Shown here piece after piece: positions 1-64,000 of a stretch of 64,000 nucleotides of DNA; positions within the stretch are counted from its first letter, which is position 1; each line of letters starts with the position of its first letter. Made by a program: the position numbers and the translations under genes. The notes under the pieces were generated by a model, which did not search any database, was not told where the DNA came from, and saw only the letters and a program-made list of their open reading frames with translations. Location of the stretch: the NCBI GenBank assembly GCA_025345505.1, contig JANVCC010000121.1, positions 192,350 to 256,349 on the forward strand. Direction: 5' to 3'. Source of the DNA: Todiramphus chloris collaris. Taxonomy: Eukaryota > Chordata > Aves > Coraciiformes > Alcedinidae.

Positions 1-3000
1 TGAGAAAAACCTGGTCACTTGGTAGCATGTAGATGATTATCAGGCTGCATGAATTGCTCATGCTGACAGTGTCAGATGCTTGACAAAGGTTAAATATAGA
101 TTAAGACAGATCAGTGTTAAGAGTTGTGCTGTGATTGCTTATTTTAATTACTCTCTATTAAGGTCCTTATTAGAGATATTCAAAGACAGCCATTTGTTCT
201 TACATTTAGCCAAGGAATTATAGTTGTGGTGTTTTTTTTATACTGTGGTGCTGCATACAGCGGGTGTGACACTAATATAGAAGTCGCCAAGAAGCCTCGA
301 ATGTCGCAAGTTGAAGAAACACAATTTATCACAGTACATTTGGCGAGGACATGCCTTCCAGATATCTGCTTTTTCAACAGTCAAAACGTCTCTAATGTTT
401 TTCTGATCCGAACCTTGTTAATACAATAGATATACAATAATTGGTTTAGATAATATCGTGTTTTGCTAGTTTGATTTCTGACATTACACACAAGCGTGCT
501 GCTATAAATGTTTGATTTGATTTCAGCGTCTTGAAGGAATTACAAAAGAGTAATACAGCTATAGTTACTGTTTGTGTTGCATCATTAGGGATTCCAGACA
601 GATCTGAGTCAGGACTACATACAGTGAGACAGAGCAACAAACAGAAAATGCAGTCACTGGAAATCCTTGCCTGCATGGGTTCTCACTGGTCTTACACCAT
701 CAAATGTTAGACTCTATAGTAAGCACGCTGCTGTGTGAATGTTTACTGTAGCCCTCCTGTGAATAGAGTTTGCAAAGTTATAATGGAATTCTAGAATTCC
801 TGACTCTGTTGCCTTGGAAATTTTAACTTTTGCAAGGTAACACCACTTAAGAGAGTGTAGGCATGATCATGCCACGTCTGGAAAATGTTTTTATGGCTCT
901 CTGGCACAGTCCCTTTGGAAAGCTTGTACAGACTAGCAGTGGAGGAAAGCAGGTCAGAAATTTCATGTGGAATTTGATTCCATCGGTACTTACGGATGCA
1001 CAGAATTAAAGAGAGTCACAGGAACATGACGATGATTAAACTTTCAAAGGGCAACTTTTAAAAAGGCTTTGATTTTTGTTAAAGGACAAGTTTAAAAATT
1101 GAAAATGCAAATCAGCATTTAGGTATGGCAAAACACGCATGGCCACCTTTTCAGGGAAAAACCAGTTGTCTGTTTCTGATTGTAAATATAACTAGGTTTT
1201 ATGTGTTTCCATACAGGGAATATAATATTTCATTTAAGAAAGCTAAATTGGTGTGTAATGTCTGTGTTTATTGCATAGCAGAAGTCTTTGTTTTGTTTTG
1301 GAAGAGGAAAAATACTAAACTTAGGGAATTTGCTACAAAATAAAAAACTCTCTGTTGAGAGATACTGTGGATGAGGAATTGGAAAACAAGTGTGTAGCCC
1401 CAAACACAAAAGAGTTGGCAAGGCTGGAAAAGGGGCAGCAGGGATGGAATTATAGCTATTGAGTTCCTAGAGTAGCACTGCAGCTATACAAAGCATATGC
1501 AAACTCTTTGTCAGAGAGCTAAGATGTATCTCCGGGGAGAATGGAAGGGGAATTAGCATTAACCTTGAAGCATAACTACTTTTAAGCAGGATGCTAAGAT
1601 TTCATGGATGACTGGGTGACAGGGTGTGTTATATATCAGGTGCCATGGTTGGTCATTCTGAAAAGGATCTGTGAGGTTACTTGAGTGAGTAGCTCTATGA
1701 TGTCTTTGTATCTCTGCAACTCAAGAGCCAGGATGATAAAACACAAACTTTGTTAGCAGTAATATTTACTTCTAAGCTACCTGCCTTTGTGAGTGATTTG
1801 CTGTGCAGTCTATTGCAGTAAACGTTATTCTTGAAGTTCTCATATACATATGCTAAGAATTGCTGTGACTTTTTGTCTGTGGCATGTGGCTTTTCATGTT
1901 TAATCTTAAACAGTACAGTCATATTTATCAACAGAAATACATATAAAGTCCTGTTTCTCTGAGCACCGTGGAACTCGATAATCAGTAAGCCTTCTTGTGG
2001 CCAGCACTTCACCCCAAACTTTCCTGTTTGTCTGCACCAAATCCCCTTTGCGTTCCTTGGTGCTGCCTTGGCACGTGGTCAAGCAGAGCGAGGACCTGGC
2101 CAGGCTGCACAGGACTCTGTTCTGTCCCACGTGTCTGTGTTTTCTGTCCATGCCAAGCGCAGGGTAAGGGAGGAATAAGGTGCTTGTTCCAGTGTCATGC
2201 CAGGGCATAGATACAGACCCGGGCCAGGGGCAGTTCTGCCCAGTTCCTCCTTTTAGGCACTGCCCCTTTTAGATTTTTCTTGGGATCACGTGATTAGTGG
2301 AGATTCTCTTCTGCATTTTTTGTTGTTTCTGTTAGGCTTTTGCTGCCTTCTCTCCCTTCAATCAATATAATACTTAAAATGTCCTTCTGTCCATAACAGC
2401 TAGCTTTCTGGTTGGATCTCCATAGTGTATGACCATTTCTGTTCATCACAAAGAAGGGGTTTGTGGTTATTAATTAGTGTTTTGGTTTGGAGTTTTTTTT
2501 GTTTATCTTAAATGAAGTCTAATTATATCCATCAGCTTTCTTTGTGGTTAAGCTGCCTGCCAGTATAGCATTTCTATAAAGGGATGTTTGAAAATGGATA
2601 CAGTACACCCAAGTGAGTGGAGAAGGAGCTGTTGAAAAATCTGAAGTTTAGTAGGATAGTCTAGGGGGTAATAACTGTTTTTCAAAAGGGCAAATCCAGA
2701 TCCCAGAGTTCAGGCTATGGAGTGGAGGTGGTAGCAGGAAACTGCTGGCATTTTGTGAGTATGTTGTCTCTGACCAAATATCTCAAAATAAATGGTGAAG
2801 CACAGCAGCAAATACTCCAGTGCCTCTCTCTGAACAAGATCAGTCTGGTGGAGAAGTGTTAACCGACGAGGTGAGCAGACTGCATTGTGCATGCATCCAC
2901 ATGCTCCTCATATGCACATACGTACGAAGGGGAAAGATCGTGCTTTTTGTACATGGGCGTGTACAAGCGTGTAGAAGCTCAGTGAGAGTTAATCTTTGAC

Positions 3001-3160
3001 CAGTTAAGCAAAAGAGATCTGCCAGATTTTGTGTGGTGCCACAAGCGTGGACAGTGGCAGATAAGTTACTGAAGACACGGTCTGTGTGATCTAAGGCTGT
3101 TACAAACAATCACATTATTCATGTAGTGATGCATTTTTCTGCTGTTTTCTGGTGTCCCAG
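1..3160. other. Upstream or 5' intron DNA of ALPK2, no gene recognised
   Basis: The short open frames here on both strands show no family resemblance. A 5' untranslated exon of ALPK2 could lie here or before the window; I cannot identify one. Confidence 0.5.
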
Positions 3161-3276
3161 ACCCAGTGTCAACTTGGTATAAAGACACCAAAATCTTAGT
3201 TGATGGAAGAATATTTCTTAACATGGAATGTGGGGGGGTTTATCAGTGTCACTTCTGTGTGCGTAACGCAGATAAC
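3161..3276 (+). other. Possible exon of an N-terminal ALPK2 Ig domain (3' end uncertain)
   Basis: After a fair acceptor (TTTTCTGGTGTCCCAG) the phase-1 frame reads PVSTWYKDTKILVDGRI and then GGVYQCHF. This resembles the C strand (TWYK) and F strand (VYQ) of the first Ig domain of human ALPK2. About 20 residues expected between those strands are missing, no clear donor is seen, and the frame does not connect in phase with the exon at 7627. It may be a real exon, a decayed exon or chance. The end given is approximate. Confidence 0.4.
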
Positions 3277-3483
3277 CCTTTGTGGGCACTAACGCAGGTT
3301 CTTCTTTCCCACTCCTCTGTGCTGATGTGGGTGTTTTACTGTGGGTCGTTCACAGAACACATACATTTATGCACTGATGGGGAGCTTCTAGCATATGGAA
3401 ACAATGCTTTGTTTGTCAAAGCCTGTTTCCATCTATTAATTGTGCTGCAGTTCTGTACAAGGTTTGGTCATAGATCAGGTGCC

Positions 3484-3600
3484 CATTGTGCCAGGCAGCA
3501 CGTGGGTATACAGAATGGTCCCTGACCCAAAAGCCTTGTGGGGTGATGATAAGGGAGAGACAATCCATGGGCAGAGACTGACAGGTCCTGTGGAAGGGAG
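3484..3600 (+). repeat. Ancient amniote CR1/L3-like repeat tail
   Basis: The stretch with 'attgtgccaggcagcac', then 'gggtatacagaatggtccctgaccc', then 'gggagagacaatcc' follows the old CR1/L3 (MIR-like) tail pattern of gtgccaggca, tacaaa, cagtccctgccc and a later agagaca segment. It is highly diverged, so both family and ends are approximate. Confidence 0.45.
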
Positions 3601-6600
3601 GAGTGAGTGCCTCTGAAAGATAGGCATAAATCCCACCGAGTAAGGGTGTGGGCTGAGTTGAACTGTTGAGGGAACAGAGATTACAGGATGAATAGATGGT
3701 AAATAAGAAAAAAATCTTGAGAAAAGTAGTAAAGGGAATTTTTTTCCAGTGACTCTAGAGGATGTGAACCCCCCAGAAAACCACAAATTCCCTCCTGGAC
3801 TTGTAAAATGTGTAAGCTTTTGTGAGTAAATAACTCTGTGAATGTAAAATTGCTTACAAATGAAGACTTCCATTTTGATTATAGCTAAATAAAGTAGAAA
3901 AAAGTGTGATGCAAGAGAGGAAATTAATGTCCACTTCTTAAGTGTGATCAAATGTATCTATTTTTACCAGTTAACTTGGGTTTTTTTGCTGCATTAGGAT
4001 TAAGCCCACAATTCCTTTTGAAATCATTAGAAGTGGCTTTTTGTCCAAAACCACCTGCAAAATGGCTGTTACTAAAAATTTAACTCATTAAACATTGTTC
4101 CTTCCATGTTAAAGTGTTTTGGTCTCAGTTGGACTAAGTGGTAAAATATTGAACTTTTTTTTACATTTTTTTTTTACATTAAAAGTCTTAAAATGGGAAA
4201 AGGTTGGCTTTTTAATGAAAATAAGTTTGAACAATCAAAATTTTGATTTAGAATTGGAATTTCAGGCAGATTTTTTGCTATGAGTAAGTTCTTCAAAACC
4301 AGTACAGGATTATGACAAAGTATGAATTTTAAATTTAATTAATTTATTTTTTTTTTTACCCTGAAAATGTACTTGGAATTTGTTTTATTACATACTTTCC
4401 TTAGAGAAATGTTGAGTGATTGTTTTAGCCATGATATTATTTGAAATGGATTGTTTTTCATGAGCACCCTGCTTATGTCCTGCCATAAATGGATTTTGGT
4501 GAACTACCTACAAATGTCTTTATTGCCTGTTGCTGCGTCGTTCATCTGACTTCCAGGTTTTCATCAATGCCATATTTCTTCTAAGTCCTATCCAGCCACA
4601 GTTCTCAGGTTACTGCTTTCACGCTGCTGCCAGCTTTGTTTTCCCAAATGCAATGCCCACATGCACCCAGGGCCAGGCTGAGGTGCCCATGCCACCGCTC
4701 AGGACCTGCTGCTGGTGCCAGTGCGTGTCAGGAATGAGCTCCTGATGATCTCTTCAGACTTGTAGAATCACTTATGGTGGTAGGACTCTGCCTAATGCGT
4801 TGGTCATTAATTTTTTTTTTTTTTTTTAATTGAAGCAAAACTGTGTTTAATTTGCCTCGGGGGGTACCGTAAAATTCCCCAACAACCGCCACAGTTCTGA
4901 TCAGTAAGAGAAGGAAAATATGTTTACAGATCATTACTGAACCAAAATAGGCATCTTTCTTACCATTTCCTGCTAAAACCTGTTGGTGTTAATTTCTCCT
5001 ACGTGGCCCTGCTTCTCTGTCCTCCTCTCATTAGCTAGTATCTGATTCAGCAAATATCATCATTGGTTTCCAGAGCAAGACTTGAGACAAGCATCCAGAA
5101 CATCCTTATGCATTTAAAGGTTCTCTCGTGTTCTCCAGCCCATGTTCAAATCCCAGTATATTAGAAACTGGGCTTATTTTTGGGTTACTAGTCAACAGCT
5201 GATGGTAAATTGTCGTGATCTTCCATTCATCTTTCCTCAGTGAATTTCATTGTGCATCTTCTGTCACAGGTTTTTTTGAGGAGCTGAGAGGGAATGAAAC
5301 TAGCAGTTCTCGTTCCAATTTCTATATAAATTCAATAATTGAAATTATGGTATTATTTAATATCTTTTATTTTCTCCCCAGGTTTAAAAAAACTAATGTG
5401 TCTATCTTGGGTGAAAAACCAGTTTTATTGCAGTTTTCCTCATGGAACATTATTTTGCTTTAATTTCCATTGTTGGATCTGACAGAATGCACAGCAATCT
5501 AATCTAATTTTCATATTGAGAAATCTGGCAGCTCTTTTCCCCTCAATGTCAAAATGCAGCTGAACTAAGATAATGATATAGTGCAGTTGCTTTAGTGAAG
5601 GGTATTCATCAGCCAATCTGCATTAAAAAAATGTTGCCAGGGCTCTTTTCATCTGGGAAAATTACCATGCTTTTAAAATAACTTACACCCTCCAAAAAAA
5701 AGAGGAAAGAGGCATCTGGTCTTCTGAAAAGCAAAGATGAAAGCAGATTTGAAAGAATGCAACAGGGAACATTAGGCAAATACATATTTAAGAGGAGATG
5801 GGTGAATGCTGAGGGGTAATTCCATGGCACTGTGAGAAAACGGATGAGGAAAAGATTAATTTCTACTGATCCATATTTTTTTTCTTCTGTTGAATATTTA
5901 TACTGCTTAGCATTGAAATGGAAAGCGAAACATGATCAGAGATCTGAAAGGCTGAAAATAATGGGACTCGGTTCCTTTTTTGTCTGGGCTCTCGTTGCGT
6001 ACATGGTCTAGATCGTAGTTGAAAGGCGAGAGTGCTGGTCTGGTTGCCTCAGCTGCTGTTGTTCGTTTGCGCTCCTTTGTGTGCACGGAGTCAAACTGTT
6101 TGTCACACAATCTGGTGTTATCCTTCCGGTGAACCACCTTCTCTTCCTGCTTTTTGCCTCCCAGGTACCTCTGTGGGAAAGGGGTCTGTGGCAGGGTTTG
6201 CCCTAAGGAAGTGAAGATCTGCCTGGCTGCTCTCTGCTCCTTATGTGAGCAGCAGATTCCAAGAAAGCCATGCAAGCCCCTTGCTGTTTAGCCATTCAGC
6301 TCTAATAGAGCTCCCACATATTTTCTTGCTACCTGACTTTGATCAGTGTCTGCAGCGGACTGTGACACAAAGCTGGGTGCTGACAGGTCCAATGACTGCT
6401 CTGCCAGTGGCCCTGCAGGGAGCAGACAGAGCGATAGAGAATGCTTGAAAGGGCGTCAGGAGAGGTTGCTGGGCTGGGCTGCTAGTGGCTGATGATCTTG
6501 CAGCCAGCAGAGAGATGTTCGCTAAAAAGCTCACAGTGGAGAAAAAGTGAACAAGGAAAAGGAGAATGAATAGAGGTGTCCTTAAATTGTTTCATCAGAT

Positions 6601-7626
6601 TAGCAGGATGGCAGGGATGTTTTTCCTGCTGCTCTTCATGTCATACCAGTTCTGTGAATAAAAGTACATTGCCGTTTTCTGGAGCTTTAAATCTGGTGTC
6701 CTTCATGAGATCAGATTTACTTGAAACTCAGGTCTGCTATGCTGCTTTCCCTGATGAGTGGATAGTGGAAGAGCCCTGCTGTGATTACTGTGGGTACCCT
6801 GTGGTAAAGAATGACCCAGAGTGCCTCTAGTAGTGTACAAACATATCTTGAGTCTCCAAAATCTCAAAATTTGGGGATACTTGGTAAACAATTTTTTTTT
6901 TCCTGAAGTAAGTAAGAGAGAGTTGATTCCATATTTCTTTGGATTCAGCTAATGTAAGCCTTCTAGTGTATTTCACTTTGGTTTTGTGTGAATTCTGCAC
7001 TGACATACCATTTTGCTACTGCACAGCTGTCTGAAAGCAGGGCTTGGTATGAGCCAGACATTGAAGCTCACCAGCCTCATATTGTCGTTCTCCCGCCGCA
7101 GCAATTACAAACACCAAGCCAAAGCACAACAGAGTTCCTTTAAATAGAAATAGCCCTACAAACTCTCACCGGACTGATTATGCCACGTATTCCTACAGAC
7201 AGATTTTGCATGGTGTGTCCCTATGATGCCAATTCAAGGAATAGCCTACGGTTGTGTTAATGTGACCACCACAGTAGTGGTACCTGTAGACGTCATGCAG
7301 GTGTAAAAAGTGACATGGTCTGCAGGTTACTCTTTTACATTTAGAAATATCTAAACGGTGTGGGCTAAAGCCTGTTTTGTGCTGCTACCTGTACATGCAG
7401 GCACGCTTCAGAATTTGTTTTCCTAGCATAAATCACTCCAGACAGTTACAACGTGTTGCTGTTAAATGTCGTTGCATAGATAGCTGGCTTACAGTTATTG
7501 CTTTAATAATGTATCTTGACTTTTAACTAATGATTTCTTTGTTTTGAAAATGTGTGTCAATTGGTGACCTTTTAGAAAATAGTCATTTTGAAGTAATTTT
7601 AAACTTCAGGTTTCTTTTATTTGCAG
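3601..7626. other. ALPK2 5' intronic DNA
   Basis: No coding exon was identified. The only clear simple feature is a T run at about 4809-4828. The first splice acceptor I trust ends at 7626. Confidence 0.5.
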
Positions 7627-9279
7627 GTGTGCAGAGTGAGATCTGTGCTTTATTGAATGCTACCTGAAAACAGTCTGACAGCTAGAATGACCTGCTACTC
7701 AACTTTTGTTGAACTGGAACCAGATACAACACTCCCCCAGAATTCGTTGTTGACCTAAATGACAGTGTGAGAGACTTCTGGGTGAAATGAGCGGAAAGAG
7801 AAACATTTTGCAAAACGCAGGAGTTGCCCCTCTGAGGGGTTGATTTCACCAGATTCTGACTCTTCAAACATCCTGACTGAGAAATCCCACAGACACTTGC
7901 CTAATATGGATGTAGAAAACATATATAAAATCCAGGAAAATACTTCCTGCCTAAGGGATTTGTCAGAGAATGGTGACAACCTAATGAACTGTTGCAGTAT
8001 GGTCAGTGTCACTACTGGAGAAGCAGAGCAGGAGCACTGCAGCGAGCCAGTGCATTCCCACTCTATGAATGTAATCACTTACCACACAGACAACTGTTGC
8101 CTTAACATGGAAGCCTCTGTATCTGGTCAGTCTCTGGCAGATGTCCAGGTGTGTAAAAAGACTGGTCTGGATAGACCTCTAATCATGAATAACCTGCTCA
8201 GTGATCAGGCAGAAACTCCCATAGGAAATCACGATTATTTTGTAAAAGGTGATTCTGAAAATTCTGCCGCTATTCCGGAGATTTTTGCAGAGAAAATTCC
8301 AAGTGCTAGCGAAGACTTTTCTGATGATGACCTAGAGTATTTTGAATGTTCAGATATGCTGACAGAGGATGAAAATGAAATCTGGAAAAAGAAATTGCAA
8401 TTTTTATTAGAAAGCGATGATGAAGATGATTTAAAACTGAGTACGGATTGTGATGGGTGTGCTTACTTCCTCCGTGAAATGCCTTGTCTGTTCCGAGTGT
8501 CAGATAACACTACGCCTATGGATACCACCATTGGCTTCTGTGGTCATCACTCAAAATTCAAAGGAGTAAATGTAAGGAGAGACCCCTCTATGTACAGCCA
8601 GTCAGCTCTGCAGAGAGAGATGACTCTCGCTGTTGGACATCACCGAGATAAAAATGCCAGTCTGAAAGACAAAGAAAAGTTCAAAGTGCCTGTTGCACCT
8701 GCAGACATTGAAAATGACCATCCCAGAGCTGAAGAAGAAAATAATGGAAGCAGCCACTCAGCTGAAGGTTTCTCAACTGAGAAATCAAGGAACAAGGACA
8801 ATATACATACCAAGGCAGACTCCTCTGCTAGTGGCATTGGTGCTTCTTTGACGGGTCAGGCTTCTGAGACGATGACAGAAAACAGTACAGACGAGGACTT
8901 GCAGGGTGAAAGCTCACTGCTGCTAGAGGAGGGGGGAAGAAACTTGCCAGAGGAAAATGGATGGCACACTGTCTGTACCTTAAGAGAAAGTCTAAGAAGA
9001 AACCTTTTAAAATTGTTAAACCCTAAGGAGCTCTGCAGATATGTAAGTAACATAGGACAATCTTTTCAGGCTGCAGCAGAGGTTAGAGAATCCCGTGGTC
9101 AGTTTCCCAGGCAGGAAGGTGGCGTTTCCACACAGATCCCCAAGGAGACAGAAAGCTTGCAAATGCAGACTGGTTTGTGTCGCACAGAAGAGGTGGATAA
9201 AGACTGTCATTGGGAAAGGAAAAGAACTTGGGGCCTGGCTGAGCGAAATCAGATGTCAAATGAGAACATCTCACCCAGG
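7627..9279 (+). CDS. ALPK2: ALPK2 large 5' exon (coding from about 7906)
   Basis: A good pyrimidine-rich acceptor ends at 7626 and an AGG|GTAAGT donor follows 9279, ending in phase 0. The main frame is open from 7786, just after stops at 7768 and 7783, so the first ~280 bases of this exon look untranslated or belong to a broken 5' coding part. Two short upstream reading frames start with ATG in this stretch. The coding part has an acidic motif [12 protein letters not shown] at residues 139-150, [10 protein letters not shown] at 166-175 and GFCGHHS at 210-216. All three have close counterparts in human ALPK2, which is the strongest evidence of identity for this exon. A weaker internal acceptor at 7820 is an alternative exon start. 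Confidence 0.85.
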
Positions 9280-12200
9280 GTAAGTAAAATGTTTATCATT
9301 TAATAGAAAGAGCCTTTCTACTGATTCAAATGCATTTTTTCCCCGTTTGTCACAAAATAATGTAAAATTTCAATTATTTTGAAAGATACTATTCCTGTAC
9401 TTCTGAATGACAGCTACGGCTGGCTAGGAAATCTGGTGTTGAAAAAGGCCCAAAGAAACCATAAGCTGTTCTAATTATAGAGTGAGACTGATGATAGTAA
9501 GAAGCACTAATGGGACTCTGGACAGCTGGATGGGGAAATCTGATATGTAGGCTAAGGCTATTGCACAGGTCTTACCAAAGTAATGTTCCTTTCCATCCAG
9601 AAAGTTTTTCAAATACCTACTGTGAGCAGAGAATGCTTTGATTTTCTTTCTTTTCAGTTTATACTCAAAGAACAAAATTGTCATCCACTTTCAGTGCTGG
9701 AAATCTAAACCAAATCAACAGGGGTTTGCTCTGAATTTATAACAAGGGCAGGAATTTAATCCGGAGAGTTCATGTTACAGAAGTGAATGGATCTTTGGTT
9801 TTTAAAAATAAAACAATGAAAGAGTCAGATATTCTGTCTGAAACGTAGAAAACAGTTAAAATAAATACTCTGAAGTGATACTTTCCACATACTTGCATAT
9901 TTTATGCTGCTGGGGGGAGGGAAATCAGCTGGGGAAATTGGTATAGTTGTACAGACTGATCTGATGTGCCGCCAGTTTTTGTAAGTGGGAGAATTAGATT
10001 ATTCTATTTCCACATAGTAAAGACTCAAGATGCATAAATACCTATGTATAAGTATTAAATCATGAATAATCTTACTATCACTGAATTTACTGATTTGAAG
10101 GTGTGTAGCAAATTGCACAAAAAAGAAATAATTATGACAAATAAACACAAGCTTTTTCCAGTTCCACATGCTTTTCTTCATCTATATTATTCAGGCCGAA
10201 AGTTCAGTCTCACCACTGAAATGTCTTATACAGTTAAAAATTACAGAATTCTTCTTCCTGAAAAACATCTGTGCATTTCTCTTTTTTCATAGTATGTAAA
10301 ATTCCAATCACATTTTCGCAGCACGTAATGTCTTATGATAGGGAATGCCCCCCCCCGTTGAAATTAACCCACTGAGGATTCCTTGGCACTATGTATTACT
10401 GTGGTTTCAGTGGCCCCAGGTGAAATTCTTTATCTGCTGCCTCAAAGCAGCTTAATTCAAGTTCCTAAAAGCCAGTTGTGCCAGCTGTGTGGTATTCCAC
10501 ACTGTACGGAGAGACCGGAGGCTGCAAATTTGCGGTGTGTCACTCAAGAACTAGTCTCTGTTCAGTGTTCAGCCAGCACCCTCAGCCCAAGGTGCTGGGT
10601 AACTCCTGATTTACAGAGCCCCTGTCTATGGCCTGCTGAATGCCAGTGATGGTGGTGAAGTCCTGCTGGAACTGGCAGATTCAGAAGGATTCCAGGGCAT
10701 AAGCAAAATACTTAATGTTAATGCTGATACCCCAGGAAGAATGGCATGTGGTGTTGGTGTATTTCTGGAGCTTTTTTTTTCCGCTGCTGATTGGATAGAC
10801 TGTTCATCCTGCCATTATTTTGGGTTTGCTCATGTCAGAACAGCCTGTATTCGTAAAATTTGAGAGATGCATCGTTTGACCTTCCTGACATAAATTTACA
10901 TCACTTCTAGATAATTCTGAATTTTATTGTACAAAAAGGTGAGAAGCAGAACTGACACAGAACTTCCAAATCATTGAGTAATCCAGTTGTGTACAGAAGG
11001 TATTTTGTCTGGCACTTAATACCTCTGCTTTTTTAGATTCCAGGGTAGCCATAATTGCAAGGACTGCACCGGTCAATGAAGCCGTTTGTTTGTTGGGCTA
11101 CTGGCCCTGTTTGCCATGTTAAGGCAGCAGCTATCTGCTGTTGTGTGCGGTGTCCTAGAAGCTTACCTGTGGAATGGAGACCTGTGACTTAGAGTGTTCT
11201 GTTGCTGGGCCGCTCTTTAGTTTAGAGCTCCTTGCTCTGAAGTTAGTAGTGGAATGTAGGTGCTAGTCATGTGCCCTGCACTCCAACTGTGTCGTGAAGG
11301 AAAGGGCGTGAGCTGGGAGCAATTTAGCAAAAGATGTGGGAAAAGGGTGGAAATGTAAGAAGGGAGGAAGGAGCTGGGCTACACAACAAAGGAAGAACAA
11401 ATGGAAACTCTTTGAAAGGATTACCAAAGACTGCAACAGGCTGCCCAGGGCAGTGGTTGAATCACCATCCCTGGATGTATTCAAAAGCTGTCTAGATACG
11501 GTACTTAAGGGTACGGTGTAGTAGTGGCACGGGTAGAGTTAGATAACGTTTGGACTTGATGATCTTAATGGTCTTTTCCAATTGTAGTGATTCTGTGAAA
11601 GGGTGTCAGAACAGTTCTGATAGGTTAACTGTGCCAGGGAGGAGTTAGACTGAAATCCAGCAGATGGTTTCACATAGGCCAATAAACAGCTCTTGGACTG
11701 GAATGGGTTTAATGGTTCACTTTGAATATGACTTATGTTCTAAAACAACAGTAAGAATTACTGTGCCTGCCCAGCACATCATTTTAAATCAGCTTATAGT
11801 TGATTCATTTTTGATTCAAATGGTTTTAAAGTACAACTCTGCCTCGTCTCATTTGAGTGAATAGTTGGTGGGGGAAAAAAAGGAAGATTTTCTGTTTATC
11901 TGAGCTCAAAATCTAGTCAGTTATAATTTCTTATGAGACAGAGATCCTTGCCTCTTGGTGCAGCTTGCCACCACTCACGAGACTTTTGCTGGAATTTTGA
12001 AAAAATTGTTCACTGAAGTCTGTTTCCTGTGACAAAAGCATGGACCCCTGACAGCTGTGCATGGCCAGCCTACTGCTCTGTGGTCAGAGAACTCCCTTTC
12101 TGTCTTTCTAGTTCTTACTTCACTTCCTCTTTTTCTGCCTCTTCAGCAGGAATAGCCAGATGCTAGCAAGAGTGTGTCTGTCAGTAAGCATCTGCAGGAT

Positions 12201-15200
12201 AAAATACTGGTTTTCATAGGAAAACGGTTTGTATTGGAAGGCACCTTAAAGATCATCTAGTTCCAAGCCCCCTGCCATGAGCAGGGATACCTCCCACTAC
12301 AGCAGGTTCCTCAAAGCCCTGTCCAGCCTGGCCTTGAACACATCCAGTGCTGGAGCATCCGCATGCCTGTCAGAAGCAGTTGAAATAACTACAGGTATGG
12401 AGGTATTTTAGCTCATCCAAGGCAGGTGTGCCATTTAAAGCAGAGTGGTATTTTTGGAAAGAGAAGTTTGGGTGGCATTGCACAAAACAGGGAAATTGAA
12501 AGACCCACTAAGCTACTGCTGGAGAACAGTGCAAACTAAAACCAGTTCCAAACATGGTGCATTTGAGGGAGCTCTAATCCAGAGGCAGTGATGTACTTAC
12601 TGTCTATTCTAGGGATGGTTTGTTACACTCCATTTGTACAAACAGAGGGACAGGAATGTCACATGGAGACTTTATTTACAGGGTGGATTACCTTGCTAAA
12701 CTATTTCCTTTTAAAAAACATTGAGAAACCATGAGGTGAAATTAATCATCTAATTTCAGAGATGAGCTTCTTGCTTCCATTAACAGAAATAGTTTAGCTG
12801 ATCAGGTGAGAGACTGATGTGTAAATTGCCTCTACATTTTGTGGGGGAAAGAACCAGAATAGCTTAACTCATGCCAGCTGGGTTTATTTGCATGTAAATG
12901 TGACAGTTTGTCACTCACTTCAGAAACAAACTTTGCCAGCTGGGTGAAGATGGTCCATTTCTTGGGTATCGTAATGGGAGCAGAGGTTACAAAAGTGCTC
13001 CCTTAACTCCCCGTGGCCTTTCTTTGCTTTTCATTCAACTATTCCTGTCAGGCTTCAGTCACAATAGGTGCTTCCGTTCTTCTTTTACATAGTTACTACA
13101 TAACTGACTTACCTGCTTGTCCCTCCTTTATTCAGCATAACCAGGGCTTATAATGAAAGTACATGGGCTGTGTACTTCATGCAGGAGTTTAAATACAGAA
13201 CTGTGATTTCATCTTTGTGTCGTCAGGCACCAGGCAGATTGTTAAAGACGCAGGAATTGAACTTGCTTGTTCTACTGCATTCACATACTTAAATTCTCTA
13301 GTTTGTTACCATTCCTTTTTCACCCCTGGAGTTGAGCAGACTGTCCAGTAATTGAAGCAATGGTTAAAATGTATGGTGCTAAACCCTAGAAATCTTCTCT
13401 GAGAACAGGAAACAAAAACCAAAATCAAGATGAATAGTTCTATGACTGTGTTAGGTGACAAAAATCTAATCTAAGAGAATACCAGAGTTAAAGCCAGCAA
13501 GGTTTCTTAAAGTGTGTTTAAAGCATTTGGATGTAAGTATTTTCAACCAAAAATACCATGGAGCTGATTACTGCGTACCCTAGGAGCACATATCCCCGTT
13601 AAATATCAATTGAAAAATTAATGAACGTGCCACCTTGAGGCTTCAAATTGCATTCTGCTTTCTGACCTACTTTTGTCAAGTGCAAGGCAAGGCACTGCAT
13701 TACAAGCCCTCTTTTGTCATTTGTTTATCTTCCAGCCATCGAAATGTGTCTAGTCTCTACAGTGCTGCATGCCTATAAATGTCTATAAATGCCTGAGACA
13801 GAAAAGTGCCGATAGAAAGATAGATAGAAAGATAGATAGAAAGATAGATAGAAAGATAGATAGATAGAAAGATAGATAGATAGAAAGATAGATAGATAGA
13901 TAGATAGAAAGATAGATAGATAGAAAGATAGATAGATAGANNNNNNNNNNAGAAAGATAGATAGATAGAAAGATAGATAGATAGAAAGATAGATAGAAAG
14001 ATAGATAGAAAGATAGAAAGAAAGATAGAAAGAAAGATAGAAAGAAAGATAGAAAGAAAGATAGAAAGATAGATAGAAAGATAGAAAGATAGATAGAAAG
14101 AAAGATAGAAAGAAAGATAGATAGATAGAAAGAAAGAAAGATAGAAAGAAAGAAAGATAGAAAGAAAGAAAGAAAGAAAGATAGAAAGAAAGATAGAAAG
14201 AAAGATAGAAAGAAAGATAAAAGGGTTCTTGAAACTATCAGCCCCCTTTCCTGTGGATGTCTGAGAGCAGTCTGCTTTCAGTTTCATACCAGCAGCAGGC
14301 AGGGACTGACTTACTTAGCAAGAATGCCACAGGTTTTAGAAAAAGCTGTGACTGAGGCTGTTGTGACTGTAAGGGATAGAAAAATAAACTGCTTTCCAGG
14401 GTTTTGAGGAAATGGTAGGAGCACAAGGCTCAGAGCAAGTGCTCAAGATGGGACTGAGAACTGGAACCAACTGCAGAGACACATCCAGGCTCACATCCCC
14501 CTTGACTCAAGGTAGAAGGTGTGTGTCTAAACTCAAATACCTAGAGACTGGCATTTTCTCCTTCAGAGCAGCCTTGAGCAGGAGACCAAGGCATTGGGAG
14601 TCAGAGAGAACTGAAGCTGTGGAGCTGAGGTTCCTAGCTCAGGGTTTTTAGGTAAGTATGCACTGGCCAAGGATTTTTGAAGACAGTGTGGTGGCAGCTG
14701 CGTGGTGCTTGTGGTGGGAACAGCAGTGAAAGTCATTGACAAAAATTTTCTGTATCTCTTCCTTCCCCATTGTCCACAGCATGTAGTCAGCTCCACATCC
14801 TACTCAAGCTGAATGGAGAGACAGAAAGGATGAAAGGAGTTGCAGCTGAAGTGGGTGGCTTTTGCAGCAAAGGAAAACAATATTTACTACAGCCGGTAAT
14901 CCTTTTACCCTGAACTTATGGAAACTAAGAACCTACGGTCTAAGCAGCCCCTGTCTCTACTTGAGCACACAGCAACTCATGGGAAATCCTTCATTACATA
15001 CCCTTCACTAAGTAACAACACTTGGTTCTTTTCAGAATCACTTCTCTGAATAACATGTCTGGCAGCACTCATTACACATTTACAGCTCTGCTGGAACCCA
15101 GAGGACTCACCTGTTACGTGTCAGAGGTGTTCGTTTCAGCCATCCAGCACATCGTTGCAAGTTAACAAATAACTATGGTTGTAACTGGGACTCATGAGGG

Positions 15201-18200
15201 AAAAAAACAAAACCAACCCAGAGCAGTTATGAAGTTGAGTTTGTGGCTGGATAAAAACTAAAAAATGAGAACATTTACAAATACTGTTGGTTTTTAAACT
15301 CAATGTGATGGTTTTAAACATTTCTTCATTTCTGCTGGGAGTAGGTGCAGAGCTTCCGACAACCTCTAGAAAGATACAAGGTCAAATGTACAAACTAATT
15401 GACAAGGTCCATCCTGTTAATGGCTATTTGAAAGTAAATCTTTTTTTTTCAAAGGTTGACTGCTAAATTGCTCTCTGCTTGTACAGATTGTTCTGGCAAA
15501 TGAACAGTTACCAAAAGCATAATTTGTTTAGGAAACAATGTGGTTTTGTCTAGCAAAAAAACATAGGATCACCATGTATGGTTTGCTATGGGTGGGTGAA
15601 ACATGTTCACCACCTCCATGGAGTTGGTTTAGTGCTGAAGAGGACTCAAGAAAATCATGGAGAACAAAAGCTTGTTCCCAAGTCCCAATGGACTTGGGAA
15701 CAAGAATTTAAGGGTGGAAGCTCAATTCTGAGGGGAATGGTGAACAGTTTAACAGATTTTGTATGCCAGGCAGGTGGCAGCACTTTCTTCATCCCGTGCA
15801 AGGCCAAGTATCAACCAGTTGTTCTCTTTAATAAGGTCAGCATTCGTTACATTAATTAAGTTCAGTTTGGCTTAATTTAGGAACGGATTGTTTCTACATA
15901 AAGTGACTATTTGGAATATTTTGATATAGAAGAATAAAGGAGATGCAGGAGGAATATGCATTGTTATTTCCTGCCCCAATTTTCCCAGCAGTACCCCCAA
16001 GGTGGCAGTGCATGTCTCATTGCTAGAGGAGGGCTGAACGTGCCTTATTGTGAACTGAGCAATTTGTTAGCACCTGGACAGAGGTGAGGTCTGGAGTTGT
16101 CTCTGGCACTCCCTTTAGAAGAGGGACTTGTTGCCTCAAAGTGTCAGAGGCGACCAAAGATAACTTTTGAAGATGGCTTAATACTGACCCAGAGGTGTTA
16201 ATTTCTTGGTAGGAGTCTTGTTCTGAAGTGCATATTATGGCAGCCCTGGGGTGCGTTCTCCGAAACATTTAAAGACTGATACATAATAAGGAAGAATCTT
16301 TTTGAAACTTAAGATAACAATGGAAGCAAAGGGGAAGGCAGGCTCCTAAAAAACTAGAGTGAGTAGTTGCAGAAACTCATCAATTTGGATTGTGTAATAA
16401 TCCAAGTGTCCCATCTGTGATGGAACATTGTTAGCAAAAGGCATAGATATGGCTGGTTTACTCTCATTTGGTTTGGTTTATTTTGTTTTTCTTGTTTTTA
16501 TGTAGCTGGACTATATCAGTCATTGGTCATCATCCTGTTTAAATTTTATGTTTCTCAGCTTTTGGATCCAGATCTGAAACTCACCAGGGCTCAAGGCTGT
16601 TAAGATCCAGGAGTTTGATTTCAGTCCATTAGATTGATAGCTACAAGTCAGTACCTTGACTGTTGACAAATATTTAGACATACATAAATAAGCAATCGGG
16701 TACCTTTCAAGTCAGAACTCTAGTTCAAGCCTGTGCCAAGCAGCAGTTCTAATTTTTAACTACATTTATCTTTTTTTCTTCTTTGTAGGATCGAGGTGAT
16801 AATCTTAAAATCTTTACTCAGAATTCTGAGAGACTATGCATGGAGCCCAAAAAAGAAAAGGAAGGTAATTTTGTGGCTTGTGAGAGCATAGGAACCATCC
16901 ATCCAGCTTCAGAAATGCTCTGTATTGAAAAGACATTACAAGCAAAAAATGAAAATTTACAGACTTGTTTTCAGCACCGTGCTTCTTGTGATAAGGGGAA
17001 AAGTCACCAACAAATCTTCTCTGAACAAGGAATTAATATAATTAGTAATGGCAACAAATCAAAGAATGATGTTTCACCTTTTCCTTTATGGGATGCAAAC
17101 TCTGTTCCTGATAAACAAGAACACTTATGTGCTGTTCTTTCTTCTGCGAAGCTATGCGATGAGCCGAGGGAGGGAGGGCAAAGGTATAGTTTTGACTCAC
17201 ACGACAGCAACGGCACAGATGCTTTCTGCAGTCTGTCATGTGCTGAATCTCCATTTGAAGCTAATCTCAAGTCGATCCTGGAATCTGGAGAACCTGGGTG
17301 CACAGGAGATGCTGATATATCTGCAGCACATGACAAACTGCGGAAACTTCCTCATGAAGATAACTCAGATTGTCAAATCCCATTTGAAAACCAGGGGATC
17401 ACAAGTTCAGAAATTAGTCTGGCAGATATCAAAGTCATCGAACCAAACTTGGTACAGGGGACCTGTTCTCAGCATCTTTTCCCAATAAATGTGATAGAGG
17501 AGCAGGAACCCATTGCACAGCCTGTTAGTAGACAAAGAACAGACAAAGGAGACTGCAGTGTTTCTAATATCCTATTTAAAACAGATGAAGCGTGTGACAG
17601 TGCATCTATAGGAAACATTTGTCTTTCGCAAGTGGTAGAAGCAGATGGTATATGTGTAGATTCTAGCACTGGAAATAAAGTGGAAACACCATCCATTTGT
17701 GTCTCGGCAAATAGTATCAACTTAAATACAGGGGAGCGCTTGGAGCAGAAGCCAAATCAAATGTTAACTGACAGTAATGGCTCCATTCAAATGACTTCTG
17801 CCTGGAAGGGAAAGCTTGTCAGCAGTAATTCTTCCCAACCATGTGATGAGGTAAAAAATGCTCAGAGTGGTAATTTAGCGTGTGACACAGAAAACCCACC
17901 TTACATGTCAGATAAGTTGCACGGGACAATTGGACAATTACTTCATACTGAGCACGACATATCCTTGATAAATGAGTCAGTTACTGCTAAAGGGTGTCAT
18001 TTGAGAGACTATTATCCAGTAAGAAAAGAACTGGCCTATTTCCCTGAAGAGAAAGGCATTTCCCCCAATGAAAATACCAGTCAGTTTAAACACGAAGAAC
18101 ACTTTTCAGCTAATGCCATACATAAAAGTTATGAAGAGAATTCACAAGAAAAAGAAAATCACTCAGATTTGAATGCACAAAACGACACCAATTCTGACCG

Positions 18201-21200
18201 TTACCATCTTGCCAAAGATAATGACTGTCAAGATTTTCAAGTTGATTCTAGTGCACAGAAATACAGTTATGTAATGCCACTGTCAAATTTAGTTAAGACT
18301 CCTGAAACCATAACATGTAAGAATCTACCCCAAAATATACTGACAGTGCAACAGACAGAAATAGAAAACCAAGAAGTATCATTCCCTCCCTCTTCCGGGG
18401 ATCCGTTTTTAAGAGATTTTTATGTAGAAGTGCCCACATATGAACCATGTAAAACAGGAGAACAGAGAGAGAATTGCATAGGTGATGAACAAAGGGCTGA
18501 AACTTCCTGTGACTCAGGAGTTAGTCACGTTTCAGAGAGTGAGACCGCAGTTTTCCCTCATAATACCTCAGAACAACAAGCAGTTTCTGTTGATGGCACC
18601 ATCAAGTCCAATGAAGAGTTGAAAACAGATTCTTCAGAAAATCACACACGTGCATCCATCAGTGTAACCCCAGGTAGTGCTCCGCTGCCTGGAAAGGCTC
18701 AAAACGCGTCCCCCAGCATAGCACATGAGGGTGATGGAGATCACAGTGCTCAGTTAGCTACTCAACAACTGACCGTGGAAGAAACATTACCATTCTTCAT
18801 GCCTGTGAGCCAGTCAGAGAGCCTTCTTACCAGTGTATCAGCGATGGGGTGTCCTGGCACAGGAAGTCAAGTACAAACTGAATCCACCCAAGCTGCCGTC
18901 GAAGTAGGTGAAAATTTGAGTACTCTGGAAACTTCCTGCAAAGCAAAGCAGGAGCAGTTCCGAGGGGCACTGGAACAAAACAAGGAGGGGGCAGTCTTGT
19001 GTGAAAATAAACAAGAAATTCAAAGGGCTATCGGATATAACTCAGAAGAACCCAAAACAAAGTCTCCTTTGCACACTTTAATTAGCTCCGAGGCTCAGAG
19101 GCAGTTTGTGAATATTAGCACTAAGCAGTCCTGTCCTGACTTGATCTCCTCCAGCAAGCTAACTGAGGTGGATAATTCAGTTAAATCTACTGAGTATGAC
19201 AAAGCTGAAGAAGTCATGACATCAGAGAGCATAGTAAGCGGTTTAGTTAATGTGCCACCGGTTGATTCAGGGAATATCCAGTGTTTTCAAGAGCAACCAC
19301 CCTGCAGCAGAACTCAGCCATTCTCCTTAATGTTGACCACACAGGAGCCATTCCCAATCAATGCAGAAAAGCTAAAAAATCAAGAAGGGTCCAAGTCCTA
19401 CCAGACATCACCAACTGTTGCTGAGCCTGAGCCCATCAGATGTAAACAAGACACAGCAAAGAGTGGGCATTTAGCTGCTGGAGCTAAGAAGAAATTGCCA
19501 CCAGCAACACTGTCTAAGAAACCCCGACTGGAGGAGAGAGGAAGTGTCAGCAAGGATCCTAGCTGTGTTAAAAAGACGGTGAAGGGCGGGGCAGGCATGA
19601 TTCACAAGGAAGATAGAAAAGAGCAAAGAAAACTCATTTTGAAAAAGGACAGCAAAGGTAAGAGAAAACTGTTTCTCGTTTTTGTGCTTTCCTGTCGTTC
19701 TGGCTACAGCATGAAATTCAGATGTGTTAAACACGCTGACAGCCTCCTTTGAGTCTAAATCATGTCAGCTAAAGGTGTCCTACCCTCACTGATTTTAATG
19801 TCCACTTCTGTGACCTCAGTAACTAGTGCTGTGCCCGTGCCGCCGGGCTGAACCCTCTCTAACATCCTTTTCCTAGCTGGCAAACATACAAGTTAATGAA
19901 CTTCTAACCTGTTAGAAACAGTTACTTCTTCATTTGTCTCTTCAAGTAACTTTACAGGGATGTTCAGCATAATGGTACCACGTCACTACATGCAACGTAG
20001 CAACAGCAAGCCCAGTACTTGCGTCTTAGGTTCCTGCAGGGCTGTGTTCCATTTTATGCTTCTATGCTGTGGCTCCCAAATGCAAACACCCTTTCTTGGC
20101 TGCCAAATGAGAGTGTTACTTTTCCATTCACATTGGAAAAAACCCTGAACTTTTGTCAGTTTGAAGATGTGTCCTTTGCCAGAGAACCAAATGTGTGGGA
20201 GGAGAGACACATTCCTTCAAAGGAGAGCAAGCAGTCTGCAGTTCCTGAGAAATGCTTGTTCTTTTTCTATTTACCTGAGGCTATTCTTGAAAAATGTTCT
20301 AAACATTCAGGCTTGCATCAGATGTGCCTCTGATCTGCTTCAGCCTAAGCTGAAATGAATGTGTGTTTGTACTCTAGCGAACTGTGTGGTCCTTGGCCTG
20401 GCATTCTGGGAAGGTTGGTATGGTTAGGCTGGTATATACTCAGTGTTCTTTTTATATTATTTTCAGCTGCAGAGGGGCAACTATGTGGTTAGGTCAGGGA
20501 ATCTGGAGCTGTTCATTCTATTTATGGTTCTGTCACATACTATCTGCGTCATTTTAGCCCTGATTCAGCAGGGTTCTTGGGCATAAGGACTTAAGTGACT
20601 ACAAGTTAAACATAGCAATGAATTCCAGGTGCCTGATCCTTCGAGTTGGATCCAGCATTCCTTCAGCATTAGATGGGGAAAGTTAGACTGCAGGCATGGG
20701 ATTCCTGGGGGAGATGTGTCATGTAAGCTCATTCGGAGTGCAGCAGATCAGAACTTAACATGGTAGGAGACATGTCTTGCGTTTTACGTCCCTTACATCT
20801 AGCAGGGACGTCTCACTTGAATGCAGGGATGTGTCATGATCCCAAAATCTTTCCCTAAGTATATGTTGATACCATTTCTTTCCAGATGCCTTCCACCCTC
20901 CCACTCACATCATCCCCATGGGATGGAGTGTTGGGTGAGCCAGTAAACAAGTCTTAGCAGAGAACTAGGTTATTGGGACCTTCCCCAGACTGGGCGGAGT
21001 GCTCTCTTCCCATAACCTGAGTGATTCTTTGGTTTGTTCTGCACAATGGTCAGTGCTTAGCAAAAGAACCATGCCCTGTGGCTGGAAAGGAGGGACTTCT
21101 TTAGAGATGGGAAATGAATCCTTTGAAACTGAGGAGGGAAGCAAAGGCCACTGTCATTTCCAAGTGTGAATACCTAAGTACCAGCTGTGGCTTCCTCCCC

Positions 21201-24200
21201 CTAGCTGTGTTTTAAAGGGAATGGTGCCATCGCTGCACCTTGCTAAGAGTCTCATCCTGGCAGTCTGTCTTAGGTATGTTCAGGAACACCTTGGAGACTG
21301 AGCATCTCCCGTGACAGCCTTTTCTCTCAAAAGCTGTCAACAGTTTAAAAAAATCTGCTAGTTACAAGTATTCAGTTAATATGAACTCTCATGATGTAAG
21401 CGTATGGCGTGCTCTACCTTTGTGGTCTCTTTTTTACTGATAAAACCAGCTGGCCCTTTAGTCGGTAAGAATGTATTTTGATAAGAAATTGTTTGATGTC
21501 GAGGACTTTTCAAGCTAGAACTTCCCTTGGGTCCTGTCCTGGGTTCAGCTAGGATAGGGATAATTTTTCCCCAGAAGTTGGGAGGGGGCCTCAGCCAGGA
21601 TAGACAACAGAAGCAGAGGAAGGGTTGTTCCATACCACACCACACCATACATACCTGCTATATAAGGGCAGAGGGTGGCCAAGCAAAAGGGCCGTTCCTG
21701 GAGCTTCCGCTGTATCACCTGTTTTGTGTATTGTCTCATTACCGTTACTGTTGTTGTTACTTCTCCTTTTGTGTTGTATTAAATTCTCCTTTTCTCAGCC
21801 CCTGGGGTTTTGTACTTTTTCCCCTCTTCTCCTGCCTGTTTGGGCAGTGGGGGCCAGTGAGTGAGCAGCCAACTGGTGGTCAGCTCCCAGCTGGGTCTGA
21901 GCCGTGACAGGTCCTGTTCCATAAATTCAGAATGTCTTAGCACTGCAAACATTTACAGGGACTGTGTGGGGCACTGAATCAGTCTTTAAAAACCTCTGTA
22001 TTTTAACACCTTCTTTTCTGCATCAGAAGAAATCATATTTACCAGTGTTGTCAAATTCATGTTCCTAACATCTGCAGATTGTTCTGGGATTTCTTTAAAA
22101 TGACAAACCAATTATTATCATCTTCTGATCCTAAACTGTGGCTTTTCTGTTTCAAGCTCCCAAGCTGCTGAAGAAAATCCAAGCAGAGTTGTTCCCCGAC
22201 TGCTCTGGAAATATTAAGCTATGCTGTCAGTTCGGTGACATTCACAGCGACTCCACCATTACATGGACTAAAGATTCCAAGTTACTAGCTCGACTGCAGA
22301 GAAGGTGGGTGAATGTTTCTGAAGGACTGGTAGTTTCTGAGCAGCTTTGGGGAAAACAGGCCAGGGATTCACTCTTGTACCTGTTAAGAGGATTAGTGCG
22401 ATGGGTGCAAAAATGAAGTTAATATTACCCAAAGCAAAAAAAGAATATGTCTTTCCATCAGAATGCACAATTTTCCAAAAATGAACAAGTTCTGTAGGAA
22501 AACATCTTCTCAGATGTTTTTTTAAGCGGAGAGAAAAAGTTGCATGAATTGGTTAAACTTCCTGTGTCATTATGATTCTTGTTTTAACCAGTTATTGAAA
22601 TATTAATACATACAGCTACTAAATAATTTGCAGTTTTAGCAAGTAAACAGTGCAGAGATCAAATGTATCAGTTTTTGCAGTGATAGCAAGTAAAATATGT
22701 GATAAAATATTTTAACTTCGTAGGATAAATATATTTCAAAATATTGGAAGTATAGTGAAATATATAACAGAGATTTAGAGTAAGAGAGATTCCTAGTTAC
22801 AGTTTCTGCTTCAGAAATGTTCAGTGGAAATCTGTCATCTTCTCTGTGTATGAAGTTGAAGACACAATCAGAGGACAAGTATCAAGCTTGACAAAAACAA
22901 AGGAGCCACAGAAAGCTGAGTGAGGGGTCAATACTGAGGAACAGCATACAACATCTTTGGCTTTTGTGTTTTCATACTTCGTATATTTGGCCATGACATT
23001 TACAGGAATCTTAGACTGCCTTTTGGTGTGATTTAATTATTTTGGTGTTTGAGTGGAGGACTTTCCTCTCAGAATGTAGTAGGATCATCTGTTGTGAAAC
23101 ACATAATGGGCTGAATGCTTCTATTTGGTCTACTTACATCATATTTGAATCAGTCTTTGCGGTGAGGGATGGAAATTTCAGGGTCAGGAGGAGGGATATG
23201 TGAAATAATCAGGAAAGTTTGATTGAAACTATTAATGTGGAAAATTAACATATTCTATTCCAGTGCCCAGGATGACTCTCCCGTCTCTTTGGCAATAGCT
23301 AAGGCCAGTAACAAAGACCAGGGAATGTATTATTGCTGCTTGAGTAATATGCATGGAAAGGTGACTGCTGAGTTTAACCTGACCTCTGAAGGTAAATCCC
23401 AGTTTATAATTTTGATTAATAACAATGATAATGGCAGTTTCCATTTGTATTGGGTTTTACTACAAAAATCTCTTTTGTTTTCTTGTAGTACTGGAACATC
23501 TCTCAAGTTTTCAGGATCATCAAGGTAAGTAGACACCTCTGCTTGAATGTGTGCTCAGATCTTCGCTCCTTCTATTTCCAAATAGAACAAAGGATGGAAA
23601 ATAGAGCAAGACTGAGACGTGTGGCAGATATCCGTGGAAAACTATGGGAGTCCACTGAAGCCACTGTATCCGTATTGCGGTTTTGCTAGCTGTCTGCCCC
23701 TTTTTGCGCTCACCTTTGCTGCGCCATCAAAGATGAAATTCGCTTTAACTCTTGGGAGTTCTGTTGGTGAAATGCCCACATGTAGGATGGAGTGGTTTCT
23801 GCAGGGCGGTGGAGAACCCGCCGCGACAAACTGTTGTTTTGAACTTGACCGTGTAACCCCTCATTAGCCTGATGCACCAGCCCTTCTCCTCCACCGTGCA
23901 GTGAAACAGCATTGCACCGCATCACACGGAGACACAGTCCCACGCTGCCTGCTGAGAGTGCTTCTGGCAGGAAAACTTGCCAGTGGTGTTTGAACACATG
24001 GTCTTTGCAAGTCACTTGCTATGTAACTGTACTCTGTGAAGATCTGGAATGCTTTCCCCATATGTTAACTTGTGTTTAATCACATGCGACATATGACTTG
24101 CTGTGCTGCAGCTAAAGATAGACAGTGCATTGCAAATTGGTTTATCCTTTCTGAACACCCTGTACTAATCAAGTACTAGTTTTGGCCAGTTGGGTTTTCT

Positions 24201-27200
24201 TTCTTCTTCTAGAAGAATAAAATTAAACATTTAGTTCCTTGTTAAAATAAAGACAGGACTTGTCATGTAACAGCATGACAATTTTAGGTGGGGTTAAGGA
24301 GCCTTCTCATTCTGGCTTTATATGTGCACTGTTTCCTCTGTGCTTCAAAGAGAGGTGACAGTGGACAGAGTGTAAACCAGGGATAACTACGACAGGGAGC
24401 TGGGAGGACTTAATTGCTGTGTAGTATACATCTTCATCTTTTTTTCTCCTATTTATCCTTTTCACCGATGTTCCTTGAAATATTATGGTTAGAGAGACCT
24501 GAAGTGCAGTTAGAGTTTCTTTTAGTTTCTCTCAGCGCTTAACCTTCCCCCACTCCCCGCCCCCCCCCCCCCCCTTTTTTTTTTTCCATTTGTATTCCAG
24601 TGGTCATTACAAAGGGTAAAGTCCCTAATCCTGCTTGATTTCTCCTGTAACAAACTTAGGCTCACGTTGTTAAGCTACTGGTACCTTCAGAATCCACAGG
24701 TGGGGGGATAAGAGAAATATCATTGTACCAATTTCTCCTGAATATAAAGATCACTACAGTTCATGTATTTACTTTTTGATGGAAACATTTCTAGAAGTGT
24801 GGCTCAAAATCACTTGTGAAATGCAAACCTTGTTATTTCCTTCTGCCTTTGCTACTGAACCTGTTTATAAGCTGAAAAGAAACACTTTAGCGTGCCAGCC
24901 TGCAGCACTGGAGCTGCTGTAGGCAGTGGGGTTGGTACTAGGAAAGGCATCATGGTCATACTGGGTAAGGACTGAGACCTCTTTCAGATGAGGTCCTCTA
25001 TGATCATGTTGGCAGAACCCTTCCCAGAAAACATTCCAGGCTAAAAGCTAAAGCAAGCTCTGGCTGAAGCAGCAACATCTGGCTTTTCTGAAAACGCAGG
25101 CTGGCTTCAGGAGAATATACTCTGAGCTCACTGGGCACAGAACTCTGTTCTACTTCTAAATTAGTATCTATTAGTATCTAGTGTTCTCTCTGTGCCTCTT
25201 TAGTTCTCTGTCAGCTTGACCACATTCATTTGAAGTTCCAGTTTACAACTCCTCTCATAGTTTTAAAAACAACCTTTGTGATCTTTACCTGTATTTTTTG
25301 TTTGCTACACTCTGTATTCTCTGCCACCTTTCTCCACTCTGGCTTGGGTCCCAACCCCATATTAGCACGAGTTAGGCCATGCGTTCTCTTTCCACGGAGC
25401 GTTTTCTTTAATGGTTTATGGAGGTGCATTCCTTCTCCCATGTTCACCCCTTTCCCTGGGACTGCAGAAGGATGTTGTGCAGAACAAGTGGCATTGTTTT
25501 TTAGGTGTGGAAGAAATTGAATTCATGCAGCTGATGTTCAGAGAAGATTTCATCAGCGACAGCTATTTTGGTGGGAACCTGCATGGAATCATAGCTACAG
25601 ATGAGGTTCACTTTGGTGAAGGCATGCACCGGAAAGCCTTCCGGAGTAAAGTGATGCAAGGCCTCGTGCCCATGTTCAGTCCTGGCCACCCCTGTGTTCT
25701 CAAAGTGCACAGTGCTATCATGTATGGGACCAAGAGTAAGGATGATCTAGTTCAAAAGAACTACAAGCTGGCACTGCAGGTAAGCTTGCGCTGTCCTTCG
25801 CGAGCAAGAATCATGGGGAAAAGCTGTCTTGCAAATATTCAAACAGACGATCAGTTAAATGTTTTGAGTAATATTCCACAGGCATATCTGTTTGTAACGC
25901 AGGAGTGCTATGTCCAAAATACTGCAAGAGAGTACGCAAAGATATATGCAGCTGAAGCTGAACCCTTGGAAGGCTTTGGGGAAGTACCAGAGTGAGTATA
26001 TATATATATTTATATACATATACACATCTGTGCATATATATTGTTCCATGCCACAGCTGGCCACTGATTGCTAGGAGTAGTTACTAAAGAAGAAGAAAGA
26101 GGAATCCTGAGAACAGTGTTACAGCTGGCATCAGGACCTAACTAATGCTGAGTGTGAAGGTGGTGAGCTAGAGATTCCATTCCCATTAGAGAAGGATAAT
26201 AAGGAGTATTTTGCCTGCAAACAGCAGGCAAAAGGCAGGACTTTGATACAAATTTAGAGGAATTTATTCCTATGAGAACATGAAATTACTCAGTAATACG
26301 ATAAATTACTCCTTCATTGACAGAACTCGCTGGATTTTATTTGTTTTTATCCGTTGATTTCAGGATTATTCCTGTTTTTCTTGTTCATCGCCCTGCTAAT
26401 AACATCCCTTATGCGACAGTGGAGGAGGAGCTGGTTGGGGAGTTTGTGAAATACTCTGTCAGGGATGGCAAGGAAGTAAATTTCCTGAGAAGGGACTCAG
26501 AGGCTGGCCAGAAGTGTTGCACCTTCCAGCACTGGGTGTATGAGAAGACCAATGGAAACTTGCTTGTCACTGACCTGCAAGGTGAGTGGGGGCAATGGCT
26601 TTCCCTCCATGCAGGCTGGTGACCGCTTGCGGTCAGTCCCCGTCACCACAGAACTTCCGGAGACTTAGTTTGGAGAAATTGCACTCTGGCTTGCGCGTGC
26701 CGTTGGCAGTGCTGCCTGTGCTCCTTCTGTAACCTTAGAATGGGCAGAGTCATCTCCGGATGCAGACAGTGCCCTGGCCCTGCGCCCGTTTGACACAGCA
26801 TCTCGCGCAGAGCAGAATAAAAGATAGGATAGACAGTTAGGGTACTTCCTTTCCTAGCCTCTTTTAAGTGTGCTGTGTTTATTTGCGCGTGTGTTACCCG
26901 AGGGAACAGAAAGACATTAATTGCCTACTGTGGCAGCAGGGTCTAACATTATTAACTTATGCAGTATTATGATGTTTATCTAATCAGCAGAGAAAGGGAG
27001 CATTCACCTAGAGCGTGAAAACAGTTTGGAAAAGCAAACCCAAAATCTTACACTCTTAACAGGAAAATTGGTCTTCCACGAGTCCCCTTAGTAAAAAAGG
27101 ATGCTCAGTGTGAGTCAAGTCTGGCTTGTTGTCTCGCCTCTCCGAGGTGAATGAAATGTGTTGTGAATTAAAGGTGTCAGTTGTTAATAGCATCCTCGTT

Positions 27201-30200
27201 CTTCGCTACTACTTGTATTTAAATACTTGACAAGTACCTCTCAACAGTGGAATGCTCCACATTTGGGTCCTGATTAGGTTTGAAGTAACATGTTCCTTCA
27301 AAAAAAAAAGCAGAATTATGCAGGAATTCCCTTCTTGCCTTTAGTAAAAGCTGCCCTTGGGCTCCTGTGTGGGCATGACTCCTGACTGCTGAAATTCTGT
27401 CCCTGTACCCCCCCACCCCCAGTATGCACAGATCTGGTTGAAACGGGGAAAGACAGACCTTTGTTAAAGAAAATCAGGAAAAGGTGGAATCTTCGAAAAT
27501 ATCCCATGTTTTTTAGCAAGAGAAGGTAGGAAAATTAGCAACAAGACATCTAAACAAGACCCCTGAAGTAATTTAAGGGGAGAAGAACGAACAAAATCGT
27601 AGCCTGAGGGAAGCACAACAGCAGAAGTGATATCTGAGCCTCTGTAATGGTTGCTGCCACAAAGGAGAATAGACTGCTGTTGTTGAAGAGAAATATTCTT
27701 CCTCCCTGATTTGAGTGTCTAGGCTGCATTTTTCAGGCCTACCAGTTGAGATTTCTGAGGGTATTTCCCAAGGAAAATAGTCTGAAAGCCATCATTTTCC
27801 TGTACAGAAAAAACTGCACGCGGCAGAACAGGATTTTGGCTATAAAAAGTCAACAAAGGAATAGATTTAAAACCGCGAAGTTTTTGTAAATACTGAATGA
27901 GAAGGAGATTTGGGATCTCTCACCCAAAATAGGAGTTTGACTGGCCTATTGCTATTTGATTGGCAAAGCAAATATGCAGTTCCTGCTGATAAACACTGTA
28001 GTCCAAGTTTACAAAGGATCGAAACCACAAAACCCATAAATATACACATCTCGGGGCAGGTGTGTGAGCCAAGATTTTGTATGTTTCTTAAAATGCTGTC
28101 ATTGAAGTGTAATCCTTCCTCCCCCCCACTGGCTGTCTAGCGCAGGAGAGAAGGTATGACTTACAGAAACTGCTAGTGATACAGAGCACAGACACCTATT
28201 TTTAATCGGGGTACCTTAAAATATTTGGAAAAAATAATGACAAATAACTAAAAAATGTGAGTCAATAAATAATACTTAATGCCTCTGTATACGGTGCTTC
28301 TGAATCTGAAGATATTCCTAGAAATTCTAGTCTAACATAAGCTCTCTGTTTCCCTGGTGCCTTGCAGGTGTAGGAATGAAGTTAACTGACGTTGGCATAG
28401 CAACGCTGGCCAAAGGGTGAGCGAAACATGATTTCTCAACAGCGTGGTTTTGCATTACGTATCAGTCTCTTCACGGTGTAAATGTGTTGGGGGAGGGTGC
28501 ACTGGAAATTTATTCTTGCTTTAACTGGGGAAGAAAACAGTCCTCAACTGACTCTTTTAACTTATTTTTATTCATACTTACGGGAAACTGCCCATAAGGG
28601 AAACACATTTATTTTGTCCTAATAGGATGGGGGCTTTGCTTTTTCCTCATGCCTCCCTTAAAATAGGCTTATTCAAAGGACATTTCATGAGTGAAATCAA
28701 GGCCTCTGGTGACTTACAAGCAAAGTTCTTGACTTGGTGGTCTATCAACTGCAGGAAGGTAAGGCTGCAAGTGCAGGGCCAACATCGGCTCCAGCCTGGG
28801 ATACCTGATAAAAAAGGAAATGTGTTAAGGGACTTGATGGTAAGCCATTCCCTTCTCTCTCAAAATCAGTAATTCTGATCTCTAACAAAATATCTCTTCG
28901 GAATATTTTTTTTTAAAATGAGGCCTGTTTTCCTAGTTTTGCTGTGGCTTCTGGTCTTTTGGGACATGTAAGCGTGTGCACAAAGATACAGGACTTTAAT
29001 GTTCTAACTTTATTCCACTTCTCTTAAGGTTTGGTTAATTAAATCTTCCAGTTATAGCACAGGTCAAAAGAGCCATTGATAGGAACAGGCACTGGAGGCA
29101 GCCATGCCAACCTGCTGGCTGCTGTAAGGGAAAGGGCATCGGGGTAAATGTCTGTCACCAATGCTTTAAATTCATTCTCTCCTTTGAGAAGGTGTCAGGA
29201 AAAGGGAGATCTGATCACATGTATTCAGTCATTACACTAAACTGAGGCTTGTCTAGATACCCTCACAATACCTTAAAAATGATTGAAAAATCAAGCCTGG
29301 AATATTCTGGGAAAATCCTCAACATTTGCAGGCTGGCATCTTTTCAAAACTTAGACTGATTTACTCTCTTGGCTGTGGATCCAAAGTGAAATCAGTTGAA
29401 ATGAAGTTGCGTCATCCTGTTAAAAAACAACACATAAAAAATGTATTTAGGCAACACTGTTCCCTGGAATCAGGAGGATTATAGAAATGCTTTAATGGAT
29501 GTTGTCCAGCTCAGTATGGGAAATTCCTCCTATAAAACGACATGTTGGACTAGGGAAGAAGAAGGTGAGTGAGAAAATGAATATGCAGTGCAAGCTGTAG
29601 TAAGGATCATGTCAGTCTCTTACAAGGAAATACCATTTCCCTTCATGAAAAACCTCTTAAAAATGTTGAGTATTATTTTGTTAGTCATTTAGATGATGAT
29701 ATTGCTACAAGGCAACAGATTTTTCGCAGTCCTGTATTTTTTATTTGTGCTCCTTTCCCAGAAAGGACATGTCTGCATTAATATCTGCAGTTTGAGTTTT
29801 GATTCTGCGAGCCTGGATGGAGGGATCAAACACGTACACAGAATTCATAATTATTTCTGTTGCTGCTTTTGGTAGTGTGCAGCCATGCTGATGAGAGGTT
29901 GTCTGTTTCACATGTTGGGGAGAACATACATTGTCCTACTGAAGTGAAGAATACAGTATGCTCATGTTACAATTTTAACGGCACCCTTAGAGAAGATACA
30001 AAGTTGATAGTTTGGTGTAATTGCCTATGGAAATTCCCAGTTTCCTCAACCACTCTGCAGAGGTAATGACCTCACCGATCACAGACAGTTCCTCTGCCTC
30101 CAGTTCTTCTAAGTCTGGGCCAATCGCTCCGGACAAACCAAAATTATCCTTGGGAAATGCTTCTGCGGTCTGTGACGAATGAAAGAACGTTCATATTGTC

Positions 30201-33200
30201 CCTGGTTGGAATGTAAATAATGATTCTAATTTTACTTTGAGATTAAACTTGTGATCAGGGGAAAAAAGAAAAGAAAACCCCATCCATCTCCCCCACCCCC
30301 AGCCTGCTCACAGTGCAGTCAAGCTTTCAAATAATCTAATGTCATAGTACAAACTGGTTTTGATGAATTTGCAAAAGCCATATAGCAACTGTCATGAATT
30401 ATTCACGGCCATTATTTATCCTGCAGTGTTTCTTGTAAACCAAGCACAATAAACAGGATGTATTAACATTTTATACCTATATTCCACATTACTCATTGCT
30501 ATTAATGATTTTTAGGGGGGTCTAGACTCGTATTCCAAGCCCGAGCAAACACATCTGGATGAGCATGTATGAATCCTTCGTATTCATCTTTCCCCTCTTC
30601 GTTTAGAGTCTGGGGAGAGATTGGTGTTTTCAACAGTTAACACTCTTCAAAGTCATTCTGCTCTTTTATCCTTTCTATGACTCTTCTATCAGAGAACTGG
30701 AAACCAAAAAGACCCAAAGCAAAGGGTCATTTATTCAATGAGGTGAGGCAGCTGCAATACAGGTTCTGTCAGCAGAGGGCGAAGCCGAACTAGAAACCTG
30801 GGAAGTGTTCTTAACGTAGCCACTGGGGCGCAGCAGAGGCAGGCAATCGGTTCTTTAAGTCGTTTGCTAGGTTCTTCGGTGAACGCCGGCAGAACCCATG
30901 CAACACAGGGACTGGCTTCGAAGTGAGCCAGGTTAGAAGCTGTGCACGAGTGCCCAGGTATTTATCCAATAATGGTGAACACAAAGACATAGGAATTGGG
31001 AGCACAGTGACCCACGGTCGCGGTAATTAACAGGAGTGCTGTTTGCCAAATGTAGAATGGAAAGGTTGTCTGGTTTCGGGCCGTTGACAAATTTAGTTTT
31101 GCTCTACGTGTCAAGAGGCACTGGGGAGTTTAAGCCAAATCCAATATTTCCCCCTTCAGATTTAAGGAAGATTTGGTTTGGGCCAACCCCCGTCTCTCAA
31201 GTCTGGGAGACGGAAGTCTGTCCAGGTGTTATTTATCAGTCATCTAGTCAATTAATAGTGCCTGCTGTGCAAAATAACAGATTCCTATTCGTCAAGGCTT
31301 GAATGGTCACCTGTTTGTTGTTATCGAACGCAAAACATGCGAGAGCAATACGGACTGTACAATTTAGAAGTCATCCACTAATGGAGACTCTCCCCGACTT
31401 ACATACCACAGGCTTTAACAGCGCAGAATGGTTTGAGGTAAGCTCACAAGTCCTGCCAAATTACAGCAGTGCTCTGGTTATTAGGTCTGCCCAGAACAAA
31501 TGATGCAGTCTGGAAGCGCACAAGGGGGGCTCTGTGGAAGCAGTGGCCAACAAACGGCAAACAGCTGGGATGGCTCTGATATAAAACTGTGGTCCTGTGT
31601 CTGTAGATTATCTTTTCGATGGCCTGCTATAAGATGTGGGGCTGTCTGCACACTACAGAGCCAGACCAGGCTCACTTGTGCCTCTCAACTTCCAAAACAG
31701 ACAAGGAGTCCACATCTGTAGACACGAGACCAAATGCAAACCTGTTGTTGTAAGACAAGGGAAATGAGGATGGCTTGATTTGAGAGCAAGGCTAGTAAAA
31801 TAAAAATAATCATGGTTTTAATAGAAATGTTCTGCCTCTAGCTTACAAGATATTTATGTTTCTACTTTTACTGCATATATTTCTGGTGTGTTGAATCCTA
31901 AAGCTGAAGTTAGTTAGCACAGCATTCAGTTTATTCAAAGGGTCTCTTGCTCATAGTATTGTCTGAGGCAATGCTATTGTCTTGGCTCTTTGTTTAGATG
32001 TTCTTTCAACGACATACAGGAAATGACAAATATCAAATACAGACAGGAGAGCTGTTTACACAGACTTGTGTGTACTTCATGAGAAAAGGGAATTCTTTTG
32101 CTCTACTTTTTCATTCCTAGACTATTTCCACAAAGAAATGAATGTTTTCAGAATTTTATAAAATAAGAAAAGCACATGAAGAAATTTTCTTTAGCTGCAA
32201 CAAAATGGCCACCTAGGGAAAAAAAGAGCAAGAGCAAGAGACAGAGTGCATGGTCATTTTGCAGCCACAAATTAAAATAGCCAGCATTCAATGCAGTGAA
32301 ACTTCTCACCTGGAGGCTACTTACCATTAACATTTCTGCCAGAACACCCCTGCACAAAGCACAGGAGCAGTTCGGCCTCTCAGGCTTGCAGCAGGAATGG
32401 AGAGTTTCAGACACCAGAGTAAGCAGATGCTAGCCAAGGGCTGTCCGCCTCATTATTGCCGCAGACGTCTGTGTCACACACACTGCTGCAGCACCCAGCC
32501 CTGACACGCTATCACAGTGGAAGGTGCTGTAACAACAGCTGGTTTTGCCACTGGCATTTACTGGAAAGACTCAGTGATTAATTGAATAGTCATGATAAAT
32601 TACCCAATGTATTTTGGTCTAAATTACTGCTCTTTGCTGGCAGTGCAAAGCCTCTAGTTTCTAGAGTCAGGGTCACAGCTTGATACAAAGAGATTTTCTT
32701 GCCGAGTAGAGGGCTGTTTGCCTGTGCAACATGCTCTGCTGATGTATCTGGAGCATATGAAGGAGCTCAGGTATGAAGTCTCAAGTCTATTGTAATTTCC
32801 ACAAAGGACTGAGGGAATATTTCATTATCTTGCTGAGCTCCAGGGTATAGTCCTGAAGTAACATTTGCACTCCTCTTAAACTTCCTTTGGGTAAACAAGA
32901 AGGTAATGAGGAGAGGGAAAGGAGAGGAGAGGAAGTAAATCTTAATCCTTTGTGATCCCTCTGGCTGTTTATAACAGTCTAGATGAGTGGTTTCTCTAGA
33001 GCAGGGTAGGCTTACTACCTCTTCAACTTAGAGGGTAACCTTGTCTGGTATGAACAGCTTCACTGGGTGGGGAAAAGCAGCTCAGCCAGACCCACTACAG
33101 GAGCTTTATTTCACTGAAATACATATTTAACATTCAGAACCTCTGACTTCAGGAGAAGAATCTGAAAATAAAATATTGGCATGAGAAGACAAAAAGGACT

Positions 33201-33790
33201 CCTAAATACTTATGATGAGATAGCTGAACTCCAAAGATAAAGTCAGCAGACAGTTACGTTCCCGTCTAAATGAAATGAAAAATAGTAGTCAGGACACAGA
33301 CCACAGAACTATGCCTCTTTAACCCTTTTCCCTCTTCTGTTACTATGTATTACCTGGTTCCCTTCACCTCTCAATGGGTCAGTTCGATTTTCTGTGACAA
33401 GATTTAGTGCTTCTCAAAACAGCATGGGTTGGTAAGAAGAGACTTGCTTAACGTTTTCAACTTGCTTATGAGTCAACCATCATACTCTGCCTCCCTGTAC
33501 TGAAAATGAATCTTGAAATCCCTTTTGGCTTTCTTTTTTTTCTTTGTTGCTACAGATACAAAGGTTTTAAAGGCAACTGCTCAATTTCCTTCATTGAGCA
33601 GTTCAGAGCCCTCCACCAGTGCAATAAGTACTGTGAGATGCTGGGGCTGAAATCTCTCCGAACCACTCATCAAAAACAGAGGAAAGCAACATCCATGAAA
33701 AGCAAAAATCTACCGAACTCATCAACCATAAAGAAAACAGTGCCCAAGAAAGCAAGAGAACCTAGAGACTTCATTTCTTCAGAGCACTGA
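7906..33790 (+). CDS. ALPK2: ALPK2, alpha-kinase 2 (heart alpha-protein kinase), ten coding exons
   Basis: ALPK2 is an atypical (alpha-kinase family) Ser/Thr protein kinase, enriched in heart and linked in other vertebrates to WNT signalling during cardiac development. Joining the ten exons listed separately gives 5,421 nt with stop, an exact multiple of three coding 1,806 residues; every junction has GT-AG ends and matching phase. Residues 1-1414 are low-complexity, Ser/Glu/Asp rich and probably disordered. An Ig domain spans about 1415-1507 (Cys1438, Trp1451, Tyr1486-x-Cys1488). The alpha-kinase domain spans about 1519-1770, with Lys1585 in VLKV, the DLQG motif at Asp1710, LTD at Asp1720, and a zinc-type set His1696, His1749, Cys1751, Cys1755. 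I chose ATG 7906 because it is the first in-frame Met and has A at -3 and G at +4. Human ALPK2 is longer (about 2,170 residues) and starts with another Ig domain, so the true N terminus may lie upstream. Confidence 0.95.
11385..11598 (+). repeat. CR1 LINE 3' end, truncated
   Basis: It contains the CR1 tail landmarks 'caacaggctgcccagggcag', 'tcaccatccctggatgtatt', 'ttggacttgatgatctta' and the terminal 'gattctgtga' unit. Only the 3' end is present, as usual for avian CR1 copies. Several diverged positions suggest an old insertion. Confidence 0.9.
12221..12362 (-). repeat. CR1 LINE fragment, antisense
   Basis: It reads as the reverse complement of the CR1 3' region: 'attggaaggcaccttaaaga', 'tcatctagttccaagccccc', 'tgagcagggatacctcccac', 'cctggccttgaacacatcca'. 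It ends abruptly, so it is a 5'-truncated piece. Confidence 0.9.
13811..14219. repeat. GATA/GAAA tetranucleotide microsatellite array
   Basis: About 400 bp of mixed GATA and GAAA units: mostly (GATA)1-5 separated by single GAAA at the left, and GAAA-rich towards the right. It is interrupted by ten N. One frame on the complementary strand stays open because the repeat reads as Phe-Leu-Ser-Ile; that is an artefact, not a gene. Confidence 0.97.
13941..13950. other. Assembly gap (10 N) inside the tetranucleotide array
   Basis: Ten N are flanked on both sides by the same GATA/GAAA repeat, so array length is not resolved by this assembly. Confidence 0.99.
15671..15704. repeat. Perfect inverted repeat, 15-bp arms and 4-nt loop
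   Basis: Left arm CTTGTTCCCAAGTCC, loop CAAT, right arm GGACTTGGGAACAAG; every arm position is complementary. It lies in an ALPK2 intron with no obvious transposon around it. Confidence 0.95.
16789..19657 (+). CDS. ALPK2: ALPK2 giant central exon (2,869 nt)
   Basis: The exon begins in phase 0 after TTTGTAG and ends in phase 1 at AAAG|GTAAGA. It codes residues 459-1414, with no recognisable fold, many Ser, Glu, Gln and Asn residues, and scattered Cys. Its C-terminal part turns basic ([13 protein letters not shown], then a Lys-rich stretch) just before the Ig domain, as in human ALPK2 where I recall a similar HLAEGVKKK sequence. The open frame continues into the intron to 19752, but that extension is not coding. 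The matching human exon is larger, so this region has changed length a great deal. Confidence 0.93.
19658..22156 (+). other. ALPK2 intron, 2.5 kb, holding a solo LTR
   Basis: GTAAGA donor and TTTCAAG acceptor. Apart from the LTR at 21535-21909, no gene or other repeat was recognised. Confidence 0.85.
21535..21909 (+). mobile_element. Solo LTR of an avian ERVL-type endogenous retrovirus
   Basis: A 375-bp unit begins TGTCCTGGGTTCAGC and ends GAGCCGTGACA, flanked on both sides by the same 5-bp GGTCC (21530-21534 and 21910-21914), which is a target-site duplication. It has a TATA-like ctatataagg near 21658 and a poly(A)-like attaaa near 21779. No internal retroviral genes are nearby, so it is a fossil left by recombination between two LTRs. 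Family assignment rests on the terminal sequence and 5-bp duplication. The intact duplication suggests it is not among the oldest copies. Confidence 0.85.
22157..22304 (+). CDS. ALPK2: ALPK2 exon: first half of the Ig domain
   Basis: Phase 1 acceptor TTTCAAG, donor AAG|GTGGGT in phase 2, 148 nt. It begins [14 protein letters not shown] and contains the B-strand Cys (LCCQF) and C-strand Trp (TITWTKD) of an I-set-like Ig domain. The equivalent human segment, as I recall it, differs at only a minority of positions. Confidence 0.95.
22305..23263 (+). other. ALPK2 intron splitting the Ig domain
   Basis: GTGGGT donor, TTCCAG acceptor, 959 bp, AT-rich. No repeat or RNA gene was recognised. Confidence 0.9.
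23264..23391 (+). CDS. ALPK2: ALPK2 exon: second half of the Ig domain
   Basis: 128 nt between TTCCAG and GAAG|GTAAAT, phase 2 to phase 1. It holds the F-strand signature KDQGMYYCC and the G-strand GKVTAEFNL, completing the Ig domain begun in the previous exon. Confidence 0.95.
23489..23524 (+). CDS. ALPK2: ALPK2 36-nt micro-exon
   Basis: The exon lies between TTTTCTTGTAG and CAAG|GTAAGT, phase 1 on both sides, and codes about 12 residues ([12 protein letters not shown]) linking the Ig domain to the kinase domain. Human ALPK2 has a linker of the same length (VLKQLSSRQDTK, from memory). The symmetrical phase means it could be skipped without a frameshift. Confidence 0.9.
23525..25504 (+). other. 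ALPK2 intron, 2.0 kb, between micro-exon and kinase domain
   Basis: GTAAGT donor, TTTTTTAG acceptor. It contains a C15T11 tract at 24560-24585; nothing else was recognised. Confidence 0.9.
24560..24585. repeat. Poly-C then poly-T tract (C15 T11)
   Basis: A homopolymer run of 15 C followed directly by 11 T. The length may be inaccurate because such tracts are prone to sequencing error. Confidence 0.95.
25505..25779 (+). CDS. ALPK2: ALPK2 exon: N lobe of the alpha-kinase domain
   Basis: 275 nt, phase 1 acceptor TTTTTTAG and phase 0 donor CAG|GTAAGC. Coding starts GVEEIEF and includes DSYFGG, the [15 protein letters not shown] strand-loop-strand region and the VLKV lysine (residue 1585), the expected nucleotide-binding lysine of the N lobe. 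Confidence 0.96.
25780..25902 (+). other. 123-bp intron that is open in frame within the kinase domain
   Basis: GTAAGC donor and ACGCAG acceptor, phase 0 on both sides, length divisible by three and no in-frame stop. Retention would add 41 residues between Gln1610 and Glu1611. It lacks a strong polypyrimidine tract. Confidence 0.85.
25903..25991 (+). CDS. ALPK2: ALPK2 exon: alpha-kinase domain, helical segment
   Basis: 89 nt from acceptor AACGCAG (phase 0) to CCAGA|GTGAGT (phase 2). It codes [20 protein letters not shown] and GFGEVPE, nearly identical to human ALPK2. The preceding intron is only 123 bp. A TA-rich microsatellite begins directly after the donor. Confidence 0.96.
25992..26363 (+). 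other. ALPK2 intron with TA-rich microsatellite
   Basis: 372 bp. A (TA)n-like tract with interruptions covers about 25997-26042, directly after the splice donor. Acceptor TGATTTCAG. Confidence 0.85.
26364..26581 (+). CDS. ALPK2: ALPK2 exon: catalytic core of the alpha-kinase domain
   Basis: 218 nt from TTTCAG (phase 2) to CAAG|GTGAGT (phase 1). It codes the [10 protein letters not shown] strand, [18 protein letters not shown] and the FQHWVYEKT...VTDLQG catalytic stretch. His1696 is a probable zinc ligand and Asp1710 a probable catalytic residue, by analogy with TRPM7-type alpha-kinases. Confidence 0.96.
26582..28367 (+). other. ALPK2 intron, 1.8 kb
   Basis: GTGAGT donor and CCTTGCAG acceptor. 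No repeat, RNA gene or extra exon was recognised. Confidence 0.85.
28368..28416 (+). CDS. ALPK2: ALPK2 short exon with the LTD motif
   Basis: 49 nt from CCTTGCAG (phase 1) to AAAGG|GTGAGC (phase 2). It codes [16 protein letters not shown], which completes DLQG-VG and supplies Asp1720 of the LTD motif (usually LTDP in alpha-kinases; ALPK2 has LTDV). I recall the human residues as identical. Confidence 0.95.
28417..33555 (+). other. ALPK2 intron, 5.1 kb, before the last exon
   Basis: GTGAGC donor and GCTACAG acceptor. About 30.7-31.7 kb has more CpG than its surroundings and may be an unrecognised inserted element. No coding exon was seen. Confidence 0.8.
33556..33790 (+). CDS. ALPK2: ALPK2 last coding exon: zinc-binding end of the kinase and C-terminal tail
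   Basis: The acceptor is TTGCTACAG, phase 2. The exon codes YKGFKGNCS and the HQCNKYC motif (His1749, Cys1751, Cys1755), the zinc-site signature of alpha-kinases, then a Lys/Ser-rich tail that diverges from human. TGA is at 33788-33790. It follows a 5.1-kb intron, the second largest after the 7.5-kb one at 9280. Confidence 0.95.
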
Positions 33791-36700
33791 GTTGCACTAG
33801 CTGTATCTTGTGAAGACTCCTCTCAAGGATATGTAGTAGTGATAGGCACCAGTGACTTGGTGAGGGGACAGCTTCAGTCTTTTGCCTTATGACATCATTT
33901 TGAAGACATCCTGATGCTGATGTCAGCAGCAAGGAAAGCAGCTGATTCTATGGTCTTGGTACCTTAGATTTAACACCGGGGCAAGGTTTTGAAGACTAAC
34001 TAAAGCATCTGCCTGGATTATCTTACATCCCTTCTATGTACTGTTATCTGCATATTTTGAGTCTTGGACATCGAGCGTACCACAGGTCACTGGAGAACAT
34101 CTTCTTTGTGTCTGTGCCTGTGACCCTCTGGGTTCAGCTGCTACATAAACATCAATATATTTAAGATGCCACTTAGTACAAGTTTTGCACAGTACTGTTG
34201 CTTCAGGCTGCTACAGAAGAATTGTTTTCTTTCCCAGATTTTTGCATATTATAATCCTACTATAATCCTTTTCTTGTATTTTTTCTCCTGCTTGCATGTC
34301 TTTCAATGCAAGACGCGGCCGTTCAGATTGTACATGTCTGTCTGGAGCTCCCCCCCCAGTTAGCTAGCATCTTTAAGGTTCTCACAAAGTCATCAGCTTA
34401 AAGATGGGCAGCTTGTGTGATTCTCCATAGAATTCCTTGCTTTCCATGCAAGCTCCCTTGAACCTACAGTTACCCCCTTGCAGCGTTTTCAACTAGCAGA
34501 GATGCAATGACTTTTCTGAGGAGCATAGAATTGTTTTTTGAAGGAATGTAAGAGGTGCCCTGGGCCAATACCTGTCTGCAAAAGAGTCATGATTTAACCA
34601 AAATGCCTGGGCAGGGCCAGAACTGAAAAAAGACACCGTGCTGCATTAAACTGGGGCGTAGCTGGTCTGGAGATTTGCACCAGAGGGAGGGCACTGTGCT
34701 CGACAGAGGACTGCAGCAGTTTGTGGCACCTGAAAATCCAACCTGCAATGCCTGATGCAGAATACAAACACCGAACATCACCAGGCTTCTTACCCCTGTG
34801 TGATTACTAAATAACAGCTGGTGCCAGAAACCAGTACCCATGTGAAAAGTCCTGTTAGTGCTGAGGAAGGTGAAAGCGCTTTCAGGTAGTTTCTGCTTTG
34901 TCTTGATAAGCAGTGGGTGCCAAATAAGAGAGAAACTGCTGGGGACTAGCTGGCACTAGGGACAGAAACTCATCTGACTGCAGTGTAGATAGAACATCCA
35001 GGCTCATCATCTGGGGCTCCCTTTGTGGTTAACAGAGATCTTCTCAGTGGAATTGAGAGCCCAGTGCAGGTCATCTGAAAAACAAACATTTGAAACGGGT
35101 TAGATTAACCGTGACAAAAAAGTGCCTGTGTCTCTCCACTGAGCAAAGAGGGAGCAGTGTCAAGACAGACATCTGAGTTTTAAAATTCCTACTGTTACAT
35201 GAGGTGAAGTTCCCTGGAGTTCTTCTGAAACATAGTTTTTAATAGTTTTCTGATAATTTAGGTGGAGGAGACCAATTACAAAATGTTATTGCAGAAATGA
35301 GGTGGTATTGTAGTCCATGTAAAATGGTTCTGGCTAGGTTTGTTGGGGAAGAGGAGGGGTTAGGAATGGGGCATATCGGGTGCTCTGTCACGTTGCAGCT
35401 GGAACTGTTGGGTGACTGAGGGGCATGCACATCAGTGCCACGCAGTTAGCGTGAACTGGGCACCCAGCCTGGGGCACCGTGCCATTGACCAGTGCTGTGT
35501 GTCTGTCAGTGAGCTGGGGCTCAGCAGCCCTTTGCCCTTCTGTGGTGATGGGCGAGTGTCTCGGTGACAGCTCTGCTCCTGACAGCTTCCTGTCGGTGTA
35601 GCGTGCCCTTACAGGAAGGGGAGTTTACTACAGGTCTTCCCAGTTCTTCTACAGCCATGCGTGTTAGAAATGTGCTGGACAATGTAACACACCCCAGTTA
35701 TGAGGCTGCTTGCTCATCAAAGCCAAGGGACAACGTAAGGAGCCTGCATAAAAAAAAAGTGAGGCCTGGTGTAGCCATTGAACTTGAACTCTCTTGTGTG
35801 CTGCTATAAATAGAGAAACCTCAGCTGAGGGTTATTGCCTGATCCAGATGTGCCTGTGTGTATGTTTGCAGGTTACCCTGACTTTAAATCCTGTCTGTCT
35901 CTCCTGTAGAAGCTGAAAAGTGCTTCCTTTCGTTTCTAAAGTAGACAGTTTCTGGTCAGTCAAGAAGCAACAAGTGTGATCGTGGCATGTAGCATCTCTG
36001 GGAAGGATGCTACCGTAAGTGTTTCCTTCTTAAGTGTTCTGCTTCCTGATACTTGTGATTTCTAAGAGACAGGATATTGGGAAACGAGCGCTCCCCACCG
36101 CCACGGCTTCGGAGAATTAGTGTCATGGATATTTCGTGCTTGTATAAGCTTATCACCTTGCTGCATTTACCTGGGGTGTTCAATACTAGTGACAGCACAG
36201 AGGCAATATTACCCTTGTCTGGAAGGGTGGAGATCTCTGTCCTGCAAGTGATGGAGTTGAGGATGAGCTCAGATGGATGCCCGGAGCACCCATTTGTGAC
36301 CATAGCTCCCTCCCAGAAGTTGTTTGCACAACTAAGTCATAATTTTCTTTCTTATTCATTAATCAAAAACCCAGATAAAGTGTTGTTTATACCTGTCAGC
36401 CAAAATAAGCCCAGCAGAAACCATAGATCTGGATGTTTTTACTCCACATCTCCATGGAATACAGTACAATGAGAGGCTCTGTGCTCTGTGTTGCCTTCTG
36501 AAGGGAAGACGATGACATTCTTGTCCCCTTACAGTGAGTATAAGCGAATCTTGTAGAATGTTGTTCTCTGTGGGGAACTGTCCTCCAAGCCCACTGATGG
36601 AGCATTAATTAAGAACTCAGGCCACATTCTGAGTTATGTTTCTCTTTTGATGGATTTGATATTTTTCATTCATCTTTCAATTGGACTTGACATCTGTACT

Positions 36701-37622
36701 CAAAAGCCAACGATCCTCTTCTTATTAGTGATCTCACGGAGTAAATGTGTACATGGTGCATTATATGAAAAGAAGCCATTGTATTTGTTTTAAGTAGATG
36801 TACACCCAGCTAAAATTAATGCTTTTGTACTGCTCAGGAGTTTATTGAACACATTTTGTTTGCTAATAGACATATTACATTGCTGATGTATTAAACACTG
36901 TGAGTCACAGTTCCTGAATTTCAGTCAGTGGAAAGTCTCGCTGATGATAATAGTAAAAGTTGGCAATAGATTGGTGTAAAACAGTCGTTGTTCTGTAATA
37001 GAACAAAAGCTTCAATTATAATGATACCACGTGATCCTGTTAAAATTCAGTCATTGCCCTTGAGTTCAGCTCAATTTCAATTACATTGAAATAATTTTAC
37101 TTTAATAGCTACCAAAAGCCGAAAGTGCTTGACTGATTACCTCAGGTTAGAGACATCTGAGCAAGTTTTAAAACCTTGCTCTGTCGTGGTACTCAGGTGA
37201 TTGCTCTTTGGCGTATCTAAAGGAAGTAGAGAATTGTGCCTTTGCTGTTTATTTGTTTCCTTGTTGGCCCATCCTCTTTCACAGCTGCTGAGCTGTCTGT
37301 TCTGCCCTCCTGTCTGCCTTGTTTGGCAGGTAGGAACTCTTGTGGCAGGAACACCTTGTCAATGCAGGCCCCTCTCAAAAACAATCCTCAACTCCCTGCT
37401 GATGTGTCTGGGTCATGATAGAAAGAGTTAAAAATGTAGATAGTCTGACAGTGACCCAGAGCGAGCTCTTCCAGTGACAGAGAAAGAGCTCAGAGTGTTT
37501 GTCAGCCCATGTCTGAATTTTCATATCAGATTTTTTTTACGGCTACTTTGCTAATGATGGCTGTTCTTTGTAGACTGATAAGTAGCCACTCTACCCGCCT
37601 TTGCCTTGCTGTTACAGAGAGT

Positions 37623-37645
37623 ACATAGATACCCTGTATCTATGT
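37623..37645. repeat. Short perfect palindrome, 9-bp arms
   Basis: ACATAGATA, loop CCCTG, TATCTATGT. Of a size that can arise by chance in AT-rich DNA. Confidence 0.8.
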
Positions 37646-40600
37646 ATGTACCAGGAAGTATTTCCTGGCTCTCTGAAAAAGAGAGAAATCTGAGTGCACC
37701 TAAACTCAAGTTGATCCAAAGGTCTGGACCAAGTTGTCAGACTGAGAAAAGGAAGTTTATCCCAATTTATGTCAATTGCCTTCTGTGGCAGAAGGAAGAG
37801 TCCCTTAGCAGAACTGTGGGTTTACCTTGGTGTATCTGCGTTACCGATAGGCATCAGCTGGAGGTCTGCAAAATCATACGCAGTGAAATAATTTTCAGTA
37901 GAGTAAACACTGTTCTCGGGAGCTCAGGATTTAATGGTGAATCAAGATGAATGGGAGAAACAGTGACGAGTTTTACAGACAGTGTTTTAATTCGAGCGAA
38001 AGTCTGCTCTTTGACTTTCACATGCGGGTACCAAAGCACGGGTTTTGTCAGCAAGTCCTATGCGCATGTATTCCAATCTCAACAGAAACATCAGTAAAGC
38101 AGAAACTGGAGCCAGCTTTTTAAAGGAGCACTTAGAGGTTAATTCTTGCTGCTAGCAGGTGTCTTAAATTAATAAATATTCCTAAGCACACACAGAATGA
38201 ATGAATTGCACTGTGTCCTCACAGCAATTTTGAAACATTACGCTTTTCCCAGGGCACCACTGTAGTTTAGGCTGTAGCACTAATGCTTTGTGATTTAAAT
38301 TCTACTGCACAAACTAACAGTGATAAACCACTTAAGAATGGAGTCAGTAAAGCTTGTACAGGACGTTACTTCTTGCTCAAAAGTATGTAATCACATGAAT
38401 GTCCTGTAGGTGTGGGGCTTCTAGATATGTGTCCCATAGGTAAACTGATAATTTTACCTTTCTTTTGCAATTTTTAACTGCTTTAAAAGTCCTCCACGGA
38501 TTCAGGAAAATTTTTAACAAAAATGTCTGCAGTGTTTTTTAACCTGCGTGGGAAGAGTGATCCTTGCCAAAGAAGTTAGGTTGTTCTTCATGTCAAGTTT
38601 TCAAATGAAAAAAGGGAGACTGCTGGGTTTCAGGTTGTGAATCTGTGACGGACTAGTCTTGGATGACTGGATGATTGCAGCACTGTGATATATACTGCCA
38701 GTTCTTATGCGTAAATCCTGCTGGACAACGTGCTTGGCTACAGGTGCCTAGAGGATACAACTGCAAGAAGGCAGCTGATGTGTTTCGAATGCTGTGCCTT
38801 GAATATTTCTCCACTTGAAGGAGATGTAAGATGGAGGACCCTGTTAGGGAGCATGTGGTATGATTCCCAATCCACTTCTTATACCACATAGCAAAAGAAA
38901 ATTGTATGCGGTTCTTATTGGAGGAGCTTTTCAGCATAACTCCCACAGCTTCACCTCACATAACCCACCAGTGAACTGCAGGGATGCAGCTCCATTATTC
39001 TTTAATTTCTCTCTTTTTTTTTTACTCTTCGAGAAACTTCAGTGAATCTAATACTTGTGTGGGTGTTGTAAAGGTCATGTTGCTCTACAATAAAAGCTTG
39101 GGTAAATTCTCATTTCTGAGCTGTAAGAGCACAGCAGTAAGAAAGTAATAGGGGGAGAGAATTATTCTACACTGCAATCCTGCAACAGAGCACTGGGGAA
39201 AGGTTAGGAACTCTTTGCACACATAGATATTTGGCTGACTGTTTTAAATGGGTTTCCTTTACTAACTTTGCAAGTAGAAGCTTGGGGAGCCTGTAGTGCC
39301 GTTCCACCACTGGAGTACCAGCAGTGCTGATGCATCTTTGCATCTTTAAAAGACTGAATGATGCGGAATAAGCTGTGATGGCATTGCAAATCATAGAGAT
39401 AGTCCAGACTGACAGCCCTAATCTCCATCTCTTTCTGCTGATGAGGTATGGATATTGTGCTTAGGCAAGCAGCACGTGAGGCTTACTGAGTGGGCGGAGA
39501 GAAACAGCATAAGATGTTCTTCAAATAGGAAAAATAGCAGTGCCATTAATCAGGAGAACAGCAGGCAAGACTGGTACAAGCTCCCCAGAGAGCTCTGCAG
39601 GCGTGGTGTGAGAGGGAAGGGACTTCATTTCTGTCTCAATCAAAGACTGAGAAGAAAAAGTAGCTGCTGTGAAAACAGTACACCCAGGGCCTCGCAGACA
39701 AGGTCACTTGTGCTTTCCTCCCGCACAGCCAGAGACACAAGAAAGGAGTCTGCAGCTCTCTTGCCCACCCCTGCCCCTCAACTCACCTGCTCAAAGATGC
39801 CCTCAGCTCAAAGCTGGTTCTCAGTAAAGACCTTTTGAAATATAAGCCATAATTATCTGCAGCTCTGCTGGCTTCATTGTGAGTCTGCCATAAAATATTG
39901 TGGGTGTGAAATTGTAGTGATTTACTGAGTCTTGGACAGCAGGAGAGCACTGGCTTTGGGAGCTTTCTCTTGATGTTGGATTTTGGCTGTGTTTATGAAT
40001 GACTGAGGTAGCTTGTTTTGCAAGGCTGACAGAACAGTGTCCCTTGTTACTGTTAGTTGTAGCGTCCTTTCCTAGTGGTCTTACGGATGGCCAGTCTGTG
40101 CCAGATGTTTTGGATCTGTCCCACTACATCAGTCTTCCCAATTCATTTATCTGCTCCCTTCAGACAAAGGATAGGGCCCATCTTTATGCTACAGGGCAGC
40201 CCTGGAAGGGAACAAAGCTGAAAGCATCTGAAACCTGAAAAAATGATGTTTCAAGTTAGAGGTGATAGGATTTTTTATGAGAATTTTGGAAAGTATTCTG
40301 TTTGAAAAATGTCGTGAGCATCTCGGTTAACTGATGTTCCAAATGTATGTTTTAATTTGGAGCCAAAATAAGAGCCAGAGTTTCACTACGTCAGTTAATT
40401 ATCCTCAATATTCCATTGTCCTGGTCAACTCATGAGATAAAAAGAAACTCCCATGCTGGCCTTGTTTTTCAGAGGTAATCACAACCCCATTGAGTCCAAT
40501 TAAATCCCCATTCCTAATGATGACATTACAGTGATGATTCCTTCAGATGGCTCCTGTGCTTTACAATGGGAAGCTGAAAGTGCGCGTAGTAGCGTAGGTA

Positions 40601-40674
40601 TTTCCCATGTATTATAGTGCTTTTGCTTACACAAGAAAGAGCAGAGACGTCCTGACATACATGTACAAAGGTTG

Positions 40675-40680
40675 TTTATT
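40675..40680 (-). terminator. Poly(A) signal downstream of the MIR122 hairpin
   Basis: AATAAA on the - strand, about 62 nt past the hairpin, followed on that strand by a GT-containing stretch (ctttgtacatgtatgtc). It is well placed to be the 3' end signal of pri-miR-122, which in mammals ends close to the hairpin. A function here is inference. Confidence 0.5.
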
Positions 40681-40741
40681 CCTCAGCAGAGCGGGAAACG
40701 TACTGCCATAGTTCACATACGTTTCTGAATTGATGTCTTGT

Positions 40742-40824
40742 CTACCCGTAGCTATTTAGTGTGATAATGGCGTTTGATAGATTGGACACAAACACCATTG
40801 TCACACTCCACAGCTCTGGTAGTA
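40742..40824 (-). ncRNA. MIR122: MIR122 precursor hairpin (miR-122)
   Basis: Read on the - strand, the 5' arm carries TGGAGTGTGACAATGGTGTT plus TG (40810-40789), the complete mature miR-122-5p, and the 3' arm carries AACGCCATTATCACACTAAA plus TA (40774-40753), the miR-122-3p. The loop is tgtccaatctatca. The lower stem pairs CUACC-AG with CGGGUAG. Compared with the human hairpin as I recall it, one G-C pair has become C-G, so pairing is kept by paired changes, with one A-G mismatch. miR-122 is the dominant liver microRNA, acting in lipid metabolism and hepatocyte identity. Its place 3' of ALPK2 and on the opposite strand matches the human locus. It is transcribed as an intergenic pri-miRNA whose promoter should lie at higher coordinates here. 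Confidence 0.98.
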
Positions 40825-42888
40825 GATCATGGAAGAAGTAACATACACGCCTTACAGACTTCAGCATGGGGGCTTCAAAGATCTGCAAAACACAGAGAAA
40901 AGACCACGTTTATGCATATTTGCATGTGAATACATCAGGATTCTCAGCAAGGAAGTGGGAGACAGGATTTGGAATTTCTTTGAGGTGAAAACGTTGTCTC
41001 TACTAGCTGTGGTAATCTGAAAGCCAAGTGGCGTTAAGCGTGCCCTTACAAAGGAGATGGACAGGTACCAGAGAATGAATCATTCTCTGCATCTTTCTCT
41101 AACCGATGGAGACAGCTCAGAATAAGCACCAGATGTCTTTAGAGCTATGTTAGAGCTGAGGAATTGTGGTGTTAAAGATTGTATTTGTCTTCCGTATGCT
41201 TCTTTCTACCAGCATTTTAGAGCTAACCCACTGACGAGACGGCAAGTTGGTCTGTGATCCTAGTTCTGCTCTTCCCCTGTTCTATTCAGTGCAAGTTCTT
41301 CTCTGACACACCAGCACCTGTGTCACAGGGAATTGAGCAGTGTAACTAACGTACACCTGACTCTGGTGTTTCACTTCTCCGCAGGACAGGTTTTTTGGTG
41401 TAATAGGACAGTGTGTTTCTGTGCTTTTTAGCCTGTGAATCTAATAACGTTTCTGCACATTCTCAGTAAGTATTAAAAGATCATGTAAAAGATTCTGTTC
41501 GTTAGGAGTGGACTAAGAGCACACAAACAGTAACTGAGGGTCACGGTGCTTTATAAAGCCGTGGAAATTCAGTGGTGTGTCATCGTAACATCTGATTACT
41601 GCAGAGAAGACAGAGAAAGAGGAGCACAAGGAAGGGAGGAGGTTAGAAACCAGAGCTTTGGTGCACAGTAGTAGCTTTTGGATCTTACTCTTCCACGTGT
41701 CCACTTTTTCCTCAGTGGCAACTAGCGTGATCATCTGTGTAAGATCGCGCTAGATATTAACTGGAAGAATGCTGATCTGTGCAGATAGACTGTAGTTTTG
41801 TGAAAGTGCAAGCCAGCTGGTGAATGTTCATTAATAGGAGTAACAAAATAATACTGGTAACTAAGTGATGACTGTAATGAAGTGTGCTAACTTAACAAAA
41901 GGTGGAAAAAAATAAAAGAGACAGACCGCAGGGCGGAATTCCTTTATTCCCCTGGAAGTGGTAAAAGTCTTTCCAGGAGAGCTGAATAATTAAATATTAA
42001 TGTTTCATTCTGTGTGAATTTGAGTAGATTTTGTATGTGCTGAGTACCACAATATTTCCTGTAGCTACTGAAAACATGAACTTTCTGACTCAGAAAAGAG
42101 TGCTGTATGGACTGGTCAGAAGCACCGTGGGAGGGGACACAGTTGTCCTTTGTACCAAGACATGAGGATGGAATGTCTTTCTATAATGCTTTTAAACTAT
42201 CTGTCTCATTGGTTTTTTAAGCTCAGTTAATGAATTCCCGTTTTTATGTACCTGGGAGCATTTGCTACCCATACTTAATAAAACCAGACTCTCTAGTATA
42301 GTCTTCTGGATCTGGCTGCATTTTAGCAAAAGGCTGTTAGGCAAGTGAAAGCATTCTGAAGGCAGACTCTCAGATCCTCTGAGAACTCCTCTGGTGTGCT
42401 TAGCCTTTCCATCAATCCCACTTTTTACCTTTCCTAATTCCCTGCCCTGGTGATGCATCACTCCCACACATTAACAGCCTCGACGCCTCAGCTTTATTTC
42501 CAGTCCGCTGTCAGCATTCCCATCATGCATTCCAGCTGAGAAATGAGAGAGCCACAAACCTGTATCATCAGCTGTTTGTGAAACCTAAATGTTCAGACTG
42601 TGAGTTCTGAATGTGGCACAGCTATGGAGTAAAATCACACTTCTGTGCTTGTCGAGACCAAGCAGTCACCGCTTTAAATATCAGCTTTTGTATGGAGAAG
42701 CCCTCACCAGATTGAATCGGGGCATGCTGCAGTTTGTGGGAGGAGCAGCTCTGTGTGCCCCAAAATAAGAGGTTGTGTAGGGGCAACTACCACCAGGTCT
42801 GCTGAAGCCCTGGAGCCTGCGGGGAGCAGAATGTGGCTCTCTGAGGGAAATGAGTTGTGCGTTTGAAGGCACACGTAGAACTGTCAGG

Positions 42889-42910
42889 CAGATCTGCAGA
42901 TCTGCAGATC
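42889..42910. repeat. Tandem cagatctg repeat, 2.75 copies
   Basis: An 8-bp unit repeated perfectly; each unit is palindromic apart from the outer bases and contains AGATCT. Confidence 0.9.
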
Positions 42911-45779
42911 AGGCCACTGCACAATCACATCCTTTGCATCAAGTGGCACTGCGACTTTTGAATCCATGATGAGAAATACACAGTCACACCCAGAACACCC
43001 TCTGTCTAGTCAGGATGCAGCTTGCAGTTGGAGACCTGAGGTCCACGGGGATACTTGTCGTAAGTGTGCCTATGCTTTAGCTGGCAATGATGAGATCTGA
43101 GTGCCAAATGAACATAACCACTTTACATTGCTTTCTAATTCACCACAATGTTAGTGTTTATTCCTTTACCTCTCCTCATAGATATTTTACTCAGCAAAGA
43201 AGAAAGGTTAGGCAAGATCTTACTCTAATTCAGCTCTCTGAGGAGAAGCCTGACAATTGCTGGCAGATACAGAGCAAAGAGCAGCAAAGCCCTGGCAGAA
43301 GTGCCTTTAGACTCTACTGTGAAATGTATATGACAGTCGATAGCTGGGCAAATGATGCATCTGCAAACAGGCAGTTTTATAGTTCCACAACTACATGGAA
43401 GCTTCCAGTAATTCAACAGGAATGTTTCCAATACAAAAGGTAATGAAATAAAGAGACATGCACAGTAGTATGAAGAAGAAAACCCCAAACAATCGGAAAG
43501 TTACAGGTCACTACAGGAAGAAAGCAAAGTATAAACATCAGAGAAAAAAAAATTTAAATCCCCTTTTTGCTTCCCTTCTGCTAGACATTTGTATAAAGAA
43601 TATTATAGGAATGTTCCAGTTGAGAAGATCACTGTGAAGAACGAGAGGGTTTGTCAAGAAGTGTCTTGATGGATGAGAGAACCTGACCTTTTTGTGTATC
43701 CAGACTTGGAAGCGTTCCTGTAACCCTGGTGAAGTCTAGTCACACTGTCAGCTTCCTGGCCACCCCTTTTTTGTCTTAAACAATAAACAGTTAGGGTGGC
43801 TTGCCCACTGACATTAATAAAAGCCTAATTTCTTGAAAAGTGCATGCAGAGATCAGTACGTACAAGACATTAAATCCCAGTAAGTTACACAGACAGGCCA
43901 CAGGCATTTGTGGATATTTTGCTACGATGAAGTGCTTACTATTCTGAAATCGTGTGCGCTATTTTATTGTTTTTTAATATATTTCAGCATTTCCTTTTCC
44001 TCACATGAATCAAGCACAGGAAGGCACTTACCATCCAAAACCACCGCCAAATGATCCCGTGGTGAGTCATTAGGGCTTGGCAGAACTGAGATTCTCCTGT
44101 GACATTTTGCTGAATATCACTGTATGTGGATCTCTGGAGGTCTTGGTTTTCTTTCGTGAGTTCCCAGCAGTGGTCAGCTGTTGAAAGCCTCTGTTTCCAG
44201 TGGACACCTTTCCCTCGCCCTTTATGGGGTCCTGAGATTTTAAAGTAAACAACTCATTCTCTTTCTGATAAGTCATATTAAAATATTGATCTGGGGGAGG
44301 GACATGGCCCTCACTGCACAGTCACCTTTAGTCAGACTAAGGAATGGAAAAAAAGCTCTGAAATCTCAATTTTCTCTCTCGTCAGAGAGAGCATACATGG
44401 GTAGGGAAAAATGCCAAAGATAGGGCTTTTTCACCTGCCCGTTTTGCTTAGCCCTGAAATGAATAGTGCTTACTCTGTCTTTGTATTAATTGCTTACTTC
44501 TTCCAGTGAGAACAATTTCATCACATCAGTGAGAGTGATTTCAGATCACAGTGCTAATCTTACTGTTCACTGTTGGGTCTTACCAATCTTCTTTTCCTGT
44601 TTAGATTTTGATGTACTATCTTTTCTGCACGTGAATTTTCAGAACTCTTTGTCACATTTTTAATGGCTTTTACTTTATAACACCCCTTTGAGATAGGGAA
44701 GAAAGTCTGATAGTTGAGCCTATCTGAACAGCAATGGCAAGATGAGTAATTACACACAGGTTTCAGGACCTCATCCAGATAATCAACAACTAGACCATTG
44801 TATAAATCCCCAAATTTAGGGCTAGTATGGGTGTTAAACCTGAGAGTTCTGTAAACAGAAACTAAAGTCACACCTTCAGTGCAATAACCTTCCTGATACT
44901 TAACTAATTTGTATTTAATTGCTTACTTCCATTATCATGCTTCTACTCCAGTCTTAAGTGATAGGCATTTTTTTCTTTTTAAAGCAAAGTTTTCAATCTA
45001 ATACTTCGCAAAAGTGAGGAACAAGGTCACTTTACTGCTTCTAGCTGCATGTGTCCATCCAGCAGCAGAGAGCCACTGCAAAATCAAATCTGGAAAAAAT
45101 TCTGTGTTTTGCACTGTCCTTGCTTTCCAGCCTCAGTATTACTAGAGTTTCAACAGAAGACAGATGCAGCTTCTATCCTTGTTAACGTGCCTTTCCTCAC
45201 AGCGGTCAAGGCAAGATTGTCCTGTTTAGGACACGATATATGAGCTCTAAGAGTCAGAGCTCTCCTTTTGAGGGAAGGGTCCTGCACATAATGGATTCAA
45301 ACACAAAATACAGCACCGTGTAATGGGGAAAACCCTGAACTACAAAGCTGCTGGAACACCCTCATCTCTACCAGTTTATGGCATGTCTTTTCTCCTACAG
45401 GCTGTTGCGTATTTGGACTGCAAATTTGTCATGGCAAGAACTATCTCCTACTGTTTCCTAAAATGCTGTTTTCCAATCACAGTGTAGCTCCAGTCTCAGA
45501 TACACCAGGAATACAAATAATAATGTCAGCAGTCGTGAATAAAAGTAGGGGGTGAACTGTACTTTCTGTGCAATAGTGATGCTGTATTTATAGGTTGTTA
45601 GCAGGCTTATTGCTACATATACTGTTCAAGAATAGTTTGTTCCTCTTATGAAAAAATTCCAGAATTTATAATTCTCAGGGATTTAATGACACATTTTTAG
45701 AACCTTTGTTGTAAATCAGTGCGGGTTGCCTAATGTAGATGATCCATCTGCTTCACTGTACCCTTTTCCAGTTTTGTTA

Positions 45780-45835
45780 AACACTTTAATTAGCACAAAG
45801 CACAAATTCATAATGCTAACAGGTGACCTTTAGTA
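45780..45835 (-). promoter_or_regulatory. Candidate MIR122 promoter or enhancer cluster (speculative)
   Basis: On the - strand this stretch contains ctaaaggtcacctg (an AGGTCA nuclear-receptor half site), tgctaattaaagtg and gtgtttaacaaaac (FOX/HNF1-like). It lies about 5 kb upstream of the hairpin, near the distance I recall for the human liver promoter controlled by HNF4A, FOXA and HNF1. Half sites are common by chance. Confidence 0.2.
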
Positions 45836-47009
45836 GGGAAGCAGAGGATGGAATGAGACAGGAAAAGAGCACATGTCTGTATTTTAGCTTTTGCATTCTG
45901 TGCTGTATGACAGGGTACTGGAGGAATGGAATGAGATTTAGAGTCTTGTGACAACATAATCCTAGTCACTTGCTCTTGGGTTAAAAGCTCCAGTTGTCTG
46001 CGCTACCCTACTTCAGGTGCGGTACGAGAAGGAAGACCATGGCTACGAGCTGTGATTGTTACTACCAATAGATTTCCTGTAATACTGGGAAAAACATAGC
46101 CCCGGATACAGCTGTTCTCTTTATTTGGAGTCCCAGTGGCTCGTAGGACTTTTTGATGGTGCTCTCACCTTTGCATTACCTTCTGCCCCTGATCCATTCA
46201 GAAAACCCTCCTGAAGCAGGGACTGCTTTTTCATTGTTGTTGGTACTGCTTTGTTGTTTGGCAAAAAGTCTCTCATTTGGGTCTTGTACATGCACACAGT
46301 ACAAAGATGATAGAATTACTAGTAGGAGTAGTAGTATTAGTTCATAGTCTGCTCATAATAGTAGAAAAAGGGTTGAGTAAAATATTTATTTTAAAATTAC
46401 CTGTACAATTAGACCAGAATCCTGTGCACAAACTCCATATGCCATTCTGAAAATATGGATGTGCATTTAAATCTACAGAATCTGGCATTTTGCTTAATCA
46501 TAAAAAGAGAGCAAAAGACCTCAAAAAAAAAAAATAATCCAAAATGCCACATATTGTCCAAAAACAGCACAGAAAGACTACAACGTGCTGCTTATCATCA
46601 CAGAGGAAACACCGCTTACTTGGGGTATTTCTGGGCTTGCGTTTCTGGGAAACAAAAAAGCTGTTTTCCTCAAAATGGTGATCTGCAATTGTAAGTGAAG
46701 TGCTGCCCACTATGCATGGAGCCGCTGGTGGGAATCTGAAACAGCATTGCAACATTCATTACTATTGCAGATGGCTTTGGGTCCAATTCTTTGGAATTAA
46801 ATGCCAAGTTATTTGGCAATTGCTGAAAAAAAAGAAGGAACTAGTTTGTTTAAATGTTCCTAAAGGCGACACAAGGACGAATAATGCAATACACATTGCA
46901 CATTCATCTGTGGGCCAAATTCTTCCCTTGAAAATATGTAGATGACCCCAAGCAAAATGGTCTCACTTTGAAGTTCAATCTAACTTTGAAGTTGACACTG
47001 TTCGGAGCA

Positions 47010-47068
47010 GAGGACCGAGTCCTGTGACCTCCAAAGGTACCTTCCAACCTAAATGATTCTGTGATTCC
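47010..47068 (+). repeat. CR1 LINE extreme 3' end
   Basis: About 60 bp carrying the CR1 end 'ggtaccttccaacctaaatg' and 'attctgtgattc'; the rest is truncated. Confidence 0.85.
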
Positions 47069-50000
47069 ATTTCATGTGCATAGCACCTGTTGACTAAGGT
47101 GTCACTACACAGAGGATGAAATTTCATCCATACAGGAGTTCTTTCCTATCATTTTTTTTACATAAATTGTGCAGGATATGAAGAGTGAAATAGAAATGTG
47201 AGGAATGGAGTCTTTGCTGTACGGGAAGAGTGAAAGAACAACTCCGAGGAATATTCACTTACCACAGGGGTAACAATCAGACTCTGTTATGAAGTTTTTC
47301 ACCCTGGGGAGGTTTAAGAAACAATAAATAGCTATAATTTACGACATTTTTCAAGTAAGAACAATTTTGGCAAAAAAAGGGGTTAAATATACTGGGCATG
47401 AAGATCTCACTGATGTATTAAGAGAACTGTTTTATTCTGTTTCAAAACAGTTTGTGAGTGGTACAAATCAGCCTTCTTTGCAGCAGGTTAGTTTTGATAA
47501 TTAAGACATGTGTTCACCAAAGCTCATTTAGAAGGCCTGTTTGAGAGGGCTTAAAAACACAATGACTTTGTTTATTTAGAGTAGATTTCATAAGCCAGTT
47601 TCACCATTCAGTTCAAACAGAAGGCTTCCAAATCAGGGCTCATTTACGTGACCTGAGGAGGCTCATCTGAATCAGTTGTATTTTTCACTTTATTTTTTTG
47701 TCTATGCTTAAATATCAGAACAGTCTGAACTTCACATGAAAAGAAAAATAACACAGAGAAAGATTATGGTGCTCATGTTGAGTAAGTGGAGACAAGTGAG
47801 TAAATTGGGAAGAGCTTTCTCTAAAAGCTAAAGCAAAAGATTCTAACCTGAAAAATCTGACACTATAAGGTACAGAGGTTTAAAAAGGACCTACTGAGAC
47901 ACCAGTCCAGGGAGACCCTACTTCTGCAACCCTCTGGAACTCTGATACTTAACGATCTTCCTTCCCCAGATTCCAGCCTCAGAACTGTTGCACTAATGGC
48001 CATTCACATGGGAGAATTTGAGTTGTATCTTTATGGCTTGACTCCAGCATCATCTCTAACGAGCACATAATCAATACTTTTAAATGGATTTGGGGTTGGC
48101 TGTTTCATCTATGGAAAAATCCTGTTGCAATGTGCCAACAGTGGGCAAGGCTTACTGGGTTTAAGACTTTCAGACAAATCTGGGTCAGAGACTTAGGCCA
48201 GATCCTTTTATGGAAAAAACTAACACAGCTCCAACAATGTACCTGAATTCATCCCTTTGCTGTGACTTCCTAATTTCAGTTGATCTATGCTAACTTGCAT
48301 CAGTTTTGGATATGACCATGTAATTTTTGAGAGGAAATTGATATGGGAATTCTTAGGCTCAAAGTGGGCAAAGCTGGTATTTAGCTGTTTATCCCAGATT
48401 ACTACAGGATTCAAGGGGCATCAACCTTCACAGACATTCAAGGATTCACATTTACCAGCACTAATACCACAGTGTAATAGACAAAGGTGAGGCCTGTGTA
48501 GTGCTAGGACAGCTTGGATCACAGAAGGGAAAATGTTGTGACCCTTCTAAGTCCATGGCTAGTGGTTAAAAATTACCTGTTCTGGTCATTCTGACTACTA
48601 GATAGAGAAAGATTAACGTAGAGCAGTATAAAGTAGAGCAAAGGTATTTAACCTGGAAACCATGATCTCTTCTGATTTCTACTGGGGCTCAGTAAACGAA
48701 ATTGATTTGCATTTCCCAATCGTTGAACTCATCACATCAGTTCTAGACCGCCCTGGCATTCCCCAGAATGATTCACCATCTGACACATCCAACACGGGGA
48801 ATTCAGGTTAAGGATTGTCTTCAGATGAAGGCTGTAAAGCCTGACTAACAGTCTGCTGCCCATGAAATTTTGGTTTCCCCAGCAAAACAGACATGGATAG
48901 AAGTAAAGCAATTTTGATGTAAGCAGATGGGTAACAGATAAAACTTACATTTATTTACCGGTCCCCAGGGAGGAACTCTCCAACCCCAAAGAAGTACCCC
49001 CTCTGCAAACAGTGCTCTCTGTCTCCTTATCTCTGCATCTCTTGCCCAGGTCAGCTCTACTGCTTCCATTAGCCTGCAAAATTAGCTGTCCATCAGCAGT
49101 TATCAAAGGCACAGAGCTTCCTTTTTCCTGTCAACCACTGCTGCAGCCTGTGTATGTCAGACAAAGCAGTAACCTTATTACTCACAAACCACAGCAAAAT
49201 AAATCTACTCAGTCACAGACCTTTATAAAGAACAGGAGATTTTTGTGACTTCCTTCCTACATTTTACTGGGAGGTCAACAGGCCTCCTTCTCCACATAGA
49301 GCCAGCTGTGAGCACCGAGTGGCGTGGCTATAAACCTGCCCAACCCTGAATTATATAGAGTGGGTTTCTGATTTTGGGATGGTTCACTGTGCTGCTGCAT
49401 AGTGATTTCTTTTCATCTGGCAGCCATTAAAAGCATGGAATTTAGTCAATATGCCATAAATGGTTCTCTGATCAGAGAAACATGTATCACAACCTCTCTC
49501 TTGTCCACAACTTCGATCTCTCTGTGCCACATTAGGTACTGACATCCTACCCACCTGAGATACAGGAAGTTTAATCTTAGAACAGTAAAGAAAGGCTAGT
49601 CCTTTCAAGACTATTGCCATAAATATTGCTGGAGTCCAAATCCCAGTAATAATCACCCTAGGAAATCAAACCTTTGCTCAGCACTGGCCTGCGCTACCTA
49701 CCTCAGAAAAATTAAAAAACCACTCATCGTTTGCTATGCCCCCTGGTCCATGGGTCAGTGTAAAATCTTGCTAACTTCTGCCCATGTCTATCCAAGTATG
49801 GCGCATCTGTGTGACAGCTCCGTGCTCCGCACAGGTAGCATCTGGAAGTTGCCACCTACAGCAGCCATGATGCAATCCACGGAAGTGGATTTGAGGGGAG
49901 CGTCCTCTGCCTCTTCTTTAATGCCATGTGCGCCATGCATCAGACAGCACAAAGCACAAAACGAAGGTCTTTGATGCAGATAAGGAGAAGCAACTTCATT

Positions 50001-50177
50001 TTTTTATACTTGCAAGTAAAAAACCCGTTTAAGTCCAATCACATCAAAAAAGACAGAGAGCTGCATGCTCCTGGAACAGAGACCACACACCTCACCCCAT
50101 CACTGGCCACAAAGAGCCCGCATCCTGCCCCTGGCCTCTGAACGACAAGGGCAATGCCTGAGCAGGGTAGAGCCTAG

Positions 50178-50317
50178 TAAGGGGCAGCAGAACCTTCCAG
50201 AAGGGGCAGGCTGGGGTGGGGCCCGGNNNNNNNNNNGCCCGGTGAGGGGCAGCAGAGCCTTCCAGAAGGGGTAGGCTGGGATCCCATGAGGGGCTGCAGA
50301 ACCTTCCAGAAGGGTGA
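50178..50317. repeat. Minisatellite of about 44-bp GC-rich units around an assembly gap
   Basis: Three visible copies of a unit starting near tgaggggcagcag, with cttccagaaggg in the middle and aggctggg later, at 50178, 50243 and 50287. The spacing of the last two is 44 bp. The gap lies inside the array, so true copy number is unknown. Confidence 0.9.
50227..50236. other. Assembly gap (10 N) in the minisatellite
   Basis: Ten N flanked by gcccgg on both sides, consistent with a tandem array that could not be assembled through. Confidence 0.99.
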
Positions 50318-50798
50318 GAGCTGAGGGCTTTGATTAATACAGGTGCTGCGGATCAGGCATCGTAAACTCTCTTTGTGGGTTAAGAGAGATCTCTGCAGTG
50401 AAAAGTGAGAGAAGTAAAGAAGGGAAGAAAGGAAGGCAGCTGATTCTGTGGAAGAGTTGACGAGCTCTCTCCCTCTTTGAAGAAGAAAAGTTAATTTGTT
50501 AAAGTGAGGAGTGGATAAAGCTGTGGAGCAGCTTTTCTCTCAGCAGAAGGGGGTGTTCAGCTGGACACCCAGATAGCTATAGCGCTTGTCAGCTGGGCAC
50601 TGGTGACTGAGCAGTCTGTGGTGCAGAGAACTTGCAAGTGGGAGCAGGAGAGTGAAACATGGATTCTGAGCTCAAGATAAGATGAAGCAGTAGCAATTCC
50701 TGGCCTAGCACTAAGAACTGCAATGTTATTTAACAAATTCCTCTTGCTGGAGGCATTATTAATGTTGTGTAGAGGCTGTTGGAGCAGGGATGAAAGTT

Positions 50799-50837
50799 AC
50801 ACAGGTGCGCGCACAGGTGCATGCACAGGTGCACAGG
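50799..50837. repeat. Short tandem repeat of gcacaggt-type units
   Basis: Four copies of acaggtgc with small spacers, about 10-11 bp apart. Confidence 0.8.
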
Positions 50838-53800
50838 AAATCAGAGAGCCTTTGTTAAGATCTGGTGTTAGGTGTCTTAGGGGCTTTTGTAGAGACTTTG
50901 GAGTCTGTGATGTGGTCCTTGCTGGGGTTGGGTCTTCAGAATGGACTCAGTTCAACTGGAGACTCAGCTACTGCACTGGGCATGAAACTTACTGGATGGT
51001 AACAGCACTGGAGTTTCTGAGATTGCTCTTCTGGACTGACTTGGCTGGAGAGAGTGATCGTACAGCTGATAGGTAAGTAAATTTCTAATCTGTTTTTGTA
51101 AGGAGATGACTTTGAGGTTTCAATGCTAAGCAATTAAAATAGAGGTGTCGCTCCCCTCCCCTTATCTTTATGCTATCACTGAGAGTAGAATGGAAAAAGG
51201 ATGTAGCTCATGGAATCAGCTGCCTTGTGTTTCAGGCTCTGGATAGCCAGAAAGTGTTGTAGCGTCTGGGTTGCTGATACATCTGTGGGTTTTATGTTCT
51301 GAATGGGAGGGAGGCTTTCTGGGTGAGGTCATTCGGGACAGAGAAACAGGGACTTTTCAGAATCAGCTTTTGGAAACTGGTGTGTTTGCCATCTGCCAAC
51401 TAAGCAGTAAGTCACAGAGGTCCCCAAAACATTTTCCTGAGGTATAATCCCCAAGACAGCATTGATGAACTAGGCAGGAACAGGAGTATTGACTCTGGAG
51501 TCCCAATAGCAAGGGGAAACAAGGGGTCATCTTCTCCTTTGTTTATGAGTCTCCTCCTTGACTGGAGACCTTTCATTGAAAGGTTGCAGGATAGCTACAA
51601 AATGCCAGGTCATGTGCAGGCATTGAGGGATCATCAGTCTAAATGTGGTCTGGTATGTCTTGAAGCTGAGGAAGATGCTAGATTCGGAGGAGTTTTGCTG
51701 AGGAGCTGTGGTGGCCCATACAGTGGTTTTGTTTTGAAGACCAGTGTTTGGGGGTGTATCAGGCAGCTGAGCATCGCTCTGGCCGCACCAGAGTGGGTTT
51801 GTTACTAACGGCAGGGCCTGCTTGGAGTCCCGAGGTATGATACCCTGTGGATTGCAGGATCTGTCTAACAGGTGGTGTTAATGGTGTAATGGCTGGCCTC
51901 GTGGGCTTGTTGCCCTGTCCATTAGGCAATGGATGCTAGCGTGTGTAAATCCTGTCTTTGTCTAGTGTCCTAGACCTTTTTTTTTTTTTCCTCTTCTTTT
52001 TAAAGCGAGTATTTGTAACAAAGATCCAGGGCAGGTTTTTTCTGGTGTTTCAGAATAAAGAATATCCTGTCCTCTACCTCACTGTGACATATGTGCCCTG
52101 AAAACAAAAATGTTCGATAGTCTATTTGTTCCTTGTGCATATTCTTTTAATGCATCATAGATACTATAATGGACAATGTGCAAATGTGGGCTCATTTTCA
52201 AGAGAAGGAGTTTGAGCTCAGTGTACAAGGGAAGAGTTTCTCCCTGTTTCACTGGAAGGGGAGATGTGTGATTGTGTGTCGGAGCTCTGTAAGAAGAATA
52301 CCTGGCGCTTTTTTTTTTTTGGCTATTAGGAACTGGATGCAAATAATAGGAATTAGCTGCTGATGTAATTGCACACCAATTCAGCTTGCCAGAGCTTTAA
52401 ATCTATTGCTGTGACCTCTAGTTTTCCAGGTTACACTGTTCTTCTGTGTAACCTGTGTAAGCTAATTTGAGACTGTCTTATTTTTCCTTTCACTTCATTT
52501 CATAATAATGTATTGCATTGGTATTAGTGTTTGGAAGAGGTTTGCTGGTCAGACTTTTTTTTTTTTTTTTAATTTTGTTTTTTTTTTTCCTTTTTTAAAT
52601 GGAGAAATGAAGATGCACTTGTGAAAGAGATGATCTTTTCTTTAAACAGGGAGGGGGAAAAAAAACAAAGTGGGGGAGGAGGGAGGAAAATTCTATTTGG
52701 TTTGCAACAAATGCCTACTTTTAATACCTATGTCTTGAAAACATTTTTATTTGGAAATACTGTTGAGATGTTTCAGTAAGGGTTTATTTTTTTTTTTTTG
52801 AGACCAAGATGTCTGCTGCATTAATCTATAATAGTCCCTGTAGGGATTATAGTACGTAGTCACTGTATAGCCCCCATAATGCAATACGGCACCTTTCTTT
52901 TGCCATCTTGTTTATATCATCTTGCTGCTGTTTGTCAGATTACAAAACATACATCTAAGATGCAGTTTTCTCTATCATGTGAACTTTTAAAACATATGTT
53001 TAGTCTAAGAGGAGTTGTCTTCAGCTGAAGAAACCTGAATTTTTTGTTTCTACTGGCACTAAAACAAAACAACACTTTCCATCCTCTTGATATTTTTCTG
53101 TTGTATTAGAAATCAACTCAACACATGCAGGTTATTTTTTTAGTTATCTAAGTGAATTGATTTTTATTAAAAAGATAGGCTTGAGTTCATATAAAAATCA
53201 AGTAAAAATTTTCATGTGCAAATGAAGACCCTTAAATTATGCAATTTGAAGTTATTTCAGCATAATTTACTTTCAAGAATTATACAGAGATTCAGACATC
53301 ATTCTCTCTGCTTACTAAGTTAAAAAACCCCCAAATTTTATGTTTGCAGGATAAATTCTGTATGAAATTAAATTCAGAACTCACCTGCTGTTCCTAGAAC
53401 ACTGCTGAAAACTTGTTTTTCTTCTGAGGAAGTTTATTATGACTGGAAAAAGCAAAACACCATACACACAAATCTCATTCTTTATCCTGAGTGGAAAGTG
53501 GGTTCTTTCCTCCAGATACTAGCTGGTGTTTTCCCAACCCAATTAGAAAGTTAGCCTACAGCCTGTGCTATGCAGCTGCCTTTAACATCATCTGGTAGGA
53601 ATGGCCCCGTACAAAGGTGGCATTGGCCTCTGTGGTGCCAAAGCCACAGACTGCATGGGCTGCTCTGGGGTCAGAACGGAGCCTTTCTGCAGCATCTGAC
53701 TTCGTTAAAGATTACTCAGTCTGAAATGCATCACTGCAAGCCTTCTCTTAGATTTCACTATTGCTGTGAGTATTGCTTCTCTAGGGCTTGGACTCTTGTT

Positions 53801-54269
53801 TACCCTTGGGCACAGGGCTGCACTTCTGAGGGTGGTATTTGGTGAGGTGTGCTCTCTAGAAGGAGTCGTTGCCTTTTTGACTGTAGTGTTGTCAGGCTTG
53901 GCCTGCTCTCTTGGTAGAGGCTGCCAAGTTTAACAAGCACAGGGCTGTTCTTTCGTGCCTCTGGGATAAGAGGTTGTAGCTGCGATACTTGGTCTCATCC
54001 TTGTCTCTCTCAGTAGATGGACAATATGCTAAGCTACGCTCTGCTACCACGTAGTCACTAATACAGAGAGCAACATACACTTTAATGTGAAATATTAGAA
54101 TCTTGGGAAAATGCTCATGTGTTTTCATGTGGCTGGTGAATTAAGGTATGATAGTCTCATGGATAGCTTGTTGGAGTAATTTCATACGTGTGAGCTTGAG
54201 AATGTTAAATATTAATCGTTATCAGCCCTCTGTAAGCAGTGTGCCCTGGCCGCAAGAGGACAAACCGCA

Positions 54270-54478
54270 TCTGGGGTGCATCACACACAGAACAACCAGT
54301 TGGTCAAAGGAGGGGATTGTCCCACTGTGCTCAGCATTGGTGAGACCTCTCCTTGGGTACTGTGTGCAGTCCTGGGTCCCACAATTTCCAAACTGCTGCG
54401 AGGTACTTCAGTGTGTCCAGAGAAGGGCCACAAAGCTGGTGACAGGACTGGATGGCAGGTCCTGTGAGGAGGATTTTT
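54270..54478 (+). repeat. CR1 LINE fragment from the end of ORF2
   Basis: Carries 'tctggggtgcatcacacaca', 'gtactgtgtgcagtcctggg', 'gtgtccagagaagggccaca' and 'aaagctggtgacaggactgg', landmarks of the 3' part of CR1 ORF2. No 3' UTR tail follows, so both ends are truncated. Confidence 0.92.
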
Positions 54479-57465
54479 AGGATATAGGTCACATTTCACA
54501 ATGTGAAAGGTTTTGCTGAATCCCTGGATTAAGTTTTTTGGGTGATGTTAACCCTCCTGCCACCCATTTTGGTCTGCTAATAGAAACTGATAGGCAAGAA
54601 CAAACAAGCTACTCTGTAGATGACCAGATGAACTGACTGTTTGGTCATTGTACTCCTGTCCTTCAGGATGTGGACAGATGTGCTCAAACAGAGCTATTTA
54701 AACAGCTGCCGGTGGCACAGATAAAAGGTGGTATGGGTAGGTATGTGTATATATACATCAGCCTTAGATGCAAAAAAAAAGAAATAAAAAGATTGGCTGC
54801 TTTTTCCTTTATAATGAGTCAGTGTGCAACAGGAAAATTGGTGACAATTGTTTCTGCAGATTAAGCATTAGTTGCTGTGACAGTTAAGTGAGCCTTGGGT
54901 TTTCTCTGTTCAGTGTCACTCACGCTGGTGTTCCGTTGGTGGTTATTAAGTTTTGAAATGTTCTCAACTTTCTTGGGTAACCCTTATTTATGCATGCAGT
55001 AGGTGTAGAAAGACTTTGGCTCCCCTGAAGATTGTTCTGTTTCCCAAGCCTCTTGGTGTGGACTCCTACTTACGTCAGCACTCTGATGAGTTCTCCCGTT
55101 ATTTCCCACATCCGATACTGTCTTGTGGTGCCTGGTGTCTTTTTCTGGGCAAAGGCTGTGTGGATCCATACCAGAAATATTTACATAGATGTTGCTGTGG
55201 ATTGAACTGCTATTCAGTACAAAATATCAGAAACTGTCACTTCCTAAACTGGTCAATGTATTGTAACTGCTCTCTGGAGTGCTTGGAATTGTCCCTTCTC
55301 TTTTCTGCGGTTTAGATATTAGCAGTAGTCTCGGTTTAGATAGTTACTTGTCCTGTGAACAAAAGAGAAAGGGTAAGGGATGTGTTGCGTTCGGACGTTG
55401 TGAAGGAGAGCTACTGGAAGTTTAGGCAGCGGGTGTAGCATGGTTTCTTCATCCCTCTCTTTTCTGTAGAGCCAAGTGAGAGCTGTGTGGGGTAATGTTA
55501 AGCAAGTCAGAAAGAATGTTCCAGTCAGTATTGCCCAGAGCCAGGCATGTGCTTAGTGTGCAGCCACTGGTACCGATACTGCTAAAAGACTGTTTGCTGT
55601 GCAACAGATAACTTTGTAGTAAGATTAAGCCGAAATTAAGGTGATTGAGGTATGCTTCACAAACCTGTAATTGTTTATGGTAAAATTATGTGTCGCCAAA
55701 CCGTATTTCAGGGATTTGATGTGCTCTGTGAATGTATCAGAGGCCAGAGATTTGGGAACTGGATGTGGCCCGGGTTTTCTGGCTCCTACATTCAAGGCCT
55801 GAGAGAGGCTAGACACAAAAACAACTGTTAAAAAAGTCTGAGGAGACGGGGTCTCTCTGGGAAATGGGTATTTTTTCATTTGGTTTTTATCGAAGTTAGG
55901 GTAGGTTAGCAAAACCTTGCTTCCGGGAATCCCCACTGCAGGAGATTCAAATTGTGGTCCAAACTTCTGGTTTAGAAGAACTGATACTGACTCTTATCTA
56001 GCCTTTGTCTCTACACTGAAGTCCTGATTAGTTTCTCTGTGTTCCAAAAGCCACTGAAGGAACTATAATGCTAGTGACAGGTGGCCATAGAAAGCTTTCT
56101 TAGCAAACATTACATGAGCATCTACATTATTTTGAGAAATCAGTCCATAAAAATCTAAAGATAGATGCTTTTTTTTTTTTTTTGTTCTCTTACTGGAGTT
56201 CTTACCAGGTCTTGTCTGTGCCAGTATGCTGCCAAACTGGAGCTGTTGGCAGCAGATAAGCACAGAGTGTTTGCACCTGTGCTTAAACTGGTCCTGTTGG
56301 TGTTCTGGCACAGGGCCACTGCCCACCTGTAGGCCAAGAGAGCGTTTGTCAAATCTAGGTCGATTCCAAGGAACTGTTTGAATTGTCTCTGATTTGTCTT
56401 AGGGTGCTTCCTTGTAATTAATTCTCCTGGAATGCTGGATGATCTGCAGACTCTTACATTAGGTTTGGTACTGTTGCTGCAAATAAAAGGCAGGAAGGAG
56501 CAACAGGGAGATGTTTCCTGCCTTGCTACCTTACTATCAAATAACAAAGTGAATAAAGAATTTGTAGTTTGGACTGCGTGTGGGGTTTTTTTGTTTGTTT
56601 TTTTAATAGCTAGGGGCACAATTGTGAAATCCTGGGTCCAAGATGTGTATGTTGTAACAAGCCATTGCAATAATCTGTACAGTTTCTATTCACATTATTA
56701 TTAAATAATCAGAGACAGCAAACCCTCTGCGTGCTTGAGTAGGAAGTAGAAAATTTTAAAACTTCACCATTTTCCTAAAAGATATTGTTCACAGAAGTAA
56801 AGCACTGGAGTAAAGGAAATTACTGGGATGGTAGGAAAAATGTCAGTTCTGGAAATAAGTAGCCCTCAATTCTCGGAACTCTAGATGGTCTGGAGAGGAA
56901 GGGAATTCCTAGACTTGCACAAAATACTAACCTCCAGCTGCTTCAATGTGCTTTTTGTGTAAAAAAACAAACAAACAAAAAACCCACAAAAAAAACCCCT
57001 TAAAACTAAAAAGGTATGTTCTGCATCAGCATATCGAAGTGTTTAGAAGTAGAGCAGAGAAGCGTCGGTCCACTGCATGCAGCTAATATTTGCCAAGTAT
57101 TGATCTAGTGTCCATCTCTGTTATCCTTTAACTTTAGTCCAAGGTTCAAAGTTTGCCTTTTTGTTTAAAAACTGATTTCACAGGGAGGTCATGTCCTCCA
57201 GCTAATCCAGCAGTGACAGAGGTCTGTACAGTGAAAACAGAGTTTACTCCAGCTTGGAGGGAAGCTCTGAAGCCCGTACAGGAAGCCTCTGTGCTTAAAC
57301 TGGTGAGACTGGGTAGTGAAACAGTGGAAACCAGGGTACAAGTGTTACGTTCATATCCTCGCAGATATTACTGTGACTTTGCCACCCGAGTTGCTTGTGC
57401 TAGTTTAAGACAGTGGTTATTTCTCACTTTGTTGTGTAAATGTGCATTACATCTAAATATGGTAA

Positions 57466-57612
57466 GTGCTCCAGCCCTCAGATCATCTCTGTGGCCTTCT
57501 CTGGACCTGCTCCAACATGTTCAAGTCTTTACTAGCGACCTCAGCACTGGACAGAATGTTCCAGGTGGGGTCTCACTGGAGGGAGTAGAGGGGCAGAATC
57601 GCCTCCTTTGAC
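57466..57612 (-). repeat. CR1 LINE fragment, antisense
   Basis: It reads as the reverse complement of the same ORF2 end: 'gtgctccagccctcagatca', 'tctctggacctgctccaaca', 'caggtggggtctcactggag', 'agaggggcagaatcgcctcc'. It forms the last third of a 152-codon open frame on the + strand, which is therefore not a gene. Confidence 0.92.
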
Positions 57613-60507
57613 CAAAGGGTAACTTGAGTGTTATCAGGTCCAAGTGCCTAAAAGCTAGGCAAAGATTAAATATAAACTTGCGTGGTTAACCCGATCGCTC
57701 TCCCCGTGAGTATGTATCATTCTTTATTTTGTATTCCAAGAGTATTATTCCTGGGACCTAACTTGGAAACTGGGCTTCCTGTGGCTTCAACAAAGTCAAC
57801 AGCAATCAACTGAACAGCTACCACACATCATCCGATAACTTCTTTGCAAAGTCTTCTGCTTTCTGAATGTTCTGACCTGCAAACCGGCCACATGTCTGTC
57901 TCTTGTTTGGATCTCAGTAGAAGCTGGATACCCACATAACCCCAGGGGAAAATCCAGCTACTAGTAAGGTGCCTATTGCTTTCAGAAACATTGTAGCAAA
58001 TTATTAGAGCACTTAAGAAATGGATTTTAAAAAATAAGCTACCTGCATTAAATTTGAAAGTGGTTGCATTGCATTATACTACCGATAGAGAATTATTAAA
58101 GAGGAAAAGGCACTGAAATATAAAGTCAAAAGCTTGTATTAAGAAGGCTGAGATATGGCAGTCAGGGTGAAAGAGACATGCATCGTAAATATAAATTGTT
58201 CCAAATTTATTAAATTTATATTCTATTGCACTTTAAACTCAAGAGTCTAATCTGTCAAGGTAATGGAACAGTAAACAGCAGAAAATAAGTCAGGTGAAAA
58301 TGGGAGGTGTGTGTGAGCAAGAATAAATTGAATTTGAACAAGGCTCTCGGTCAAAAGCTGGGGAATATAATCAGTGGTAATCATCAAGAGATTATTTATC
58401 TTTTTGATTCTTGTATTGGAAGTGTTTGAAGCAGAAGTGTTTCCTGATGGGTTGCCATAGCAAACTCTGGGTGCCTTTCTCACGATAGTATTATATAGGA
58501 ATGTAAATGATTGGGGTTTATGTAGAGTCAGCCTTGGAATCAAAGGATAAAGCTGTCATTCAGCTGAATTTAAAATACTGAAGATTACTGAGGTAGGGAA
58601 GAGGTTGGCTCTGAGAAGAGGGTATGGGCCAGAATTTTTAAAAGGAATTTCAGCCTTTTCTGATTGGTGGTAGGTTTTCAATGCCTGTTAAATAATGCTC
58701 ATTAAATATAGTTATACCTAGGTCTTCAACAATAACTGTTGATTCTTGCGTGCACCATTGCTCTGCTTTGTTATCCCTACCTAATTAATGTCCTAATATA
58801 CAGCATGAATTTCTGAGCATTAGCATTTCTTAGTTGGGAGCTCTGTATGCCCCGACCTTCCTCGGAGTGAGTGCAGTATAGCTAAGGCACAAAGGCTTGT
58901 CCTTTTTGCTTTGGCCGCACCCTGGAAGTTGTTTTGCACTAGAACTGCAGTAGGCAATTCCAAATGTTAACAACCTGCAGAGCTGACACACTTGCTCTCT
59001 GGGTGGTTGCCAGTATGACTGTGCTTTTTGTTGGCTTCATCTCCCCTGAGTTGTGTCCTGAAGCACTGGTAGGACTAGTGTCCACATGAGGAGACCAGCT
59101 CCTGTGAGCATTGGTGTAAGGCTTTCTTGCCATGGCATAGTCAGCCCTTCCGTGAGAGCTGTCGCGTGAGGCAGAGCGAGTGGAAGAGCCCATGTGACAT
59201 GTGCAGGAGTTTGTAATAGAGTGTTGCTTTGACAGCTTTCCAAGTTTGAAGCTATGGTGAGTGAAGGAGACCAAGCCCTCTGGACTGTATGCAGAGAGGC
59301 AGCGAGTGGGGTGGATGTGTCTAAGGGACACAAGGGTAAGTGTGAATTTGATAAAAGGTAAGAGATGTCAGGTTCAAAACTCCTTTACACTGAAAATGAG
59401 AACGGACACTGTGCTCAAGCAGCTGTAAACACTAGAATGTCCCGTGACACCAGAAACTATTTATTTCAAAATAAATAAATAAAATTATATAGCATTTTAT
59501 GTGCAATGAAAAAGAAGCCATCCCCACTGTGGCAGGTCCTTGAGCTGCGTATCACTTGTGTTTGAAAGTGTCTTTGCTGTAAGCATGACTATTTGCCCTG
59601 CTCTGAAGCCTTTTTGGCACAATCTGCAAATCAGGGTCTTGTCCAACTGGACCTTTAATTTGATCTGGTGGGCTTGTTTTTTAGTAGTGTCAGAAAGGGG
59701 TTCATTTGAGTAGTTAGGATTTTTCCCTTGTCGGTGGTGGGAGATGTCAGGCTAAGAAGCAGCTGAGTTTCAGGGCTGGAAGTATGGATGTAATGCAGTT
59801 GCTAAAGCATCTCCTATACATGGGTACAGAGTATCACTGAGATGCAGGTCTAGGATTGGAATTGGAATGTGTTGACGTGGGGTGGGATTTTTTGTTTCCC
59901 TGTTTCGCAAGGGCAGCAAAACCTTACTGGCCGTACACAAATGACTCAGAGTAAGGATTTGCACAGACGTTCTTTAACGGTGTGGAATGCTGCCACAATT
60001 TATTTTCCATTTCCAGTTAGAAACACAGGTGGAATTGCCGTGTTACTTTATTTTGTAAACCCACTGGATGTAACTATGCCAACACATTAATACGTAGGTA
60101 GGTATCACTGGAAGAGATGGGTCTGTTGAGGTGTTCTGTGTTTGTTTTTTGAACTTTTGCTGTGAAGAGTGCCAGTTAGTGAGTTCTGTTTCAACATTAT
60201 ACAGAGTTTGTCGTGTTACAGTGCAAGGATGTTTGCTGGTGTGAAGGTGTCTAGTACCAGTGCAGCCGAGGGAGTTCCAGCACCAGCGTGGCTGCAGTAC
60301 AGGCTGATGGAATTACCTGTGAAATGTCACCTGGCTGCTCTAGCTTAGGACCAGGTGGAGGCTTGAGAAAGGAGGGGGGCTGGGCAGCCCTTCCAGAAAT
60401 CAGTGCCTAAGGGAGGGGAATACAGTTAGGCACAAATAAAATTTAGACAGGGTGAGTGGGTTGCTCTGTGTCGTTGGTACAGCTGAACAGGGAAGAGACG
60501 GGTGCAT

Positions 60508-60597
60508 TAGAATCATAGAATGGTAGAGGTTGGAAGGGACCTCTGGAGACTGAGTGCAGCCCCTTGCCAGAGCAGGATCACCTAGGGCATGCCACAC
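60508..60597 (-). repeat. CR1 LINE 3' end, antisense
   Basis: 'tagaatcatagaatggtaga' and 'ggttggaagggacctctgga' are the reverse complement of the CR1 tail, followed by 'agagcaggatcacctagggc'. A truncated copy. Confidence 0.92.
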
Positions 60598-61775
60598 CTT
60601 TATTATTAATGAAGCAGAAATTGCAAGTTGAGATGATGAAGCACATCACCACACATGGGCACGAAAATAACTTGGTAGCAAAGGTCGATAGGCCAAGCTG
60701 TCCAGGGGTCTGGTGTCTTTTCAGAGTTACATGGTAGCACTGGTGAGCTCCTCAGAACCTGATCTGTAACAGGTATTCCCACTTATTGGTAAGTGGGAGT
60801 ATTTCTGATGGCAGGTGGGATTCCTGGCTCCTATTTGGCCTAGTCACCTTGGCCACCCTTGTTCCTCTTACAGTTCCTGGACATTTGCTTAAGCAGATGG
60901 GGGCTTGTGTGTAGTCATGCACCTTTTCTTCTCTCTCTGCCTTCAGCACAGTGCAGCTGAAGGTAGCTGCCAGAGTACACTATGTGACCATTGGTGTGTA
61001 TTAGTGCAAGCTGGGTCTCTGCACATGTGGGTAGTGGTCTCTGCAGAAGCGGGTAATTCAAAAACAGACCTTCTCATGGAAGTCTGGAGTATCACAATTC
61101 TTGTATTAAAATGGTAATGGAACAGAGGAGATATTAGGAAGAGGTTGGGAGAGGTCCAGTTTCTGCGTTTTATCTAATAACGCTTGTTTAGGGAACGCTG
61201 CGCAATCACAAACCTTGTATTAATAGCTGAAATCCTTAAGTTGTGCCTTCTGAGGGTGGCTGTGCACCAGTGACTGGTGCCCGCTGTAAACCCTCAGGGA
61301 CATGTTCTTATTCAGCTGAGGCAGTGAGGATCGTGAGGAAAAACTTGGGACCTGCTTTTACAGAAGCTGACCTGTGTGGATGCTGAATTGCTGGAATATG
61401 AACCAGGTGCAGATGTGGCTCCCAGCTGTGAAAGCCTCCCCACAGGCTGCTGTCTTAAGGCAATTTTTGATTGATTTCTGTTTTGCAAAGCTTCAGTTAG
61501 ACAAGAAATATAGTTGAAATGCTGTAGCTTCCATAATTTTTTATTAAATATTTAAGTAAGTTGCATCATTTCATTACAACTACTTCGTTTTGTCACATTG
61601 AGGTTCTGCTGTCAGGAAAACAAACTACAGTTTCTTTCACCTCTCCTCAGAAAACAAATGGGAAAAATTACTTTTGTCCATAAGCAAATTCTTTCCCCAC
61701 AGCATGTCAAATCCAACGTGTTTTAAAGTTGTATTAATTGTGAAAATGAGTGTTATTTCTAAGTAGGACTTTTAA

Positions 61776-61815
61776 GGTAGCTTGAAAAAGCTACCATTTT
61801 AAGGTAGCTTAGTGG
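61776..61815. repeat. Inverted plus direct repeat of ttaaggtagctt
   Basis: tttaaggtagctt, then aagctacc in inverted orientation after a short loop, then ttttaaggtagctta again. It can fold as a hairpin in two registers. Confidence 0.8.
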
Positions 61816-62152
61816 AATTTTGAAGAGCCTTCTAGTATGAGGTGCTTTTACAAAATATATATTATTAAACAGTGCAAATTTAATATGGAATGTTTGACAC
61901 GTTTCCACGTTTGGACATATTAAAAATCTCCGCTTTAAACTTCATTTAAAATTGATGATCACAAACACAGAGCTTAGCTTCTGGAGTGTTCTGCCTGGGT
62001 TTGGAGAGTGGTGAGCTGTTCGCGGCTAGGCAGTGGTGATGAGTCTGCAGCAGAGCCGGGCGACCCAGCCCGCTGCGTGAACCCAGAGGAGCGGATGAGA
62101 GCAGGGAAGGGCCGAGCGTGTGCGAGCGCGTACCCTGTGCTTGTGCTTGCAG

Positions 62153-62225
62153 CTACACGGTAAAAAACATGGATCCAAAAAGCAAGGTCGATGTGAAAAT
62201 AATATACAAAAGGAAAAACCCCAAC
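62153..62225 (+). other. Exon-like segment of unknown identity downstream of GC-rich DNA
   Basis: 73 bp bounded by ttgtgcttgcag and AAC|GTAAGT, with two of three frames open (one reads YTVKNMDPKSKV, the other LHGKKHGSKKQG). The 130 bp before it are unusually rich in G+C and CpG for this region. I do not recognise either peptide, so it may be an exon of an unannotated transcript or chance. Confidence 0.25.
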
Positions 62226-64000
62226 GTAAGTAGAGGATAAATGTGGAGAAACAGATTGTTAAGAGATGTTGAGAGATAAGTGATTAAATATGATTTACGG
62301 TGGTGGTACCTGATGGGGTGTGAGGTGTGTGATGACAGACTCGATGCCAATGGAATTTTAATCTGCTTAGATTCCAGTTTTACCAGTTTCCTGTGCATTC
62401 CAAACAGGAGTTACTTTTCAGTGCAACATCACAGCAGATGGGTGGAGGGCTCGCCATGTGTGGCGAGGGCTCAGGGCAGCATCCACTGCCCCCTTACTCG
62501 CACGCGTGTGCTCCTTTTGCTCCAGCTACAGAGAAAGAGGCCAGAATGAGAGAGATGGAAATAAGATGTGTCTTGTGCTAACAGAGGTTTGGGTTGTTTG
62601 GGGTTTTTTTTGTTACTTTTGGACAGGAAGATAAAAAGCAGTGGTTTCCAGGAGCTAGGCCTGCAAGTGGGAGTTAATGTGGTTGGTTTGGGGTATGTCA
62701 ACTACAGCCTCACAGGACACAGCTGTAGAAGCCTTAGTGTGAACAGGTGACAGCTGTAGACCCTGCATTTCATAATGTGAGTACCTTTCTTATGATTTGC
62801 CTTAAGGCTTCTCAAGAGCAAACAAGTAATGGTTTAGGTCACACCTTTTTGGTCACCACTTATCGAAACAATGTAAGTGAATAGGACCTGTTAAAATACT
62901 GTCAGGCCATTTTGTGGTGAATGGGCTGAACTGTCAGCGCGCAAATGTACTTTGTGAAGAAAGGCACAGTACCATGGTACAAGCCTCACTGCAGCATCAG
63001 TTGCTTTGTGTTTTAGATGTTTTAAGTAAATGTTTAGCTACCTTTTTTCCTAGCAAGATTCCTTCAGATGTTGCTCCTGGAGCTCCAGAAGGACTCCTGG
63101 ATGGAAAGTCTGGGATCCAGCTCAGGCTCTCAGTAACAGCACCTCAGCCTTATGCTCGAAGAGCCCTGCAGAACAGATCCATTATTTCCTCTGCAGCTGC
63201 TGTTCTGCATAGCTACTGCCAGGCACTTGGCCTCATATAGTTTGTGGCAGAACCAATGGTAACTGGTGTTTGTCACAGCATAGATCATCTGAACTTTCTG
63301 GCTGATGAGGGGCGTGTCTCTGCCCAAGGGTTTAGCCATCAGCATAGCCACCAGTAATGAAATACAGCTTGCATGGGTATAGTACATGAGCAGGGGCTTA
63401 CAGCCCTCTAAGTACCGTGATGCCAAGGCTGTCAGCAGCAGCCTGATAGTTCTTGCTCGCAGGAAGGTGTTTAGTACCTGCAACAGAAGATTTATGCAGC
63501 AACAGGACTTGGTGGGCTGTTCCCCTCATCTTATCCTGCAAGAAGTCCTGCTCCTTTGTGAGCACATACTCAGGACTGAGTATGGATCCAACGTGAGGAG
63601 GATGGTCTCACTTGCACAAGGAGGGAGGGAGCGAGCTGTGGTGCGGCAGGACCCAGCGCTTGCAACAAACAGTGTGGAGAACTTGGGTCACAAGTAATGG
63701 AACTGGCTGGTGGTTGTGATCACCTGGGCTGTACCACCAGCACGTGCGTGTCTGAGAGCTGGGCACCTGCCTGTGCTGGCCCTACAGTGATGGCAGGTTT
63801 GCAGTGCCGGTGAGGGCTGTGGCCGCTGCATCAAGGGTGTAAGAAGCACAGTCAGCATTTATTTAGCTGTTTTATAAATTGCAAGAAAGCCAAAATAGCA
63901 CCAATTTCTGAACAAGTCTATTGAGGCAATGCATGTTGGGTCAGTGCTGCCTAGGTTAGGCCAGGTCCCTTCAGGTGTGGCACTCAAAGCTGCCACTGTA

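Follow-up and report, generated by a model that had tools for sequence, protein, structure and literature searches.

Whether a short hairpin in the DNA of Todiramphus chloris collaris is the working MIR122 gene of this bird, and from where it would be transcribed, is the question raised by a stretch of 64,000 nucleotides, referred to here as the window. A reading made from the letters of the sequence alone, called the sequence-only reading below, had placed an intact MIR122 hairpin beyond the end of ALPK2 and had assigned the liver primary transcript with its control elements to the seemingly empty region on the right. In the following, the hairpin itself, its copy number, its neighbours and its possible transcription are considered in turn.

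Identity and fold of the hairpin

Three features define the locus:

40742..40824, minus strand, pri-miR-122 hairpin with lower stem
40789..40810, minus strand, mature miR-122-5p, matching human and zebra finch (as printed in PMC3585881) at 22/22 positions
40753..40774, minus strand, mature miR-122-3p, 22/22 identical to human (hairpin in PMC2976731)

The Rfam family mir-122 (RF00684, gathering score 70 bits) matched the minus strand from 40818 to 40746 over its full length (model positions 1-73 of 73) with 100.3 bits and an E value of 3.9e-21, and no other match in the 64 kb reached its gathering score when 4227 RNA families were searched. The full-length match bears out an intact MIR122 hairpin at 40742..40824, and its coordinates had been given correctly. 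No tRNA was found by ARAGORN. The 83 nt fold into one strong stem-loop that contains both arms, with -40.2 kcal/mol; the mean of 200 shuffles was -17.1 (z -8.0), and none of them folded as well.

The opposite, plus strand folds as well (-35.3 kcal/mol, z -6.2). This would fit a functional product from the plus strand, comparable to the antisense hairpin miR-3591 in human, but since any hairpin is symmetrical, a good fold of its other strand is to be expected, and the plus-strand match of 61.2 bits lies below the cut-off of 70. A product of this kind is therefore considered highly improbable, and the minus-strand hairpin is the one followed here.

Comparison with the human hairpin

The letters of the human reference hairpin are contained in an oligonucleotide printed in PMC2976731. 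In an ungapped comparison, 76 of 85 positions were the same in human and bird, and all 44 mature positions were unchanged, so that both mature arms are complete, as had been claimed from the sequence. The seed of miR-122-5p is intact, and exact matches to miR-122-5p and miR-122-3p occur once each in the window. The nine changes comprise two in the terminal loop, one at an unpaired end base and six in the lower stem, where they affect four pairs. One of these pairs was altered on both sides, from G-C in human to C-G in the bird, which agrees with the paired change noted in the sequence-only reading, and another went from U-G to C-G. The remaining two pairs were lost (A-U to A-G and C-G to A-A). 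The stem is thus retained, as had been proposed, but its base is weaker, and the two lost pairs had gone unmentioned.

Copy number in the assembly

In the assembly from which the window comes (1,173,753,469 bases in 889 contigs), one locus exceeded the mir-122 family cut-off, with 60 of 188,052 first-look candidates scored. A second row of this search is the plus-strand match mentioned above, which is this locus read from the opposite strand with a shift of one base. Another locus that is the true MIR122 had been named as the finding that would overturn the assignment, and among the 60 scored candidates none was found over the cut-off.

The loss of two lower-stem pairs could also be read as the mark of a silent or decaying copy, with the working gene elsewhere in the genome. 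Against this stand the unchanged mature positions, the compensated stem pair, the conserved neighbours ALPK2 and NEDD4L and the lack of a second locus over the cut-off among the scored candidates, and we give such decay hardly any weight compared with a single, intact gene.

Neighbouring genes and synteny

On the left of the hairpin, ALPK2 is encoded on the plus strand:

7903..28417, plus strand, further exons of ALPK2, spliced, with alpha-kinase and I-set domain pieces, from tblastn with Pterocles ALPK2, Pfam PF02816 and PF07679, and homologues of a 987-aa exon
33557..33790, plus strand, last ALPK2 coding exon and stop, from tblastn with Haemorhous mexicanus ALPK2 (91% over 77 aa, 33557-33787), followed by TGA

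When two ALPK2 proteins from birds were compared with the window, each aligned along the plus strand, starting at about 7.9 kb. The exon at 33557-33787 was reached by the Haemorhous protein alone (one of the two used), and the Pterocles protein ends at 28361-28417. In the Pfam search, the frames 25366-25995 and 26305-26622 each gave an alpha-kinase piece, and the frame 23223-23528 gave an I-set piece. The 987-aa exon (16789-19752) had 29 homologues at E <= 0.001, and all 17 with a named organism were from birds. The TGA after the last exon lies about 7.0 kb from the hairpin, which agrees with the 7 kb given in the sequence-only reading, and the opposite orientation of hairpin and ALPK2 holds likewise.

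Two other observations were made in this part of the window. Among birds, the large ALPK2 exon changes rapidly: its top homologue is 72% identical and three parrot proteins reach 48-50% over 59-67% of the exon. Further to the left, about 410 bases (13811-14223) form a tandem array of the GATA/GAAA type, which contains an N run at 13941-13950, one of two 10-base N runs in the window.

On the right, the same contig carries three HECT-domain pieces in minus-strand orientation, 4-7 kb beyond the right end of the window. Two of the HECT exons were translated and scored 152.7-154.1 bits with NEDD4-like PDB chains versus at most 137.5 bits with NEDD4. The final NEDD4L codons, placed with the C-terminus of NEDD4L, end at window coordinate 66,596 and are followed by TAA. 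This stop lies 2.6 kb past the window end, from which we infer that the right end of the window may hold the NEDD4L 3' UTR. The distance from the end of NEDD4L, on the minus strand, to the hairpin is about 26 kb.

The gene order is thus ALPK2 (plus), MIR122 (minus) and NEDD4L (minus), and NEDD4L and ALPK2 also flank MIR122 in human and Mir122hg in mouse. As neighbours of mouse Mir122hg, Nedd4l, Alpk2 and Malt1 are named (PMC9722683), in agreement with the arrangement found here. That the hairpin fixes the synteny of the window, as proposed earlier, is supported by the genes on both sides and by these mouse neighbours.

Signals flanking the hairpin

Three short signals were noted next to the hairpin:

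40732..40735, minus strand, CNNC motif starting 18 nt past the 3p end
40883..40902, minus strand, pyrimidine tract with TTTTGCAG at its end, a candidate 3' splice site; the base that follows it stands 72 nt ahead of miR-122-5p
40675..40680, minus strand, AATAAA (exact match), candidate poly(A) signal 73 nt past the 3p end

The motif scan found CNNC at +2 and +18, and a CNNC at such a position is known to aid Drosha cutting. A UG at -14 of the hairpin is absent, and the flank of human MIR122 is likewise without it.

The other two signals could mean that the hairpin lies in a very short last exon, which would open at a 3' splice site located 72 nt ahead of miR-122-5p and have its poly(A) signal 73 nt past the 3p end. 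Splicing, Drosha cutting and polyadenylation would then compete within about 210 nt. On a simple home-made score the candidate 3' splice site reached 14, and 29 minus-strand AG sites in the window (0.6%) scored as high, four of them, the candidate included, in 40811-50000. AATAAA occurs 50 times on the minus strand of the window. At such densities, chance alone would place a splice-like site within 72 nt in about 3% of cases and an AATAAA within 73 nt in about 5-6%. Since neither place was chosen beforehand, the pair is treated as a lead only, and the AATAAA count lowered our already small expectation of a short last exon a little further, leaving this arrangement improbable. In the excerpt of PMC11347158, the distance from the human 3' splice site to the hairpin was not found.

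Transcription and control elements

As the hairpin lies on the minus strand, any transcript that contains it has to come in from the right. The pri-miR-122 of human cells was described as a long non-coding RNA with a single intron, which measures about 4.8 kb before and 1.9 kb after splicing and is ended by Microprocessor cleavage (PMC11347158). A start analogous to the human one would fall near 45-46 kb. In mouse, the most abundant form of Mir122hg has one exon, and raising or silencing Mir122hg left miR-122 levels unchanged (PMC9722683); for these reasons the mammalian host transcript is no simple model.

Liver-factor motifs were searched from the hairpin to NEDD4L (40825-66596) with consensus sequences and strict thresholds, and counts were compared with 20 first-order random resamples. 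No excess of strict motifs over random sequence was found in this interval: DR1 occurred once (at 64833, beyond the window) with 0.9 expected, the HNF4-specific motif was not found with 0.5 expected, HNF1 had four matches (at two palindromic places) with 3.1 expected, FOXA three with 2.1 expected and C/EBP one with 0.9 expected. For HNF6, 1,895 matches with 1,818 expected show that the scan was too loose to be informative. A CpG island was not present across 26 windows of 1 kb (CpG observed/expected 0.13-0.59). The scan neither shows nor excludes a promoter, and none can be claimed. Also on the right, an open reading frame at 54145-54480 had no Pfam match but looks like the last part of a reverse transcriptase from a CR1-type LINE.

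Of the statement that the right side must hold the liver pri-miR-122 and its control elements, the direction of transcription stands, whereas the transcript with its control elements is a reasonable analogy with mammals, not a result. Among the literature matches listed, no study of an avian miR-122 promoter or of avian synteny was recognised, which is not proof of absence, and the excerpts of PMC4547435 (FXR site), PMC4761921 and PMC9636255 that deal with miR-122 have no bearing on the bird locus.

The hairpin might instead derive from a NEDD4L read-through transcript without a promoter of its own, as NEDD4L lies upstream on the same strand and no liver-factor motif excess was seen in between. 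A separate miR-122 promoter has, however, been described in human and mouse (PMC10416984; PMC11347158), and mouse Mir122hg is liver-enriched, whereas Nedd4l is expressed in several organs (PMC9722683). Read-through is thus judged very unlikely, although somewhat less so than a decaying copy or a plus-strand product.

A single, intact MIR122 gene in a bird

The locus is almost certainly the single, intact MIR122 gene of a bird, because the full-length Rfam match, arms identical to human, the stable fold, the sole locus found over the cut-off among the scored candidates, the CNNC at +18, the neighbours ALPK2 and NEDD4L and the miR-122 of zebra finch (PMC3585881) all agree. Points against this explanation are the two lower-stem pairs lost compared with human, the missing UG at -14, the lack of a strict liver-factor motif excess upstream and the host transcript of mammals, which is not simple.

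In zebra finch, the mature sequence printed in a table of modified reads is identical to that of the window, and the Z chromosome alone encodes miR-122 (PMC3585881). In the liver of chicken embryos, gga-miR-122-5p heads a list of the ten known miRNAs of highest abundance (PMC12609791). Given the unchanged mature arms and the findings in mammals and these two birds, this animal probably transcribes and processes its miR-122, and expresses it in liver, in a similar way. RNA polymerase II would enter from the right on the minus strand and make a long non-coding primary transcript, from which Drosha/DGCR8 would excise the hairpin; Dicer would then produce the duplex, and miR-122-5p would be loaded into Argonaute in liver cells.

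The assignment is an ordinary, correct annotation of an intact bird miR-122, already known and strongly conserved, and holds no surprise. If the short last exon were real, it would offer a natural test of the interplay of splicing and Microprocessor on pri-miR-122. MIR122 serves mainly as an anchor that fixes the identity of the window, and it shows here how strongly miR-122 is conserved between bird and human.
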